64,000 nucleotides of DNA from assembly GCF_003208055.1 (NCBI RefSeq), contig NZ_QJUE01000001.1, positions 1-64,000 on the forward strand, written 5' to 3'. The position numbers and the translations under genes are program-made. Positions within the stretch are counted from its first letter, which is position 1. Every line of letters begins with the position of its first letter. Shown here piece by piece: positions 1 through 64,000 of this stretch. The notes beneath the pieces were generated by a model. The model was not told the DNA's origin, did not search any database, and saw only the letters and a list, made by a program, of their open reading frames with translations. The DNA comes from Prochlorococcus marinus XMU1408 (GTDB taxonomy: Bacteria > Cyanobacteriota > Cyanobacteriia > PCC-6307 > Cyanobiaceae).

Positions 1-178
1 ATACTATGCTTTTTAAGATAACCACAGAAACCACAGCTTCTACTACTACTAATTCAATTTCATATCAAAAAATAGATAAAAGTAGAGAAGTAAAAAATTT
101 CGATTTTTTTAACGGTATTGCCTTTTTGAAATAGCTATGAAATTCTTATATCAATAGATTTTTATTTGAGATAACTGG

Positions 179-1339
179 ATGAAGTTAAGTTGTTCCCAAT
201 CTGAGCTTAATGCAGCTCTTCAGCTTGTTAGTAGAGCCGTTTCTAGTCGACCGACACATCCTGTGTTAGCAAATGTTTTACTAGCTGCTGATGAAGTAAC
301 GGGAAAAGTTCGTTTAACTGGATTTGATTTAAGTTTAGGAATACAAACTTCTATTTCTGCTTCTATAGAAAATAGTGGTGCTATAACTTTACCAGCAAAA
401 ATATTCGGTGAAATTATTTCTAAATTGTCTAATGACTCGCCATTAATTTTAAAACTAGATGATAACAGTCAGCAAATAGAATTAACTAGTAAAAGTGGTA
501 CATATCATGTGAGAGGAATGTTGGCTGATGATTTTCCTGATTTACCATTAGTCGAAAGTGGAACATCTCTCAAATTAAATCCATTATTGTTATCAAGTGC
601 TATTAAATCAACTTTATTTTCAAGTAGTACAGATGATGCTAAACAATTACTTACTGGAGTTAATCTTACCTTTGATGGTTATGGTTTAGAATCTGCTGCT
701 ACAGATGGTCATAGATTAGCTATTTTAAATTTAAATAATATTTTATCTCAATCAAATGATGAAAATATATCTACAAGTATTGATAAATTTTCAATTACTT
801 TACCTTCAAAATCTTTAAGAGAAGTCGAAAAATTTTTAAGTACTTGTGATATTAATCAACCTATTAATTTTTTTATTGATAAAGGACAGGTTGTATTTAT
901 ATCAGCTGATGAAATTATTACTATTAGAGCTTTAGAAGGTTCATATCCAAACTATTCTCAATTATTACCAGAAACATTTGAGAATATTTTAGAATTTGAT
1001 AGAAAAGAGTTTATAGCTTCATTAGAAAGAATTGCTGTTTTAGCAGATCAGCATAATAATGTTATTAAAATAACTACTGATAGTGCCGCAAATGTAATTA
1101 GAATATCAACCGATGCTCAAGATATTGGAACTGGTTTTGAATCTTTACCTATTTCTTTTAAAGGTGAATCATTTCAAATAGCATTTAATGTAAGATATTT
1201 ATTGGATGGTCTTAAAGTTATAGATTCAAATCTTATAAAATTGAGCTGTAATGCACCTACAACCCCAGCTGTTTTTTCTCCTATTAATAGTGATCTTAAT
1301 TTTACTTATTTAGTTATGCCTATCCAAATAAGAAATTAA
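179..1339 (+). CDS. dnaN: DNA polymerase III beta subunit (sliding clamp)
   Basis: Forms the ring that tethers DNA polymerase III to DNA. At 386 residues it has normal length for the three-domain bacterial clamp. It opens MKLSCSQSEL, and mid-protein it carries ATDGHRLA and EGSYPNY, both typical of DnaN; the C-terminus ends in VMPIQIRN, like other clamps. The ATG start follows an AT-rich 178-base leader with no clear DnaA boxes. The next gene begins 2 bases after its stop, so it probably leads a dnaN-PRC-purL-purF transcription unit. This position is the customary start of Prochlorococcus chromosome maps. Identification is from family knowledge and motifs. Confidence 0.97.
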   Translation: MKLSCSQSELNAALQLVSRAVSSRPTHPVLANVLLAADEVTGKVRLTGFDLSLGIQTSISASIENSGAITLPAKIFGEIISKLSNDSPLILKLDDNSQQIELTSKSGTYHVRGMLADDFPDLPLVESGTSLKLNPLLLSSAIKSTLFSSSTDDAKQLLTGVNLTFDGYGLESAATDGHRLAILNLNNILSQSNDENISTSIDKFSITLPSKSLREVEKFLSTCDINQPINFFIDKGQVVFISADEIITIRALEGSYPNYSQLLPETFENILEFDRKEFIASLERIAVLADQHNNVIKITTDSAANVIRISTDAQDIGTGFESLPISFKGESFQIAFNVRYLLDGLKVIDSNLIKLSCNAPTTPAVFSPINSDLNFTYLVMPIQIRN

Positions 1340-1341
1340 TT

Positions 1342-2124
1342 TTGTCAATACCAAATAAACTATTATTTAGTGATTTCTTAAAGCATAATGTCCGTTGTGA
1401 CAAAGGCATAGACCATGGTCCTGTTGTAGCTGCATGGATGCATCCTCCAGCTCACAGAATATTAGGTTGGATTAGTCGACCGTCTAATTTAAGATTAGAA
1501 AGAGAAGTTTGGAGATTAAATCAATTAAAAGGTATAAATCAGCATGAACTATATGTAAAAGGAAATGGTTCTTCTTCTGATGATCAGACTTTAGATCGTT
1601 TTCCTACTTTAATGAAAGCTAATGTTTTTAATAGCAATGGTGAGAAATTAGGTCTTATAGCTGATTTTGTTTTTGAGCCGAAAAAGGGAAATATTCAATA
1701 TTATTTAGTAAGTCGTTCCAATCCATTGATCCCTGGAACAAGTCGATGGCGTTTATCTTTATCTCAAATAATTGATAAACAACCTGGTTCCATTTCATGT
1801 GATATTCATACATTTGAAGATTTACCTATTCATAAAGCAAGTTTAAGAGAAGAATTTTTAAGTAAAAGTAGAAAATGGAAAAATCAGTTTCAAGATTTGA
1901 CTTATAAGGCTTCTGACAGGTTAGAGGGATGGATAGATGAGCAAATAATTGAAAACGAGAATACAAGTTTTAATGATTCATTTATCTCTGAAGATAATTC
2001 TGATTCCTACGATGATTGGATAGATAATTTAGATATAGATAGTTCTGAAGAATTTAATAGAATGAATGAAAGTAGAAGAAAAACAAGTTCTACCAATGAT
2101 AGAGATCTTGATCCCTGGATTTAA
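1342..2124 (+). CDS. PRC-barrel domain protein, conserved in picocyanobacteria
   Basis: A 260-residue soluble protein of unknown function. The N-terminal two thirds look like two PRC-barrel-type beta domains: one around residues 40-80 (HRILGWISRPSNLRLEREVW) and one around 90-155 (ANVFNSNGEKLGLIADFVF then YYLVSR). PRC-barrels bind RNA or protein partners in families such as RimM. The C-terminal third is charged and probably disordered, with many Asp, Glu and Ser residues. The start is TTG, 2 bases after the dnaN stop; purL starts 3 bases after its own stop, so the three are surely co-transcribed. No catalytic motif is visible. The dnaN-PRC-purL order is conserved in this lineage, but the role is not known to me. 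Confidence 0.85.
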   Translation: MSIPNKLLFSDFLKHNVRCDKGIDHGPVVAAWMHPPAHRILGWISRPSNLRLEREVWRLNQLKGINQHELYVKGNGSSSDDQTLDRFPTLMKANVFNSNGEKLGLIADFVFEPKKGNIQYYLVSRSNPLIPGTSRWRLSLSQIIDKQPGSISCDIHTFEDLPIHKASLREEFLSKSRKWKNQFQDLTYKASDRLEGWIDEQIIENENTSFNDSFISEDNSDSYDDWIDNLDIDSSEEFNRMNESRRKTSSTNDRDLDPWI

Positions 2125-2127
2125 TAA

Positions 2128-4539
2128 ATGACATCTTTTTCTAAAAATACAGCTTTTAATCAATTAGTTAATTCGCCAGGTTTTTTTGTTGAATATGACT
2201 TGTTAGCTTCTATTGAACAAGAAGGTTTGAAATTAGATGATTATGTAGAAATTTGTCGAAGACTTAAGCGACCACCAAATCGTAATGAATTAGGAATGTT
2301 TGGTGTTATGTGGTCTGAGCACTGCTGTTATCGCAATTCTCGCCCGTTATTAAAAAAATTTCCTACCACTGGTCCAAGAATTCTTGTTGGTCCAGGTGAA
2401 AATGCAGGAGTGGTAGATATTGGCTTTGGTCAAAAATTAGTTTTTAAAATTGAGAGTCATAATCATCCATCTGCGGTAGAACCTTTTCAAGGAGCTGCGA
2501 CTGGTGTTGGAGGAATATTAAGGGATATTTTTACTATGGGAGCTAGACCAATCGCTTTATTAAATGCTTTAAGATTTGGTCCTTTAGAAAATGAAAAGAA
2601 TATTAGTTTATTAGAAGGTGTTGTTTCAGGAATTTCGCATTATGGAAATTGTGTAGGTGTACCCACAGTTGGAGGAGAAGTTCGATTTGACAATAGTTAT
2701 TCAGGTAATCCTTTAGTAAATGCAATGGCATTAGGTTTAATGGAAACAGATGAAATAGTTTGTTCAGGAGCCAGTGGTATAGATTTTCCAGTTTTATATG
2801 TTGGAAATACTACTGGCAGAGATGGAATGGGAGGAGCAAGTTTTGCAAGTTCTGAACTTTCAAAAACCTCAATTGATGATCGGCCGGCTGTACAAGTTGG
2901 TGATCCGTTTCTTGAAAAAGGATTAATAGAAGCTTGTTTAGAAGCATTTAAGACAGGGTATGTAATTGCAGCTCAGGATATGGGAGCTGCAGGTCTTACT
3001 TGTAGTTGTTCTGAAATGGCTTCAAAAGGTGAGGTGGGAATTGAATTGAATCTTGATCTTGTTCCAGCAAGAGAGAAGGGAATGACTGCATATGAATTTC
3101 TGTTGTCTGAATCTCAAGAACGAATGTTATTCGTTATTAAACCTGGATCAGAACAAGAATTAAAACAATTATTTATGAGATGGGGTTTATATGTTGAAGT
3201 TGTTGGAAAGGTCTTAAAAGAAAAGGTTGTAAGAGTGTTACATAAAGGAAAAATAGTAGCAAATATTCCAGCATCTGCACTCGCTGATGATACACCTATA
3301 GAGGAACATACATTACTAAACTCTGTTCCTGAATATTTACAAGAACATTGGAAATGGGATGAAGATTTATTACCTGAAAATTTAAATAATGGTATTATTA
3401 ATCTTCAAAATAAAGTATTTATAAGTTGGAATAATGTTTTACTTAATTTATTAAGTAATCCTTCAATAGCTTCAAAAAATTGGATATATAAACAATATGA
3501 TTATCAAGTTCAATCTAATACAGTTATTTGTCCTGGAGAAGCAGATGCAGCTGTTATTAGAATTCGTTCGCAAAATAATTTTAAAATAAAATCAAAACAT
3601 AATAGAGGAATAGCATCGGTAGTTGATTGCAATGATAGGTGGGTTTATTTAGATCCAAAACGCGGAAGTATGTCTGCAGTAGCAGAAGCAGCTAGAAACT
3701 TAAGTTGTGTTGGAGCTGAACCATTAGCAATTACAAATAATTTAAATTTCTCGTCTCCTGAAAATCCAGTTGGTTTTTGGCAATTATCAATGTCATGTGA
3801 AGGAATAACCAATGCATGTAAGGTATTAGATACTCCTGTTACCGGAGGAAATGTGTCATTATATAATGATACAAAATTACCAAATAATGCTGTTATACCA
3901 ATACATCCAACTCCAGTTATTGGTATGGTTGGCTTAATAGATAATTTGAATAATTTATGTAAAAAAGCTTGGCTTAAAACAAATGATCAAATTTTTATAA
4001 TTGGATTACCTTTAGAAACTAAAAAAAATAAAGATAATAGAATTTCATTATCTGCTTCATCTTTTTTAGAATATATACATGGTTTAAAAACTGGAAGACC
4101 ACCAGAAATAGATTTAAATTTAGAAAAACAAGTTAATCTTTTTCTAAGAAAAATAATCAAAAAAGGTATTATCAATTCAGCTCATGATGTAGCAAATGGA
4201 GGTTTATCAGTAGCTATAGCTGAGTGTTGTATTGCTTCTGGATTTGGAGCAAAGATTATTTTACCTGAAAGTGATTCTAGGTTAGACCGTACTCTTTTTG
4301 CAGAAGGAGGATCAAGAGTTTTAATTAGTTGTTCAGATTACCAAGCTACAGAATTAAAAAAATATTATAATAATTTTATTTTACAAGAATCTAATATTTT
4401 TTCCTTATCGTATATAGGCAATGTTAATAATCAAAAAAAATTATCAATATATCAATCAAAAAATTTGATTGTAGATATAAATATTCAAGATTTACAAGAC
4501 AAATATAAAAATACTATTCAGAAAAAAGTATCTAATTAA
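2128..4539 (+). CDS. purL: Phosphoribosylformylglycinamidine synthase subunit PurL
   Basis: Catalyses the ATP-dependent conversion of FGAR to FGAM in purine synthesis, working with PurQ (glutaminase) and PurS, neither of which is in the window. The 803-residue length fits the small PurL of the three-subunit enzyme and not the large single-chain form. Visible motifs are [19 protein letters not shown] near the N-terminus, [20 protein letters not shown] (nucleotide and metal binding), and the second-half TGGNVSLYN and [10 protein letters not shown]. It follows the PRC-barrel gene by 3 bases and is 60 bases ahead of purF, which catalyses the first step of the same pathway. The last 250 residues are very AT-rich and Asn/Lys-rich, as usual in this genome. 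Confidence 0.97.
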
Positions 4540-4599
4540 ATTCTTGATGACTTATAATTTTAATATTCAAAAAAGTTTTTTTAACGAGGAAATATAATC

Positions 4600-6057
4600 A
4601 TGTGTGGAATTGTAGGTGTTGTTTCAACCGATCAGTGTAATCAACAAATCTACGATAGTTTGTTATTGCTCCAGCATAGAGGTCAAGATTCTACTGGGAT
4701 TGCAACGATGGATGGCAGTGTTTTTCATATCAATAAATCAAAAGGTCAAGTGCGTGAAGCTTATAGAACTAGAGATATGAGAGGTTTGATAGGAAAGACT
4801 GGATTAGGGCATGTAAGATATGCAACCAAAGGAGCTGCTCATCGAGAAGAAGAAGCACAACCTTTTTATGTAAATGCTCCTTATGGAATTATTCTTGTTC
4901 ATAATGGCAATTTAACTAACACAAGAGAATTAGAAAAAGAACTTTTTAAAGTTGATAGAAGGCATACAAATACTTCAAGTGATACTGAAATGTTATTAAA
5001 CGTTTTGGCTACAGAATTAAACACTGCAATATCTGTAAAAGATATAAATCCCAATGATCTTTTTAATGCTGTAAAAAGGCTTCATTCAAGAGTAGAGGGA
5101 TCCTATGCTTCAATTGCATTAATTGCTGGTCATGGACTTTTAGCGTTTAGAGATCCTTTTGGAATACGACCTTTAGTTATTGGGAAAAGGTTAGTAGGAA
5201 ACAATAAGCCAGAATGGGTAATAGCTAGTGAATCATTAGTGATTGAAAATAATGATTATCAAATTGTTCGAGATGTTGAACCAGGAGAGGCAATTTTTAT
5301 TACCTCCGATGGTGAGTTTTTCTCTAAACAATGCTCAGACAATCCACAATTATTTCCTTGTTCATTTGAATATGTTTATTTGGCTAGACCTGATTCAATA
5401 ATGAACGGTATTTCTGTTTATGAGTCAAGATTAAGAATGGGAGATTTACTCGCTGAAACTATAAAAAAACAAATTTCTTTAGGTGATATAGATGTTGTAA
5501 TGCCAATACCCGATTCCTCTAGGCCTGCTGCAATGCAAGTAGCTAGACAGTTAGGTATTGAATATAGGGAGGGTTTTTTTAAGAATCGTTATGTTGGTAG
5601 AACATTTATAATGCCTGGTCAATCACTACGAAAACGTTCTGTTCGTCAAAAGTTAAATGCAATGAGTACTGAATTTAAAAATAAAAATGTTTTGATAGTT
5701 GATGATTCAGTTGTTCGAGGAACAACATCTCAGCAAATAGTTCAAATGGCAAGAAGTGCAGGTGCTAATAAAGTTACTTTTACATCTGCTGCACCACCCA
5801 TTAGATATCCACATGTTTATGGTATTAATATGCCAAGTAGAAATGAATTGATTGCTTATAATAGAAATATAAATGAAATTGAAAATAATTTATTGATTGA
5901 TAAAATGATATATCAAGAAGTAGACGATCTTACTAAAGCTATAACTAGGGGTTCTAAAATTAAAGAATTAGATTTATCTTGTTTTACAGGAAAATATGTA
6001 ACTGGTACAGTAACTCAAGAATATTTATCTTGGATTGAAAAAACTTCTTTATCTTAA
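4600..6057 (+). CDS. purF: Amidophosphoribosyltransferase
   Basis: First committed enzyme of purine biosynthesis: PRPP plus glutamine gives phosphoribosylamine. The 485-residue chain begins MCGIVGVV, so Cys2 becomes the N-terminal nucleophile of the Ntn glutaminase domain after Met removal. The PRTase domain carries the PRPP loop [17 protein letters not shown] at about residues 365-382. Cysteines in the last third could hold an Fe-S cluster as in Bacillus-type PurF, but I did not establish this. A good Shine-Dalgarno (AACGAGGA) lies just upstream. Its stop overlaps by 4 bases the end of the convergent topoisomerase gene. Confidence 0.97.
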
Positions 6058-8534
6058 TTATTTTCTGGTAATATCATTGATAAAATAGATTTTATAAATT
6101 CGTTTTCTTTTAAGCTTAGATTTAATTTTTTTTCTTTTTTGTAAGGGTGACTATTAATTTGTTTTGTATCTAATTTTTCATATCTATCTTTATTCGTTTT
6201 AATATAAATATATTCATTATCTATAAAACAATTAATTACTCTATCTTTTGTTTTCTTAGTATCCTTAAAATTGATACCTATTGTTCCTAATTCTCCTTTT
6301 TTTGATATTTCAATTTCTTGGATATTATGTTTTATGAAAGAATTTTTATTTGTTATTAATATTAAATTTTTAATTTGTTTATCTTCAACAGTAAATACAT
6401 CAACTATACTTTCACCTGGGAATAATTTTATTATATTAGATCCTTTAGCTAGTTTGCCCATACATGGAAATTCATTTTCTGTTATTTTAAGTTTAATTAT
6501 TCTTCCAATATTGCTTATTACTAACAGATAACTATTTTCTTCAAAAATAAGACAAGATTTAAGTTTAATTTTATCTTTTAATTTTAAAATAGTTGTTGAT
6601 CTGTTAGAAATGTCTGTTATTTCACTAATTGCAATTCTTTTAAATTTTCCATCACTGCTTATTAATCCCAAGCTCATACCTTTTTTATTCGGTAATGGAA
6701 TGAAATTAATTATTTTATCATTTTCTAAACCTGCAGGTAAAAATTTTTCTAAGGGTCCTGGATTTTGTCCCGCAAATTCCCACTTGAGAATGCCAATTTT
6801 TCCTAGCTCACTAATAGCTAGAATTTTTGGCTCATTTTTTATTGGCCATATTAATTTAGGAGGTAAAAAATATTTTTCTTGATTACTTTCTTTTAGTTTT
6901 AATTTTTTAATTGTTATTGATGGTACTATTTTAATTTCATTGTTTGATTGAATGATAATTTCTGAATCTATTGATAATTCTTTTAATGCATTTATTCTTT
7001 GAAGCTCTTTGTTTGGTCTTTGATTTGCTATTCGCTCGGCAATTAGTGCATCTCCGCCTTCGATTAATTTTGTTTTTCTTGAGCTTCCAAATCTTTTTTT
7101 GAGTTCTCTTAATTCTTTAATCATTAATTTCATCAATTGTTCTCTATTGTTGATAATTGACTCCAGATCATCTCTTTTAAGTTTTAAATCTTTTATCTCA
7201 TTTTTTAAAGAAGTTTTTTCAAGGCTTGTTATTTTTTTTAAAGGCATACCTAAAATCCCATCTGCTTGCCTTTCATTAATTTTTAAACTATTAATTAAAT
7301 TATTTTTGGCTTCTGCTATATCTTTAGATTTTTCAATTAAATTTATAATTTCTCTTAGATTATTTATTGCTTGTATTAGTGCTTCGACTATTTCTTGCCT
7401 GCTCTTAATTTTTTTTAATAAATAATTGCTTCTTAGTAAAATAGTATTTTCTCTAAACTCTAGGAAATTATCTAATAATTTTCTTAATGTAAGTTGTACT
7501 GGTTGACCATTAACTAACGCAAGCAAAATAGCACCAAAATTACTTTGTAAAGAAGTTTTTTGATATAAAAAATCTAAAATTTTTTCTGGATCAGAATCTC
7601 TTTTGATTTCTACTAGAATCCTCATTCCATCGCGATCACTTTCATCTCTAATATCTGCTATTCCAGAGACTTTTCCATTATTAACTAGATCGGCTAATTT
7701 TTCGATCCAATTAGCTTTATTTAATTGATAAGGTAATTCAGTAATGATAATACCACTTCTTTTGTGTTTACCTTTTCCTGGAATAATTTCTTCAATATGA
7801 GCTATTCCTCTCATGGTTATACTTCCTCTGCCTTTTGTGTAAGTTTCTTTAATCCCATTACTAATTAAAATTTCTCCTCCAGTAGGAAAGTCTGGTCCAG
7901 GGATTATTTCTAATAATCTTTCTTCGCTTAATGAGGGGTTTTTGACTATCGCTATTAAAGCTTCTACTACTTCATTTAAATTATGGGGAGGAATGCTTGT
8001 TGCCATTCCTACAGCGATACCTGCACTTCCATTTAAAAGTAGAAAAGGTAGTTGAGCGGGTAATACATCTGGTTCTTGCTGTGACCCGTCAAAATTTGGA
8101 GAGAAATCAACAGTTTCTTGATCAATTTCACTTAAAATTGCATCGTTTGATATGGGTGCTAATCGAGTTTCGGTATATCTCATTGCAGCTGGAGGATCAT
8201 CATCAATTGATCCAAAGTTTCCATGACCATCAAGAATTGGGTATCTAGAGCTAAAAATCTGCACCTGTCTTACAAGTGCGTCATATACCGCTTGATCTCC
8301 ATGTGGATGATATTTACCAAGAACATCTCCTACAACACGAGCACATTTTCTATAAGGTCTATCGGGCGTAAGTCCTAATTCATGCATTGCAAAAAGAATT
8401 CTTCTTTGCACTGGTTTCAGACCATCTCTCGCGTCAGGCAATGCTCTTCCAACGATTACGCTCATTGCGTACTCGAGGTAAGAACGCTGCATTTCTTGAT
8501 GCAACGAAATTGGTTTTAGCCGTTCTTTGGCCAT
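6054..8534 (-). CDS. DNA gyrase/topoisomerase IV subunit A (GyrA/ParC-like)
   Basis: DNA cleavage-rejoining subunit of a type IIA topoisomerase, 826 residues. The N-terminal breakage-reunion domain is well conserved; the catalytic tyrosine is Tyr120 in [10 protein letters not shown], and the gate region [16 protein letters not shown] is intact. A coiled-coil stretch lies around residues 370-500. The C-terminal pinwheel is divergent and Lys/Ile-rich, and I see no canonical GyrA box (QRRGGKG), so it may be a decatenase-like second A subunit and not the main gyrase A. The B-subunit partner is not in the window. It is transcribed toward purF and overlaps it by 4 bases. gyrA and parC are both possible symbols, so none is assigned. 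Confidence 0.93.
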
Positions 8535-8550
8535 CTTTGAGTATGTAAGA

Positions 8551-8574
8551 GGCCTAAATTTCTATATTTAGGCT
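8551..8574. repeat. Hairpin between TPR gene and topoisomerase gene
   Basis: Perfect 8-bp inverted repeat GCCTAAAT/ATTTAGGC at 8552-8559 and 8566-8573, extendable by a G-T pair, with a 6-base loop. It lies in the 83-base gap between two minus-strand genes, just upstream of the topoisomerase start. No T-run follows on either strand, so a Rho-independent terminator is unlikely. It may be a 5' leader hairpin or an operator. Confidence 0.4.
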
Positions 8575-8617
8575 ACTAACTAATTTGTTAAAAACCAGTT
8601 TTTTGTTAAACATTTAT

Positions 8618-9487
8618 TCATTGAATTTTTTCTTTAGCTTCTTTAACTACTTTTTTCATTTCTTTCGCTTTAAATAAAAGTTGTGCGGAGTTCTGTAATT
8701 TCTTCCCCCACAATTGTTTCGATTGATAGTTTTTTGAAACATATTTAGGATTAGATATTAAAGCATTTTTTGCTAGATTTATTGTATAAATAGATTTATT
8801 ATCTGTTGAAAATAATACGATTGCAAGAGCTAACATAGGCTCGGCATCATTACTAATTTTAAGTGCTAATTTGAATTTTGATATTGCTTCTTTTGAATTA
8901 TTTAATTCATATTGAATGAGTCCTTCATTATTAATAGATTGCCAAAAAGAGGAGTTTATTTTTGAAGATTTTTTAAATGCAATTAATGCTGATTTATAAT
9001 TGTTTAACATTATTTCAGCATTACCTAATTGAAAATAGCCTCTTTCACTATTTTTATTTATTAGTAAACCTTCATTTATATAAAATTTGGCTTTCTTAGG
9101 ATTATTTAAATCCATATATATAGATGCTTTCTTGAAATATATGTTTTCTTCTTTTGGTTTTAGTTTTATTGCCTTATTTAATGATGATAATGCTTTATAT
9201 TTTTGATCTGATCTTATCTGAGCTTCTGCAAGACTATTCCAAAGAGCTATTTCTGAAGGATTTAATTTAATTGCTAATTCTAAAAGTTTAATTGCTTCAG
9301 AATTTTGACCCAGTTGAATTAACTGAATCGCTGTTCTTCCAATTTGTATTGATGTTGAATTTAATTCCTTTTGGTTTGGTTCATTAATTTTGGGAAAGAA
9401 AGCATTTGCTGATTTAATTATAAGAAAATTGTTAACTAGAGTTAGATAAAGTAAAACTTGAAAAATAGCTGTAATTTTATTTGTCAT
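8618..9487 (-). CDS. Exported TPR repeat protein
   Basis: A 289-residue protein with an N-terminal hydrophobic signal (residues about 8-28) ending in SANA before FFPK, suggesting export to the thylakoid lumen or periplasm. The rest is mostly tetratricopeptide repeats: about five 34-residue units between residues 48 and 230, with typical G-x4-A-I-x-L-x2-A spacing (for example GQNSEAIKLLELAIKLNP). TPRs form a superhelical scaffold for protein binding; no enzyme domain is attached. It sits 2 bases downstream of queG on the same strand and probably shares its transcript. It is distinct from the TPR family at 36,970 and 59,289 onward, which lacks a signal peptide. Confidence 0.88.
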   Translation of the reverse strand: MTNKITAIFQVLLYLTLVNNFLIIKSANAFFPKINEPNQKELNSTSIQIGRTAIQLIQLGQNSEAIKLLELAIKLNPSEIALWNSLAEAQIRSDQKYKALSSLNKAIKLKPKEENIYFKKASIYMDLNNPKKAKFYINEGLLINKNSERGYFQLGNAEIMLNNYKSALIAFKKSSKINSSFWQSINNEGLIQYELNNSKEAISKFKLALKISNDAEPMLALAIVLFSTDNKSIYTINLAKNALISNPKYVSKNYQSKQLWGKKLQNSAQLLFKAKEMKKVVKEAKEKIQ

Positions 9488-9489
9488 AA

Positions 9490-10434
9490 TTATAAATTAT
9501 TTGATATTGAATTTATATTTCTACGCCACATCCATGGCTTAATACGTTTTAATGCGGAGCTATTTAAATTTTCTTTCCATTTTGTATCGCTCCATGATAA
9601 TGCATCTTTTTTAGTTAAATTCAAAATCCATTCCGATGGTTGAAGATCTGGTTCAGATGTGGTAGGTATGCTTTTTTTGTTCCAAGGACATACTTCTTGA
9701 CAGATATCACAACCTGCGACCCAATTACCCATTTTATTAATAATATTTCTGGGCAATTGTTCTTCTCTGTTTTCTAAGGTGTGATAGGCCAAGCATTTAT
9801 TTGAATTTACAATAAATGGTTCTTCTATTGCTTTGGTTGGACATGCATCAATACATTTTTCACATTCTCCACAAATAGGTTTTGATGGCTCGTCGGCTTC
9901 CAAAATTTCAGTAGATAAAAGATGGCCTAAAAACATCCATGAGCCAATTTTTGAGTTGATAATATTGCTATGTTTTCCAATCCATCCAATTCCAGCTTCT
10001 TCAGCCCATGCTTTATCTAATAATGCGCTTGTATCAACACAAATTTTCCATTTAGAATTTGGTCTTTCTTTTTCTAAAAATTGACCAATCCTTTTTAACT
10101 TGTTTTCAATAACTTTATGATAGTCTTTTCCCCATCCGTATCTTGCTATTGAGATATCTTTAGGAGTTTTTTCTACTTCAACATAGTAATTTAGTCCTAC
10201 TGCAAGAACACTTTGCACTCCTTTAAGCATGTACTCTATATTTTTTCTTCTTGGGCTTTTCATCCATTCCATTTTGGCTTGATGTCCAGCTTGAAGCCAT
10301 CTTTCCAATGAAGCGTTTCTAAGTTTGATTCTTGAAGATCCTGGAACTTTTGCAATCCCTACTGCATCAAATCCTTCTTCAAAAGCTTTTTCTTTTATTT
10401 TTTTTGTAAGATCAACAGATTTTTTCAAGTTCAC
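9490..10434 (-). CDS. queG: Epoxyqueuosine reductase
   Basis: Catalyses the last step of queuosine synthesis, reducing epoxyqueuosine in the anticodon wobble position of GUN tRNAs; it uses cobalamin and two [4Fe-4S] clusters. At 314 residues the length is typical. Both ferredoxin-like motifs are visible: CGECEKCIDACPTKAI around residues 187-203 and CDICQEVCPW near 244-253. KAWAEEAGIGWIGKH is also diagnostic. It sits directly ahead of the exported TPR gene and is divergent from the DUF502 gene at 10,619. The cobalamin need fits the presence of cbiD elsewhere in the window. Confidence 0.95.
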   Translation of the reverse strand: MNLKKSVDLTKKIKEKAFEEGFDAVGIAKVPGSSRIKLRNASLERWLQAGHQAKMEWMKSPRRKNIEYMLKGVQSVLAVGLNYYVEVEKTPKDISIARYGWGKDYHKVIENKLKRIGQFLEKERPNSKWKICVDTSALLDKAWAEEAGIGWIGKHSNIINSKIGSWMFLGHLLSTEILEADEPSKPICGECEKCIDACPTKAIEEPFIVNSNKCLAYHTLENREEQLPRNIINKMGNWVAGCDICQEVCPWNKKSIPTTSEPDLQPSEWILNLTKKDALSWSDTKWKENLNSSALKRIKPWMWRRNINSISNNL

Positions 10435-10585
10435 AGTTTGTTTTTCATTAATAGTTTTTATACCTTTAATTAAAAGGTTCTTTAGTTGATTGAGACTTTA
10501 TTTGGGTCCTCAAATGCGTTCTTTTAATGTTTTATTTCTATTATTAGCTTAAATTATTTAATTAATGCACTGAATTTGGTTAGAT

Positions 10586-10599
10586 TGTATATATATACA
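10586..10599. promoter_or_regulatory. AT-rich dyad upstream of DUF502 gene
   Basis: Perfect 14-base palindrome TGTATATATATACA, 20 bases before the DUF502 start, in the 184-base region between the divergent queG and DUF502 genes. It overlaps where a -10 element of the plus-strand promoter would lie. It could be a promoter core or an operator, but AT-rich palindromes arise easily by chance in this genome. Confidence 0.25.
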
Positions 10600-10618
10600 C
10601 TTTTCGGACTCTCTTTAT

Positions 10619-11347
10619 TTGGTGCAGTCCTCTTCTCCAAAGCAAGACCTGACTCTTGCCTCAAGGCTTCAGCAGGATCTAAAAAATGACCTGATAGCTG
10701 GTCTTTTGGTGGTTATTCCCCTAGCTACCACTATATGGTTGTCTACAATTGTCAGTCGGTTTGTACTGGCAATTTTGACTTCAATACCAAAGCAATTAAA
10801 TCCTTTTATTACTCTTAATCCTTTATTGCAAGACCTAATCAATCTTGCATTGGGTTTAACTGTTCCTTTATTAGGTATTTTATTGATTGGTTTGATGGCC
10901 AGAAATTTTGTAGGAAGATGGTTGCTTGAGTTTGGGGAAGGAACTCTTTCTCGTATCCCTCTGGCAGGATCAGTTTATAAAACCCTTAAACAACTATTAG
11001 AAACTTTTCTTCGAGATAATTCCACTAGGTTTCGCAGAGTCGTCTTAGTTGAATATCCACGAGAAGGCTTATTCAGTGTTGGTTTTGTAACTGGTATTGT
11101 TGGCCCATCTCTTCAAACTGAACCTGATAAACCTTTATTAAGTGTTTTTATACCTACAGCACCTAATCCAACTACTGGTTGGTATACCTTAGTACCAGAA
11201 GGCTCTGTTAAAGATTTAGATATTTCTGTTGAAGATGCATTTAGAACAATTATTTCTGCTGGAATTGTAAATCCTGATGATAGAAATAACTCTACAAATA
11301 CTTCTTTTTCTAGTTTATTTTCTCAGTTAAGAGCTTCTTCTTCATAA
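10619..11347 (+). CDS. DUF502 family membrane protein
   Basis: A 242-residue integral membrane protein of the DUF502 family, widespread in cyanobacteria and proteobacteria, with no firmly known function. Two transmembrane segments are visible, around residues 28-52 (LLVVIPLATTIWLSTIVS) and 75-97 (LGLTVPLLGILLIGLMA). They are followed by a soluble domain with the family motifs IPLAGSVYKTLKQL and PNPTTGWYTLVP. The start is TTG at 10,619 or the adjacent GTG at 10,622; nothing in the sequence decides. It is followed closely by nusB and ftsY, a conserved order in marine picocyanobacteria. Confidence 0.92.
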   Translation: MVQSSSPKQDLTLASRLQQDLKNDLIAGLLVVIPLATTIWLSTIVSRFVLAILTSIPKQLNPFITLNPLLQDLINLALGLTVPLLGILLIGLMARNFVGRWLLEFGEGTLSRIPLAGSVYKTLKQLLETFLRDNSTRFRRVVLVEYPREGLFSVGFVTGIVGPSLQTEPDKPLLSVFIPTAPNPTTGWYTLVPEGSVKDLDISVEDAFRTIISAGIVNPDDRNNSTNTSFSSLFSQLRASSS

Positions 11348-11367
11348 TTATCTTTAAATTTATAGTT

Positions 11368-11988
11368 ATGCAATTTAAATCAATTTCTAGAGAATTAGCT
11401 CTATTACTTTTAGGGCAAATTAAAAAAAATGATATTAATAAAATTAATATTGAAATATTATTAGGTAAAGCTATTGAATCCTTAACTCAACATTGGAGAG
11501 AGCAATTAGATTTTTGTGCTTCGAAATTAGAAAAAGCAAATCAGGATTTATTAGATAGTGAATTGCAAGATGATGCTGGTTTGCTAAATAAATCTCGTGA
11601 TTACTTGAAGACTTGTTTAATTGACTCAGAAAACATATTAAATAGTTTGTCTGACAGTATTGAACTGCCAAGACTTCTAGCACTAGGTGATCAAAAAGAA
11701 ATTCGAGAGCTAGCTCTTAAGCGAGTTCATTTGGTTATCGAAAAGCAAGATGAGATAGATAGTAATCTTGATTGCGTTATGGAGGGTTGGAGATTAAAAA
11801 GATTGCCTAGGATAGATAGAGATATTTTAAGATTAGCTTTAGTAGATTTGATTGACTTTAATACTCCTACTGCTGTTACCTGTAACGAGGCTGTGAATCT
11901 AGCTAATCGTTATAGTGATGAACAAGGAAGAAGAATGATTAATGGAGTTTTAAGGAAACTTCAAGATTCTGCTTTAAAATTAAATTAG
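11368..11988 (+). CDS. nusB: Transcription antitermination protein NusB
   Basis: RNA-binding protein that, with NusE, recognises boxA in rRNA leaders and promotes antitermination. At 206 residues it is longer than the usual ~140 because of a helical N-terminal half. The conserved NusB core is at the C-terminus: WRLKRLPRIDRDILRLA, then TAVTCNEAVNLANRYSD and INGVLRKL, the expected family signatures. It is 2 bases ahead of ftsY, and the two are probably translationally coupled. Confidence 0.93.
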   Translation: MQFKSISRELALLLLGQIKKNDINKINIEILLGKAIESLTQHWREQLDFCASKLEKANQDLLDSELQDDAGLLNKSRDYLKTCLIDSENILNSLSDSIELPRLLALGDQKEIRELALKRVHLVIEKQDEIDSNLDCVMEGWRLKRLPRIDRDILRLALVDLIDFNTPTAVTCNEAVNLANRYSDEQGRRMINGVLRKLQDSALKLN

Positions 11989-11990
11989 TA

Positions 11991-13280
11991 ATGAAAGACG
12001 ATCTTTTTAAGGATGAAAAAATTCCTTCAAATACAAATCAAAGTGATTTTTCTTCATCAGTTAATGATGATTCTTTAGATTGGGCTAAACAAGCTTATTT
12101 GCAATTAAAGCAAAAGCAAAAAGATGAAAAAGAAATACGAGAAAAAGAAATACTTAATAAAAAAAATATAGAAAATAATACTAAAGCAGATTTTAAATTA
12201 AATGATTCAGTTGAAAAAAAATTTCAAGTTAATAAAATCTCCAAAGAGGAAGATGAACCTTTACTAGGTGATTTTGATGAAACTTTTACTTGGTCAGCGG
12301 AGGTTTTAGCTGCACAGGGTAAAAAAATTGATCAATTTTCGTTAGATGATATTGATTGGCTAAGTAGATTAAAACAAGGATTAGAAAAAACTCGTAAGGG
12401 ATTTGTTACTGACTTATTAGATAAATTAGGTGATGATCCACTGACTCCTGAAGTTCTTGATGATTTAGAAACTCTATTATTGCGAGCGGATGCAGGGGTT
12501 TTAGCTACTGATCAAATTTTAGATTCATTAAGAACTAAGCTAAATGAGGAAGTCGTAGAAGCTTCTGAAGGTTTACGTTTTTTGAAAGACCAATTAGTCA
12601 ATATTTTAGAAAAACCTATAAAAGATAGTGGTGTTTCTTTACTTTCTCCAAAAAAGGGTGTTTTAAATATTTGGATGTTAGTAGGTGTTAATGGAGTTGG
12701 CAAAACAACTACTCTTGGTAAATTGGCAAGTGTTGCAAAAAGAAGTGGGTTTTCGGCAATGATTGCTGCTGCAGATACTTTTAGAGCTGCAGCAGTTCAA
12801 CAAGTAAAAGTATGGGGAGAGAGAACAGAAGTAGAAGTTATTGCAAATGAATCTAAGAATGCTGATCCAGCTGCAATAGTATTTGATGCTATTGGAGCAT
12901 GTGAGTCAAAAAGTATAGATTTATTATTAATAGATACTGCAGGAAGATTGCAGACAAAAAATAATTTAATGGAAGAACTAAAAAAAATTAGAAAAATTAT
13001 TAATAAACTTTCTCCAAAAGCTAATGTTGAATCTTTATTAGTACTTGACTCAAGTCAAGGGCAAAATGGACTTAGGCAGGCTCTTGCGTTTGCTGATTCA
13101 GCAGAATTAACAGGAGTAATACTTACAAAACTTGATGGATCTTCTAGAGGAGGAGTTGCTATGGCAGTTGCATCAGAAGCTAAGCTTCCAGTTAGGTTTG
13201 TTGGGGCTGGTGAGAAAATTAGAGACTTACGTCCATTTAATAGCTTTGAATTCGTAGAGGCACTTTTAGCTAATCGATGA
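11991..13280 (+). CDS. ftsY: Signal recognition particle receptor FtsY
   Basis: SRP receptor GTPase that docks ribosome-nascent-chain-SRP complexes at the membrane. The 429-residue protein has an acidic, Lys/Glu-rich A domain (residues 1-95), a helical N domain (about 120-210) and the G domain. G motifs are clear: GVNGVGKTTTLGKLA (P-loop), AADTFRAAAVQQ, DTAGRLQ, TKLDGSSRGG and GAGEKIRDLRPF. It follows nusB by 2 bases. Its partner SRP54 and the SRP RNA are not in the window. Confidence 0.97.
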   Translation: MKDDLFKDEKIPSNTNQSDFSSSVNDDSLDWAKQAYLQLKQKQKDEKEIREKEILNKKNIENNTKADFKLNDSVEKKFQVNKISKEEDEPLLGDFDETFTWSAEVLAAQGKKIDQFSLDDIDWLSRLKQGLEKTRKGFVTDLLDKLGDDPLTPEVLDDLETLLLRADAGVLATDQILDSLRTKLNEEVVEASEGLRFLKDQLVNILEKPIKDSGVSLLSPKKGVLNIWMLVGVNGVGKTTTLGKLASVAKRSGFSAMIAAADTFRAAAVQQVKVWGERTEVEVIANESKNADPAAIVFDAIGACESKSIDLLLIDTAGRLQTKNNLMEELKKIRKIINKLSPKANVESLLVLDSSQGQNGLRQALAFADSAELTGVILTKLDGSSRGGVAMAVASEAKLPVRFVGAGEKIRDLRPFNSFEFVEALLANR

Positions 13281-13336
13281 TATTAAAGAAATTTTTTGTA
13301 AATGTTGCTAAATTTTAATTTCTTTATTGCTGGAGA

Positions 13337-14740
13337 ATGGTGAATAAAAATTCTCCAATTTCACAACAAAAATATCACCAAACAACAAAATTGTTATCCA
13401 GTGCTGCGTCAAAATCTTTAACAGAACTAATTGAAAGTCTTTCTCAAGAGCAAATTGCTAATCAAGATTTATTGCTTTCTTTAAGCTTTGCCTTGCGAAG
13501 TTTTACGAATTTACAGCGTTTTCTCGAACTGATTCCACTTTTTGTTACTCAATTAGTTGGTATTAAAGGATCATTGTTAATTCCTTTTCAAGATAATGGC
13601 AGTCTTTGGCGAGAACAATTACAAATAGTTCCTCTCGATGAAAATCAAGAAATAATTAGGCAATTATTTCTTTTAGAAGATGGGCTGAAAGCTGGTTTTG
13701 GGATGCAAGAAAGTAATATTTTAATGCTAGATCGATTAGTCCAGAGGCATTTGGACTCTTTTAACATAATGGCAACTTCTGTAGTTTCTCGAGGAAGACA
13801 AAGAGGGAGACTCTATGCATTTGATAAAAAAGAAGTTGAATTCGGAAGTAATATTCATCGCAAACATATTCAGTTAGTTGCTGACATCACTGGAGTAGCC
13901 ATTGAAAATGATGCCATATTTCAAGTGATAAGGAATCATGAGAAAGTTGATAGACAAATAAGTATTGGTGCTGAAATTCAATCACAATTATTACCTGATC
14001 AATGTCCAACAATTGAGGGTGTAGAATTAGCTGCTTGTTGTAGGCCTGCTTTTCAAGTCGGTGGAGATTACTACGATTTTATGCCGACTCGGCCAGATCT
14101 AACGGATTTAGCAAAATCTTCAGGTCGTTGGGCCTTCGTAATTGGCGATGTTATGGGTAAAGGTGTTCCTGCTGGATTATTGATGACAATGTTGCGTGGG
14201 ATGCTCAGAGCCGAAGTTTTAAGTGGATTACCTCCTGATTGTATTTTGCATGATTTGAATCAATTAGCGCTTGAAGATTTGACGCAGTCACATAGATTTG
14301 TTACTTTATTTTATTCCGATTTTGATGCAAGATCAAGAAAATTACGTTTTGCTAATGCAGCACATAATCCCCCGTTACTTTGGAGTGCCAAGTCAAAATC
14401 AATAATTAGATTAGATACTCCTGGTTTATTAATTGGACTGCAACCTGAAGCTGAATATGGATGTGGAGAGATCACGCTTCAGCCTGGAGATGTCCTTCTT
14501 TACTACACTGACGGAGTCACTGAAGCACCTGGTATATCTGGTGAACGTTTTGACGAAAATCGGTTAATAACTTTTTTAGATAGATTTGCGAGGCAAGGTT
14601 TAGGAGCTAAAGAAATATTAAATAAAATTTTTGAAAGATTAGATAGCTTTGTTGGTTTAGGTGATAATCATCTTGAAGACGACGCTTCAATGGTTGTTTT
14701 AAAAGTCAATGAAGAATTATCGCTTCCTGAATTAACTTAG
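13337..14740 (+). CDS. RsbU/SpoIIE-type PP2C protein phosphatase
   Basis: A 467-residue serine/threonine phosphatase. The N-terminal half (residues about 50-200) resembles a GAF-like sensory domain; the C-terminal half is a SpoIIE/PP2C catalytic domain. Metal-binding acidic motifs are present: [35 protein letters not shown] and [10 protein letters not shown]. In other bacteria such enzymes dephosphorylate anti-sigma-factor antagonists and so control partner-switching sigma-factor pathways. No anti-sigma or antagonist gene is adjacent, so the substrate is unknown. It begins 56 bases after ftsY and precedes argH by 49 bases. Probably cytoplasmic, since no membrane segment is evident. Confidence 0.9.
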
Positions 14741-14789
14741 TAAATTCACTGACAATTTCGAATACTCTTGCTTTATTTGTATTAGTAAT

Positions 14790-16181
14790 TTGGAAAATCC
14801 ATTGAGTAAAACGTGGAGCGATAGATTTGATAAAGGATTAAATCCTTTTATAGAAAAATTTAATGCTTCAATTGAGTTTGATATTTGTCTATTAGAAGAA
14901 GATTTGGATGGTTCAATTGCGCATGCTCGTATGTTGGGAATTCAGGGAATAATTACTAAAGAAGAAGCTATTGCAATAGAAAACGGTCTTCAACATATCA
15001 GGAAAGAAGCATGTGATGGATTATTTCAGCCTGATATTTCAGATGAAGATATTCATTTTGCAGTAGAAAAAAAATTAATAGATTTAATCGGTCCGATTGG
15101 AAAAAAACTGCATACGGGTCGTAGCCGTAATGATCAAGTTGGAACAGATCTCAGATTATGGCTAAGAAAGCGTATTGATGAAATTGATAAGGATTTAGAA
15201 CGTTTTCAACTATCTCTTTTTTTATTAGCAGAGGAAAATCTACATACTCTTATTCCTGGTTATACGCATTTACAACGTGCTCAACCTTTGTCTTTAGCAC
15301 ATCACTTATTGGCATATGTTGAGATGGCGCAAAGAGATAGAAATAGATTAAAAGATGTAAGAAAACGAGTTAATATTTCTCCATTAGGAGCTGCTGCTTT
15401 AGCAGGAACCTCTATTTCTATTAATAGAAAAATTACTGCTTCTGAATTGAAATTTGAAGATATTTATTCTAATAGCTTAGACGCTGTAAGCGATAGAGAT
15501 TTTGTCGTAGAATTTTTGGGAGCCTCATCATTAATAATGGCTCATTTAAGTAGATTATCTGAAGAAGTTATTTTATGGGCATCTGAAGAATTTGCATTTA
15601 TCAAATTAACAGATAGATGTGCTACTGGAAGTAGCCTTATGCCTCAAAAAAAGAACCCAGATGTTCCAGAGTTAGTCAGAGGTAAGTCAGGGAGAGTATT
15701 TGGACATTTACAAGCAATGCTTACCATGATTAAGGGATTACCTTTGGCTTACAATAAGGATTTCCAAGAAGATAAAGAAGCAATTTTTGATAGTGTTAAA
15801 ACAATTAGGAATTCATTAATTGCAATATCAATTTTATTTGAAGAAGGTTTGATTTTTAGAAAAGACAGACTTAATAAAGCCGTTTCATCTGATTTTTCAA
15901 ATGCTACCGATGTTGCTGATTATTTAGTTTCTAAGAACATACCATTTCGGGAAGCTTATCAATTAGTTGGGAGAATCGTTAAGACCTCTTTGGAAGAAGG
16001 AATCTTACTAAAAGATATTCCTTTTGAGAAATGGAAAAAATTTCATAAATATTTTGAAGAAGATATATATGAAAAGCTTTTGCCTTCAAGTGTGGTTGAG
16101 TCGCGTTTGAGTGTTGGTGGAACTGGATTTGAGAGAGTTCAGGAAGAGCTTCTTCTTTGGCGCGAAAAATTATTTAAGTAA
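14790..16181 (+). CDS. argH: Argininosuccinate lyase
   Basis: Last step of arginine biosynthesis: argininosuccinate to arginine plus fumarate. The 463 residues match the family length. Diagnostic motifs are [16 protein letters not shown], the catalytic-His region [11 protein letters not shown], and the fumarase/aspartase signature [12 protein letters not shown]. The reading begins with TTG at 14,790; a second in-frame TTG at 14,802, giving a start like [11 protein letters not shown], is equally plausible. Arginine made here could feed arginine decarboxylase at 44,750, and argJ of the same pathway is at 39,518. Confidence 0.96.
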
Positions 16182-16259
16182 AATAATTGTTTTCAATCTA
16201 TTTGAGGGCTTTCGGTATTAAAGTGTTTGATGATGGCTCATTTTAGAGTTATTAAATTT

Positions 16260-16273
16260 GGCTATTCATAGCC
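16260..16273 (+). promoter_or_regulatory. Leader hairpin upstream of RNA-binding protein gene
   Basis: Short perfect inverted repeat GGCTAT/ATAGCC with a 2-base spacer, 36 bases before the GTG start of the RRM gene. Many cyanobacterial rbp genes have long regulated leaders, so an RNA element is possible. The tight loop makes a DNA dyad (operator) just as likely. Weak evidence. Confidence 0.25.
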
Positions 16274-16309
16274 CAATTAGTTACATTTTATTTTCAGTCC
16301 AATTTTCAA

Positions 16310-16927
16310 GTGAGTATTTTTGTCGGCAACTTACCCTTCCGCGCTGAGCAGGAAGATGTCATTGAATTGTTTTCTCCCTTTGGGGAGGTGGCAAATTGTT
16401 CTTTACCTTTAGAACGAGATACAGGACGCAAAAGAGGTTTTGCTTTTGTTGAGATGGCTGATGAAGCAGTTGAAGCTTCAGCAATTGAATCTCTACAAGG
16501 TGCTGAGCTTATGGGTCGCCCTTTAAGAATAAACAAAGCTGAACCTCGAGGCAGTGCTCCTAGAAGAGGCGGTGGCGGTTATGGCGGTGGCGGCCAAGGC
16601 GGTGGCTACGGCGGCGGTGGTTATGGCGGTGGCGGCCAAGGCGGTGGCTACGGCGGTGGCGGTTATGGCGGTGGCGGCCAAGGCGGTGGCTACGGCGGTG
16701 GCGGTTATGGCGGTGGCGGCCAAGGCGGTGGCTACGGCGGTGGTGGCCAAGTTGATCAATCAGCTCAAGACAGACCTTCTGGCGCTAAAGGTTGGGAAGA
16801 TCGTAGTCATGGCAATGCTTCACAGGATGCTAATGGCTTTGATCAAGGTCGCAGTAGAAGAAGAAGAGGTGCTTCGCCTGAAGGAGGAGATGATTCTTCC
16901 GTAGATTATGGTGGCGCAGAAAGTTAA
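16310..16927 (+). CDS. Glycine-rich RRM RNA-binding protein
   Basis: Cyanobacterial Rbp-type protein, 205 residues. A single RRM fills residues 1-80: RNP2 is IFVGNL (3-8) and RNP1 is RGFAFVEM (42-49). Residues 87-147 form a pure Gly/Tyr/Gln tail made of four copies of a 14-residue unit, followed by an RG- and acid-rich end. Relatives are cold-induced or light-regulated in other cyanobacteria and influence mRNA fate or localisation. The start is GTG. The gene is monocistronic, ending in a strong hairpin-T terminator that lies inside the opposing dus gene. The Gly tail is strikingly GC-rich for this genome because every codon is GGN. Confidence 0.94.
   Translation: MSIFVGNLPFRAEQEDVIELFSPFGEVANCSLPLERDTGRKRGFAFVEMADEAVEASAIESLQGAELMGRPLRINKAEPRGSAPRRGGGGYGGGGQGGGYGGGGYGGGGQGGGYGGGGYGGGGQGGGYGGGGYGGGGQGGGYGGGGQVDQSAQDRPSGAKGWEDRSHGNASQDANGFDQGRSRRRRGASPEGGDDSSVDYGGAES
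16568..16750 (+). repeat. 42-bp tandem repeat encoding Gly-rich tail
   Basis: Four copies of a 42-base unit at 16,568-16,735, plus a partial fifth copy, encoding the 14-residue unit GGGGYGGGGQGGGY. The copies differ only by a few synonymous changes. The local GC content is far above the surroundings. Such arrays change copy number by slippage or recombination, so length variation between strains is expected. Confidence 0.95.
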
Positions 16928-16946
16928 AAGTTTTTGCTACTTATTT

Positions 16947-17954
16947 CTATAGCCCTGCATCTTCAAGTTGTAGGGCTATTTTTTTTAAAACTGAAATATC
17001 TGCTTTACTATTTTGACATTTTTCGCTTAATTCTTGTCTTAACATTTTTGCATTGGGTATGTTTTCTATTAGATTTAAAATGTGTTTAGCCATATTCCAA
17101 AGTCTTCCATCATTCTCTAGATGTTTTTGAGTAAAAGGAATAATTTTTTTAATTATTTTTGACCTCGTAAGATACTCCTCTTTTTCTCCATAAATTTTTG
17201 AATCTATTTCTTTCCAAATGTATGGATGAGAATATGCAGCTCGACCAACCATCGCACCATCAAATGTTTGTAAAGCTCTTAGACATTCATTTATTGTATT
17301 AATACCTCCATTAAGTTCGATTATTAATTCAGGTCTTTTGTTTTTTAATTTTTGAACTCTTTCGTATTGAAGAGGTGGAATTGTACGATTCTCTTTAGGA
17401 TTTAATCCATTGAGCCAAGCTTTTCTTGCGTGAACTATAAATCTGTCTGCTCCTGCAATTGAGCAAATATCTACAAATTTGATTAGGTAATCATCACTGT
17501 CAAGATTATCAATACCTAACCTATGTTTTACAGTGATTGGGATATTGCATGATTTTTTCATTCTTTCAATACAATTAGCCACTATTTTTGGCTTTCCCAT
17601 CAGGCAAGCGCCAAAGTTGCCTGATTTTACTTTTGGACTTGGGCATCCAATATTCAAATTAATTTCGTCATAACCCCAATCTTCTGCCATTTCTGCCGCT
17701 TCAGCTAAAAGAATTGGATTGTCTCCTGCAAGTTGTATTGAAATAGGGTGTTCAATTTCATCAAAATCTAATAACTTCTTTCTATTTTTGCTGTAATGAA
17801 GAGCTTGAGCGACAATCATTTCTGTATATAAAAGTGATCGTTCTGTTATTTGCCGCATTAGGACACGAAAGTGCCTATCTGTGCAATCCATCATTGGAGC
17901 AATACTTATTCGATAGCTAGCTAATTCATTCGTTGTAGAAGATTTGGAAATCAT
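16947..17954 (-). CDS. dusA: tRNA-dihydrouridine synthase
   Basis: FMN enzyme that reduces uridines in tRNA D-loops. The 335 residues begin a TIM barrel with APMMDCTDRHFR, the flavin-site motif of Dus proteins. The catalytic cysteine motif NIGCPSPKVKSGNFGACLMG is intact, followed by TVKHRLGID and ELNGGI. The length and the CPSPKV form favour the DusA group. The gene is divergent from msrB (69-base gap) and convergent with the RRM gene, whose terminator falls within its final codons, so its last residues (QLEDAGL) are constrained by that hairpin. Confidence 0.93.
   Translation of the reverse strand: MISKSSTTNELASYRISIAPMMDCTDRHFRVLMRQITERSLLYTEMIVAQALHYSKNRKKLLDFDEIEHPISIQLAGDNPILLAEAAEMAEDWGYDEINLNIGCPSPKVKSGNFGACLMGKPKIVANCIERMKKSCNIPITVKHRLGIDNLDSDDYLIKFVDICSIAGADRFIVHARKAWLNGLNPKENRTIPPLQYERVQKLKNKRPELIIELNGGINTINECLRALQTFDGAMVGRAAYSHPYIWKEIDSKIYGEKEEYLTRSKIIKKIIPFTQKHLENDGRLWNMAKHILNLIENIPNAKMLRQELSEKCQNSKADISVLKKIALQLEDAGL
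16949..16986 (+). terminator. Rho-independent terminator of the RRM gene
   Basis: An 11-bp stem (ATAGCCCTGCA at 16,949-16,959 pairing with TGTAGGGCTAT at 16,969-16,979, one G-T pair) is followed by a run of T to 16,986. It lies 22 bases after the RRM stop and overlaps the last codons and stop of the convergent dus gene. Confidence 0.9.
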
Positions 17955-18023
17955 TTTCTATAATTTAATTTTTCACCTTTTAAGGAGTAATTTTATTAAT
18001 ATTTACCGAACTGAAAAATTTCT

Positions 18024-18509
18024 TTGAACCGTAGATTTTTAATGATTGGATTTTTGAATACTCTTTTGGGTTTTATTATCAAACCTAAAAGTGCTTTTGC
18101 TTCATCTAAACCTATGAATAACTATAAAACTTTAACTGATTCAGATTGGGAAAAGCGCTTATCCAAAGAGGCATATTATGTTTTGCGGAAAGAAGGAACA
18201 GAAAGGCCGTTTTCAAGTCCATTGAACGATGAAAAAAGGAAAGGAATTTTTCGTTGTGCTGGATGTGGACTTGCTTTATTCTCTTCAAAAACAAAATTTG
18301 ATAGTGGAACAGGTTGGCCAAGCTTTTTCGATCATTTACCTGATGCAATCGAAACAAAAACAGATTTTAAATTAATTGTTCCACGAACTGAATACCATTG
18401 TCGAAGTTGTGGTGGGCATCAGGGGCATGTTTTTAATGATGGTCCAAGGCCAACTGGTAAAAGGTATTGCAATAATGGGGTCGCTATTGTATTTGAGGTT
18501 GATTCTTAA
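18024..18509 (+). CDS. msrB: Peptide-methionine (R)-S-oxide reductase, probably exported
   Basis: Repairs methionine-R-sulfoxide in proteins. Zinc-binding CxxC pairs are seen as CAGCGLALF and CRSCGGH, and the catalytic cysteine is in RYCNNGVAIVFE near the C-terminus; GTGWPSFFDHL is the family signature. Of 161 residues, about 34 at the N-terminus form a signal-like segment with NRRFLMIG followed by a hydrophobic stretch and AFASS, resembling a Tat or lipoprotein-free Sec signal. The twin-arginine part depends on the TTG start at 18,024; an internal Met at residue 7 would remove it. Export to the lumen or periplasm is inference. Confidence 0.92.
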   Translation: MNRRFLMIGFLNTLLGFIIKPKSAFASSKPMNNYKTLTDSDWEKRLSKEAYYVLRKEGTERPFSSPLNDEKRKGIFRCAGCGLALFSSKTKFDSGTGWPSFFDHLPDAIETKTDFKLIVPRTEYHCRSCGGHQGHVFNDGPRPTGKRYCNNGVAIVFEVDS

Positions 18510-18601
18510 ATTATTACCCAACTAATTGATAGGTGTGGGCTTCCGTAGCTTGTATAAAAAACTCTTTGCTATCAACATGTATTAATAGCCAATCAAATTA
18601 T

Positions 18602-19381
18602 ATGAATTCAGACGTTCCTTCATCAGAACAGGAATTACCTCAGGATGGTTCATCAGAAAATGATTCCGATGAAAATTCTGTAAGTTCTGAAACAACTAGT
18701 GAATCATCCAATAAAGTTGAACTACCTAACAGTTCTCAAGTTGAACCTCAATTGAATAATGATTCTATAGATTCAGCTAATGATCAATCTTCAACAGCAT
18801 CTGATCAAAAAATAAAAGTTCCAGATACTGAAGCGAGATTACAGCAATTAGAAAAAGAGTATGAGACTCTCAATGGTCAGTATATGAGGATAGCTGCTGA
18901 TTTTGATAATTTCCGAAAGCGTCAGACAAGGGATCAGGATGATTTAAAAATCCAACTTACTTGTAGCACGCTAAGCGAAATTCTCCCTGTTGTTGATAAT
19001 TTCGAAAGAGCTAGACAACAATTAAATCCTGAGGGTGAAGAAGCTCAAGCATTGCATCGAAGCTATCAAGGACTTTATAAACAATTGGTTGAGGTTCTAA
19101 AGCAATTAGGTGTTGCTCCAATGCGTGTAGTTGATCAAACTTTTGATCCCTCATTGCATGAAGCTGTGATGAGAGAGCCAAGTGAGGAAAAAGCAGAAGA
19201 TATTGTCCTAGAAGAATTACAAAGGGGTTATCACTTGAATGGACGTGTTTTGAGGCATGCTTTAGTCAAAGTTTCTATGGGACCAGGACCGAAAGCTGCT
19301 AATGAAGAGATTTCTGATCAGAGTTCTTCTAATCAAGAACAAAATGAACCTTCGGAGAATTTAATTAACGATGAGAATTAA
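18602..19381 (+). CDS. grpE: GrpE, nucleotide exchange factor for DnaK
   Basis: Co-chaperone that releases ADP from DnaK. I start it at ATG 18,602 ([13 protein letters not shown]), giving 259 residues; an upstream GTG at 18,533 would add a 23-residue Cys-rich tail that looks like non-coding leader. Residues 1-75 are acidic and Ser/Asn-rich, then a long coiled coil begins. The core contains [33 protein letters not shown] and the C-terminal wing [17 protein letters not shown]. It is followed 44 bases later by dnaJ, a classical chaperone pair; dnaK itself is not in the window. Confidence 0.95.
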
Positions 19382-19425
19382 ATATTTGGTGATCGAAATG
19401 GAATTGAATTTGTTTAAATAGACAA

Positions 19426-20562
19426 ATGGCTGATTTTTACGAACTTTTGGGCGTCAGTAGAGATGCTGATTCTGACACTTTAAAAAGAGCTTATAGGCAG
19501 CAAGCTCGAAAATATCATCCTGATGTTAATAAGGAAGCAGGAGCTGAAGAAAAGTTTAAAGAAATAGGTAAGGCATATGAAGTTTTAAGTGATTCTCAAA
19601 AGCGAGCTCGTTATGACCAATTTGGAGAAGCCGGATTAGGTGGAGCAGCTGGTATGCCAGATATGGGAGATATGGGCGGCTTCGCAGATTTATTTGAGAC
19701 CTTTTTTAATGGATTTGGTGGCTCTGGTTCGCCAGGAGGTGGTGGACGCCCTCAAAGACGTGGACCTCAGCAAGGAGATGATTTACGTTACGATCTCACA
19801 ATTGATTTTGATAAAGCTATATTTGGACAAGAAAAAGAAATCAAAGTTCCTCATCTAGAAACTTGTGATGTTTGCAGAGGAACTGGAGCTAAGCAAGGTA
19901 CTGGACCAGTGACTTGTCCCACATGTAGTGGGGCTGGTCAAGTAAGAAGAGCTACTCGTACTCCTTTTGGAAGCTTTACCCAAGTAGCTGAATGTCCAAC
20001 TTGTGGTGGAACTGGACAAATAATTAAGGATCCTTGTAATTCTTGTGGTGGGAAAGGTGTTAAACAAGTAAGAAAACAGTTAAGAATTAATATCCCTGCT
20101 GGAGTTGATAGTGGAACCCGCTTAAGAGTTTCTGGAGAGGGTAACGCTGGATTGAAAGGAGGTCCATCTGGGGATTTATATGTATTTTTAAAAGTTAAAA
20201 ACCATCCAAACCTTAAAAGAGATGGATTGACTATTTTATCTGAAGTAAATATAAGTTATCTTCAGGCGATTTTAGGTGATACGATTGAAATAGAAACAGT
20301 AGATGGTCCTACTAAGTTACAAATTCCAGTAGGAACACAACCTAATTCTATTTTAAATTTAGAAAACAAAGGTGTACCAAAACTTGGTAATCCCGTCGCG
20401 AGAGGTAATCATCAAGTTTCTGTAAAGATTAAATTACCTACAAAACTGTCAGACTCTGAAAGAAATTTATTAGAAGAATTAGCAGGACATTATTCTGCAC
20501 GTGGACCTCAACATCATTATCATAAAAGTGGGTTATTTGGTAAGTTATTTGGAAAAAATTAG
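19426..20562 (+). CDS. dnaJ: Chaperone DnaJ (type I Hsp40)
   Basis: Delivers substrates to DnaK and stimulates its ATPase. The J domain is residues 1-68 with HPD in [11 protein letters not shown] Gly/Phe linker follows (about 70-115), then four zinc-binding CxxCxGxG repeats: [24 protein letters not shown] and CNSCGGKG. The C-terminal substrate-binding domains end at residue 378. This is a full type I DnaJ. Its stop overlaps the GTG start of the TusA-like gene by one base, so these genes are probably coupled in one operon with grpE. Confidence 0.97.
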
Positions 20563-20801
20563 TGAAAAAAAAAATAATAATTGATCATTATTTAGATTTA
20601 CGTGGTCTTGTTTGTCCAATCAATTTTGTCAAATGCTGTTTAGCTTTAGAAACTTTATCTTTAAACCAAGTTTTAAAAGTGGATTTGGATTTAGGCGAAG
20701 CTGAAATAAGTGTTATTGAGGGCTTGAAAGAGAAAGGTTATAAAGTTGATATTCTAAAAAAGGATTCACAGATGGTTTCTTTAATGATAACTAGTGAATA
20801 A
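20562..20801 (+). CDS. TusA-family (SirA-like) small protein
   Basis: A 79-residue protein of the TusA/YeeD/SirA fold. It has the family N-terminus DLRGLVCPINFVKCCLALE. In TusA the cysteine of a CPxP motif carries persulfide sulfur for tRNA thiolation or cofactor synthesis; here the motif reads CPIN, with the second proline replaced, while the cysteine is kept. A second Cys pair (KCC) lies 7 residues on. The GTG start overlaps the dnaJ stop, and its 3' end overlaps the rsgA start by 8 bases. Sulfur transfer is therefore plausible but not certain. Confidence 0.85.
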   Translation: MKKKIIIDHYLDLRGLVCPINFVKCCLALETLSLNQVLKVDLDLGEAEISVIEGLKEKGYKVDILKKDSQMVSLMITSE

Positions 20802-21738
20802 AAATAACTCTAATAAGTTGTTCGGAATTGTCATTGCACTTAAGGCAAATTTTTTAATTGTAGAAATTGATTCTAAAGATGTTAAACAAGATCCTATTGA
20901 TGAGTTTGTGCAAAAAATTAGATTATTATGTACTAGGAGAAGTAAATTAGATTTTCAAGGTTTGTTTATAGATGTAGGCGATATTGTTTTTGTTGAGGCT
21001 ATAGATTATAAAAATAAACGAGCTGTGATTTCTGATGTTAAACCTCGGAAAAGTTTTTTAAAACGTCCTGCGGTAGCAAATGTTACTTCAATTGCTATTT
21101 GTATTTCTGTCGATGAACCGTCATTTGATAGTGAACAAACTAGTCGTTTTTTAATAACTGCTGAATCTGTAAAGATCAAACCTTTTATAATTCTAACAAA
21201 AATTGATTTGATTAAAAAAAATGTTTTGAATTCATTTATCAATAAATTAAAACTTTGGGGTTACGATTCTGTAGCAGTATCTATAAAGAATGCCCAAGGA
21301 ATTGATTCGTTAATTGAACGATTTAGACAAACAAAACTAACCGTTCTCGCTGGTCCCTCTGGTGTGGGAAAGACAAGTTTAATAAATCACTTAATTCCTT
21401 CTCTTTCATTGCCTACTTCTTCTGTTTCAAAAAAATTGAGGAGGGGTACACATACGACTAGACATGTCGAACTTTTTTCTATTGGAAACGGATCATTTCT
21501 TGCTGATACTCCAGGCTTTAACCGTCCAGAAATAGTATCTGATATTTCTGGCTTTGCCTATTTGTTTCCTGAATTTCGAGCGGAGTTAATTCACTCGAAA
21601 TGTAAGTTTCGTAATTGTTTACATAGAGACGAACCTGGTTGCGTAATTAATAAAGACCTTGAAAGATATTCTTTTTATCGTGAAAACATAGATGAAATGA
21701 TTAATTCTCGTCTCCCATACCAGGGAGATTTAGTTTGA
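20794..21738 (+). CDS. rsgA: Ribosome small subunit biogenesis GTPase RsgA
   Basis: Circularly permuted GTPase that acts late in 30S maturation. The 314 residues show an OB fold (1-75) and G motifs in permuted order: TKID (G4) near 132, [12 protein letters not shown] (G1) near 190, and DTPGF (G3) near 237. A zinc knuckle with [14 protein letters not shown] follows at about 270-283. The GTG start lies within the TusA-like gene. The 3' end overlaps the convergent ybaB coding region by 38 bases, so both C-termini are encoded in the same DNA. Confidence 0.95.
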
Positions 21739-22060
21739 ATCCACCTGTTAAATCTTCCATACGCTCTTTCATTGTTGAGGTAGAGGCTTCGTGAGCGGAT
21801 TTCATTGCATCAAGTATTGCTTTTTCAATTATTGTTTTATCTTCTGAAAGTAATGTTTGATCAATTTCTATACGTAAGGGCTTTTGATTGCCTGACATCC
21901 ATATTTTTGCGCGATTATCGTTATTTGCTCCCTCTATTTCCATAATTTCAAGTTCTTCTTGAAGTTTTTGAGCATTTTGTTGAATTTGTTGTGCTTTTTT
22001 AAAAGCCTCAGTTAGTTGTCCAAAATTTGGTAGTCCGAATCCAGCCATGAGATTTTCCAA
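21701..22060 (-). CDS. ybaB: YbaB/EbfC nucleoid-associated protein
   Basis: Small DNA-binding protein of 119 residues. It opens [22 protein letters not shown] and continues with a Gln-rich helix, then [15 protein letters not shown] and the C-terminal helix [22 protein letters not shown], all standard for the family. Homologues dimerise as a pair of tweezers and bind DNA; in many bacteria the gene neighbours recR, but not here. The last 12 codons lie inside rsgA on the opposite strand. It starts 20 bases downstream of murB and may be transcribed with murC-murB. Confidence 0.93.
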
Positions 22061-22079
22061 TTGTTAATAATTTTAGGCT

Positions 22080-22964
22080 TTAAATTTCAAAGCCACATTG
22101 TTTGACTTCTGTTTCTAACAAGATTCCATATGAATCAAAAACTTTTTCTTGGATATGTTTAATTAATTTTCGTACATCATGAGAAGAAGCTTTATTTGCG
22201 TTAATTATAAAGTTGGAATGAATTTTGGATATTTCAGCTCCACCAAAGCGAAATCCTTTTAAACCAAGTTCTTCAATTAATTTTGCAGCTTTTAAAGGTT
22301 CAGGATTACGAAAAACACTCCCGCAGCTTTGGTCTTGATATGGTTGAGTTCTCAATCGATGATTAAAATTTTCATTTGTGATTTGACGGATTTTCGATTC
22401 CTCATGACCAGATTCCAATTTGAGTTTTGCAGATACAACAATTAAGTTTTCCTCTTGAAGAAGACTGTACCGGTAGCCAAAATTTAGATCAGCTGATTCG
22501 ATGATTTTGTATTCACCTTTCAAGGATAGCGTTGTAATACTTTCAAGATAGTCAGATATGCAATTACCTTGTGCACCTGCATTCATGACTATTGCTCCAC
22601 CAATAGTTCCTGGTATTCCTACAGCCCATTCAAGTCCATGTAGTCCATTCGCGGCAGCTTTTCGAGCCAAAGTGGGAAGCATCTCTCCGCTAAGGACCTC
22701 TATATTTCCAGTATTTTTATCAATTTGAATTCCTTTAAGCTTACGCATACATAGGCTCAAACCTTTAATTCCTTCGTCATTTATTAAAAGATTAGAGCCA
22801 GCACCAATTATATTGCAGGGAATTTTTTTCTTATTTATCCAATTAATTAAATATTTTATTTCTTCATTATTTTTTGGTTGAGCAATCCATTCAGCAGGAC
22901 CGCCTATTCTCCAAGTTGTAAAATTTGATAAGGAAATATTTTTTTTTAATTCAATTGAATTCAT
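22080..22964 (-). CDS. murB: UDP-N-acetylenolpyruvoylglucosamine reductase
   Basis: FAD/NADPH enzyme that makes UDP-MurNAc for peptidoglycan. The 294 residues show TTWRIGGPAEWIAQP, the FAD-binding NIIGAGSNLLI, the substrate-site GLEWAVGIPGTIGGAIVMNAGA, and CGSVFRNP with the catalytic serine (QSCGSVFRNP). It lies 3 bases downstream of murC, the next enzyme of the pathway. Length and motifs are those of the MurB type common in cyanobacteria. Confidence 0.96.
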   Translation of the reverse strand: MNSIELKKNISLSNFTTWRIGGPAEWIAQPKNNEEIKYLINWINKKKIPCNIIGAGSNLLINDEGIKGLSLCMRKLKGIQIDKNTGNIEVLSGEMLPTLARKAAANGLHGLEWAVGIPGTIGGAIVMNAGAQGNCISDYLESITTLSLKGEYKIIESADLNFGYRYSLLQEENLIVVSAKLKLESGHEESKIRQITNENFNHRLRTQPYQDQSCGSVFRNPEPLKAAKLIEELGLKGFRFGGAEISKIHSNFIINANKASSHDVRKLIKHIQEKVFDSYGILLETEVKQCGFEI

Positions 22965-22967
22965 CTT

Positions 22968-24425
22968 TTAAGCAGCAAAATTATTTTTAATTGTGTTATT
23001 AACAACTACTTTTAAAAATAGATTTGCACATGTTTTATTAATATCTCCTGCTCCCATAATTAAAATTAAGTCTTTTTCAATTGTTTTTTCTATCATTAAT
23101 TTTTTTAATTCTTGATTATTATCTGGGGTATATATTTCAAGATTTGGTTTTAATTTTTTCAATTCATATGCAATTGATCGATTATTGATTCCTTCGATTT
23201 GATCTTCTCCAGCTGAGTAAATTGGAGTTATAAATACTAAATCAGATTTACTAAGACTTTTCGCAAATTCTTTTTGAAACTTTTTTACCCTAGTAAACCG
23301 ATGTGGTTGAAAGATACTTACTAGTCTATTTGGTGATATTGATGAAATATTATTTTTTGTATTAATTATAAGTGATGCAATTGATATTGCCGCATTAATT
23401 TCACTGGGATGATGAGCATAGTCTTCAATTATTAATCTATTTTTCCATAATCCTTTATAGTCAAATCTTCTTGATGGTAGATGTAAATGAGTAATACCCT
23501 TTTTGATATCTTTGAAAAGAATACCGGCTGTTCGACACGCAGCTATTGCAGCTACTGCATTACTTAAATTATGTATTCCAGGAACAGGTACTTTTATAAT
23601 ATCAACAAATTTTTCTTGTTCATAATACTCTGCTATAACTTCACAACCGTTTGATTCTTTTGGAATTAATGCAAAATCAATACCTTCAATTTTTTGTGTA
23701 GAGAACCATTTAGATTTTTGTATATTTTTTTTAAGATTTTTACAGTCAAAATTGGCAATTAGGTGGTTACAATTTTTAGCAAATTCTTTCATAGTCTTTA
23801 ATAACTCTTCTAGATTTTTGTAATGATCAACATGTTCAAGTTCTACATTAGTTATTACTCCAATATTTGGATTAAATTTCACTAACGATCCATCTGATTC
23901 ATCTGCTTCGGCAACCAGTAGTTCACTATTACTAATGTTGTAATTTTTTTTGTATAGAGGAACTATTCCACCAATTATAGCAGTAGGATCTTTTTTGATG
24001 ATAGAAAGAATTGTTGTAATGTAAGTGCTTGTTGTTGTTTTACCATGTGAGCCTGAGACCACTATTGATTTCTTTTGATCGATTAGAAACTTTAGTATTT
24101 CTGATCGATGTTTGATTATTAAATTATATTTTTTTGCTTCTTGTAATTCTAAATTGTCCGGACCTATTGCAGAACTTGTGACTACTAAAACATCGTTCTT
24201 TTTATTATCTTGAAGAATTTTTTCTATATTTGCTTCTTCTTGAGTCTGAAAGATTTTTACATAACCTTCCTCTAATTCTTTTAAAAGCGAGCTTTTTTTT
24301 TGGTCAGAGCCTGATACCGAATATCCATTTTTAACGAGAATCATTGCTAATGCAGACATACCAATACCTCCTATTCCAATGAAGTGGATATGAGGTGGTA
24401 GGTGTCGTGACTTCTTCAATTTCAC
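22968..24425 (-). CDS. murC: UDP-N-acetylmuramate-L-alanine ligase
   Basis: Adds the first L-Ala of the peptidoglycan stem peptide. The 485 residues include the Rossmann motif [15 protein letters not shown] (around 14-28), the ATP loop [14 protein letters not shown] near 122, [22 protein letters not shown] and DYAHHPSEI. It is the first gene of a minus-strand murC-murB(-ybaB) unit, divergent from gap2 across 179 bases that must hold both promoters. The C-terminal region is AT-rich but complete. Confidence 0.96.
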
Positions 24426-24604
24426 TTAAGTGTCGAATGAAAGATAACTCTTCATCTATCGGAAGGCACATTTTTTAAAGAATTAGAGAGTTTTTATACC
24501 TTTTATGTCCTTAACGCTTCAATTATTTTTCAAAATGCTCAGAAAATGATCATCGTTCTGTATGATCAGCGGCCAGTAGCTTATGCGGTTTAACCGTTTT
24601 TGAA

Positions 24605-25627
24605 ATGACTTTGCGTGTTGCGATTAATGGATTCGGAAGAATAGGACGCAATTTTATGCGTTGTTGGCTGAGTAGGGGTTCAAATACAAATATTGAGGTG
24701 GTCGGTATTAACGTCACTTCTGATCCAAAGACTTGTGCCCACTTGCTGAAATATGATTCTATTCTTGGAGCAATAAATGATGCTGAAATTTCACATACAG
24801 ACGATACATTCCAAATTAACGGAAAAACGATTAAATGTTATTCAGACAGAAATCCTTTAAATCTTCCTTGGAAAGAGTGGGGTATTGATCTAGTTATTGA
24901 GTCAACAGGTGTATTTAACACCGATGTTGGTGCAAGTAAGCATTTACAGGTAGGTGCTAAGAAAGTGATTCTTACTGCGCCTGGTAAGGGTGAAGGTGTT
25001 GGTACTTATGTGGTGGGTGTTAATGCAGATAAATATTCTCATGAAGATTTTGATATTCTCAGTAATGCCAGTTGCACCACTAATTGTTTAGCCCCAATAG
25101 TAAAAGTTTTAGATCAGAAGCTAGGAATAAATAAAGGTTTAATGACCACAATTCACAGTTATACAGGAGATCAAAGAATTCTTGATAATGCTCATCGTGA
25201 TTTACGTCGTGCTAGAGCTGCAGCAATGAATTTGGTTCCTACCTCTACTGGAGCGGCAAAAGCAGTGGCTCTTGTGTATCCAGAAATGAAAGGGAAACTT
25301 ACTGGTATAGCAATGCGAGTTCCCACTCCAAATGTTTCTGCGGTTGATTTGGTTTTTGAATCAAGTCGCAAAACTAGTGCTGAAGAGGTAAATGCATTAT
25401 TAAAAACTGCTTCACAGGGCGAAATGAAAGGAATCATTAAATATGGTGATTTGCCTCTTGTTTCCACTGATTATGCGGGAACTAATGAATCAACAATTGT
25501 TGATGAAGCTTTAACTATGTGTATCGATGACAATATGGTTAAAGTTTTAGCCTGGTATGACAATGAGTGGGGTTATAGTCAAAGGGTTGTGGATTTGGCC
25601 GAGATTGTCGCTCAAAAATGGAAGTAA
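24605..25627 (+). CDS. gap2: Glyceraldehyde-3-phosphate dehydrogenase (Gap2 type)
   Basis: Calvin-cycle and gluconeogenic GAPDH. The 340 residues open with [13 protein letters not shown]; the catalytic cysteine is Cys157 in [13 protein letters not shown]. The [17 protein letters not shown] stretch after the second beta strand resembles the photosynthetic Gap2/GapA class, which can use NADPH. The C-terminus is short (EIVAQKWK), without a CP12-like tail. A small dyad CGGTTTAACCG lies 6 bases upstream. The gene is convergent with thiL, 16 bases away. Confidence 0.95.
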
Positions 25628-25643
25628 AACTAATTACATATAG

Positions 25644-26627
25644 TTAAAAGTGTTGAAATAGATTTGATTGGTCAATATTAATTTCTTCTAAGTCATCCCA
25701 GAAAACATTAGGTTTACCTTCTTTTATAAACCCAATTATTTGGGCAGAACTAAATGTTTTTGACAAAGCTTCTGCCCAATCTTTAGGAAGACTTAATATC
25801 AATTGATAGTCTTCTGCACCGTTAAATACCCAGTCGTCCCAAATTAAATTTTTTGGCCAATCAGGATCTTTTAGGATAGAAGTTTTTGATAAAACTGCTT
25901 GACAATTACTGCTTTCGCAAATTCCTCTAATCGATTCAATAAGTCCATCGCTACTATCAGTCCCTGCGGCTCTCCAGCTGTTTGACTGAGGCTTGCACTC
26001 TTTTAATGCTATTAGCGCTTTTAAGGCTGGATAGGGTCTCCTATGTGCCTTTGTAGCTCTTTCAATCAGCTCAAGACTTATTTCGTTTTCACTTGGTAGT
26101 TTTTCTGATGTTAATAGTGCTAAACCTAATCTGCTTAATCCATGGAATCCTGTACTAACAATGTAATCACCTGGCAAAGCATTTCCTCTATGAAGTCTGG
26201 GCTGGTTCATTTCGCCGATTGCAGTAATTGAAATCATTTTTATTTCTCCAGAAGTGCAATCTCCACCAATTATCTCTCCTCCAAATTCCTTCATGGCTTC
26301 ATACATTCCTTCATATAGCTTTTCTACCCATTCCCATTCTGTGCTTGGAGGTAAAACAAGCCCAACTGTGAATGAAATTATATTGTCTGAGCCGCTACAA
26401 ATAAGATCAGAAATATTTGTAGTAATAGATTTCCAGCCAATATCTTTAGCATTAGATATTTTTTCAGAAAAATGAATATTTTCTACAAGTAAATCAGTAT
26501 TAATAAGTAATTTATTTTTACTTTGTTCTATTTCTGCAATATCATCATCAATTTGCCCTAAACGCATAAACTTTTTTAAGCGATTGAGCAGTTCTCTTTC
26601 TCCAATATCTTGAATTCTAGTTATCAC
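25644..26627 (-). CDS. thiL: Thiamine-monophosphate kinase
   Basis: Phosphorylates ThMP to ThDP. The 327 residues show the PurM-like fold: NTDLLVENIHF, IGWKSITTNISDLICSGS, the ATP-site IGGDCTSGE and GTDSSDGLIESI. It lies 10 bases downstream of the cyclophilin gene on the same strand. The ThiO-like oxidase at 43,012 could belong to the same pathway. Confidence 0.93.
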   Translation of the reverse strand: MITRIQDIGERELLNRLKKFMRLGQIDDDIAEIEQSKNKLLINTDLLVENIHFSEKISNAKDIGWKSITTNISDLICSGSDNIISFTVGLVLPPSTEWEWVEKLYEGMYEAMKEFGGEIIGGDCTSGEIKMISITAIGEMNQPRLHRGNALPGDYIVSTGFHGLSRLGLALLTSEKLPSENEISLELIERATKAHRRPYPALKALIALKECKPQSNSWRAAGTDSSDGLIESIRGICESSNCQAVLSKTSILKDPDWPKNLIWDDWVFNGAEDYQLILSLPKDWAEALSKTFSSAQIIGFIKEGKPNVFWDDLEEINIDQSNLFQHF

Positions 26628-26637
26628 TTTTTTAAAC

Positions 26638-27714
26638 TTAGGCTTTGAGTTTTAGATTTTCTGAACCATTTAATACTTTTATCTCAAGAATTTTGTCGTC
26701 TACTCCTAATTTATTTAAGATTTCAGAACCTTCTATTACATAACCAAAAGCGGCGTTTCTTCCATCAATAAGATTACGTCCAGCTGGATTTAATTCAGCT
26801 TCGTATAAGAAGAAGAAAAATTGGGATGAACCATCATTTAAATCCGAGTCAGAGTGAGCCCAGCCAAGTGTTCCTAATGTTGCAAATGGAAGAACTGGTG
26901 TTTCTGTGTAAAGACCAACTTCCTCAAATGTTTGGCCATAAAGTGTTTCTTTAGAATTTGGAGTTCTTATTTCTAATGGGATTTTTCTCAACTCATTTGT
27001 CTCAGGATCTACGTAACCAATTTCTTCTCCTTTAGGATCACCTGTTTGTAGAATAAAAAATTCCTCAGCTCTATTAATTGGCAAACCATCATAAAAACCT
27101 TTCATGGAAAGATCTATAAATGCTCCTGCCGTTAAAGGAGCATTGTATCCATCAATAATTGCACTCATATTTCCTTTTGAAGTTTTTATTTCTACATTAG
27201 CTCTACCTAAAAGTCTTGGTAAATTGTCATATTCACTAGGTATTTCATACGTAAACTTATTAGTAATTAAAAGAGATTCTAAATCATCAATTTTCTTTAA
27301 ACTTTGTTGCCTGATTTCAAGAAATGAGAGTTTATTTTTTTCGTTTGCTATTTGGTTTAATTCCTCAAGATCTTCTTTTAAATTTGTAAGAAGATTCATT
27401 GCTTTTTCCTTATTTTCTTCAGGAATTGAGTCAAGAATTTGATTTTTTCTGTTGCTGACCAAGAATTGACTGCGTGAGGTGGCTTTGCTGATGGCTGACC
27501 ATCTACTCCCACGAAGATCGTCGCTGGTATCCTCAAGTTTGTTTTGTAATTCACGTAATTCTTTCTGGTCGATCGGTAAAGAATTTCTTAAGATTGCATA
27601 TGGATCTTTTTGTCGATTACCATTTGGAAGGCTTGCAATAGCAGGGTCAACCCATGGAGAACTCAAAGAAAATAGGATTGTTATCAAGGCAAGAATGCAA
27701 ATCTTTTTTGCCAT
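26638..27714 (-). CDS. Exported cyclophilin-type peptidyl-prolyl isomerase
   Basis: A 358-residue protein with a signal peptide (residues 1-27, ending DPAIA before SLPNG), so it probably acts in the thylakoid lumen or periplasm. Residues 40-145 are helical and resemble the N-terminal part of plant TLP40, a lumenal cyclophilin. The C-terminal half is the isomerase domain: SMKGFYDGLPINRAEEFFILQTGDP, FATLGTLGWAHSD, SSQFFFFLYE and AAFGYVIEGSEIL. Some canonical catalytic residues are altered, so isomerase activity is not guaranteed. Divergent from efp, 63 bases away. Confidence 0.9.
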   Translation of the reverse strand: MAKKICILALITILFSLSSPWVDPAIASLPNGNRQKDPYAILRNSLPIDQKELRELQNKLEDTSDDLRGSRWSAISKATSRSQFLVSNRKNQILDSIPEENKEKAMNLLTNLKEDLEELNQIANEKNKLSFLEIRQQSLKKIDDLESLLITNKFTYEIPSEYDNLPRLLGRANVEIKTSKGNMSAIIDGYNAPLTAGAFIDLSMKGFYDGLPINRAEEFFILQTGDPKGEEIGYVDPETNELRKIPLEIRTPNSKETLYGQTFEEVGLYTETPVLPFATLGTLGWAHSDSDLNDGSSQFFFFLYEAELNPAGRNLIDGRNAAFGYVIEGSEILNKLGVDDKILEIKVLNGSENLKLKA

Positions 27715-27777
27715 GTTGATTCTATGTTTTGCATGACTTTGGCACAGACTTATGATCGATTGGTATCTTTTGTGTGA

Positions 27778-28341
27778 ATGATTTCAAGTAACGACTTTCG
27801 CACTGGCACGACGATCGAGTTAGACGGTGCAGTTTGGCGTGTTGTTGAATTTCTACATGTCAAGCCTGGGAAGGGTTCTGCGTTTGTCAGGACTAAATTA
27901 AAAGCGGTAGTAAGCGGAAATGTTGTTGAAAAAACTTTTAGAGCTGGTGAAATGGTTCCACAAGCTCTTTTAGAGAAATCAAAGTTGCAACACACATATA
28001 TGGATGGTGATGATTTTGTTTTTATGGATATGACTTCTTATGAAGAAACACGCTTAACTGCAAAACAAATTGGAGAAAGCAAAAAATATCTAAAGGAAGG
28101 GATGGAGGTTAATGTAGTGTCTTGGAATGAAAAACCTCTTGAGGTTGAATTGCCCAACTCAGTTGTTTTAGAAATAAAAGAAACTGATCCTGGCGTCAAA
28201 GGTGACACTGCTTCGGGAGGTACAAAGCCTGCAATCTTGGAAACAGGAGCTCAAGTTATGGTCCCTTTATTTATTTCAATTGGTGAGAAAATTCGAGTAG
28301 ATACTCGAAATGACAGTTATCTAGGCCGAGAAACACAATGA
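27778..28341 (+). CDS. efp: Translation elongation factor P
   Basis: Relieves ribosome stalling at polyproline stretches. The 187 residues match the three-domain EF-P. The domain I loop reads [10 protein letters not shown] with Lys32 at the tip, the residue modified in many bacteria. [16 protein letters not shown]-like sequence and [21 protein letters not shown] are diagnostic of domains II and III. Its last 4 bases (ATGA) overlap the start of accB, so the two are translationally coupled. This efp-accB arrangement is typical of cyanobacteria. Confidence 0.97.
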
Positions 28342-28835
28342 CTATGAATCTTGATCATGAAGAGCTTCATCGCTTGTTGGCAACTCTAGCTGAGAGCGAT
28401 ATTCAAGAGTTTCGACTTGAGGGAGAGGATTTTTGCCTGGAAGTTAAACGTAATCTTGGGCTTCCTTCCGAATCAATAGCATCTCCAAAGAAAATTACAA
28501 CAGAGGAGATTGATCCACCACTCCCTCAGCGAAAAATCGAGGCTTCTGCGGCACCAAGCACTCCTCCTCCTTCAGTCCCAGGATCACGCTCTGACTTGGT
28601 TGAAGTAACTGCTCCTATGGTTGGGACCTTTTACCGGGCACCAGGTCCTGAAGAGCCTCCTTTCGTAGATATTGGATCAAGAATCAGTGTTGGCCAAGCT
28701 GTTTGTATTCTTGAAGCAATGAAATTAATGAATGAACTAGAATCTGAGGTCAGTGGTGAAGTGGTTGAAATTCTTGTTGAAAATGGAACTCCAGTTGAGT
28801 TTGGCCAGGTTTTAATGAGATTAAAAACTGGATAA
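28338..28835 (+). CDS. accB: Biotin carboxyl carrier protein of acetyl-CoA carboxylase
   Basis: Carries the biotin used by acetyl-CoA carboxylase in fatty-acid synthesis. The 165 residues consist of a short N-terminal helical part, a Pro/Ser-rich linker (about 45-85) and the biotinyl domain. The biotinylated lysine is about residue 129, in the EAMKLMNE motif; the BCCP thumb [19 protein letters not shown] is present. It overlaps efp by 4 bases. Its partner subunits AccA, AccC and AccD are not in the window. The convergent pdxA ends 10 bases away. Confidence 0.97.
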
Positions 28836-28845
28836 GATTTGCTCC

Positions 28846-29871
28846 TTATTGAGAAAGGATCCAGGCATTATTAATTGCGGCAATCATACTTTTATCTCTT
28901 GCTATGAATTTATCTGCAATATCAAGAGCTGTGCCATGATCAGGTGATGTTCTCACAAAAGGCAGTCCAAGAGTTGTATTAACAGCTTGATCAAAGGCAA
29001 TAAGCTTTACAGGTATAAGACCTTGATCGTGATATAAAGCAAGTATTCCATCAGGAGCATTATTTTCTTTTGAATCGTAATTCCATGCATCTGCTGCTTT
29101 AATCCAGCAAGTATCCGGAGGTATGGGTCCATTAATATGTACATTTGGATTGTCTAATTTCCATTCATCAATGGTAGGAATAATTAAGTTTTGTTCTTCC
29201 ATTCCAATTTTTCCTTCTTCTCCCGCATGTGGATTTAATCCAGCTATTTGTATTAATGGTCTCTCTTTAAACTTACGACAGAAGTTTAATAATGTATCTA
29301 ATTTGAATTTGATTAATTCTTTGGTTAAATTATTATTTACTTTATTAATAGGTATATGTGTTGTGGCTAATAAAGTATTAAATCTCCAACCATTGTTTGG
29401 TGATACAGCTGTAAATAGCATAGATGTTTTTTTATTAGATAATTTACCTAATAATTCAGTTTGTCCTGCAAATTTATGACCTGCTTTATGCCACGCGATT
29501 TTTGAAATAGGTGCTGTTACTAGAGCGTTAGCTTTTCCTTCTAAAACAATATTAGTTGCATTAAAAAGCCATTTAAAACTTGCTGATCCTGAATTTTCAT
29601 CAACTATTCCTGGAATAATTTTTTTCTCTAAAGGGATATCAATAATATCAAGATTAGTTGGGTCAGATATATTACATATTCCATGATTAATTAAATTTGA
29701 ATAAGTTTGATAAATATGATTTTTGCAACCAATAAGCAAAGGATTTATATTTTTGTTTAAGTTATCTGAAGCAAGGGCTTTTAAAATGATTTCAGTTCCT
29801 ATACCCGCAGGATCGCCTAATGAAATAGCTAGAGTATTTTTATTATTGTTAGATACGTTGAAATTTTTCAT
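28846..29871 (-). CDS. pdxA: 4-hydroxythreonine-4-phosphate dehydrogenase
   Basis: NAD-dependent enzyme of the DXP-dependent pyridoxal-phosphate pathway. The 341 residues open with LAISLGDPAGIGTEIILKAL. The metal-binding histidines lie in HKAGHKFAGQTELL, LNPHAGEEG and ALYHDQGLIPVKL. It is monocistronic on the minus strand, with 186 AT-rich bases before the next minus-strand gene. PLP made by this pathway serves several enzymes in the window, including the aminotransferase at 32,742 and SpeA. Confidence 0.95.
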   Translation of the reverse strand: MKNFNVSNNNKNTLAISLGDPAGIGTEIILKALASDNLNKNINPLLIGCKNHIYQTYSNLINHGICNISDPTNLDIIDIPLEKKIIPGIVDENSGSASFKWLFNATNIVLEGKANALVTAPISKIAWHKAGHKFAGQTELLGKLSNKKTSMLFTAVSPNNGWRFNTLLATTHIPINKVNNNLTKELIKFKLDTLLNFCRKFKERPLIQIAGLNPHAGEEGKIGMEEQNLIIPTIDEWKLDNPNVHINGPIPPDTCWIKAADAWNYDSKENNAPDGILALYHDQGLIPVKLIAFDQAVNTTLGLPFVRTSPDHGTALDIADKFIARDKSMIAAINNAWILSQ

Positions 29872-30057
29872 TTTGCTATGTGTTTTTGTGATGTCAATTT
29901 TTTTAGCTTAATTAAATGAATTGCTAATGGTTATTTCGTTATAAACAGTAGTAAGCTTTTTATTATATTGCATACAATTTAATAGACTTAGATAATTCAT
30001 TAGAATTACATGAATTTTTAATATAATAATGATTAAAGATAATCTAAAAAACATAGA

Positions 30058-30957
30058 TTAATTATTAACTTTTAATTTTGAATAACAATTTTTCAGGCCA
30101 GATTTAAAATCAGGGTAAAGAAGAGAATATCCAAGTTTTTTACATAATAACTTGTTATCAATTTTCCGATTTTCTTGCCAAAAAGATAGCGCCATTGGAC
30201 TCATTGTTTTTTTTGCAATTTCAAAAGGTAATGTTGATGGTAGAGATTGTTTAGCTAATTTTGCTGCGAAAGTATTTACCTCGAGATTACTTGTCGGTAA
30301 GTTGTCAGCAATGTTCACAACGGATGGATTATTTCCTTGAGAATATAAATTAATTAAAAAAAAGACAGCTCCAGCAATATCATCGACATGAATTCTTGAA
30401 AAAACTTGATCGGGCTTATCGATCATTTTTAGTGTGCCATTCAAAAGGCTTTCAAATGCAGACCTTCCAGGTCCATAAATACCCGGCAATCTAAGTATTT
30501 GAATAGGAAGCTTGGTTTCTAACCATTCTTGTTCACAGGAAAATCTACGTACACTTCGTTCTTGCTGGGGATTAGGAGAAGTTGCTTCGTTTACCCATGC
30601 TCCTTTTGTGTTTCCATATACCCCCGTTGTGGAAAGGTATCCAACCCATTCTATAGTTTTTGAATTTAATAATTTACTCTTAACTTTGTTGAGTACGGGA
30701 TCTTTGCCATTCATTAAAGGAGGTATACAACTTAAGACATGTGTTGCGCCTTCGAGAATTTCATTAGACAATTCGTTATCGCTATTAAATACGAAATCGG
30801 CACCTGTACTATCTTTTTTTCTTCTGCTACATAAAACTTTTGCTCCTAATAGTCTGCCTACACTTGCGATTCTTTGTCCGCTATACCCGCCTCCAAAAAT
30901 GATTAATTTCGATTGAGGCGGCATGCAAGCCAATCGCTTGACAATATCATGAATCAT
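30058..30957 (-). CDS. NAD(P)-dependent epimerase/dehydratase-like SDR protein
   Basis: A 299-residue extended-SDR relative (YeeZ-like). The Rossmann motif is LIIFGGGYSGQRIASVGRL near residue 20. The body has VLSCIPPL and GYLSTTGVYG followed by ILRLPGIYGPGRS, typical of SDR epimerases. The active-site Tyr-x3-Lys is not in its usual form, so catalytic activity and substrate are uncertain. Such proteins sit in this syntenic position in marine picocyanobacteria. It is divergent from the small membrane protein at 30,990. Confidence 0.85.
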   Translation of the reverse strand: MIHDIVKRLACMPPQSKLIIFGGGYSGQRIASVGRLLGAKVLCSRRKKDSTGADFVFNSDNELSNEILEGATHVLSCIPPLMNGKDPVLNKVKSKLLNSKTIEWVGYLSTTGVYGNTKGAWVNEATSPNPQQERSVRRFSCEQEWLETKLPIQILRLPGIYGPGRSAFESLLNGTLKMIDKPDQVFSRIHVDDIAGAVFFLINLYSQGNNPSVVNIADNLPTSNLEVNTFAAKLAKQSLPSTLPFEIAKKTMSPMALSFWQENRKIDNKLLCKKLGYSLLYPDFKSGLKNCYSKLKVNN

Positions 30958-30989
30958 TAGTACAAATGTATTATGTTGATTATTTGGTA

Positions 30990-31214
30990 ATGAGTGCTTC
31001 TTATTTAAAGCCTAGTCTGAATTCCATCAATGGACCTAGCAGATTAAGGAACGATAAAAAATTATATGTAAAAAAGAGAAACCATGACTTGATAAAACCT
31101 TTAATTGCTTCTATTTGCTTTTTATTGTGTTTAGTTTTTGTTCCTGAGAAACCAACTAATTTATCTTCTATATGTGAAAAATATAATTCTTATGCAGCGT
31201 GCCAAGTTTGGTAA
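30990..31214 (+). CDS. Small conserved single-pass membrane protein
   Basis: A 74-residue protein from ATG 30,990 (MSASYLKPSLNS); an upstream ATG at 30,966 would add 8 residues close to the divergent gene. It has a basic N-terminal half, one hydrophobic segment of about 17 residues (LIASICFLLCLVFVPE) and a short tail with two cysteines (CEKYNSYAACQVW). It is probably an inner- or thylakoid-membrane protein with a cytoplasmic Lys/Arg-rich end. I do not recognise a function. Position and composition make it likely to be real rather than a chance ORF. Confidence 0.65.
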   Translation: MSASYLKPSLNSINGPSRLRNDKKLYVKKRNHDLIKPLIASICFLLCLVFVPEKPTNLSSICEKYNSYAACQVW

Positions 31215-31218
31215 AACT

Positions 31219-31629
31219 TTAAGCTGGTTGCCAAGAATAATCTTCATTTAAACGTTGTTTCGACTTTTTTAGACTTTCATTATTTTTTGGTTGAGCCCAT
31301 TTTAGAAGTCGAAGAGCCAAACGAATATCTCCTTCAGTCCATGCTCTTATGGCCATTGAACGTCTTGGATCGTAAAAACGTTGTTTTCTATACCATTCAA
31401 AAGCATCATTGTCTGTTTTGCTTCCATTGCATGAAAGGCAAGCAGGTACACAATTTTCAGTGATGCTTAATCCACCTTTACTTCTTGGTAAAACGTGATC
31501 AATTGATTCTGAATTTTTCCCACAATATATACAGCTTTTACCAGTGAACTCATGCAATGACCTACGCCATCTTCGGTCACTTAACTTTGGGCATAGATCT
31601 TCTAAGAAAACCGCATCCCTGTTGTGCAT
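31219..31629 (-). CDS. HNH endonuclease family protein
   Basis: A 136-residue nuclease-like protein. The HNH fold is clear: CIYCGKN, SIDHVLPRSKGG, then ENCVPACLSCNGSKTD, giving two CxxC zinc pairs and the DH catalytic dyad, with the final HNH asparagine in NGSK. The C-terminus is basic (WAQPKNNESLKKSKQR). It stands alone, with no modification methylase or intron nearby, and is conserved at this locus in picocyanobacteria, so it is probably a house nuclease and not a mobile homing enzyme. Its substrate is unknown. Confidence 0.88.
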   Translation of the reverse strand: MHNRDAVFLEDLCPKLSDRRWRRSLHEFTGKSCIYCGKNSESIDHVLPRSKGGLSITENCVPACLSCNGSKTDNDAFEWYRKQRFYDPRRSMAIRAWTEGDIRLALRLLKWAQPKNNESLKKSKQRLNEDYSWQPA

Positions 31630-31760
31630 ACGTTTTAATTATCTGCATGAATTCTGCCTTGATAAAGGCATTAGTCAATGTATCGAAAATTGCATTTTTG
31701 ATTTTTACAAGATTATTTTATTTTTTTGATCCTTTTCTCTCATTGATTCAATGTTCTTAA

Positions 31761-32168
31761 TTAATAATTATAACGATCTAAATTCATTCCTTTAGGTGTT
31801 TTTTCTATACTTTTGTCATCTTTTAATTTATCGTCATTGCTTATTGTTATCGGTGTTGAGTCACCTGTATATAGATCTCCTAAATAATTAATGCAGTCTT
31901 CATATTTTATTGGATCTTGAACTACTTCTTCAACAATAAATGAGGCAGCTTGTTTAGGTGAAGTTTTGAACAAGCCTTGTTTTTTACTTTTAATAAATTG
32001 ATAGGCTGCTTGCCAGCTTGGCTCATGTGTATTACCACCATTTCTCATAAAACAATATATATCTGCTCCGTTTGTTACTGCTGCGTTAGTTTTTGTTCCT
32101 AAAGTAGTACCACATAATAAACAAATTATTGAAATTGGTAAGAAGTTTCGCTTTATCTCAATTGGCAT
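31761..32168 (-). CDS. Conserved exported hypothetical protein
   Basis: A 135-residue protein with a signal peptide (about residues 9-29, ending TNAA). The mature part has GADIYCFMRNGGNTHEPSWQ and AAYQFIKSKKQGLFKTSPKQAA, then a C-terminal Asp/Lys-rich tail. A pair of cysteines (YCFMR and EDCINYL) could form a disulfide after export. I believe it belongs to a cyanobacterial DUF family seen across Prochlorococcus and Synechococcus, but no function is known to me. It has 131 bases to the HNH gene downstream. Confidence 0.75.
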   Translation of the reverse strand: MPIEIKRNFLPISIICLLCGTTLGTKTNAAVTNGADIYCFMRNGGNTHEPSWQAAYQFIKSKKQGLFKTSPKQAASFIVEEVVQDPIKYEDCINYLGDLYTGDSTPITISNDDKLKDDKSIEKTPKGMNLDRYNY

Positions 32169-32410
32169 GATTTTAAGAGAATTATCGATTTTAAATTATC
32201 TATTTTTTTTTCTTCTGTCTAGCTCTAGTTCGAATTAGTAGTTCTTTTTTAAAACCTATTAGCATGATTTTTGACTGTATAAAAAATCCCATTTTAGAAT
32301 TGACGAATTAATTTGTTTACTTTTGATTTCGCTTGACTTTTTTATATGACTAAAATAACTATTTTTTGATATAGTAATTAACGAAATTTTTTGTATTTAC
32401 AAATTTAATA

Positions 32411-32599
32411 ATGAATGCAGTACAAGTAAAGAAACAAGAGTTTTTAAAAGATGCAGTTTGTTTTTTTAAAAATGCTTCAGAGCATGCTGATGAAGGAAAT
32501 TTACAATCATGCGCTGCATTAATTTTAAAAGCACTTGATAAAGAGAGAATGGCTGGACGAGTTGGGCCTCAGGTCCTTCATTTAATTAAAACTAGATAA
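32411..32599 (+). CDS. Small conserved hypothetical protein
   Basis: A 62-residue, mostly helical soluble protein (MNAVQVKKQEFLKDAVCFF). The middle (HADEGNLQSCAALILKALDKERMAGRVGP) resembles a single helix-turn-helix hairpin reminiscent of TPR-like packing. It is preceded by 242 AT-rich bases that could hold its promoter and is followed by an inverted repeat at 32,635. Function unknown. The composition, with Ala, Gly, Cys and His, is unlike random AT-rich ORFs here, which supports a real gene. Confidence 0.6.
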   Translation: MNAVQVKKQEFLKDAVCFFKNASEHADEGNLQSCAALILKALDKERMAGRVGPQVLHLIKTR

Positions 32600-32634
32600 A
32601 TATCCTATCAATTGCATTAAAATATTCATTTCTT

Positions 32635-32658
32635 TTTATCTAGGATAATCTAGATAAA
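32635..32658. repeat. Perfect inverted repeat, possible bidirectional hairpin
   Basis: TTTATCTAG and CTAGATAAA (9 bp) are separated by 6 bases, 36 bases downstream of the small gene and before the convergent aminotransferase gene. It may act as a transcript 3' end for one or both genes, although no strong T-run adjoins it on the plus strand. Confidence 0.45.
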
Positions 32659-32741
32659 TTTAAAAACTTTATTTTATTTACTCGATTTGGTACGCAAAAA
32701 TCATAAACAGATATAACTTACTTTTAATTAGGTATTTATTA

Positions 32742-33893
32742 TTAGTTATTTAGTACAGAAATTGATTTAGCCAGTCCTTTACCTATCGGAGCCTTGAGTT
32801 TACCAATTTTATCTAAACTGCACTCTAAAGCTGAGATTACACTAATAATATCTCTATCATTAACAAATCCTAAATGTCCAATTCTAAAGATTTTTCCTTT
32901 TAAGTGATCTTGTCCTCCAGCAAGGAGTATATCGAAATCATTTTTTATTGATTTTCTTATAGTTTCTGCATCTACATGCTCAGGCTGAACAGCTGTTATT
33001 GCTGGGCTTCCATAACCTTCTTTTGTAAATAATTTCAAACCCATTGCTTTTATTCCTTCTTGTGTTGCTTTTTGATGACGAGCGTGACGTGTAAAAATAT
33101 TATTTAATCCTTCTTTTTGCATCATTGTTAATGATGCTTCTAACGCAAAATATAAATTTATGGCAGGAGTAAATGGATTACTATTTTTATTTATTGCTTT
33201 TAAATATTGTTTTAAATCTAAATAAAATTTTGGTAAATCTGATGAAGCATTGGCTTCCCAAGCTCTTTTGCTCATAGCAACAAAACTTAGGCCTGGTGGA
33301 ATCATATAACCTTTTTGAGAGCCGGAAGCTATTACATCAATTCCCCATTCGTCCATTGGAATATTACATGCACCAAGGCTTGTTACACAATCAGCGATAG
33401 TAATGGCTCTACTATGACTTTTTACTGCGCTATTAATTTCTTTGAGATCATTAATTACTCCTGTTGAAGTTTCTGAGTGAGTCAAAATTACAGCTTTAAT
33501 TTTCTTTTCAGTGTCTTCTTCGAGAATCATTTTAAATTCATTAGGATCTAAAGGCTGGCCCCAATCACTTTTTACGACTTTTACATTTAGCCCATATGCT
33601 TTGGCAACTTTTACCCATCTTTCTCCAAATTTCCCATTATCTCCACATATGACTTGATCACCTTTGCTTAGTGTATTTATTATTCCAGCCTCCATTGCAG
33701 CAGTCCCACTCCCAGTAATTGTTAGAACGTCCGCAGTTGTTTGGTGGAGCCATTGAAGTTGCTTAGTTGTTTTTTGAACAATTTCTTGAAACTCTCCACT
33801 CCTATGACCGATAGGATGTTTACTCATACAACTCAAAACGTTTTCTGGTACTGGCGTTGGTCCAGGAATCATTAGATTGAGTTTGTCTTGCAT
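32742..33893 (-). CDS. Serine/alanine-glyoxylate aminotransferase-like PLP enzyme
   Basis: Class V PLP aminotransferase, 383 residues. It opens MIPGPTPVPENVL and has IGHRSGEFQEI, typical of the alanine-glyoxylate/serine-pyruvate family and of soluble hydrogenase 42-kDa subunit homologues. The PLP lysine is in ASGSQKGYMIPPG, and the aspartate is in TIADCVTSLGA. In cyanobacteria this family serves photorespiratory glyoxylate-glycine conversion, but the exact donor cannot be read from sequence. It is divergent from cbiD (79 bases). Confidence 0.9.
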   Translation of the reverse strand: MQDKLNLMIPGPTPVPENVLSCMSKHPIGHRSGEFQEIVQKTTKQLQWLHQTTADVLTITGSGTAAMEAGIINTLSKGDQVICGDNGKFGERWVKVAKAYGLNVKVVKSDWGQPLDPNEFKMILEEDTEKKIKAVILTHSETSTGVINDLKEINSAVKSHSRAITIADCVTSLGACNIPMDEWGIDVIASGSQKGYMIPPGLSFVAMSKRAWEANASSDLPKFYLDLKQYLKAINKNSNPFTPAINLYFALEASLTMMQKEGLNNIFTRHARHQKATQEGIKAMGLKLFTKEGYGSPAITAVQPEHVDAETIRKSIKNDFDILLAGGQDHLKGKIFRIGHLGFVNDRDIISVISALECSLDKIGKLKAPIGKGLAKSISVLNN

Positions 33894-33972
33894 GTACTTA
33901 TTTAGTTCTAGATTATTATTATTTTAAAAAATTATTTAGGGAATTTCTTCTATCGTCAGCTCTTCGAATGAT

Positions 33973-35115
33973 TTGAATGAATTTACTCTTCCTGTGTGGG
34001 TAGTTGCGGCTGCGAAGTCTGCAATGAACACGCTCCTTGGGAATAAATTTAAAGATATTGAGAAAATTTATTTGCCAAATAAACAAGGGTCAATTGAGGT
34101 GCCTATCTGTTCCTCTGCATTGCTTGATAATGGTGAGAGATCATTAGCCGTTAGTCATTGCCAGTCAGGTTTATCTCTTGATGTAACAAGAGGGTTAGAA
34201 ATATGGGCGTATATTAAATTCAATAAAGCTAATAAACCCTCTGGAAAGATAGTTGAAAATGGCTTTCCTGAGTGGCTGGATTTCCATGCAGGATATGGAG
34301 TAGGCAAATTTGAATCATCTGGTCTGCCATGTATATCAAAATTTGCGCTTGATTTGTTATGTATAAATCTTTATCCCTTATTACCCAAAGACTCTTCAAT
34401 CACAGTGGAAGTTGTATTACCTGAAGGCAAAGATCGTGCTTTAAAGACCAGTAATAAAGCTTTTGGAGTTGTTGATGGATTATCACTTATTGGTACACAG
34501 GCTGAGGTTCAAATTAGTGCTTCTCCTGAACAGTTGAAAAATTGTATAGAGATTTTGCATCACAAATGTTCTAAAGCCTCATTTGATGGATGTTTGACAT
34601 TTGTTATTGGTGAAAATGGAATGGATTTAGCACTAAAATTTGGACTTCCAGCTGGGCAAATTATTAAAACCGGTAATTGGTTAGGCCCTCTTCTTGTTGC
34701 TGCTGCAGAAAATGGTGTGAAGAAACTTTTATTATTTGGCTATCATGGCAAATTGGTAAAATTATCTGGCGGTGTTTTTCATACCCATCATCATCTTGCA
34801 GATGGAAGACTTGAAATACTCACTTCACTTGCTGTTAGAGAAGGTATTTCTTTTGATTTGATTGAATTAATTAGTAAATCAAGTTCAGTGGAAAATGCTT
34901 TATTAGCACTTGAGTTAAATCATCCAGAGGAGGTTGCTTTGATTTGGGGAAGGATGGCAAAAGAAATTGAAATTAAAAGCTTGAAATATGTGAATCGATA
35001 TTTGTTTTCTGCCATTGAAATAGGAACTGTTTTATTTGATCGTAAAAGACAAATTCGTTGGGCTGGGTTACAAGGTTTAAAACAAATTAATTCTTTAGGG
35101 TTAATTCTTAAGTGA
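33973..35115 (+). CDS. cbiD: Cobalt-precorrin-5B C1-methyltransferase
   Basis: Anaerobic-pathway enzyme that methylates C1 of cobalt-precorrin-5B in corrin (pseudocobalamin) synthesis. The 380 residues carry the CbiD hallmarks: FTLPVWVVAAAKSAM near the N-terminus, DVTRGLEIWAYIKF, and LLLFGYHGKLVKLSGGVFHTHHHLADGR-type sequence in the second half (YHGKLVKLSGGVFHTHHH). Other cob/cbi genes are elsewhere. QueG, encoded at 9,490, is a potential corrinoid consumer. It is 69 bases upstream of guaA. Confidence 0.93.
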   Translation: MNEFTLPVWVVAAAKSAMNTLLGNKFKDIEKIYLPNKQGSIEVPICSSALLDNGERSLAVSHCQSGLSLDVTRGLEIWAYIKFNKANKPSGKIVENGFPEWLDFHAGYGVGKFESSGLPCISKFALDLLCINLYPLLPKDSSITVEVVLPEGKDRALKTSNKAFGVVDGLSLIGTQAEVQISASPEQLKNCIEILHHKCSKASFDGCLTFVIGENGMDLALKFGLPAGQIIKTGNWLGPLLVAAAENGVKKLLLFGYHGKLVKLSGGVFHTHHHLADGRLEILTSLAVREGISFDLIELISKSSSVENALLALELNHPEEVALIWGRMAKEIEIKSLKYVNRYLFSAIEIGTVLFDRKRQIRWAGLQGLKQINSLGLILK

Positions 35116-35184
35116 TCGGCATATTCCTATTCTCTTAATTAGTCTATTTGATAAGAATGTTTTACAAGGATTCATCAGGTTAAT

Positions 35185-36771
35185 ATGACTTCAATGATTT
35201 CAAAGGAAAAACGAAATCCAGCAATCGTTATTCTCGACTTTGGCTCTCAATACTCCGAATTAATTGCTCGCAGGATCAGAGAAACAGAGGTTTACTCATT
35301 AGTTATGAGTTACACAACAACTGCTCAGCAATTATCTGCTCTGAAGCCTAAAGGAATAATTCTAAGCGGGGGACCTGGGTCTGTTTATGAAGATGGTGCT
35401 CCATTTTGTGATCCAGAGCTGTTCAATTTAGGTATTCCTGTTCTTGGAGTTTGTTATGGAATGCAATTAATGGTGCATCAATTAGGAGGCTCTGTGAAAC
35501 CTGCCACGGGAAAAGCGGAATATGGAAAAGCACCGTTAGAGGTTGATGATCCAACAGCCCTATTAACTAATGTTATGAGTGGATCTACTATGTGGATGAG
35601 TCATGGAGATTCAGTTAAAAAATTACCACAAGGATTTGTCAGATTAGCCCATACTTCTAATACTTCAGAAGCGGCTATTGCATTACATGAAAAGAGTTTT
35701 TATGGAGTTCAATTTCATCCTGAAGTTGTTCATTCTACTCAAGGAATGGTTTTAATAAGAAATTTTGTATATCATATTTGTTCATGTGAGCCTGATTGGA
35801 CTACAAATTTATTTATAGATGAGGCTGTTACTCAAGTACAGCAACAAGTAGGAGACAAAAAAGTTTTATTGGCTTTATCAGGTGGAGTTGATTCATCAAC
35901 TCTTGCATTTCTATTAAATAAAGCAATTGGAAATCAATTGACATGCATGTTTATTGATCAAGGTTTTATGAGAAAGGGTGAGCCGGAATTTCTTATGTCA
36001 TTTTTTGATGAAAAGTTCAATATCAATGTTGAATACATAAATGCTAGAGAAAGATTTATTTCGAAATTAAAAGGAGTAATAGATCCTGAGCAAAAGCGTA
36101 AAATTATTGGGCGAGAATTTATTAGAGTTTTTGAAGAGGAAAGTCTTCGTTTAGGTCCATTTGATTACTTAGCTCAGGGGACGCTTTATCCTGATGTAAT
36201 TGAAAGTGCTGGAACTAATATTGATCCAAAAACAGGAGAAAGAATAGCGGTTAAAATCAAAAGTCATCATAATGTTGGAGGTTTACCAAAAGATTTACAA
36301 TTTAAATTGGTAGAACCTTTGAGACGTTTATTTAAAGATGAAGTTAGGAAAGTTGGTAAATCTCTTGGATTACCAGATGAGATTGTTCGGAGACATCCAT
36401 TTCCAGGTCCAGGATTGGCTATAAGGATTTTAGGTGAGGTTACTCATGAAAAATTAAATTGTTTAAGAGATGCCGATTTAATTGTCCGAGAAGAGGTTAA
36501 CAATGCTGGCTTGTATCACGATATTTGGCAAGCGTTTGCTGTCTTGCTTCCTGTTTACTCGGTTGGAGTAATGGGAGATCAAAGAACCTATGCATGGCCT
36601 ATTGTGCTTCGATGCGTTTCAAGCGAAGATGGAATGACGGCTGATTGGTCTCGCTTGCCATATGAAGTTTTAGAAAAAATTTCTAACCGTATAGTTAATG
36701 AAGTCGAGGGAGTTAATAGAGTTGTTTTGGATATAACAAGCAAACCTCCAGGAACTATAGAGTGGGAGTAG
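35185..36771 (+). CDS. guaA: GMP synthase (glutamine-hydrolysing)
   Basis: Converts XMP to GMP. The 528 residues hold an N-terminal class I glutamine amidotransferase (nucleophile Cys in GVCYGMQ, His in GVQFHPEV) and the ATP pyrophosphatase domain with [13 protein letters not shown]. The C-terminal dimerisation domain ends [13 protein letters not shown], the universal GuaA end. The start is ATG after a weak Shine-Dalgarno. The 198-base spacer downstream is unusually long for this part of the genome and leads to a convergent TPR gene. Confidence 0.97.
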
Positions 36772-36870
36772 CGGAAACGTCTATTTTTTAGTGATAACTT
36801 GATTGATATAGTTTTACGTAGATTTTACATGAGAAAAATGATGCCGATATAACTAGGGTTGTGATGGGTC

Positions 36871-36881
36871 GGTTTTACGTG
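36871..36881 (+). repeat. Direct repeat GGTTTTACGTG, left copy
   Basis: The same 11 bases recur at 39,426-39,436, on the other side of the TPR-methyltransferase gene and in the same orientation; a third partial copy, GTTTTACGT, is at 36,811. Either a flanking-repeat trace of gene acquisition or a shared regulatory motif. Confidence 0.35.
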
Positions 36882-36969
36882 ATTTCTTTTTATCTTCTCT
36901 ATGGAGAAATCCTAGAAAGATGGTTTTTTCTACAAACTCAAAATCTGAAATGTTTTGAACGTAGTGAGT

Positions 36970-39285
36970 TTATAATTTTGATACCCAGAACTGATACATT
37001 CCTGCGAACGTGTTGGGATGTTTTTCTTCAAACTTTGCCCAGTTTTGTAAATTGATTTGTTTTTTATCTTCTGGGAAACATTGCTGATAAAGAGATTTAA
37101 CGGGTTGTGGCAGTAAGAATCCCAGAAACTTTAATTTATTAGAACTGAGAATATCTTGTAATTGGTTAATTGTGAATCTATGTTCTTGTGCGTGAAAGCA
37201 TAGATCACGACATTCTGACATCGTATAAAAATTACCCCAATTCCGAAGATTAGTTATTTGTTCAATTTTGCCAGAAAAAACATCTTCTCTCAAATTTTTG
37301 ATCTCTTCTTCATTTGGTTGAAGATTCTTAGTGGTTATGTACTCTCTTGCTGCAATAATATCTTGTCTTGCTAGTTCGCTATATAAACCCAATTTAAGAA
37401 AACCGTTATTTTTCAAACTATCCAATAATTCTCTCAACCCTTTTGAAGGATTATCCATATGGTGTAAAACACCTCCACATTCAATAATATCAAATTGTTC
37501 CTCTAATAAATTTACTTCTAAGAGATCCATCTCAATTAGTTCAACATTATCAATTCCAAGTTCATTTATCTTCCTTTGAGCATAAGATAAACTAGATAAA
37601 CTTAAATCTATAGCTGTGATTTGAGCGTTATTATACCTCTGTGTTTGTAAGATTTGATTACCTGTACCACATCCAGCAATGAGGATTTTTAATTGCTCCT
37701 CACCTTCATTTTTATTGATGTAGTTGGGTTTGATTTCACTATTAATTGCTTGATTAATAGATGACTTTTGACTTTCTTTATGACTTCCATATCTCCATCT
37801 AGGATATGGATTTTTTTCATATTGAGATTTTACTTTTTGAGAAATATTTTCATTAAAGGACCCTAATTTTTTGATATTTTGGGATAATTCAACTTCTTTC
37901 AAAGGTTCTATTATTTGTAATTTTATTAGTTCTTTAAAACTTTGATGAGAAGAATTAAAAGATTTTAAAGATGGTATTTGAGTAAGAAGTTTATACAGTG
38001 GCAAATAACAAGATAAAATTGAAATATTTGTTTCACTTACTTCCCCATTTTTACATTTATTGATTATTGTATTAATACATATATTTTCTTCTTCTGTTAA
38101 TGAGTAAACATATTCATTAAGAAAGCATTGTTCTCCTAAGGCAATAATAAATTGTAATTGAGAGAAACTTATTTCTTCTTTACTCTCGGCAATCCTATCG
38201 CATATATATTTTCTAACATTGGTTAGTAATTTCTCCAATCTAATATCCCTAAAAGTTATCTTTTTAAGTGCATTAATGATGACTTTTTCATTTACAAGCA
38301 TTTCTATTTTAGAAAAATCTAAATCTATTTTTTCTAGATTACTAATTATTTTATTGCTATATAAAAAGTTAAATGCATTAAATAATTCTTTATGAGTTAC
38401 ATCATTTCTCTCTAGCAAAAGATTTAATATATCTTTTAATTTTGCTTTCTTTAACTGAGATATGTCTGATTCTTTTATAAATCTAGTAATTGAGGAGTAA
38501 ATATTAGAATTTTTTGGATTGATATTAATTGTTTTAAGATAAGAATCAAATGCTCCTACTTGATCGCCAAGCTCATTCAATATGTTTCCCAGATTGTAAT
38601 GAGCATTTGCAAAATCAGGATTGAGTTCAATTGCTTTGCGGTAGGATAATTCTGCTTCTTTTAATTTGCCAAGATCTTTCAATATATTTCCTAGATTGGA
38701 ATGCGCCTGTGCGTAATTAGGATTAAGTTCAATTGCTTTGCGGTAGGATAATTCTGCTTCTTTTAATTTGCCAATATCTCTCAATATGACTCCCAGATTG
38801 TAATGAGCATCTGTGAAATCAGGATTGAGTTCAATTGCTTTGCGGTAGGATAATTCTGCTTCTTTTAATTTGCCAAGATCTTTCAATATATTTCCTAGAT
38901 TGGAATGCGCCTGTGCGTAATCAGGATTGAGTTCAATTGCTTTGCGGTAGGATAATTCTGCCTCTTTTAATTTGCCAAGATCTTTCAATACGTTTCCTAG
39001 ATTGGAATGTGCTTCTACGTAATCAGTATTAAGTTCAATTGCTTTGCGGTATAACAATTCTGCGTCTTTTAAGTTGCCAAGATTTTTTAATATGACTCCA
39101 TAATTAGAAAAAACCCTGTGATCTTTGAATCCTTGACTTATGAACTGTTGATAATATTTTGTTGCTTCTGAAACATTTCCCTGTGAATGAAACTTAAATG
39201 CTTGATTGATTATTTGTTCTTTAGAAGGTTTGGTTTTCTTATTGCGTTTCTTTTTAGATTTATGCTGATCTCCAAAACCTTTCAT
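36970..39285 (-). CDS. TPR-repeat protein with C-terminal class I methyltransferase
   Basis: A 771-residue modular protein. Residues 1-20 are Lys-rich (MKGFGDQHKSKKKRNKK). A helical module, SKEQIINQAFKFHSQGN followed by YYQQFISQGFKDHR, starts at 20; six to seven TPR units fill about 55-260. A divergent helical region (270-490) leads, via YEKNPYPRW, to an S-adenosylmethionine methyltransferase domain (about 500-771) with ILIAGCGTGNQ, AIDLS and CGGVLHHM. The N-terminal module and TPRs are shared with the proteins at 59,289, 61,427 and 63,045, which carry other enzymes. The methylated substrate is unknown; a surface glycan or protein is possible. The gene sits alone between guaA and argJ. Confidence 0.9.
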   Translation of the reverse strand: MKGFGDQHKSKKKRNKKTKPSKEQIINQAFKFHSQGNVSEATKYYQQFISQGFKDHRVFSNYGVILKNLGNLKDAELLYRKAIELNTDYVEAHSNLGNVLKDLGKLKEAELSYRKAIELNPDYAQAHSNLGNILKDLGKLKEAELSYRKAIELNPDFTDAHYNLGVILRDIGKLKEAELSYRKAIELNPNYAQAHSNLGNILKDLGKLKEAELSYRKAIELNPDFANAHYNLGNILNELGDQVGAFDSYLKTININPKNSNIYSSITRFIKESDISQLKKAKLKDILNLLLERNDVTHKELFNAFNFLYSNKIISNLEKIDLDFSKIEMLVNEKVIINALKKITFRDIRLEKLLTNVRKYICDRIAESKEEISFSQLQFIIALGEQCFLNEYVYSLTEEENICINTIINKCKNGEVSETNISILSCYLPLYKLLTQIPSLKSFNSSHQSFKELIKLQIIEPLKEVELSQNIKKLGSFNENISQKVKSQYEKNPYPRWRYGSHKESQKSSINQAINSEIKPNYINKNEGEEQLKILIAGCGTGNQILQTQRYNNAQITAIDLSLSSLSYAQRKINELGIDNVELIEMDLLEVNLLEEQFDIIECGGVLHHMDNPSKGLRELLDSLKNNGFLKLGLYSELARQDIIAAREYITTKNLQPNEEEIKNLREDVFSGKIEQITNLRNWGNFYTMSECRDLCFHAQEHRFTINQLQDILSSNKLKFLGFLLPQPVKSLYQQCFPEDKKQINLQNWAKFEEKHPNTFAGMYQFWVSKL
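38560..39070 (-). repeat. 102-bp tandem repeats encoding TPR units
   Basis: The motif TTCAATTGCTTTGCGG recurs at 38,626, 38,728, 38,830, 38,932 and 39,034, an exact 102-base (34-codon) period. The units are nearly identical at DNA level, implying recent expansion or gene conversion inside the TPR array. Confidence 0.95.
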
Positions 39286-39421
39286 CTTTAAAACCTTCAG
39301 GTCCCTACCTTAAAAGTACAGTAATATAAACACTCAACTTATTGACCATATCTTTTGTCTCTTGGTGACTTCTCTACAAAAGTATCATTGAGTTTAATTT
39401 CCCTCCTAATCCATTGGTATG

Positions 39422-39460
39422 AATGGGTTTTACGTGCCATATTTAAAGATAAAACCCGTT
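39422..39460. repeat. Inverted repeat and right copy of GGTTTTACGTG
   Basis: AATGGGTTTTA (39,422-39,432) pairs with TAAAACCCGTT (39,450-39,460) across a 17-base loop (one G-T pair). The left arm overlaps the right copy of the GGTTTTACGTG direct repeat at 39,426-39,436. It lies in the 232-base spacer between the starts of the TPR gene and the ends of argJ, where nothing else is recognised. No T-run follows. Confidence 0.4.
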
Positions 39461-39517
39461 GCTATGACTGAGGGTTTAGAAATACTCTTTTGCAATACTT
39501 TTTGGTAGTCGCAAAAT

Positions 39518-40759
39518 CTAGGTCGTGTAGTCGGCATTAATGCGAACATATTGATCAGATAAATCACAACCCCAAGCAGTAGCAGAACCTTTCCCAATAC
39601 CTATCCTTAATCTAATACTTATAAGATCATCCATCAAATATTTTCCTTGTAATCTTGCTTTCATAAAATTGCTAACTATTTGTCTATCAAAATCTAGAGG
39701 TACTCCATTAGCAAATATTTCATACGGTCCAATCCATAATGTGACATCAGACAAGTTAAAATGTTCACCCGCACATCCAAGTGCAGCGATAATTCTTCCC
39801 CAATTAGGATCTGAACCATGAACTGCGGTTTTAACTAATGAGGATGAAGCGATAGTGCGAGCTTTTAAGTGAGCATCTAAATCAGATTGAGCACCGTCAA
39901 CTTTAATCTCCAGCAAACAATTAGCACCTTCGCCATCCCTCGCAATTGATTTAGCCAAGTATTGGGCAGTCAAATGTAATCCCTCTTCAAGAGTTGATAA
40001 AAATCTTTGATCTAATTGTCTTCCGGAAGAGAAAGCTAGAAAAGTATCATTAGTACTTGTATCACCATCAACTGTGATTGCATTAAAAGATGAATTAGCA
40101 ACTCGCTTAATCATGTCAGACCATAATTCCTGATCAACACCAACATCACATGTTATATAACTCAACATTGTTGCCATTGATGGATGAATCATACCTGAAC
40201 CTTTAGCCATACCTCCGATACAAATTCGTCTTCCTCCAAGAACTGCTTCATATGCAATTTGCTTCACCTTAAGATCTGTTGTAAGGATTGCATTTGCCGC
40301 ATCCAGGTATACATTCTTCTCTAAGCTCTTGATCAAAAGATCTAAATGACTATTCACTCTCTCTAATGGTATTGGCTCACCAATGACGCCAGTAGAACAA
40401 ATCAAAACTTCTACATCAGATAAGCCCATACGTTTAGCAATTTCATGTGTGATTATTTCACTATCAATTTTCCCTCTACCACCTGTACAAGCATTTGCGT
40501 GTCCAGAATTAATTACTACAGCACGTATTTTTCCTTTCGAAACTTTAAGTCGATCAATGCATAGATCAACGCAATAAGCGCGAGCCACAGATTTAGTAAA
40601 TGTACCACTGCAACAAGAACCTTCAGGAGCATAAAGCAAAGCAAGATCTTTCTTTGCAGAAGGTTTTAACCCTGCTGAAATACCGGCTGCTAAAAAACCA
40701 TCAGGGCTGGAAATACCACCAGAAATTGGAGACCATATAGAAGATTCCATAAGACTCAA
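39518..40759 (-). CDS. argJ: Bifunctional ornithine acetyltransferase / N-acetylglutamate synthase
   Basis: Recycles acetyl groups in arginine synthesis: transfers acetyl from N-acetylornithine to glutamate. The 413-residue precursor cleaves itself at the Ala-Thr bond in HPSMATMLSY, the new N-terminal threonine being the nucleophile. AITVDGDTSTNDTF and AIARDGEGA are also diagnostic; the C-terminus ends YVRINADYTT. It is divergent from coaE (36 bases). ArgH of the same pathway is at 14,790. Confidence 0.96.
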   Translation of the reverse strand: MSLMESSIWSPISGGISSPDGFLAAGISAGLKPSAKKDLALLYAPEGSCCSGTFTKSVARAYCVDLCIDRLKVSKGKIRAVVINSGHANACTGGRGKIDSEIITHEIAKRMGLSDVEVLICSTGVIGEPIPLERVNSHLDLLIKSLEKNVYLDAANAILTTDLKVKQIAYEAVLGGRRICIGGMAKGSGMIHPSMATMLSYITCDVGVDQELWSDMIKRVANSSFNAITVDGDTSTNDTFLAFSSGRQLDQRFLSTLEEGLHLTAQYLAKSIARDGEGANCLLEIKVDGAQSDLDAHLKARTIASSSLVKTAVHGSDPNWGRIIAALGCAGEHFNLSDVTLWIGPYEIFANGVPLDFDRQIVSNFMKARLQGKYLMDDLISIRLRIGIGKGSATAWGCDLSDQYVRINADYTT

Positions 40760-40795
40760 ATTCAGAAAGGCTTTTTTGACTTACTATCAATATTA

Positions 40796-41440
40796 ATGAC
40801 TGACAAAAAACAAACAAACAACTTTTGTCTTAGATGGACAGGCAAGCAAAGAAGAATAGGTATCACTGGAGGTATTGCTAGTGGAAAAACGGTTATTGGT
40901 GATTTTCTTTTTCAAACTAAACAATGGCCTATTTTAGATGCTGATTTATATGCTCATGAAGCATTGAAGCCTGAAAGCGAAATATCAAAACAAGTCTTAT
41001 TAAGATATGGAAATAAAATAATTTTAAATTCAACCAAAAATCATCAAGTTATTGATCGTAAAGCATTAGCTCAAATAATTTTTCAAAATAATTATGAAAA
41101 AGATTGGCTAGAGGAAATAATCCATCCATTTGTAAATAAAAGAATCGAAGAAGATTTAGAGAAATTCAAATCAAATTCAATAATAGTATTAATTATTCCT
41201 CTACTATTTGAACAAAACTATACACATTTATGTAGTGAAATTTTGTACATAGATTGTTCTAAAGAAAAGCAGATTGAGCGTCTTCAAAAAAGAAATGGCA
41301 TAAGTATTAATGAGGCAAAGCAAAGAATTAATGCACAATGGGATAGCTGTTTTAAAAAACAATTTGCAGATTTTACGATTACTAATTCTACAGATGATGA
41401 ATCATGGAAAGAAGAATTAAATAATTTATATAATTCCTAA
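40796..41440 (+). CDS. coaE: Dephospho-CoA kinase
   Basis: Last step of coenzyme A synthesis. The 214 residues have the P-loop RIGITGGIASGKTVIGDF at about 21-38, DADLYAHE (substrate-binding aspartate) and the lid region around LQKRNGISINEAKQRI. The N-terminal 20 residues (MTDKKQTNNFCLRWTGKQR) extend beyond the usual start; a downstream start is possible but no ATG is well placed. Its 3' end overlaps gatB on the other strand by 4 bases. Confidence 0.94.
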   Translation: MTDKKQTNNFCLRWTGKQRRIGITGGIASGKTVIGDFLFQTKQWPILDADLYAHEALKPESEISKQVLLRYGNKIILNSTKNHQVIDRKALAQIIFQNNYEKDWLEEIIHPFVNKRIEEDLEKFKSNSIIVLIIPLLFEQNYTHLCSEILYIDCSKEKQIERLQKRNGISINEAKQRINAQWDSCFKKQFADFTITNSTDDESWKEELNNLYNS

Positions 41441-42912
41441 GCTTGTAATTTTTTATTTAAAATTTCATTAGCAAGTTTTGGATCAGCTTTCCCTTTTGTT
41501 TCCTTCATTAATTGACCAACAAAAAAGCCTAAAAGTTTCTTCTTCCCTGACCTAAAAGACTCAACCTCATTAGGATGATTAAGAATTAATTTCTCAACAA
41601 TTTCCTCGATAACTTTCGGATCAGCAATCATCCCCAAACCACGTTCTTTAACTAATTTCTTTGGAGAACCACCTTGACTTAATAATTCAGGTAATAGATC
41701 TTTGGCAATTTTCCCGCTTATTTCTCCGTCATCAATCATATTTAACATTTCTGCTAATTCTTTTGGTTGTAAACATATTTGATCAAAAGATAATCTATTA
41801 GAATTAAGATAAGCTGCTATATCTCCAGTTATCCAGTTTGCAGAAGATTTTGGTGCCGCGCCTTCATCAACAACTTTTTCAAAAAATATAGCCATTGAAG
41901 ATTCATCAGTCAAAACTCTTGAATCATAAATAGAAAGACCAAGTTCTTTAGAATACCTATTTCTTTTTGCCGCTGGCAATTCCGGTAGTTCAGAACGCCA
42001 TTTTTCTTTTAAATCATTACTTACTTCTATGGGACCTAGATCAGGATCAGGGAAATAACGATAATCGCTACTGCCCTCTTTTGATCTCATGCTTTTAGTC
42101 AATTGCTTACCCTCATCCCATAACCTCGTTTCTTGTTTTACTTCTTCTCCAGATTCATAAGCTTTAATTTGCCTCTTAATTTCATATTCACAAGCTTTCT
42201 GAATAGCTGAAAATGAATTCATATTTTTTATTTCTACTTTTGTGCCAAATGGATCATCAACAGTTGGTCTTACTGAAATATTTACATCACATCGCAAAGA
42301 ACCCTCCTGCATATTCCCATCAGATACTCCCAAATAACGCATTATTCTTCTAATTTCAGCTGCATATTCCGCAGCCTCTCTACCTGTTCTTAAATCAGGT
42401 TTACTAACTATTTCAGCAAGTGCTACGCCTGCCCTATTGTAATCAACCAGAGAATGGGTGGACCCTGATAATTGATCACTACCTGCGTGAACAAGTTTTC
42501 CAGCATCCTCTTCCATATGTAGTCTTTCAATACCTATTTTTTTGACATAAGTTTCTTTCCCTTTTTCAGCTACTTCTACCTCTATCCAACCATCTTCTGC
42601 AATAGGTTCATCAAACTGAGATATTTGATAATTTTTTGGTAAGTCTGGATAAAAATATTGCTTTCTATCAAATTTACTATGAGAGGCAATATTTAAGTTC
42701 AAAGCCATCGCTGCTTTTACTGCATATTCCAGAACCTTTTTATTTAAAACTGGCAAAGTACCTGGTAATCCACAAACCACTGGATCGATATGAGTATTCG
42801 GATCATCACCAAAATTTGTTGATGCACTAGTAAATATTTTGCTCTTAGTCCCTAACTGTACATGCGTCTCTAATCCGATTACTACTTCCCAAGAAACATT
42901 TGATTCTGACAT
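41437..42912 (-). CDS. gatB: Asp-tRNA(Asn)/Glu-tRNA(Gln) amidotransferase subunit B
   Basis: tRNA-binding and kinase subunit of GatCAB, which makes Gln-tRNA(Gln) by transamidation; cyanobacteria lacking GlnRS depend on it. The 491 residues open with WEVVIGLETHVQLGTKSKIF; the metal/kinase core has DRKQYFYPDLPKNYQISQ and DYNRAGVALAEIVSKPD, and the C-terminal YqeY-like tail has GFFVGQLMKETKGKADP. GatA and GatC are elsewhere. It overlaps coaE by 4 bases at the 3' end. Confidence 0.97.
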   Translation of the reverse strand: MSESNVSWEVVIGLETHVQLGTKSKIFTSASTNFGDDPNTHIDPVVCGLPGTLPVLNKKVLEYAVKAAMALNLNIASHSKFDRKQYFYPDLPKNYQISQFDEPIAEDGWIEVEVAEKGKETYVKKIGIERLHMEEDAGKLVHAGSDQLSGSTHSLVDYNRAGVALAEIVSKPDLRTGREAAEYAAEIRRIMRYLGVSDGNMQEGSLRCDVNISVRPTVDDPFGTKVEIKNMNSFSAIQKACEYEIKRQIKAYESGEEVKQETRLWDEGKQLTKSMRSKEGSSDYRYFPDPDLGPIEVSNDLKEKWRSELPELPAAKRNRYSKELGLSIYDSRVLTDESSMAIFFEKVVDEGAAPKSSANWITGDIAAYLNSNRLSFDQICLQPKELAEMLNMIDDGEISGKIAKDLLPELLSQGGSPKKLVKERGLGMIADPKVIEEIVEKLILNHPNEVESFRSGKKKLLGFFVGQLMKETKGKADPKLANEILNKKLQA

Positions 42913-43011
42913 TAATTTGACCTAGATATATGAATCTTATGAAAGAAAAGCTCAGACATGGAAGCTAACGTAATCTAAAACATTGAAAATAACATTTTCC
43001 AAATCCAAGCA

Positions 43012-44127
43012 ATGGGTGTCTTAAATGAAAAACCATTGTTAATCCTCGGGGGAGGGTTAATGGGTCTTGCAATAGCCCATGAACTTGCTCAAAGAGGCAA
43101 ACGCGTAGAAGTTTTAAGTAGAAGCAGACGTGAAGCAGCTGGGTTTGTTGCTGCTGGAATGCTAGCCCCGCACGCTGAAGGTCTTCAAGGTAATCTTTTA
43201 AATCTTGGTCAACATAGTCTTCAAAGACATCCTACATGGATAGAAAGTATTGAAACAAATAGCAAAATGTCATGTGGTCTCAAAACTTGCGGAATTGTTG
43301 TCCCATTTGAAAGCCATCAAGACTGTGAATCATACCCAACATATAAATTTGGTGAAAAGCTAAAAAGAAATGAGCTCCTTAAAGAAGTTCCAGGACTTTC
43401 AGAAAAATGGAAATTAGGTTTACTTTTTAGGCAAGACGGTCAAATCGATAATAGAAGACTTTTAATGAGAGCACTTGAAAAAGCATGTGTTGAATTAGGT
43501 GTTCACTTTCAAGAAGGAGTTGAAGTGATTGAAATCCTGAGAGATTCACAGAAGTTTAATGGAGTCAAAATTAAAGACATTAATGGAAATATCAATCATT
43601 TAAAAAGTGAAGAAGCAGTGCTCTGCTGCGGAGCCTGGAGCAAACAAATTTTTAAAACACTCCCTATTTTCCCGGTTAAAGGCCAGATGCTATCTATTCA
43701 GGGTCCAAAACAGATTCTGAAAAGAATTGTTTTTGGACCTGGAATTTACCTAGTTCCAAGAGATGATGGTCTAATAATCGTAGGGGCAACAAGTGAGCGT
43801 GAGGCAGGCTTCCAGAAAGGTCTCACTCCAAAAGGACAAAGCGATCTACAAAAAGGCATTCAATCTCTTATTCCTGAACTTAATCAACTACCTCACATGG
43901 AGAGATGGTGGGGGTTTCGTCCATGTACCCCCGACGAAGGACCATTACTAGGAATGTCAAAAATCAGTGGACTCTGGCTTGCTACTGGGCATCATCGCAA
44001 TGGAGTTCTACTAGCAGCAATAACATCAGAATTAATTGGAAAAGCAATTTGCTCGACCCCTTTAAGCAATGAGGAAAGTAGTTTTTTGACCCAATTCAGA
44101 TGGGATAGATTTAAAAACCACTTATAA
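43012..44127 (+). CDS. thiO: ThiO/DadA-like FAD-dependent amino-acid oxidase
   Basis: A 371-residue flavoenzyme of the glycine/D-amino-acid oxidase family. The N-terminal FAD Rossmann motif is LLILGGGLMGLAIAHELAQRG; GFVAAGMLAPHAEG and ERWWGFRPCTPDEGPLLG are typical of ThiO, which oxidises glycine to the iminoacetate used for the thiazole of thiamine. No thiS or thiG is adjacent, so the thiamine role rests on similarity alone. It is convergent with ndk (24-base gap, no clear terminator). Confidence 0.8.
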   Translation: MGVLNEKPLLILGGGLMGLAIAHELAQRGKRVEVLSRSRREAAGFVAAGMLAPHAEGLQGNLLNLGQHSLQRHPTWIESIETNSKMSCGLKTCGIVVPFESHQDCESYPTYKFGEKLKRNELLKEVPGLSEKWKLGLLFRQDGQIDNRRLLMRALEKACVELGVHFQEGVEVIEILRDSQKFNGVKIKDINGNINHLKSEEAVLCCGAWSKQIFKTLPIFPVKGQMLSIQGPKQILKRIVFGPGIYLVPRDDGLIIVGATSEREAGFQKGLTPKGQSDLQKGIQSLIPELNQLPHMERWWGFRPCTPDEGPLLGMSKISGLWLATGHHRNGVLLAAITSELIGKAICSTPLSNEESSFLTQFRWDRFKNHL

Positions 44128-44151
44128 AAAGATTATGAAATTCAACTTTAT

Positions 44152-44607
44152 TTATTCAACTCTCCATGCTTGATCTGATGGAGTCCAAACCACAAGTTCA
44201 TTTTCCTGGAACCATAAGTTAATTTCAAAAACTGCAGTATCAGAACCATCAGAGCCATGAATGACATTACGACCAATATCTACCGCTAAATCACCTCTAA
44301 TAGTTCCTGGTTCTGCCTCAAGAGGCTTTGTTGCTCCAATCAATTTTCTCGCACTTGCAATAACACCTTCACCCTCCCAAACCATCGCTACAACTGGTCC
44401 ACTTGTTATGAAATCAACTAAACCTGAAAAGAAAGGACGATCTTTGTGAACACCATAGTGTTTTTCAGCAAGTTCTTGGCTTGGTGTTAGTTGTTTTAGC
44501 CCAACTAATTTAAAACCTTTAGTTTCAAAACGACCAAGAATCTCAGCTATTAAACCTCTTTGCACACCATCTGGCTTGATGGCAACAAAGGTTCTTTCCA
44601 AAGTCAT
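44152..44607 (-). CDS. ndk: Nucleoside diphosphate kinase
   Basis: Equilibrates nucleoside di- and triphosphates. From ATG 44,607 ([18 protein letters not shown]) it has 151 residues, the family standard; an upstream ATG at 44,619 would add four residues and is less likely. The phospho-histidine is in NVIHGSDG near residue 117, and the C-terminus carries the family's [10 protein letters not shown]. Monocistronic on the minus strand, divergent from speA (about 140 bases). Confidence 0.96.
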
Positions 44608-44749
44608 TGCAATATTCAATAATATGAAGCCATAGTCTTCCTAAAACTGCCCTCTTGGCAAGTAAAACATGACACTTAATAAAACTGTTCTTAGATTTAA
44701 TTGTATTAATCATGACTGATCAAAACTTGGCAACTTTGTTATTGCATAA

Positions 44750-46693
44750 ATGGCTGTGAAAAATACTAATCAATCTCTCTCTTGGACTATCCAAAATAGC
44801 TCAGACCTCTATGGGATTGAACGATGGGGAAAGGGTTATTTCACAATCAATGAAAAAGGGAATATTAGTATTTGTCCTAAAGGTTCCAAAAATAAATCTT
44901 ATGATTTGATGGAACTTTTAGATGAACTCGAAAGTCGAAAACTAAAATTTCCTCTCTTAATAAGATTTGACGATATTCTCGAAGACTGCTTAAAAAACTT
45001 ACATAAAGCTTTTGAAAAAGCAATTAATCACTATCAATATCAAGGAAAATACCAAGGTGTATTTCCAATCAAATGTAATCAACAGCGTCACGTAGTTGAA
45101 GAATTAATCACCTGTGGTTCCAAATGGAATTTTGGCTTAGAAGCTGGAAGCAAACCAGAGTTACTAATTGCTTTATCAATCCTAGAAGATCCTAAAGCTT
45201 TACTAATATGTAATGGCTATAAAGATCAACGTTATATTGAAACAGCTATTTTAGCACGTCAGCTTGGACGTCAACCTATAGTAGTTATAGAACAAGCAAG
45301 TGATGTTGATCTTATAATCAAATCTAGTAATTTACTGGGAGCATCTCCACTCATAGGAATACGAGCCAAACTATCAAGTCAAAGCAGTGGAAGATGGAGT
45401 AGCTCGATTGGTGACAAGTCGAAATTTGGACTGTCAATTCCAGAAATATTGAAAGCAATCAAAAGATTAAAAGAAGCAAATCTTCTCAATGAATTAAAGC
45501 TTTTACATTTTCATCTAGGGAGTCAAATTAACGATATAAGTGTTTTAAAAGATGCCTTACAAGAAGCAGGACACATTTATGCCGAATTAATTAATCTTGG
45601 GGCACCTATGGGATACTTAGATGTTGGAGGTGGTTTAGGAATTGATTACGATGGAAGTCAAACTGCCTCAATAGCATCTACTAACTATTCACTTCAAAAT
45701 TATGCAAATGATGTAGTAGCAACAATTAAAGAATGTTGTGAATCAAAAAAGATACCACTACCTACTTTAATTACAGAGAGTGGGAGAGCTATTGCTAGTC
45801 ATTTCTCAATCTTAATCTTCAATATATTAGGCAAAAATTCGTTGCCTTCTGACATTCCTAAAGAAGATGAAAAAGAATGTCTCTCTGTCAGAAATTTACG
45901 TGAAACATTAGTCCATCTAAATTCTCTAGAACTTAAGCAAGAAGAAGATTTAGCCAAACTACAAGAAGCATGGAATGATTCTCTTAAATTTAAAGCAGAT
46001 GCACTAGCGGCTTTTCGACTAGGTTATTTAGATTTAGTTGAACGTTCAAAAGCTGAGCAGTTGACATGGGCCTGTGCAAAAACAATAGTTAATCAATTAC
46101 CAAAAAATATACTTCTACCTAAAGAACTAAAGAAATTAAGTGAAAGCTTAGCCGTAACGTATTACGCAAATCTTTCCGTATTTAGATCGGCTCCAGACAC
46201 TTGGGCCATTGATCAAGTTTTTCCAATTATGCCAATCCATCGGCTTAACAAAGAACCCAACAAACTTGGTCACTTTGCGGATTTAACATGCGATTCAGAT
46301 GGAAAGCTTGACCAATTTATTGATAATGGAAAAATTAAAAATTTGCTACCTCTTCATGAATTTAATCAAAACGAAAAATATCTAATTGGTCTTTTCTTAG
46401 GTGGCGCCTATCAAGAAGTAATGGGAAATCTACATAATTTATTTGGGAGTACTAATGCAGTGCATATAAGATTTTCAGAAAAAGGGAAATATAAAGTTGA
46501 GCATGTCATTCGTGGGAATACAAAATCAAATGTTCTTGAATATTTGGAACATGATCCAGAAATATTATTAGAGCGATTACGAAAATCAAGCGAATTAGCT
46601 ATTCAAGGCGGGCATCTGAAAATCCATGATGCGCAAAAATTAATAGAACATGTAGAAGCCAGCCTCCGCCAAAGCACTTACCTACAGAGCTAA
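44750..46693 (+). CDS. speA: Biosynthetic arginine decarboxylase
   Basis: PLP enzyme making agmatine from arginine, the entry to putrescine and spermidine. The 647 residues match the SpeA family. The PLP lysine is Lys108 in GVFPIKCNQQ; HFHLGSQI and YLDVGGGLGIDYDG belong to the alanine-racemase-like barrel, and VFRSAPDTWAIDQVFPIMP and EKGKYKVEHVIRGN lie in the C-terminal half. Arginine supply comes from argH/argJ. It converges on alaS with a 1-base gap. Confidence 0.96.
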   Translation: MAVKNTNQSLSWTIQNSSDLYGIERWGKGYFTINEKGNISICPKGSKNKSYDLMELLDELESRKLKFPLLIRFDDILEDCLKNLHKAFEKAINHYQYQGKYQGVFPIKCNQQRHVVEELITCGSKWNFGLEAGSKPELLIALSILEDPKALLICNGYKDQRYIETAILARQLGRQPIVVIEQASDVDLIIKSSNLLGASPLIGIRAKLSSQSSGRWSSSIGDKSKFGLSIPEILKAIKRLKEANLLNELKLLHFHLGSQINDISVLKDALQEAGHIYAELINLGAPMGYLDVGGGLGIDYDGSQTASIASTNYSLQNYANDVVATIKECCESKKIPLPTLITESGRAIASHFSILIFNILGKNSLPSDIPKEDEKECLSVRNLRETLVHLNSLELKQEEDLAKLQEAWNDSLKFKADALAAFRLGYLDLVERSKAEQLTWACAKTIVNQLPKNILLPKELKKLSESLAVTYYANLSVFRSAPDTWAIDQVFPIMPIHRLNKEPNKLGHFADLTCDSDGKLDQFIDNGKIKNLLPLHEFNQNEKYLIGLFLGGAYQEVMGNLHNLFGSTNAVHIRFSEKGKYKVEHVIRGNTKSNVLEYLEHDPEILLERLRKSSELAIQGGHLKIHDAQKLIEHVEASLRQSTYLQS

Positions 46694-46694
46694 A

Positions 46695-49355
46695 TCAAGA
46701 CAATTGTTGAGTCAAATCTTCATTAGCTTTTTCTAAAGCTAGATCCAACGATTGAGGTTGACTACCACCTGCTTGAGCAAAATTTGGGCGACCGCCGCCG
46801 CCGCCGCCGCACATTTTTGCAACCCCACTTATAAATTTGCCTGCATGTAAACCATCTGAGACTAAATCAGGAGAAAATGCAACAACAAAAACTAATTTAG
46901 TATCGATCTCCTGATTTGGAATACCTCCAAAAACAACAGCAGAATACTTGCCTAAATGATCTATTAAACTTGAAGCCGCAGATTGCAATCCAGATCCGTC
47001 AACTCCATCTAAACGTCTAATTAATAATTTACTCTTACCAACAGATTTTGCATAACTCGCCAAACCCAATGCTTTTGCCAAAGCGAGTTCATTTTTTACT
47101 TTGATGAGTTCTTTTGTTTTATCTTTCAATTCCTGTTGAAGAGATGAGACTCTCTCAACAATTTCATATGATTGAACTTTGAATGATTTACTTAACTCCT
47201 TAACTACCAAATCACGTTCATTAAAATAATCTAAAACTGATGGACCAGCTATGGCCTCTATTCGTCTGATACCAGAAGCTATACCTGTCTCATTAATAAT
47301 CTTAAACGTACCTAGTTGTGACGTGCGAGTGACATGGGTTCCTCCACATAACTCCATAGAAACACCTGGAACATCCACAACACGTACCACATCGCCATAT
47401 TTCTCACCAAACATTGCCAAAGCACCAGCAGCCATAGCCTCCTTAATTGGCATTGTTTTAATTTGAATTGGATGATCTTCAGTAATCCATTGATTTATTC
47501 GTACTTCCATATCTTCAAGTTCTTTTATTGTCAAAGGTTTTGGAGCATTAAAATCAAATCTCAATCGATCATTTGAAACTAACGAGCCTCTTTGACTTAC
47601 ACTTGAGTCAATCAATAACTTCAAAGCTGATTGTAATAGATGTGTAGCGGTGTGATTTGATGTAGTTCGTTGACGAAAAGATGGAGTAACATTCATCTGA
47701 ACAGATGAGTTAACTTTTAGAACTCCGGTACTAACAATTCCGGAATGAATAAAAATATTCTTCTTTTTTCGAACATTGTCTATAGACACCTCAAGATCTT
47801 GAGATGTTATTAAGCCTTTATCTCCGATTTGGCCACCTGACTCAGCATAAAAAGGCGTTTTATTAACAATAATCTTGACTAAATCACCCTGAATAGCTTG
47901 TTTTACTAATTCATTATTTTTAAAGATGCCTATCACAGTTGAAGTGGTTTCTAAATTGTCATAGCCCTCAAATCTTGTTTCATCAAATAAAGAAATTTCT
48001 CTTTCAATTGAACCTTCTTCAGTTAAATCAATACTGACAGAAGCATCTTTTGCACGTTTGCGTTGCTTTGCCATCTCCTTCTCAAAACCATTAATATCAA
48101 CAGAAATACCTTTTTCATTCGCGATCTCTTCTGTTAATTCCAAAGGAAAACCATAAGTATCATAAAGCTCAAATGCCTGCGCACCAGAGATAAGATCACA
48201 TTCATGAGCTGTTATCTCTGCCAAAAGTTTCTCTCCCCGTTCAAGCGTTTCAAGGAAACGAGATTCTTCTATTTTTAACTCATTAAGAATAATTTTCTTT
48301 TTCTCAAGTAATTGAGGATAAGCATTTTTCATCAACTCAATAGCAACTTCAGCCAGCTGTGGTAAAAACGGCTGATTAATACCTACCAGTCGACCATGTC
48401 GAATCATACGCCGTATGAGACGACGAAGAATATAGCCTCGCCCTAGATTACTAGCACTTACACCATCACAAATTAAATGAGTGACAGCTCTGCAATGATC
48501 TCCAATAATTTTTAATGATGTTTTATTTTTTTTATTTGTATTTTTATAAGTAATTTGAGCTAATAAAGCAGCTGCTTCAATGAGAGGAAAAATAAGATCC
48601 GTTTCGTAATTGTTAGATTTTTTTTGCAAGATTTGAGCCATTCTTTCTAAGCCCATTCCTGTATCAATATGACAATTCGCCAATGGTTCAAGATTGCCCT
48701 TTAAGTCCCGGTTGTATTGCATAAAAACCAAATTATAAAATTCTATAAATCTACTATCATCTTCAAGATCTATTCCATCACTTCCTAATTCCGGTTTAAA
48801 ATCAAAATAAAGTTCCGAACACGGACCACAAGGTCCTGTAGCACCAGATGACCAAAAATTATCAGAGGCACCCATTCTGATAATTCTTTTTGCATCAACC
48901 CCTACAACCTCTTTCCATATTTTCTCTGCTTCTGAGTCTTCTTCAAAAACACTAATAACTATATTCTGTGGATTTAGTCGAAAAACCTCAGTAGTTAATT
49001 CCCAGGCCCATTGAATTGCCTCTTTTTTAAAATAGTCACCAAAAGAAAAATTACCTAGCATCTCAAAAAAAGTATGATGCCTCGCCGTTTTCCCTACATT
49101 TTCAATATCATTTGTTCTTATACATTTTTGACTGGATGTTGCTCTCGGAGTAGAAGACTCTTTTAATCCTAAAAAGATAGGTTTAAAAGGTAACATCCCC
49201 GCAATTGTCAATAAAACTGTTGGATCATCTGGAATCAATGAAGAACTTGCAAGTTTCTTATGATTATGTTGGGTAAAAAAATTTATAAATGCTTCTCTTA
49301 TCTCATCTCCCGAAAGGAATGGAGGATTCATTGAGGAGGAAAAATTTTTTTGCAT
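46695..49355 (-). CDS. alaS: Alanyl-tRNA synthetase
   Basis: Charges tRNA(Ala) and edits mischarged Ser/Gly. The 886 residues include the class II core (TSSQKCIRTNDIENVG, ARHHTFFEMLGNFSFGDYFKK), GYILRRLIRRMIRHG, and the editing domain zinc site built from HTATHLL and CGGTHV. The C-terminal C-Ala domain contains the glycine stretch CGGGGGGRPNFAQAGG encoded by a local run of GCC/CGC repeats. Position 49,355 is an ATG; a second ATG lies 6 codons later (MNPPFLSGDEIR), which may be the real start. Confidence 0.97.
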   Translation of the reverse strand: MQKNFSSSMNPPFLSGDEIREAFINFFTQHNHKKLASSSLIPDDPTVLLTIAGMLPFKPIFLGLKESSTPRATSSQKCIRTNDIENVGKTARHHTFFEMLGNFSFGDYFKKEAIQWAWELTTEVFRLNPQNIVISVFEEDSEAEKIWKEVVGVDAKRIIRMGASDNFWSSGATGPCGPCSELYFDFKPELGSDGIDLEDDSRFIEFYNLVFMQYNRDLKGNLEPLANCHIDTGMGLERMAQILQKKSNNYETDLIFPLIEAAALLAQITYKNTNKKNKTSLKIIGDHCRAVTHLICDGVSASNLGRGYILRRLIRRMIRHGRLVGINQPFLPQLAEVAIELMKNAYPQLLEKKKIILNELKIEESRFLETLERGEKLLAEITAHECDLISGAQAFELYDTYGFPLELTEEIANEKGISVDINGFEKEMAKQRKRAKDASVSIDLTEEGSIEREISLFDETRFEGYDNLETTSTVIGIFKNNELVKQAIQGDLVKIIVNKTPFYAESGGQIGDKGLITSQDLEVSIDNVRKKKNIFIHSGIVSTGVLKVNSSVQMNVTPSFRQRTTSNHTATHLLQSALKLLIDSSVSQRGSLVSNDRLRFDFNAPKPLTIKELEDMEVRINQWITEDHPIQIKTMPIKEAMAAGALAMFGEKYGDVVRVVDVPGVSMELCGGTHVTRTSQLGTFKIINETGIASGIRRIEAIAGPSVLDYFNERDLVVKELSKSFKVQSYEIVERVSSLQQELKDKTKELIKVKNELALAKALGLASYAKSVGKSKLLIRRLDGVDGSGLQSAASSLIDHLGKYSAVVFGGIPNQEIDTKLVFVVAFSPDLVSDGLHAGKFISGVAKMCGGGGGGRPNFAQAGGSQPQSLDLALEKANEDLTQQLS

Positions 49356-49646
49356 ACCTAAAAATTATCTCTAAAAAGGTTTTTGAAAACAATCACAAAA
49401 ACGTCAAATGTGCTCAACTCACCCTAAACAATAACAAAATGGAAACCCGTGAGACTTCTAAAGACAAAATATTCAAAAAAATCATTCGATAAACTGGCTT
49501 ATTGCAAACAAATACTATTTACGGGAAGCAGTATCACACTTACAAACCTCAATATCCTATTATGGTTGAAATGAACTAGGTATTTTCACTTAGCAACCTG
49601 ATTTATTGCAGCCTTCAGGCTTTCTCTAATTAATGGCTTTAGGAAC

Positions 49647-51422
49647 ATGATTTTTACTGAATCGACAGCTTTAGCAAATCAGAAAAGTGATACTCCTAAG
49701 CTTTCACTGCAATATGAACAAATTGCTGCAGATACTCACACTTTAAGGTCATTGGATTGGGATCGAAGCAGATTTGATATTGAATTCGGCCTTCGAAATG
49801 GGACAACATATAATAGCTTTTTAATAAGAGGCAAAAAAACTGCTCTTATAGATACAAGTCATTTAAAGTTTAAAGATATTTGGTTTGAAAAACTAAGACA
49901 AGAAATCAATCCAACAGAAATTGATTATTTAATAGTCAGTCATACGGAGCCGGATCATTCAGGACTCATAAAATACTTAATTGAATTAAATCCAAATATT
50001 GAAATCGTCGCATCTAAAGTAGCTATAAAATTCCTAGAAGATCAAATTCATCAACCTTTTAAGTCACGAGCAGTCAAAAGTGGAGAGGAACTCAATTTAG
50101 AAATTAATTCAATCAGCGAAATCGAGCATAAAATTGAATTTATTAGTGCACCAAACCTGCACTGGCCCGATACTATTTTTTCTTTTGATCATGGAACACA
50201 AGTTTTATATACTTGTGATGCGTTTGGTTTGCATTATTGCTCAGAAAAATTGTATGACGAAAATCCAAGCTTATTAAATGAAGATTTTCGATTTTATTAC
50301 GACTGCCTCATGGGTCCTAATGCCCGCAGTGTAGTTCAGGCATTAAAAAAAATTGATGCATTGCCAACTATCAATACTATTGGTGTTGGACATGGACCAA
50401 TCCTTAATTTTAATACGCAGTTATGGCTGAATCATTACAGAGAATGGAGTAAGCAAAGAAGTACAGGCGAAAATTACGCTGTGGTTTGCTATCTCAGCCA
50501 ATATGGTTTTTGTGATCGGCTTAGTCAAGCAATTGCTCATGGCATAGGCAAGGCAAATGCTCCAGTCCAATTAGTTGATCTTATTGCTTCAGACACTCAA
50601 GAGTTAAGTGCTTTGATTAGTGACGCAAGTGCAGTCGTTGTACCAACTTGGCCCATCAAATCTGATTCAGAATTACAAAGCAATATTGGAACCCTACTTG
50701 CATCCTTAAAACAAAAGCAGTGGGTAGCGACTTATGACTCCTATGGCGGAAATGAAGAGCCTATTGACTTTATTACCAACCAATTAAGAAAGCTCGGACA
50801 AAAAGAAGCTTTTAAACCACTTCGAGTTCGTGACGAACCAAACAAAAGTGTTTATCAACAATTTGAAGAAGCTGGTACAGATTTAGGTCAAATTCTTACT
50901 AGAAAGAAAAATTTAGCTGCCACTAAAAGCCTTGATGGAGACTTAAATAAAGCACTCGGTTGCATAAGCGGTGGACTATACATTGTTACAGCGAAAGATA
51001 GTGAAGGCCCGGATAGTCGAGACGGTGCGATGGTTGCAAGTTGGGTTAGTCAAGCAAGTTTTGAACCGCCTGGAATAACCGTAGCAGTGGCTAAAGATAG
51101 AGCCATTGAATCACTATTACAAGTCAATGATCGTTTTGTTCTCAATATCCTTCAAGAAAATAACTATTTGCACCTCTTCAGACACTTTTTAAAACGTTTT
51201 CCACCAGGTGCTAATCGATTTGAAGGAGTTGAATTAATGAATGATCTTGCAGCTGGAGGACCAGTTCTATCTGATGCGTTAGCGTTCCTTTCATGTAAAG
51301 TTATTCAAAGAATGGAGACAACAGATCATTGGATAATTTATTCATTAGTTGAAAAAGGTAATTTATCTAATACTCAAAGTAAAACAGCTGTTCATCACAG
51401 AAGAGTTGGTAGTAATTATTAA
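49647..51422 (+). CDS. flv3: Flavodiiron protein, Flv3 type (canonical di-iron site)
   Basis: Class C flavodiiron protein, 591 residues: metallo-beta-lactamase domain (about 30-265), flavodoxin domain (about 280-425) and C-terminal flavin reductase domain (about 440-591). Iron ligands are intact: SHTEPDHSG, NLHWPD, YTCDAFG and GVGHGPI. In cyanobacteria Flv3 works with Flv1 to reduce O2 to water with electrons from photosystem I, protecting it under fluctuating light. The gene for the Flv1-like partner follows after 2 bases. It has a 154-base upstream region that should contain the promoter of the pair. Confidence 0.92.
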   Translation: MIFTESTALANQKSDTPKLSLQYEQIAADTHTLRSLDWDRSRFDIEFGLRNGTTYNSFLIRGKKTALIDTSHLKFKDIWFEKLRQEINPTEIDYLIVSHTEPDHSGLIKYLIELNPNIEIVASKVAIKFLEDQIHQPFKSRAVKSGEELNLEINSISEIEHKIEFISAPNLHWPDTIFSFDHGTQVLYTCDAFGLHYCSEKLYDENPSLLNEDFRFYYDCLMGPNARSVVQALKKIDALPTINTIGVGHGPILNFNTQLWLNHYREWSKQRSTGENYAVVCYLSQYGFCDRLSQAIAHGIGKANAPVQLVDLIASDTQELSALISDASAVVVPTWPIKSDSELQSNIGTLLASLKQKQWVATYDSYGGNEEPIDFITNQLRKLGQKEAFKPLRVRDEPNKSVYQQFEEAGTDLGQILTRKKNLAATKSLDGDLNKALGCISGGLYIVTAKDSEGPDSRDGAMVASWVSQASFEPPGITVAVAKDRAIESLLQVNDRFVLNILQENNYLHLFRHFLKRFPPGANRFEGVELMNDLAAGGPVLSDALAFLSCKVIQRMETTDHWIIYSLVEKGNLSNTQSKTAVHHRRVGSNY

Positions 51423-51424
51423 TA

Positions 51425-53275
51425 ATGACAGTAGAAAATATTTCTTCGCTAAATTTAAATACTTTCATAAAAAAAACCATTCAGATTCCTATTGAGGAAA
51501 ACTTCATTTGCTTAAGAAGCCTAAACCCAAAAAGAACAAGATTTGAAGTTGAATATTCTCTTGAAAAAGGTAGTTGCACTAATTCTTTTTTATTTAAGCC
51601 TTCTGAAGATGAACATTCTAAATCACAAGATTATATTTTAATTCACCCTCCTGGTTTAACATTTGAAAAAGAATTTCTAGACGAGTTTGAGACATTAATT
51701 AGCAGTGATTCGTCTGCAATAAAGTTAGTCATGGGTCATATCAATCCCAATAAAGTAGCTTTTGTGAAAAGAATGAATGTGAAATATAAAAATTTAACGG
51801 TTATTTGTTCTAATCCAGGTGCAAAATTATTCAAAGAGATTTGGAATTTACGAAAACCCTCGCAAAATACAAATCCTAAAAAAGCATTGGAGACAGTTGA
51901 AGTTCTTCCAAATATACAAATCATTAAACAATTAGAAACTCTGTCACTCGAAAGTAATTTTGAGGTTACGTTCATTCCCGCGCCAACAGCTCGCTGGCCT
52001 GGTGGACTAATTGTTTTTGAGAAGCAAACTGGTTTATTGATGAGTGATAAATTGTTCGGTGCACATGTTTATGAAGAAAAATGGGCTGAATTAAACAGCA
52101 GTAGCACGGAAGAAGAGAGAAGACATTACTTCGATTGTCTAATGGCACCAATGTCTACCCAAGTCAATAGCATTATCGAAAAATTTGAAGACTTCGAGAT
52201 TGATACGATAGTACCCGGACATGGACCTGCAATCAGCGGTAGTTGGAGGAGTTTATTAAACAACTACCAAAGCTGGGGAGAAAGCCAAAAATACAGCAAC
52301 TTAAGAGTTGCTCTATTGTTTGCAAGTGCATATGGAAATACTGCTGCTATTGCTGATGCCATTGCTAGGGGAATTAGTAAAACAGGGGTCAAAGTTAAGA
52401 TTATTAATTGTGAATTCACCGCATCAGATAACTTAGTCACTGAAATTCGTAAAGCAGATGGATATTTAATTGGATCGCCAACGTTAGGAGGACATGCACC
52501 TACCCCGATTGTTTCAGCACTTGGCTCTCTTTTGGCTGAGGGAGATAGAGGAAAGCCGGCTGGAGTATTTGGAAGTTATGGATGGAGTGGGGAAGCTCTT
52601 GATTTACTTGAAAAAAAGTTAAAAGATGGAGGCTTTAAATTTGGATTCGAACCTATAAAAATCAAATTTAGTCCTGATCCTTTAATGATTAAAAAACTTG
52701 AAGAAACAGGTATTCAATTTGGTAAGCAATTAATTAATGCAAAATTACGGCAACAAAGAAAGGCTAATGTAGGTTTAAATACAAGTAAAAGTGATCCAAC
52801 AATTAATGCACTCGGAAGAGTCGTCGGATCACTATGTATATTGACTGCTCAAAAAGGAGATGAAGATAATCTTATTAGCGGAGCTATGGTTGCAAGTTGG
52901 GTTAGTCAAGCAAGCTTTTCTCCTCCTGGTATTACGATTGCAGTCGCTAAAGAAAGAGCTGTAGAAAACTTACTTCATACAGGAGATAACTTTGCTCTAA
53001 ACATTTTAGAGCAAAACAATCACCAAAGCCTCCTTAAACAATTTCTCCAATCATTCAAACCTGGAGATAATAGATTTAACGATCTAGAAATTAAATTAAG
53101 TCCAAGCAATCAGCCTTTATTAAACGAAGCTTTAGCTTGGCTGGAGGGTACAGTTAGTCAACGAATGGAGTGTGGGGATCATTGGCTGATATATGCTGAG
53201 ATTAAACATGGAAAAGTCATTAAAAAAGATGGAGTAACAGCAGTTCATCATCGAAAAACCGGAGCGAACTACTAG
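51425..53275 (+). CDS. flv1: Flavodiiron protein, Flv1 type (degenerate di-iron site)
   Basis: The 616-residue class C partner of the preceding protein, with the same three domains and a flavodoxin-domain start LRVALLFASAYGNTAA. Most iron ligands are replaced: MGHINPNKVAF in place of the HxExDH motif, ARWPGG (Arg for His), and SDKLFG (Lys for Asp); only the last histidine (VPGHGPA) remains. This is the known Flv1/Flv2 condition, where the site is not a normal di-iron centre and activity needs the heteromer. The reductase end SGAMVASWVSQASF is well kept. Two-gene operon with 2-base spacing. Confidence 0.92.
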   Translation: MTVENISSLNLNTFIKKTIQIPIEENFICLRSLNPKRTRFEVEYSLEKGSCTNSFLFKPSEDEHSKSQDYILIHPPGLTFEKEFLDEFETLISSDSSAIKLVMGHINPNKVAFVKRMNVKYKNLTVICSNPGAKLFKEIWNLRKPSQNTNPKKALETVEVLPNIQIIKQLETLSLESNFEVTFIPAPTARWPGGLIVFEKQTGLLMSDKLFGAHVYEEKWAELNSSSTEEERRHYFDCLMAPMSTQVNSIIEKFEDFEIDTIVPGHGPAISGSWRSLLNNYQSWGESQKYSNLRVALLFASAYGNTAAIADAIARGISKTGVKVKIINCEFTASDNLVTEIRKADGYLIGSPTLGGHAPTPIVSALGSLLAEGDRGKPAGVFGSYGWSGEALDLLEKKLKDGGFKFGFEPIKIKFSPDPLMIKKLEETGIQFGKQLINAKLRQQRKANVGLNTSKSDPTINALGRVVGSLCILTAQKGDEDNLISGAMVASWVSQASFSPPGITIAVAKERAVENLLHTGDNFALNILEQNNHQSLLKQFLQSFKPGDNRFNDLEIKLSPSNQPLLNEALAWLEGTVSQRMECGDHWLIYAEIKHGKVIKKDGVTAVHHRKTGANY

Positions 53276-53325
53276 ATCCATTACAAAAACGACATCATCC
53301 ATTCACTCTTCCCTTTTGATTCACA

Positions 53326-53853
53326 ATGTCTAATAAAAAGCTTCTTGTTATAGCTGCTAGTAATGGTGAAAATCTCAAACTAGCCAAAAGATTTCTAGTT
53401 GCATGCAAAGAACTAAATTACTCATGTGAATTACTTGATTTGACGGAATCCAAAAATGATTTACCTATATTTAATCCACGTCATAATTCAAAAGATAAAG
53501 CACCAGAAAATCTTAAATCGATTAATACTCAAATGGAGAGCCACTCTCACTGGGTCATTTGTGCGCCAGAATATAACGGCTCAATTCCTCCAATTCTTAC
53601 AAATGCAATAGCTTGGCTTTCTGTACAAGGAACAGATTTTCGCAGTTTATTTAACGAGCGTCCAATTGCAATTGCAAGTTTTTCCGGAGGAGGGTGTATG
53701 GAATTATTACTTTCGATGAGAGTTCAATTAACCCATCTTGGAGCTTTAGTCTTAGGTCGTCAATTAGCTACGAATAAACAAAAAATTGCTGAGGATAAGT
53801 CAATCAACGCAATTCTAAATCAATTACTAAAACTTAATCATTCTAATCTTTAG
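53326..53853 (+). CDS. NADPH-dependent FMN reductase family protein
   Basis: A 175-residue flavodoxin-fold protein. The FMN loop region is LLVIAASNGENLKLAKRF, and the second flavin motif CAPEYNGSIPPILTNAIAWLS is diagnostic of the NADPH-dependent FMN reductase/chromate reductase family. It may supply reduced flavin or act as a quinone reductase; the substrate is unknown. It begins 51 bases after flv1 on the same strand and could be read with it. The gap to the convergent PBP2 gene is only 7 bases. Confidence 0.88.
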   Translation: MSNKKLLVIAASNGENLKLAKRFLVACKELNYSCELLDLTESKNDLPIFNPRHNSKDKAPENLKSINTQMESHSHWVICAPEYNGSIPPILTNAIAWLSVQGTDFRSLFNERPIAIASFSGGGCMELLLSMRVQLTHLGALVLGRQLATNKQKIAEDKSINAILNQLLKLNHSNL

Positions 53854-53860
53854 TTCTAAT

Positions 53861-55672
53861 TCACTCATCATTAGATTTTTGCTCATACCATGTCTCTAAT
53901 ATTTTTCTTGCCATGGGTAAAGCATGAACTGAACCGCCACCAGGAGTATTCTGAGCAAAAGCAACAATAACTATTTCTCCAGAATCATAAGGTGCAAAGC
54001 CAGCAAACCATGCATGATCAGCCCCTCCACTACTATCTTCAGCCGTTCCTGTTTTGCCGGCAACAGGAGGAAGAACAGAGGTGTCTAAATTTATTCCTAT
54101 ACCAGTACCATTAGTTACTACTTTTCGAAGACCTCGACGAATTGTATCTAATGTTGAATCTTTAATATCTACCTTCTGTAAATATTTTTCAGATCTCCAA
54201 TTTTTTTTAGCATCAACTAAATGAGGAGTTATTAGATAGCCACCATTGGCAAATACTGCATATGCACGTGCCAATTGTAATGGAGTAACTTGAACAACCG
54301 ATTGACCAATAGAGGCGCTAGCCAGATCCTCTACAATCCAAGGGGTTTCTCCAGGTTTACCCCAACCACGACCTTCAGCAGCCCATTCCTTATTCCCAAC
54401 TAAACCCTTATTCTCATCAAAAATAGTTTCTATACCTGTGTAATTATCGAAGCCAAGTTTGATTGCAGCATCATACAAAGCATTTGATCCAGCCCAGACT
54501 CCAACCTGATAAAAAAATGTATTACTAGATACTCTAAGTGCATCTTCATATCCAATCCAACCAAAACCTCTTCTATTATATTCTGGAAAACAATGGCTAC
54601 CATATGTAATACAAGGAACCGTATTCAATTTTCTACTGGCAGGAACTTTACCACTTTCCATACCTGCTATAGCAGTTACAGGCTTCCATGTACTCCCTGG
54701 ATCGTATGCATTAAATGCTCTACTCAAAAGAGGATCCTTCTTTGACAAAAATAAGCTGTCATATTGAAAACTTGTAAAAGGTTGAGAAAAAAAATTAAGG
54801 TCAAAAGTAGGTTGACTCGCAATTGCTCTAATTGCACCTGTACGTGGATCAAGCGCTACTATTGCTCCACCAACTTTGTCAGATAATACTTTTTCTGCAG
54901 TACGTTGCAGATCTAAATCAAGAGTTAACCTTATATCCTTTCCAGCTCTGGGTAATTTCAACCCTAAACTACGCTGAACTGTACCTATTGCGTCGATCTC
55001 CAGCATTTCGCCTCCCCATTTACCTCTCAATTCAGATTCAAAAGCAGCTTCTATACCTTTTCTTCCAATTCGATCAGATAATTTATACCCTTGTTCTGAA
55101 AGTTTAGAAAACTCTTTTTGAGTTATCAACTGGGTATAACCCAAAGCATGAGCTGCTAGTGACTTATAAGGATAATTTCTAATTAAATCAATATCTATCT
55201 GAGCACCATATAAATTATTTTCTTGTTCTTTAAACCTAACTACTTGCTCCTCAGATAAATCAGTTAATAATATTTTTTTATACGGAGTATCTAAATTATT
55301 TCTATTAAAAGCAATCTCTAATTTCTTAGTAGAAACATTTAACAAATCAGATAAAGACCTTCTTAAATCAATCCATTCACTATTAGTTATAAGTCTAGGT
55401 TGAACTGATAAAGAATAAAATAATTTATTATCCGCTAGAACCTTTCCATTACGATCTAATAATCTTCCTCTTATTGGTGGATTAGCAATTAGCTTAATTC
55501 TATTTTCTTCTGAAAGTTTTTTATAGTAAGAGCCATTAATTATTTGTATCCAAAAAAGACGAAAGCCAGTTATTGAAAAAACAAAACAAATAAACAAAAA
55601 GAAAACTAGAGGTTGATTAAAAGCACCTACATGCTTTTTAGAACTTAAATAGAATTTTTCCTTTTTCTTCAT
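53861..55672 (-). CDS. mrdA: Penicillin-binding protein 2, elongasome transpeptidase
   Basis: Cross-links peptidoglycan during sidewall growth. The 603 residues have one N-terminal membrane anchor (about 21-44, VFFLFICFVFSITGFRLFW), a dimerisation domain with IRGRLLDRNGKVLADN, and the transpeptidase: DPGSTWKPV (active Ser and Lys of SxxK), SSNTF (SxN) and KTGTAED. No PASTA domains, so PBP2 (MrdA) rather than a late PBP. It is followed 3' by flv genes in the opposite direction and precedes no rodA here. Confidence 0.93.
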   Translation of the reverse strand: MKKKEKFYLSSKKHVGAFNQPLVFFLFICFVFSITGFRLFWIQIINGSYYKKLSEENRIKLIANPPIRGRLLDRNGKVLADNKLFYSLSVQPRLITNSEWIDLRRSLSDLLNVSTKKLEIAFNRNNLDTPYKKILLTDLSEEQVVRFKEQENNLYGAQIDIDLIRNYPYKSLAAHALGYTQLITQKEFSKLSEQGYKLSDRIGRKGIEAAFESELRGKWGGEMLEIDAIGTVQRSLGLKLPRAGKDIRLTLDLDLQRTAEKVLSDKVGGAIVALDPRTGAIRAIASQPTFDLNFFSQPFTSFQYDSLFLSKKDPLLSRAFNAYDPGSTWKPVTAIAGMESGKVPASRKLNTVPCITYGSHCFPEYNRRGFGWIGYEDALRVSSNTFFYQVGVWAGSNALYDAAIKLGFDNYTGIETIFDENKGLVGNKEWAAEGRGWGKPGETPWIVEDLASASIGQSVVQVTPLQLARAYAVFANGGYLITPHLVDAKKNWRSEKYLQKVDIKDSTLDTIRRGLRKVVTNGTGIGINLDTSVLPPVAGKTGTAEDSSGGADHAWFAGFAPYDSGEIVIVAFAQNTPGGGSVHALPMARKILETWYEQKSNDE

Positions 55673-55697
55673 TTCTAAAATTCAAAATATTTTTTTA

Positions 55698-56066
55698 TCA
55701 TCTATGTTTTTGAGTCATTGAAAGATGATCACTTAATTCATCTAATTGACTATCAATTCTTCTTAAAATTGAAACTAAAGAATCTTGATCATTAATGTCA
55801 CAATCAGGATGAGTTTCTTCAACAGTCACATCAACTGAGACAATTGGATGACCTAGACCAGGAATAATTTGATCAATTTTGTCCCTTACTGTCTTCGCAG
55901 AACTTTCTCCATGAACCTGAAATTCTGAAATTGGATCATCTGATCTAAATACATTGACTATTGTCTTCAATCCACCAGTTTTAGCTTTGTTAAGCATACC
56001 CATACCAAAAGGCAAGGCAGTCTCCATTGCAAATAAATGCAACTCTCTTAAGTGATCTTTAGCCAT
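55698..56066 (-). CDS. Conserved cyanobacterial hypothetical protein
   Basis: A 122-residue soluble protein: MAKDHLRELHLFAMETALPF, then GLKTIVNVFRSDDPISEF and a C-terminal acidic helix rich in Asp, Ser and Leu. No catalytic motif, signal or membrane segment is visible. It lies 25 bases upstream of the PBP2 gene and 16 bases downstream of the next minus-strand gene, so these three may be one transcript. I do not recognise a domain; the even composition and neighbours indicate a real core gene. Confidence 0.75.
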   Translation of the reverse strand: MAKDHLRELHLFAMETALPFGMGMLNKAKTGGLKTIVNVFRSDDPISEFQVHGESSAKTVRDKIDQIIPGLGHPIVSVDVTVEETHPDCDINDQDSLVSILRRIDSQLDELSDHLSMTQKHR

Positions 56067-56082
56067 AATGGCCTTGCAAAAG

Positions 56083-56694
56083 CTACTTCAGGATACTTGT
56101 TTCTGACGTTGGAAAGTAAGGAGTACAACTATTATTTGAAATGCCAATAGACCAACCACCAAATATCGACATCACAATTATTGCCGCAAATGGAAGAAAG
56201 GCTTGATGAGTGGTGTCGAGCGTTAACCATTCTTGCCAACCTCTTACAAAACGTTCTCTAGCAAACCTATTACGCTCTCTTGAAGCGAGATTAATTTTCT
56301 TTCTAAAAGATTTCTCTACCCAACGTTCAAAAGATCTTTTTTTAGTTATAGCCATCTTTCTCTCGACTTCTAGTAATTGTCCTGCATTCAGATCAGGGTG
56401 AAAAGTCCCAATTAATTCAAGCGTTTTCAAAAACATTTCAACAGCTGCATCTTTAATAATACGCTCTTCATCTTTAAGAAAAGTCCAATCAACTTCAGGA
56501 TAAAAACGAGCTCTATTAAGATGAATTTGCTCTTCTCCCAACTGACCAGGTTCTCTTAACCATCTATCAGTATTGTTATCGAAGCGTCGCCAATAAAGAA
56601 AAGGATTAATATAAACTACCTTCCCTGAGATAGTAATACTATCTTTCTGCAGGCGTCGACTTAACTGCGAATCAGTCTGTGGTGCAACTGTCAA
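56083..56694 (-). CDS. Conserved hypothetical protein with C-terminal membrane segment
   Basis: A 203-residue protein. Residues 1-150 are basic and Trp/Arg-rich (YWRRFDNNTDRWLREPGQ, RERNRFARERFVRGWQEW) and probably cytoplasmic; a single hydrophobic stretch near 167-186 (AFLPFAAIIVMSIFGGWSIG) should anchor it. It appears to be specific to marine picocyanobacteria. Function unknown. It is the last gene before the AT-rich accessory region that begins at 56,695, and it lies upstream of the 122-residue hypothetical and PBP2. Confidence 0.75.
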   Translation of the reverse strand: MTVAPQTDSQLSRRLQKDSITISGKVVYINPFLYWRRFDNNTDRWLREPGQLGEEQIHLNRARFYPEVDWTFLKDEERIIKDAAVEMFLKTLELIGTFHPDLNAGQLLEVERKMAITKKRSFERWVEKSFRKKINLASRERNRFARERFVRGWQEWLTLDTTHQAFLPFAAIIVMSIFGGWSIGISNNSCTPYFPTSETSILK

Positions 56695-57008
56695 AAGTAA
56701 TCAGCTGTTGAACCAAGTTATCTTTTTTTTGTGTACCAGACCACCCCTAAATAGGATTCGTGAACTAAGAAATGATCAAGTTATTCAAAATAAAGGGCAA
56801 AAAACAGATGATCTTATTTTTTCTGATTGTCGCTTCTGCTCTTAGGTTTCAATTTTGATGCTATTTCTCTGAATTAGATTCTACTGATCTCTTAGATAGT
56901 AAAGAAAATATTCAAATTCTTACATTAATTAAGTATCTTATTCAAACAGTTTTTGCATAAGAACAATAATTCAGTTATGTTCGTTGCGAACATATTCAAA
57001 TCAATTCA
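56695..57008. other. Intergenic region with dyad, no gene seen
   Basis: 314 bases between divergent genes, AT-rich. It must hold promoters for both directions. The only clear structure is the dyad at 56,976-56,994; no RNA gene or ORF is recognised. Confidence 0.6.
56976..56994. promoter_or_regulatory. Perfect dyad just upstream of small membrane protein gene
   Basis: TATGTTCG and CGAACATA are exact 8-bp inverted arms around TTG, 14 bases before the ATG at 57,009. The site overlaps the expected ribosome-binding/promoter-proximal region, so it could be a repressor operator or an RNA hairpin that occludes translation. It is not the known GAAC-N4-GTTC LexA arrangement, since the half-sites are in the opposite order. 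Confidence 0.5.
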
Positions 57009-57326
57009 ATGCTACGCAAGCAAGAGAAAAATGCAGTCACTAGAGGAATTATCCTTGCTATCGGTTGGGGATGGGGTTTAGATAGATTTTATGAGGGTGA
57101 TAAAAAAGGAGGTATTCTCTCAATTATTGGCTGGGGGATTATATTTACAAGTTTTCTATTTTTGAAATGCTCAGGTATCGAATATGTTGATGGCGTAAAA
57201 GATTATTCAAACTACAGTCCAAACCCTTTAATTGTTCTTCCCTTAATTGCTGGTTTATATGGAATATATTTAATCATTCGAAAAGGGTTTAGGTTAGCAA
57301 AGCAATTTGAAAATGCAGAAGACTAA
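57009..57326 (+). CDS. TM2-like small membrane protein
   Basis: A 105-residue protein with two membrane segments (about 18-53 in two parts: GIILAIGWGWGLDRFYEG, then GGILSIIGWGIIFTSFLF) and a third around 74-92 (PLIVLPLIAGLYGIYLII). The motif GWGLDRFYEGDKKGGIL resembles the TM2 domain core (G-x-HRFYxG), a small membrane module of unknown function in bacteria. The C-terminus is charged. Its start is preceded by the perfect dyad at 56,976. Isolated gene; no operon partner. Confidence 0.7.
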   Translation: MLRKQEKNAVTRGIILAIGWGWGLDRFYEGDKKGGILSIIGWGIIFTSFLFLKCSGIEYVDGVKDYSNYSPNPLIVLPLIAGLYGIYLIIRKGFRLAKQFENAED

Positions 57327-57414
57327 AAAAATCTAGAAAGATGAAAAACTTGTAATTAGTGGAATCCAAGTCATTTTGTTTTTTACTAGTGACAAAGAGT
57401 CATCAAATAAGTAA

Positions 57415-57497
57415 AAATGAATCAACAGGACAACTCCTCACACAATCGTTCTGTTAAAAAAAGCATCCATCTTGTAAAAAGTTGGGTGCTTTTCTAA
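57415..57497 (+). ncRNA. Candidate Yfr1-like small RNA
   Basis: The 11-mer ACTCCTCACAC at 57,433-57,443 is identical to the ultraconserved unpaired motif of the cyanobacterial regulatory RNA Yfr1. It lies in an 18-base loop closed by AACAGGA (57,424-57,430) and TTCTGTT (57,449-57,455), and is followed at 57,459 by a terminator hairpin. Yfr1 uses the motif to pair with ribosome-binding sites of porin mRNAs in Prochlorococcus. Canonical Yfr1 is shorter, has the motif between two stems and usually lies near trxA/guaB, so this may be a relocated copy, a relative, or chance. The 5' end is not defined. Confidence 0.45.
57459..57494 (+). terminator. Terminator hairpin of candidate small RNA
   Basis: AAAAGCATCCA (57,459-57,469) pairs with TGGGTGCTTTT (57,483-57,493) across a 13-base loop, with one wobble. 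The A/T-rich base of the stem supplies the T-run for the plus strand. It could alternatively end the transcript of the TM2-like gene, 133 bases upstream. Confidence 0.7.
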
Positions 57498-57566
57498 ATG
57501 ATTTCTGTCACATGGCACTTATGACAATCAAGAAACTGATTTGCTAAGAATTAGGATATTGATCTA

Positions 57567-57719
57567 ATGAATCAAGTAAAAACTAGTTGTTTATCTCAAA
57601 AAAAACTCGACAAGCCATTAATAATTTTGTTTTTATCTCAATTAATTATTAAAGAAAAGCAAAAAACTTTTGATCTAACGGTTTTTTCTACAAAATATTT
57701 GAAACCAATTTCCCAATAA
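57567..57719 (+). CDS. Possible small ORF, 50 residues
   Basis: ATG at 57,567 to TAA at 57,719, reading MNQVKTSCLSQKKLDKPLII and onward with one hydrophobic stretch (PLIILFLSQLII). No clear ribosome-binding site is seen. It lies 34 bases before the next gene. Lys/Phe/Ile-rich composition is what random AT-rich sequence gives, so it is listed only as a possibility. Confidence 0.2.
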   Translation: MNQVKTSCLSQKKLDKPLIILFLSQLIIKEKQKTFDLTVFSTKYLKPISQ

Positions 57720-57752
57720 ATCCACTAAATTAGTTATTTCAACATTTATTGA

Positions 57753-57989
57753 ATGACTAACGAAAACAACAAAGACAAAAAACAGTGTGGTGAGAAAAGA
57801 AAAGCAATGTTTGCTTATGGAATTATTCAACTTGGCTCTAATGTTATTTCTGCTGTTGCTCTTTCGGCAATTGCATTCAGTTTTTGCTCTTTAAAAAAAG
57901 AATCAAATATTTTCAACGAATGTGTTGAAGAAGTTCAATTAAGTGGTAAAACCTTCTCTAATGCAGTTCGATATTGTAATGGTGGCTAA
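57753..57989 (+). CDS. Small hypothetical membrane protein
   Basis: A 78-residue protein: charged N-terminus (MTNENNKDKKQCGEKRK), one hydrophobic segment of about 25 residues (GIIQLGSNVISAVALSAIAF), then a tail with two more cysteines (NECVEEVQLSG, RYCNGG). Four cysteines in total could pair after membrane insertion. A perfect palindrome follows 6 bases after the stop. No family recognised, but the balanced composition and the 3' dyad support a real gene. Confidence 0.6.
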   Translation: MTNENNKDKKQCGEKRKAMFAYGIIQLGSNVISAVALSAIAFSFCSLKKESNIFNECVEEVQLSGKTFSNAVRYCNGG

Positions 57990-58356
57990 TAAAAACACTT
58001 CTTTAAAGAAGTGAATCAATTGATTTAGGTTGTCAAATTTAATCACATCAACTTACATATTTGATATTATTTTCTGATAAAATGTCTAAGATTTAATTCT
58101 AAATATTGTATTTTATTTTTAGGAAATAAAAATTTTAAATAAGTTTTTCAAATATAATTTTGTCAATTAGATCTAAAAAAAGGATATAGAAAATCTAAAA
58201 CTTTTTCAAAGTTAGTCACTCAATACACGAATATTAATAAGGATTGAACAACATATTGAAAGGTTAAGTTGGTGCGTGCATATTACTTCTAGCTCAACTT
58301 ATAGAATCTTCTTCTAAACTCAATTCCAAATCCCTTCTTGATGCATTGGCTTATTT
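57990..58356. other. Intergenic region with two dyads, no gene seen
   Basis: 367 AT-rich bases between convergent genes. It holds the palindrome at 57,996-58,013 and a weaker inverted repeat TAAGTTG/CAACTTA at 58,265-58,271 and 58,295-58,301. Nothing else is recognised. Confidence 0.55.
57996..58013. terminator. Perfect palindrome after small membrane gene
   Basis: CACTTCTTTAAAGAAGTG is an 18-base perfect palindrome 6 bases after the stop at 57,989, immediately followed by a second palindrome AATCAATTGATT. The position suggests an mRNA 3' end, but no T-run follows, so a protein-binding dyad is also possible. Confidence 0.4.
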
Positions 58357-58821
58357 TTAACGCCAATCAACTTTGACACCAAAGCCATCAGGTATATCAT
58401 CACTAACATCTCTTAAATCCAACCATCGACACTCCTCCTCTCTAGTCAAACTTTTAAAACTTCTTAAGTAAATATCACCTGCCAACTCTGGGTCTTCCAA
58501 ACCAAAAAACTCACATACTTCCTCCACTCTAGCCCAATGCTCAATTTCATTCGTTGCTCGTTGGAACTCAGTCATTTCAAATTTAGCTTGTTCTTCTTGA
58601 CTTAATTTATTTAAAACAGATGAAGACACAAAGACAGTTGCAAACTTCAATTTAGAACTCCCTTCTCCTTCCGTAGCGAGATTTCTTTTATTAAGTTCTT
58701 TCAACCAAGTTTCATCCATAATTTCAATAATACTCCAATTAACTAATTTGGTTGATTTGATGCACTCAGTCTTTCGAATGCTCATCCCACTATTCTTCTG
58801 AGTAATTGTCTGATAATTCAT
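58357..58821 (-). CDS. Hypothetical protein
   Basis: A 154-residue acidic protein; an internal Met at residue 35 (start 58,719, MDETWLKELNKRNLATEGEG) is a plausible true start and would give 120 residues, since the first 34 residues look less constrained. The C-terminal part is Glu/Asp-rich and helical (EHWARVEEVCEFFGLEDPEL, REEECRWLDLRDVSDD). No signal or membrane segment and no catalytic motif. Family and function are not recognised. It stands alone between two AT-rich spacers. Confidence 0.65.
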   Translation of the reverse strand: MNYQTITQKNSGMSIRKTECIKSTKLVNWSIIEIMDETWLKELNKRNLATEGEGSSKLKFATVFVSSSVLNKLSQEEQAKFEMTEFQRATNEIEHWARVEEVCEFFGLEDPELAGDIYLRSFKSLTREEECRWLDLRDVSDDIPDGFGVKVDWR

Positions 58822-59288
58822 TTAGAAAACTTTCCATTTCTTTTCTAGTTTGATATCAATTAGTATCGATGACACCATAAGAATTTTTCTTTCCTCTTTA
58901 CTAAAAATTTTTTGTATAAGATACATTGACTCTAAAATATAGACATTGCAATTAAAAATCCTAAAAAATTGTCACCATACAATATTCTTAATAATAACAA
59001 ATCTCTTTTCTAAAAATTTTGTGCAAATTAGAGCATTTAAAGTATAGAAGACATATATAAGCAAATAATTAAATCAATTCGGCATTATCTTTCTGATACT
59101 GTCAATGCAGATGTATCATGGTCATCAAAAATTATTTTGATACTTGATTTGTATCTCTGTATAAAGAAATAATATATGCCTACTATTCCTGACAGCTATA
59201 TGAGTTCAACAAAGAATATTAGAGAGTGTTTAAATTAGATTAAAGTTAGTAGTAACATATTAGAAGTCAATGACAAGAAAAGACATAA
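58822..59288. other. Intergenic region, no gene seen
   Basis: 467 AT-rich bases between divergent genes. A small inverted repeat ATCAAAA/TTTTGAT lies at 59,124-59,141. No ORF, RNA gene or mobile-element trace is recognised; promoters for both flanking genes should be here. Confidence 0.55.
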
Positions 59289-61085
59289 ATGGAAGGATCT
59301 GATAGGAGCAAACAAGGAAAGAACCAAGTGAGTACAGTCACAACTTTTCCGATTCCATATGCTCTAGAAGGCTTTAAAGAAAATCATACTTCTATTACCA
59401 ATAGCTCCATATCATCTAAAGAGCAAATAATTAATCAAGCTCTTAAGTTGCATTCACAAGGAAATATTTCAGAAGCAAAAAAATATTATCAATATTGCAT
59501 TGATCAAGGTTTTAGTAATCACAAAATTTTGTCTAATTATGGAAGCATCCTAAAAGATCTTGGCAACTTACAAGAAGCCAAATTAGCTACTCGCAAAGCT
59601 ATTCAACTTAAACCTGACTACGCAGAAGCTTATTGCAATCTAGGAAGCATATTAAAAGATCTTGGCAACTTACAAGAAGCCAAATTAGCTACTCGCAAAG
59701 CTATTCAACTTAAACCGGATTTCGCAATAGCGCACTCCAATCTAGGAGGAATATTTATAGATATCGGCAACTTACAAGATGCAGAATTGGCTATTCGCAA
59801 AGCCATTCAACTTAAACCCGATTTAGCGAGTGCTCACTTCAATCTAGGCATCATCTTGAAAGATCTTGAGAAATTGTATGACGCAGAATTAGCTACTCGC
59901 AAAGCGATTCAACTTAAACCTGATTATACAGAAGCTTATACCCAGCTTGGAAATATTTTGAGAGATCTTGGCAACTTAGATGATGCTGAATTATCACTAC
60001 GAAAAGCTATTGAACTCAAACCTGACTTTGCAGATGCTTATTCCAAGCTTGGGAACATCTTGAGAGATCTTGGTAATCTACATGATGCTGAATTATCACT
60101 ACGAAAAGCTATTGCATTAAAACCTAACTTTGCAGATGCTTATTTTAATCTCTCATTAATAGAGCTACTAAAAGGAAATTATCAATCTGGTTTAGATAAC
60201 TATGAATATAGATTCTTGACAAATAAGCCAATTATTCCACACTGCAAAAGAGAAATCAAAAAACTTACTAATAAAAAACTACAAAAAGAAAATAAGACAT
60301 TAGTCGTTACTGAACAAGGTTTAGGTGATACGCTTCAATACATGCGCTTCATACCATATCTAAGAAATAAAGGTTTTGACATTTCTTTTTGTGCGCAGAA
60401 AAAACTACATACATTGATCAAAGCATCAGAGATAGATCCAAATCCATTAACTCCAGATCAAGCAAAACATTTTTTGGATTGTGATGTGATACCCCTTTTG
60501 TCATTACCACGATCCCTTGGAATTACACCAAGAAATTCAATTGTTTCAAAACCATATATTTTTCCAACAAATAAACTTGTCAAAAAATGGAAAGATGCCC
60601 TTTCCCAAGAAAAAAAAACAATTATTGGTATAAATTGGCAAGGTAATCCAGATGTCGAAAAAAATATGCTAAGAGGTAGATCATTAAGTCTTGAACTTTT
60701 CTCTACTCTTTCAAGAAATAATAATTTAAAATTTGTATCCCTACAGAAAGGTTTTGGTTCAGAGCAGTTAAAAAATTGCTCGTTTAGGTATCAATTTGTG
60801 GGATGTCAATCAGAGATAGATTCGACTTGGGATTTTCTTGAGAATGCTGCCATTATTGCCAACTGTGATTTGATTATTACTTCTGACACTTCAATAGCTC
60901 ATTTAGCTGGAGGAATGGGAAAAAAAGTTTGGCTTCTTTTAAGAGATATTCCTTATTGGACTTGGGGACTTGAAGGAGACAGTAGCTTTTGGTATCCATC
61001 GATGAGATTATTTCGACAGAAAGAAAGACATAATTGGAATGAAGTCATGAATAGAGTCTCTGAACAACTAAATAATGAAATGTAA
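59289..61085 (+). CDS. TPR-repeat protein with GT9-like glycosyltransferase domain
   Basis: 598 residues. The N-terminus contains the leader motif FPIPYALEGF (about 20-29), then the helical module SKEQIINQALKLHSQGN and seven 34-residue TPRs (about 75-310). The C-terminal domain (about 336-598) resembles heptosyltransferase-like GT9 enzymes: VTEQGLGDTLQYMRF, GINWQGNPD, and TSDTSIAHLAGGMGKKVW with the nucleotide-sugar-binding region. Such proteins are thought to build surface polysaccharides or lipopolysaccharide. Acceptor and sugar are unknown. A near-twin starts at 63,045, and an FkbM relative lies between them. Confidence 0.9.
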   Translation: MEGSDRSKQGKNQVSTVTTFPIPYALEGFKENHTSITNSSISSKEQIINQALKLHSQGNISEAKKYYQYCIDQGFSNHKILSNYGSILKDLGNLQEAKLATRKAIQLKPDYAEAYCNLGSILKDLGNLQEAKLATRKAIQLKPDFAIAHSNLGGIFIDIGNLQDAELAIRKAIQLKPDLASAHFNLGIILKDLEKLYDAELATRKAIQLKPDYTEAYTQLGNILRDLGNLDDAELSLRKAIELKPDFADAYSKLGNILRDLGNLHDAELSLRKAIALKPNFADAYFNLSLIELLKGNYQSGLDNYEYRFLTNKPIIPHCKREIKKLTNKKLQKENKTLVVTEQGLGDTLQYMRFIPYLRNKGFDISFCAQKKLHTLIKASEIDPNPLTPDQAKHFLDCDVIPLLSLPRSLGITPRNSIVSKPYIFPTNKLVKKWKDALSQEKKTIIGINWQGNPDVEKNMLRGRSLSLELFSTLSRNNNLKFVSLQKGFGSEQLKNCSFRYQFVGCQSEIDSTWDFLENAAIIANCDLIITSDTSIAHLAGGMGKKVWLLLRDIPYWTWGLEGDSSFWYPSMRLFRQKERHNWNEVMNRVSEQLNNEM

Positions 61086-61426
61086 GAATAATACTTGAAT
61101 ATAATAACAACAGATTAGTAGTTAATATTATTGCTCTCAAAATTATATCTTAAAAGCGTCATTCCCATGAATCTCAATTACTACCCTTATCTTATATAAT
61201 TAATATATGAAATAGAAAAGAGACATTATTAACTTAGGATATTTCTCAATGAAGTAAATAAGATTAAATCATGGTAAAGAATTTCTACTTGTATTCAATA
61301 TCTCATTCCGAAGATATAATGTTAAAGAAAGCCTTATTATAGTCGTTTCATAAATTTAACAAAAGATTTAAGAAGGACTATAAATAAAAAAATAATTATA
61401 GTAGAATTAAAAATAAAATAGACCAA
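61086..61426. other. Intergenic region, no gene seen
   Basis: 341 very AT-rich bases between two same-strand TPR-family genes. No hairpin terminator, ORF above 25 codons, or repeat shared with the other spacers is recognised. Confidence 0.55.
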
Positions 61427-62518
61427 ATGGAAGATTTTAGAAAAAATAAACCACTGAAAAAAAAAATCACTGAAATAAAAATATTTACAGTTCCATTTGC
61501 TTTAGAAGAAAACAAACAAAATCTTTCTTTTGATACTAATAGACATTACAAATATTCTAAAGAAGAAATAATTAATCAAGCATTTAAATTTCATTCAGAA
61601 GGAAACATTCAAGAAGCAATAAAGTATTATCAATTTTTTGTAGAAAAAGGTTTTAAAGATTACCGAATTTTTTCTAACTATGGAGCAATATTAAAAGATC
61701 TTGGCAACTTAGAAGCTGCAGAATTATTTACTCGTAAAGCTATTGAAATCAATCCTGATTTTGCTTTGGGATATTCTAATCTTGGCAAAATATTAAACGC
61801 GTGTGGTAAATTAGAAGAAGGAGAGTTAGAAAAGAATAAAGGTATTAATTTAAGTTTTATTCAGAATATTGATGCTAAAAATAAAGAAGAGTGTTTAAAA
61901 AATCTATCTCTCTCAAAATCACAATTTAAACAGGATCTATTTGTTCTCAGTGAATTGAATTTTAAAAAAAATGGCTTTTTCGTAGAATTCGGTTCTTACG
62001 ATGGTTTAACTGGTTCTAATTCATATATATTAGAAAAATATTTTAATTGGAATGGCATACTAGCTGAACCCTGTATCTCTTGTTATGAGCAATTAAAAGA
62101 AAACCGTTCAGTGATTATAGAAACTAAATGTGTATGGAAAATATCAGGAGAAGAAATCATATTTAATGAACCATTTTCACATAAACAAAATTCTACAATA
62201 GATAGTATTTCGGATAACAGAAAAAATATTTACAAGGAGGGAAATAGATATAAAGTTAAAACTATTTCATTATTAGATTTATTAGAAAAAAATAATGCAC
62301 CAAGATTTATAGATTACTTATCTATAGATACTGAAGGTAGTGAATTTGAAATTCTAAATGTATTTGATTTTAAAAAATATAAATTTAATGTGATTACATG
62401 TGAACATAATTTTACCCCTATGCGAGAAAAAATTTATAATTTATTAACAAGTAAAGGTTATCAAAGAAAATTAACAAATATATCAAGAGTTGATGATTGG
62501 TATGTTCTTAATGAATAA
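61427..62518 (+). CDS. TPR-repeat protein with FkbM methyltransferase domain
   Basis: 363 residues. The leader motif appears as FTVPFALEEN (about 21-30), followed by SKEEIINQAFKFHSEGN and only two to three TPR units (about 50-140). The C-terminal FkbM-type S-adenosylmethionine methyltransferase (about 183-363) has FVEFGSYDGLTGSNSY and the late motif YLSIDTEGSEFEIL. FkbM enzymes O-methylate sugars in antibiotics and polysaccharides, so glycan methylation is a reasonable inference. It lies between two TPR-glycosyltransferase paralogues. Confidence 0.88.
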   Translation: MEDFRKNKPLKKKITEIKIFTVPFALEENKQNLSFDTNRHYKYSKEEIINQAFKFHSEGNIQEAIKYYQFFVEKGFKDYRIFSNYGAILKDLGNLEAAELFTRKAIEINPDFALGYSNLGKILNACGKLEEGELEKNKGINLSFIQNIDAKNKEECLKNLSLSKSQFKQDLFVLSELNFKKNGFFVEFGSYDGLTGSNSYILEKYFNWNGILAEPCISCYEQLKENRSVIIETKCVWKISGEEIIFNEPFSHKQNSTIDSISDNRKNIYKEGNRYKVKTISLLDLLEKNNAPRFIDYLSIDTEGSEFEILNVFDFKKYKFNVITCEHNFTPMREKIYNLLTSKGYQRKLTNISRVDDWYVLNE

Positions 62519-63044
62519 GTTTATTTCCAATCATCTCTACGTATTATAAGAGGATAAAAACATTTTACCTAAAAGCAAAAGATAGTTTCCGAAGATAAAG
62601 CTAAATCACTTAAAGGCATGCGCTCAATTAGTTTCTAAGATAAAGTCCTGACTAATCAAAGATGAAAAGATTTTTGATTAAAAAATCAATAAAAAAGTAT
62701 TTCTATTGCAAAAAAAATAGTATATATATATTGAATTAATTAAATTCTACTTATAGTAAAATTTTATAGAAAAATCATTCTAAAGGAATAATCAAATAGC
62801 ATGACCTTTCTCAAATCTAATTACTAACTCAGCTAATTTATATAAAAACTCTCATCAGCAAAATATAAAAGACACTTTTGAGACCTTTCCGAGGCATAAG
62901 CGAGTCAAATGCGGGGTGTCACCATTGTGGCATATTAATAAAAATAGCTATTATAGTATTGAAAATTATTCCACTTATACTATTTATATGATTAGATAAA
63001 CATTCTCAAGTAAATACTTCTTATTTCTTTTTATAAAATAAAAA
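62519..63044. other. Intergenic region with hairpin and GC-richer block
   Basis: 526 bases. TAATCAAAGAT (62,653-62,663) pairs with ATTTTTGATTA-side bases at 62,670-62,680 to form an 11-bp stem with a 6-base loop. At 62,883-62,934 a block is much richer in G and C than its surroundings and contains GGTGTCACC. No ORF or known RNA is recognised in either. Confidence 0.5.
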
Positions 63045-64000
63045 ATGAAGGAATCTGATAAGAAAGAGCAAGGGAACAAACCTATTAATGAAGTAATCAC
63101 ATTCCCAATTCCATATTCTTTAAGCGGAATTAAAAGTAATAATACTAATAGTAGAAAACTTCCTTCTAAAATTACTAAAGAACAAATCATTAAGCAAGCT
63201 ATTAAATTACAACTACAAGGTAATATTAAGAAAGCATCAAAATACTATCAATATTGTCTTTCTCAAGGATTTAAAGACACAAGAATATTTTGTAATTATG
63301 GCATCATATTAGAGAATCTAGGAAAGTTAAAGGAAGCAGAATTATTATTTCTTAAAGCAATTGAACTGAATCCTAATTCCGCAGAAGCACATTCTAATCT
63401 GGGCATCATATTGAAAGATCTTGGCAACTTAAAAGAAGCAGAATTATCACTTCGTAAGGCAATTAAATTAAATCCTGATTTTGCAATGGCTCATTCCAAT
63501 CTGGGAAACGTATTAAGTGATATCGGCAACTTAAAAGAAGCAGAATTATCACTTCGTAAGGCAATTAAATTAAATCCTGATTTTGCAATGGCTCATTCCA
63601 ATTTGGGAAACGTATTAAGTGATATCGGCAACTTAAAAGAAGCAGAATTATCACTTCGCAAGGCAATTGAATTGAATCCTGATTATGTTGAAGCATCTGC
63701 AAATCTTTCAGTACTTGAACTACTGCGCGGCGACTATAAAAATGGTCTGGAAAATTATGAATTTAGATTTCACCAAAAAAAAACAATTATTCACTCAAAA
63801 CCACAGATTAACAAAGTAGATAATAACAAACTCCCAAAAGATGAAAAGCTATTAATAATTAGTGAGCAAGGGTTAGGAGATACGCTTCAATATATGCGCT
63901 ATATCCCTTATCTTAGAGAGCAAGGTTTTAATGTTTCCTTTTGTGCTCAAGAAAAACTACATTCATTGATCAAAGCATCAAATATTGATCCAAACCCATT
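63045..64000 (+). CDS. TPR-repeat protein with GT9-like glycosyltransferase domain (3' end beyond window)
   Basis: Open reading frame from ATG 63,045 to the window edge, 318 codons seen. It starts MKESDKKEQGNKPINE, has the leader motif FPIPYSLSGI, the module TKEQIIKQAIKLQLQGN, and about five TPRs, two of which are almost identical at DNA level. From about residue 268 it enters the same GT9-like domain as the protein at 59,289 (ISEQGLGDTLQYMRYIPYL, FNVSFCAQEKLHSLIKAS). The C-terminal catalytic half is not visible, so completeness cannot be judged. It is a paralogue in tandem with 59,289, with the FkbM gene between them. Confidence 0.88.
   Translation, partial: MKESDKKEQGNKPINEVITFPIPYSLSGIKSNNTNSRKLPSKITKEQIIKQAIKLQLQGNIKKASKYYQYCLSQGFKDTRIFCNYGIILENLGKLKEAELLFLKAIELNPNSAEAHSNLGIILKDLGNLKEAELSLRKAIKLNPDFAMAHSNLGNVLSDIGNLKEAELSLRKAIKLNPDFAMAHSNLGNVLSDIGNLKEAELSLRKAIELNPDYVEASANLSVLELLRGDYKNGLENYEFRFHQKKTIIHSKPQINKVDNNKLPKDEKLLIISEQGLGDTLQYMRYIPYLREQGFNVSFCAQEKLHSLIKASNIDPNP
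63431..63634 (+). repeat. Nearly perfect 102-bp tandem duplication inside TPR array
   Basis: Two adjacent 102-base units (63,431-63,532 and 63,533-63,634) differ at a single base (C versus T, synonymous). Each encodes one 34-residue TPR. This is a very recent unit duplication or gene conversion. Confidence 0.95.

What the first reader, a model, noticed from the sequence alone, without database searches (positions are those of the whole stretch)
57415..57497. Yfr1-like ACTCCTCACAC motif with terminator in an accessory spacer
Seen: an exact 11-base match to the ultraconserved Yfr1 motif, displayed in a loop and followed by a strong hairpin. Known: Yfr1 RNAs in marine cyanobacteria carry this motif unpaired and target porin mRNAs by covering ribosome-binding sites. 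An 11-mer this C-rich is expected well under once by chance in 64 kb of such AT-rich DNA. Inference: this is Yfr1 itself at an unusual locus or a variant of it.
Basis: partly seen in the sequence, partly recalled or inferred. Interest (0 to 1): 0.66.

Follow-up and report, generated by a model that had tools for sequence, protein, structure and literature searches.

The report
Yfr10-type small RNA, partner lost
A marine Prochlorococcus genome carries, besides its normal Yfr1 gene, a small regulatory RNA of the known Yfr10 kind whose usual next-door partner RNA (Yfr2) has decayed here; it is a neat natural variant of a known system rather than a new one.

Summary
The 11-base motif is real: window 57433-57443 (+), once in 64 kb against 0.01 expected, in the 16-nt loop of an 8-bp hairpin followed by a terminator-like hairpin. 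It is not Yfr1. The genome's own Yfr1 lies elsewhere, between an IMP-dehydrogenase (guaB-type) gene and trxA, and scores 64.5 bits against Rfam Yfr1. The window element matches Rfam Yfr10 end to end, at 34.1 bits, below the curators' 43. A Yfr10 model built only from other genomes of the genus gives 84.9 bits. The spacer is not accessory: 20 of 23 loci of this subtype follow the same upstream gene. In 15 of the 20 a Yfr2 gene over Rfam's cut-off lies just downstream. Here Yfr2 survives only as a remnant, 36 of 57 bases alike, its anti-Yfr10 sequence gone. Most likely it is an expressed trans-acting Yfr10 that pairs with mRNAs and with the three Yfr2 copies elsewhere (12, 12 and 11 contiguous pairs). 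Expression and targets are untested. New member of a known family; modest interest.

The parts
57389..57417 (+). Putative promoter: -35-like GTGACA (57389-57394), 17-nt spacer, -10-like TAAAAA (57412-57417)
   Evidence: Read from sequence; GTGACA at 57389 also listed by the scan, though the scan found no more sites than shuffles. The box TAGTGACAAAA..TARAAA is conserved in subtypes A and B. Inferred, no start-site data.
57424..57455 (+). Yfr10 stem-loop: 8-bp stem 57424-57431/57448-57455 with the motif loop 57432-57447
   Evidence: Fold; in 89 distinct Yfr10-type sequences of the genus 96.5% of stem cells pair, 3 pairs change on both sides, against 33-48% paired for slid registers. Window is on average 97.5% identical to 19 syntenic copies here.
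57433..57443 (+). Yfr1/Yfr10 motif ACTCCTCACAC
   Evidence: Exact match
57459..57497 (+). Terminator-like hairpin and short U tract; expected 3' end near 57495
   Evidence: Fold; simple terminator scan lists none; consensus hairpin in other genomes
57419..57493 (+). Whole sRNA as matched by a model built without this genome
   Evidence: 84.9 bits, E 3e-14; Rfam RF02362 Yfr10 57424-57506, 34.1 bits, below gathering 43
57513..57526 (+). Degenerate palindrome TGGCACTTATGACA; siblings have TGTCACATGTGACA before Yfr2. Candidate remnant of a Yfr2 promoter element
   Evidence: Alignment; its identity with the published CGRE1 element is a guess (CGRE1 sequence not read)
57541..57597 (+). Yfr2 remnant (pseudogene): 36 of 57 identical, ungapped, to the Yfr2 at the G004 subtype-A locus; anti-Yfr10 sequence GTGAGGAGTTG reads CTAAGAATTAG
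   Evidence: no Cyano-1/Yfr2 hit here
57009..57326 (+). Upstream conserved ORF, 105 aa (no Pfam family)
   Evidence: Homologue 91-98% identical upstream in 20 of 23 subtype-A loci including this one and in 3 further held loci; Pfam none
57753..57989 (+). Downstream conserved ORF, 78 aa (no Pfam family)
   Evidence: Homologue downstream in 18 of 23 subtype-A loci including this one; Pfam none

Best explanation
The element is a Yfr10-family small RNA gene (I call it subtype A) of an LLI-clade Prochlorococcus. It is transcribed from its own promoter to about 72 nt and works in trans: the CAACUCCUCACA loop pairs with complementary mRNA stretches and with Yfr2 RNAs. In most relatives it is encoded just upstream of a Yfr2 gene, whose 5' end is the complement of the loop. 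In this genome that Yfr2 has decayed, so this Yfr10 is an orphan that can meet only the three Yfr2 RNAs encoded elsewhere. Shown: motif, fold, covariation, family match, synteny, partner loss, complementarity. Inferred: transcription, pairing in the cell, targets, and that the balance shifts towards free Yfr10.
For: Motif and fold. Full-length Rfam Yfr10 match, below threshold. Leave-own-genome-out model: 84.9 bits here, 97 and 87 at C1:74695 and C1:70813. Stem covariation. Synteny: upstream ORF in 20 of 23 subtype-A loci. Yfr2 within 400 nt downstream in 21 of 23 subtype-A, 34 of 36 B and 24 of 26 C sites; of the four B/C exceptions two lie within 120 nt of the end of the held sequence and a third within about 310 nt. 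Yfr2 remnant: window 57500-57760 aligns to siblings better than all 300 shuffles in 13 of 22 comparisons. Loop pairs with the 5' ends of the genome's three Yfr2 RNAs at about -21 kcal/mol, with 12, 12 and 11 contiguous pairs. Published: Yfr10/12/18 adjacent to Yfr2/4/5 (PMC2518516, passages); Yfr10-Yfr2 interaction and Yfr10 targets in MED4 (PMC6778093, passages and one section).
Against: Rfam's Yfr10 score is under the gathering cut-off (34.1 against 43). The terminator scan found none. No RNA-seq or Northern data. In 3 of 23 held syntenic loci the Yfr10 motif is altered while Yfr2 stays, so Yfr10 at this place is not under absolute constraint. Yfr1 gives a stronger predicted duplex with Yfr2 than the window Yfr10 (-33.0 against -24.2 kcal/mol for one Yfr2), so a Yfr10-specific role in binding Yfr2 is not shown. 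The window's terminator arm is less like its siblings than they are to each other (75% against 86%).
Confidence: 0.85

Rival explanations
1. It is Yfr1 itself, moved or duplicated.
For: Exact motif.
Against: No RF01116 match at E up to 10; motif in a hairpin loop, not between two hairpins; true Yfr1 at C4:85797 between guaB-type gene and trxA, 64.5 bits.
Confidence: 0.02
2. It is a dying Yfr10: after loss of Yfr2 the RNA is no longer needed or expressed and is drifting.
For: Terminator arm and promoter are less conserved than among siblings (75 against 86%, 78 against 84%); other copies in this genome have altered motifs (C1:70813 ACCCCTCACAC, C1:75120 CTCCTTACC).
Against: Stem-loop on average 97.5% identical to syntenic copies, all 8 pairs kept, both hairpins fold with z -6.67.
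Confidence: 0.12
3. It is a cis-acting leader or 3'-UTR element of the neighbouring small ORFs.
For: Lies between two conserved + strand ORFs.
Against: Own promoter-like box and terminator-like hairpin; in siblings a whole Yfr2 gene separates it from the downstream ORF; the same kind of RNA occurs at other loci without these neighbours.
Confidence: 0.05
4. Chance match of an 11-mer near a terminator.
For: Chance copies of the motif do exist (6 of 134 genus sites were not assigned to any RNA class).
Against: 0.01 expected in the window; 134 copies in 37 genus genomes against 26 for the reversed pattern (my sums); conserved structure and synteny.
Confidence: 0.01

Closest known systems
Yfr10 sRNA family (Rfam RF02362; Prochlorococcus MED4 Yfr10, 78 nt)
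   Same: Motif in the loop of a stem, terminator-like hairpin after it, about the same length, Yfr2 as usual downstream neighbour in the genus
   Different: Below Rfam's gathering score; here the Yfr2 neighbour is a remnant; locus is syntenic within this genus, whereas PMC6778093 reports poor synteny and structure conservation among Yfr10 homologues overall
Yfr1 (Rfam RF01116)
   Same: ACUCCUCACAC motif
   Different: Different architecture and locus; the genome has a separate true Yfr1
Yfr2 family (Rfam RF01701 Cyano-1)
   Same: Complementary partner; its remnant starts 108 nt downstream of the motif start
   Different: It is the interaction partner, not the element
Yfr12 and Yfr18 of MED4
   Same: Further Yfr10-like copies beside Yfr4 and Yfr5; Yfr12 has a mutated motif, as C1:70813 has here (PMC2518516)
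   Different: Other strain, other loci; orthology not tested

Membership tests
Yfr10 | ACUCCUCACAC motif | tested here: met
Yfr10 | Motif single-stranded in the loop on top of a stem | tested here: met
Yfr10 | Rfam RF02362 at or above gathering score | tested here: not met
   34.1 bits against 43, full length 1-78, E 0.002. The paralogue at C1:74709, directly upstream of a Yfr2, scores 32.5 and also misses it, so I judge the Rfam model too narrow for this clade; that is an inference, and a numeric cut-off rather than a biological feature
Yfr10 | Match to a clade model built without this genome | tested here: met
   84.9 bits, E 3e-14; model from 42 of 57 A/B sites of other genomes, picked by hand to leave out oddly gapped ones
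Yfr10 | Gene directly upstream of a Yfr2 homologue (stated for HL strains in PMC6778093; usual, not definitional) | tested here: not met
   Only a remnant here; met in 21 of 23 subtype-A sites
Yfr10 | Expressed as a short RNA | not testable with these tools
   No transcript data for this strain
Yfr1 | Rfam RF01116 match | tested here: not met
   Absent at E up to 10
Yfr1 | Locus between guaB and trxA | tested here: not met
   That locus holds another copy
Yfr2 (for the remnant) | RF01701 match | tested here: not met
   Only three other places in the genome match; the remnant is claimed as a pseudogene, not a member

The most novel reading that the evidence does not exclude
Yfr10-Yfr2 pairs in LLI Prochlorococcus are a duplicating two-RNA module in which each partner can be lost separately. 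At this locus 15 of 23 held strains keep both, 5 keep Yfr10 with Yfr2 lost or decayed (this genome among them) and 3 keep Yfr2 with an altered Yfr10 motif. Strain-specific partner loss would reset the free level of the Yfr1/Yfr10 motif and so the whole regulon.
Probability: 0.35. Interest if true: 0.55.

Novelty: new member of a known kind. Interest (0 to 1): 0.33.

Why it matters
Yfr2 is proposed to titrate Yfr1 and Yfr10 (PMC6778093). A strain in which a Yfr10 gene is intact and its neighbour Yfr2 is a remnant, next to sisters with the opposite loss, is a natural experiment for that model. It also shows that Rfam's Yfr10 model scores this genome's copies below its cut-off, and that one Yfr10 locus is syntenic within a genus although the family was described as poorly syntenic.

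Tried and rejected
Yfr1 identity: rejected by the covariance model and the second locus. My idea that the Yfr10 loop is a better antisense to Yfr2 than Yfr1 is: rejected, Yfr1 gives the stronger predicted duplex. Phage origin: 0 matches of the extended pattern in viral contigs and only one weak short hit (E 0.1) in phage records. A supposed fifth subtype without a hairpin turned out to be the reverse complement of the Yfr2 5' end (6 sites). Perfect 10-mer complements of the loop in the genome: of 9 places, 3 are the Yfr2 genes and 2 the complements of the Yfr10 genes; of the other 4 none lies just upstream of a start codon of an ORF of 60 aa or more (one is 110 nt upstream of an ORF start and inside another ORF), so no mRNA target is proposed. 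One search used a wrong Rfam accession (RF01117, a Ciona microRNA) and says nothing. RF01702 had no match. No tRNA in the window.

Full report
Observation. ACTCCTCACAC is at 57433-57443, + strand, the only copy in the window, with 0.01 expected. The stretch 57423-57497 folds into a hairpin with the motif in its 16-nt loop and a second hairpin after it (-23.9 kcal/mol, z -6.67, 0 of 200 shuffles as good). The simple terminator scan lists nothing here. A -35-like GTGACA and a -10-like TAAAAA, 17 bases apart, precede it; the scan's promoter count is not above shuffles, so the promoter rests on its conservation in relatives.

Which family. At gathering thresholds Rfam finds nothing in the window. 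With relaxed thresholds the best match to 57200-57700 is Yfr10, 57424-57506, 34.1 bits against a cut-off of 43, full length; Yfr1 is not listed. The exact 11-mer occurs three times in the 1.8-Mb genome: here, at C1:74709 and at C4:85797. The C4 copy is Yfr1: 64.5 bits, cut-off 38, between an IMP-dehydrogenase-domain protein and a thioredoxin, the published guaB-trxA place (PMC6778093, passages seen). The C1:74709 copy lies directly upstream of a Yfr2 gene at C1:74838; other Yfr2 genes are at C1:70977 and C2:111984.

Relatives. A search of 60 relatives gave 134 exact motif sites in 36 of 37 genomes of the genus (own included; my sum), against 26 for the reversed pattern. I fetched all of them (with the window) and sorted them by best alignment to hand-chosen seeds: 97 Yfr10-type (A 23, B 36, C 26, D 12), 25 Yfr1, 6 reverse complements of Yfr2, 6 unassigned. 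Several A/B assignments have small margins (below 5 score units for some rows), so the subtypes are working labels. On 89 distinct Yfr10-type sequences (8 of 97 dropped as duplicates or cut by the ends of held sequence) the stem pairs in 96.5% of cells with 3 pairs changed on both sides; slid registers pair 33-48%. The 11-mer itself is invariant by selection. A model from 42 of the 57 A/B sites of other genomes (hand-picked, oddly gapped rows left out) scores the window at 84.9 bits, E 3e-14; in the genome it also finds C1:74695 (97 bits), C1:70813 (87 bits, motif ACCCCTCACAC) and weakly C1:75120 (32.8 bits, motif CTCCTTACC).

Who carries it. The extended pattern CAACTCCTCACACAN{0,4}GTTCT hits 71 stretches in named genome contigs, 70 of them titled Prochlorococcus and one Lachnoclostridium; outside the genus it hits 1 of 117 family genomes drawn. 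That G033 is strain NATL2A is recalled from its length.

Partner loss. Of 23 subtype-A sites, 21 have Yfr2 within 400 nt downstream on the same strand; the exceptions are the window and G013. The upstream 105-aa ORF is present in 20 of 23 and the downstream 78-aa ORF in 18 of 23, so the locus is syntenic, not accessory. Among those 20, Rfam Yfr2 over its cut-off is found downstream in 15; G034 is below the cut-off (33.2) and G000, G002, G005 and G013 have no listed match there (that search used stricter filters; G002 and G005 still have weak nhmmer matches of 30.2 and 45.3 bits). In the window, 57541-57597 is a Yfr2 remnant, 36 of 57 identical without gaps to the G004 copy. The whole downstream stretch beats all 300 shuffles in 13 of 22 comparisons; in the other nine, 1 to 209 of 300 shuffles do as well; with the genome's own Yfr2 sequences alone, 0, 6 and 8 of 300. 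The remnant's 100 nt fold at -8.0 kcal/mol against about -30 for intact Yfr2. In 19 syntenic comparisons the window is on average 97.5% identical in the stem-loop but 56.7% in the Yfr2 part, where the others average 80.2% among themselves. Because sites were found by the exact motif, loss of Yfr10 is undercounted: three more held loci with the upstream ORF (G020, G023, G031) have altered Yfr10 motifs and a Yfr2 (Cyano-1 45.8, 56.5 and 39.7 bits, the last just below the cut-off).

Mechanism. Yfr2 carries GTGAGGAGTTG, the complement of the loop. The window loop pairs with the 5' ends of the three intact Yfr2 RNAs at -21.0 to -21.2 kcal/mol; 1, 1 and 12 of 2000 shuffled loops do as well. Co-folding gives Yfr1 a larger gain than Yfr10; that method, as I know it, cannot form loop-to-strand contacts, so it may undervalue Yfr10. 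In MED4, Yfr2 binds Yfr1 and Yfr10, blocks their binding to ppa mRNA, and Yfr10 rises in darkness (PMC6778093, passages and section 9). By analogy the window RNA acts in trans on mRNAs and is titrated by Yfr2. Whether loss of the adjacent Yfr2 changes that balance is inference.

Literature. Yfr10/12/18 and their adjacency to Yfr2/4/5 were published in 2008 (PMC2518516, passages). The term Yfr10 occurs in 4 held papers, two of which only by longer names such as Yfr103 or Yfr106. In the passages that I read I saw no report of an orphan Yfr10 with a Yfr2 remnant; supplements were not available.

Noticed in passing
C1:70813-71041 of the window's genome (L047 6813-7041): Yfr10 copy with a one-base motif change (ACCCCTCACAC) directly upstream of an intact Yfr2, reminiscent of the mutated Yfr12 of MED4.
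   Followed up: partly
C1:74695-75203 of the window's genome (L047 10695-11203): Row of three: Yfr10 (intact), Yfr2, then a subtype-D-like Yfr10 with decayed motif CTCCTTACC.
   Followed up: partly
Subtype D sites in the genus (12 sites): In 7 of 12, Yfr2 lies upstream (300-626 nt) rather than downstream of the Yfr10 copy, the reverse of the usual order; one of the seven is a weak Yfr2 match (24.1 bits).
   Followed up: partly
L147, L148 (G023:C13): Tandem Yfr10-Yfr2 units 419 nt apart near both ends of one contig in opposite orientation; could be an assembly artefact of single-cell amplification.
   Followed up: no
L069 (G002:C1:1384879 and 1396246): Two nearly identical Yfr10-Yfr2 units 11.4 kb apart; such repeats could serve recombination of a variable region.
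   Followed up: no
L151, L153 (G030:C6:4216, G030:C28:2735): Two unassigned motif sites, each followed by a CCC..T-rich..GGGGG hairpin-like stretch, possibly another motif-bearing sRNA type.
   Followed up: no
L247, L248 (G020, G033): Yfr10-like hairpin with motif variant ACTCCTCGCAC upstream of Yfr2, nearly identical in two genomes.
   Followed up: no

Follow-up and report, generated by a model that had tools for sequence, protein, structure and literature searches.

Sequence comparisons point to one TPR scaffold shuffled among unrelated enzyme heads in Prochlorococcus

Sequence comparison shows a modular family of proteins, expanded in a single Prochlorococcus genus, in which a common soluble scaffold is fused to no fewer than 12 unrelated head types and exchanged among them. 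We consider it probable that the common arm of this shuffled family brings cytosolic enzymes to shared acceptors of the envelope. The analysis started from the window, that is, the whole stretch of 64,000 nucleotides (C1:1-64000 of a seven-contig genome of 1.80 Mb). The four ORFs on which the original prediction was built (59,289, 61,427, 63,045 and 36,970) are present, and a 77-position profile of their common N-terminal module recovers all four proteins with 150 to 160 bits (E 2.7e-44 to 3.1e-47). As predicted, they end in unlike heads: GT9-fold in two cases, FkbM and class I methyltransferase in the others. The 63045 protein (538 aa) ends at C1:64661, beyond the window, and its head, a second one of GT9 type, was read from the genome. 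The features are as follows.

59289..59414, +: leader (aa 1-42) of the 598-aa GT9-head protein, motif TFPIPY; leader profile E 3.4e-14
59415..59645, +: capping TPR and first TPR (shared module) of the 598-aa protein; profile E 3.4e-46
59541..60151, +: TPR array of the 598-aa protein; 102-bp tandem repeat, 6.0 copies, 79% matches
60126..61085, +: predicted GT9-type glycosyltransferase head (GT-B fold) of the 598-aa protein, from predicted-structure comparison; boundary approximate
61427..61555, +: leader of the 363-aa FkbM-head protein (FTVPFALE), predicted disordered; leader profile E 5.8e-17
61556..61786, +: capping TPR and first TPR of the 363-aa protein; profile E 2.3e-45
61991..62464, +: FkbM methyltransferase head (PF05050) of the 363-aa protein; E 2.0e-15
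63045..63173, +: leader of the third tandem gene (TFPIPYSL)
63174..63404, +: capping TPR and first TPR of the third tandem gene; profile E 2.7e-44
63305..63684, +: TPR array of the third tandem gene; 102-bp repeat, 3.7 copies, 87% matches
63681..64000, +: start of the second GT9-type head, which runs on to C1:64661 outside the window
38995..39225, -: capping TPR and first TPR of the 771-aa protein; E 3.1e-47
38566..39094, -: TPR array of the 771-aa protein; 102-bp repeat, 5.2 copies, 87% matches
36970..38520, -: class I SAM methyltransferase head of the 771-aa protein with its own N-terminal extension; outer boundary approximate
37402-37686, -: Pfam core of this class I methyltransferase head; PF13649 E 1.4e-16

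Upstream of the module, the three tandem genes share a leader that was absent from the original prediction (TFPIPY, FTVPFALE and TFPIPY, respectively), and the 771-aa protein of the 36970 gene has a short leader of an alternative type, MKGFG...KKK. The signature INQA..HSxGN proposed for the module has to be relaxed: the module is common to all four proteins, but the 63045 protein reads IIKQAIKLQLQGN instead. The "helical module" described earlier is indeed shared, but it is not a separate, non-TPR element; it corresponds to a 34-residue capping TPR, formed by the first two (45-57 and 61-73) of the N-terminal helices that AlphaFold predicts for the 363-aa FkbM-head protein, followed by helices 79-91 and 95-108. 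Only the N-terminal part of this full-length model was used, since its mean pLDDT is 65 and the head is unreliable. The leader, of about 43 residues, is predicted to be disordered in the same protein, with pLDDT below 50 over residues 1-39. Membership in the TPR class is supported by Pfam TPR models matched above their cut-offs (TPR_1, E 5.3e-41 for the 59289 protein).

The family set comprises 130 members, taken from the window genome together with 13 relatives, each scoring 60 bits or more with the module profile. In the window genome, 12 further genes match the module profile at 66 to 150 bits, whereas generic TPR proteins reach about 45 bits at most, and the profile search found no match at E<=1e-12 in 15 genomes taken from other families of that class. 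The N-terminal similarity is therefore not merely the generic resemblance of one TPR protein to another. In 83 of the 130 members the module begins at residue 42-44, and in 88 of the 108 that bear a TFPVPF-like motif this motif lies exactly 24 residues before it. Conservation at the best positions of the TFPVPF region reaches 92% for F, 87% for V, 99% for P, 86% for L and 87% for N, values biased by the choice of members with a motif pattern that fixes some of those residues; the flanking leader residues vary freely. Several members, the 36970 protein among them, carry the MKGFG...KKK leader, and one in the genome G011 (796599) resembles a hybrid of both types.

No transmembrane-like or signal-like segment was found in any of the 130 members, and a pN/pS of 0.38 indicates purifying selection on the capping TPR. 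To judge from these sequences, the scaffold is soluble and consists of a leader, predicted to be disordered, with the TFPVPF motif, the capping TPR and 1 to 16 TPRs. Among the leader matches listed, at most 7 of about 133 (counted by eye) lack a following capping TPR. One gene of genome G148 has the leader joined straight to a methyltransferase head, the TPRs having been lost apparently by deletion within the repeats. Since this fusion has been kept, the TPRs are dispensable, at least for the retention of that gene.

When the C-terminal domains were tabulated across the genome and its relatives, by clustering of the post-TPR sequence and Pfam, at least 12 unrelated head types were found among the 130 members. 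The largest clusters are GT9-type (27 members), sulfotransferase (24), GT41 (13), class I methyltransferase (12) and TylF-type (11), followed by three groups of 2OG-oxygenase-like heads (8, 4 and 4 members), an unknown head (5), FkbM (4), SGNH-like (3) and two singletons. A few members are headless and end in short conserved tails.

The GT9 heads match neither Pfam GT9 nor any other Pfam family besides TPR at E<=0.001, and their assignment comes from structure prediction. The AlphaFold model of the window head (pLDDT 84.6, pTM 0.87) has its best structural matches in GT9 (Foldseek 5.8e-07); VIA-align gave Z scores of 17.2 to 3tov, 17.0 to WaaF 1psw and 15.5 to TibC, with NDH-complex chains at 14.7-15.6 and unrelated enzymes at 12.0 or less. 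We thus call this head GT9-fold on the basis of the model, short of a full member of the GT9 family. Most other assignments come from sequence. The FkbM head passes the curated cut-off of PF05050 (55.5-57.4 bits vs 22.7), and the class I SAM methyltransferase head that of PF13649 (61.4 bits vs 27), with the SAM motif [AV]GCGxG in 12 of 12 heads. One GT41 representative scores 257 bits with PF13844 (E 3e-76), the pattern GYPG[TS]xG being present in 4 of the 13 GT41 heads, and one sulfotransferase representative scores 90.5 bits with PF13469, above cut-off, the PAPS-binding motifs being found in 16 (5' pattern SGS[TS]) and 21 (3' motif) of the 24. With 2OG-Fe(II) oxygenase profiles, one head class is above cut-off (PF13759) and two are below. 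The SGNH-like head has the motif HIG[DE]SH as its sole sign and no Pfam match; neither it nor the unk6 head has a relative among PDB sequences. With median pN/pS values of 0.31-0.50, the heads evolve under purifying selection; they are likely to be catalytically active, but some may be inactive, since strict catalytic motifs are missing in part of the sulfotransferase and GT41 heads.

The prediction of one scaffold with many exchangeable heads is borne out by the discordant histories of the two parts. The tests were picked after the family had been seen, but they follow the comparison that the original prediction had called for. Among scaffold pairs with at least 90% DNA identity, 8 of 10 have different heads, and the best pair is identical over 360 of 360 nt while carrying a sulfotransferase in one case and an unknown head in the other. 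Near-identical pairs align over 500-1,064 nt at 87-98.5% identity, ending in the last TPRs; two neighbouring genes, for example, have 1,064 nt in common at 98.5% identity and then unrelated heads. The genes of the key pairs are adjacent or on the same chromosome, and the genomes that carry them, G002 and G011, are complete; this speaks against assembly chimeras.

The same picture is obtained from 117 members compared together. Scaffold identity is 0.613 between pairs with the same head and 0.614 between pairs with different heads, and a member's nearest scaffold carries the same head no more often than expected (12% observed, 12% expected); it comes from the same genome in 39%, against 13% expected. 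On the scaffold tree, head type requires 79 changes, which is random (79.8 +/- 2.4 when shuffled), while genome of origin requires 61, which is not (78.7 +/- 2.3). In five of the six head classes, scaffold distance shows no correlation with head distance (-0.18, -0.04, 0.10, 0.08 and 0.06), and control comparisons between the head halves of these classes gave 0.97, 0.79, 0.96, 0.87 and 0.91; the exception is the class I methyltransferase (r 0.51, p 0.04, n=11), whose control is weak and uninformative at 0.35. The disagreement between scaffold and head histories is thus nearly complete, and stable co-inheritance can be rejected for most classes given the identical scaffolds with other heads, the lack of distance correlation and the random tree. 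Weak phylogenetic signal is an unlikely cause of the discordance, since on this tree the scaffolds do cluster by genome of origin and identity within recent tracts is 97-100%.

The breakpoints were located in the 102-bp TPR repeats, and linkage with the head climbs at the head boundary, as profiled for GT9 and sulfotransferase. The proposal that recombination in the TPR arrays swaps the heads is consequently supported as to where exchange occurs, but only partly as to its direction. Most exchange tracts begin downstream of the start codon, within the coding sequence, and stop in the last TPRs, which shows that scaffolds are copied between paralogues, in a manner resembling gene conversion, at least as much as heads are swapped. 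Scaffolds are also homogenised within a genome. A clean in-place head swap beside the conserved gene C7 is unproven: the intergenic DNA adjoining the gene is not conserved, which points to gene turnover.

The window genome has 17 family genes. At E<=1e-9, complete or near-complete congeners have 45, 42, 38, 17, 16, 2, 1 and 0 copies, none being found in G007, a 95% complete congener. Any match at all is present in 49 of 251 genomes of the taxonomic family, mostly one or two copies outside the genus, and all 80 records matched by the N-terminal profile in a contig collection are Prochlorococcus; the genus concerned is probably the low-light LLI type. The genes form several clusters in the genome. 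That of the window is a hypervariable syntenic island bounded by conserved core genes, with guaA and its neighbour on one side and a penicillin-binding protein block on the other. These flanks are conserved in 11 genomes; in the nine that were mapped they enclose 0, 1, 3 or as many as 16 genes of the family. In the window genome, the conserved block has apparently been inverted, leaving family genes on both sides. The neighbours scanned beside the window genes are housekeeping genes, with no nucleotide-sugar or surface-polysaccharide operon among them. As for a phage origin, a pattern search of IMG/VR did not find the scaffold, and phage records gave one weak generic TPR match.

The main rival explanation is that scaffolds are homogenised merely because long similar repeats recombine. 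The arrays would then evolve in concert with no functional swapping, the scaffold being a generic stabiliser and the head setting the substrate. This is a possible reading, if a doubtful one. The tracts, mostly beginning inside the gene and ending in TPRs, and the excess of nearest scaffolds from the same genome are what it would produce, and it also fits the conservation of heads (76-88% identity among those of the unk6 class) beside family scaffolds that average about 60% identity. However, the leader motif lies outside the repeats and is conserved at a fixed spacing although its flanks vary, the capping TPR is under purifying selection, and among the matches listed the leader is rarely seen apart from it.

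Two further explanations seem to us very improbable. The constant leader, variable C-terminus and island location recall polymorphic effectors, in which the leader would direct delivery or localisation and the heads would be payloads against neighbours or phage; but the heads belong to modifying enzymes of metabolic type, not to nucleases or pore formers, the 130 members lack membrane-spanning or signal-like segments, and six members of the window genome compared with PADLOC gave nothing beyond TPR-, methyltransferase- and 2OG-type similarity. It has also been found that TPR Pfams are most represented in low-light Prochlorococcus, and a photosystem II role was suggested for them (PMC11357015). 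Against a role of the TPR excess in photosystem II assembly or heterotrophy stand the heads of the present family, which include sulfo-, glycosyl- and methyltransferases as well as oxygenases, its location in islands and its spread of 0 to 45 copies in a single genus, none being detected in the 95% complete G007.

As the sequences show, scaffolds go on being copied among paralogues with different heads by repeat-mediated recombination and gene conversion, mainly in hypervariable islands. In the explanation that we prefer, the leader, the TPR superhelix or both would be the common recognition part, which is the simplest role for the scaffold since TPR superhelices and short linear motifs typically make protein-protein contacts and the TPRs of OGT serve substrate choice. 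The arm would bring cytosolic enzymes of sulfation, glycosylation, methylation and 2-oxoglutarate hydroxylation to acceptors that are the same or akin; most likely these would be precursors from which a glycan or glycoprotein of the cell envelope is made, and each strain would decorate its own surface with its own enzyme combination. Glycans, glycoproteins and proteins are the usual substrates of the chemistries found among the heads, and from them we infer, as moderately likely, a cytosolic toolkit for shared acceptors in the envelope. The role against phage or grazers put forward in the original prediction is speculation.

Among known systems, the TPR-GT41 O-GlcNAc and O-fucosyl transferases (OGT, SPINDLY and bacterial relatives) likewise have a TPR superhelix followed by a transferase, as do the 13 GT41-headed members, and the last repeat ahead of the GT9 head has its closest solved counterparts, weakly, in the TPRs of OGT. 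Unlike them, the present family has a conserved leader ahead of the TPRs and a scaffold common to at least 11 other head types and exchanged among these. The predicted fold of the window head is nearest to GT9 heptosyltransferase structures, which include the protein heptosyltransferase TibC, but its identity to them is about 9-16% and it is fused to a TPR scaffold. Individual bacterial TPR-sulfotransferase, TPR-FkbM and TPR-glycosyltransferase fusions exist and have the same kinds of two-part architecture; we know of no description of one scaffold common to, and shuffled among, a dozen heads. In the open-access papers, to which the search was confined (subscription papers and preprints lay outside it), we found neither the shared leader nor the range of heads nor the shuffling described before. 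Prochlorosins and polymorphic toxins also combine a constant N-terminus, a diversified C-terminus and many paralogues, but the likeness is one of layout and not homology, the payloads here being whole enzymes.

Prochlorococcus is a textbook case of genome streamlining; despite this, some of its complete genomes keep 38-45 genes of this family, which by our estimate take up about 4% of the sequence (45 x ~1.77 kb in 1.92 Mb). The family gives a reading of the low-light TPR excess other than photosystem II, and a testable one, and its natural scaffold-enzyme chimeras allow one to ask if the choice of substrate can be governed by a TPR arm, whatever catalytic head it carries. More tentatively, it may be a self-diversifying combinatorial toolkit, in which the TFPVPF-TPR arm is recombined onto a pool of enzymes and one class of acceptor receives lineage-specific sulfate, sugar, methyl and hydroxyl marks. 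If so, the toolkit would act like a polymorphic system, but one that decorates the cell's own molecules.

Three contigs of the XMU1408 genome (G000) start within or beside TPR repeats, and matches to the scaffold-module profile of the family are found near these starts:

C5:371-904, scaffold-module match
C6:5-706, scaffold-module match
C7:10-90, scaffold-module match

This suggests that the assembly was broken at the TPR repeats and that the family copy number in this genome may be underestimated. A leader-like stretch with one in-frame stop was also found standing alone (G000:C5:344337-344399; E 5.7e-4), perhaps being the relic of a decayed family gene. Within the family gene cluster of extracted locus L060, two small ORFs share the pattern CGNPFK..AIE..K.TFSKS.GVP.QGNDWCD and possibly constitute a small-protein family:

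L060:11168-11341 (C1:66167-66340), small ORF, 57 aa
L060:19258-19443 (C1:74257-74442), small ORF, 61 aa

The conserved block lying between guaA and the penicillin-binding protein (window 39518-55672) appears inverted or rearranged in G000 in relation to eight congeners. In some congeners, the island slot adjoining guaA is occupied by repetitive proteins, possibly of a secreted or surface type:

G007 C7 island, ORF of 868 aa
G209 C6, ORF of 573 aa
G002 C1 near 1374 kb, ORF of 368 aa

Among family members devoid of an enzyme head, three have a common short tail, CSEKIMSLRSWSI(S/T)GSY(S/G)FNYEM, and tails resembling REGDGSIIFDLKKGFS are found at the ends of others:

G002:C1:1091065, headless, common tail
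G002:C1:1720863, headless, common tail
G022:C27:11171, headless, common tail

In the congener G148 (C1:38.7 kb, L206), the class I methyltransferase head is joined straight to the leader with no TPR array, in an open frame of 580-598 aa. The array was apparently lost by deletion between similar repeat segments.
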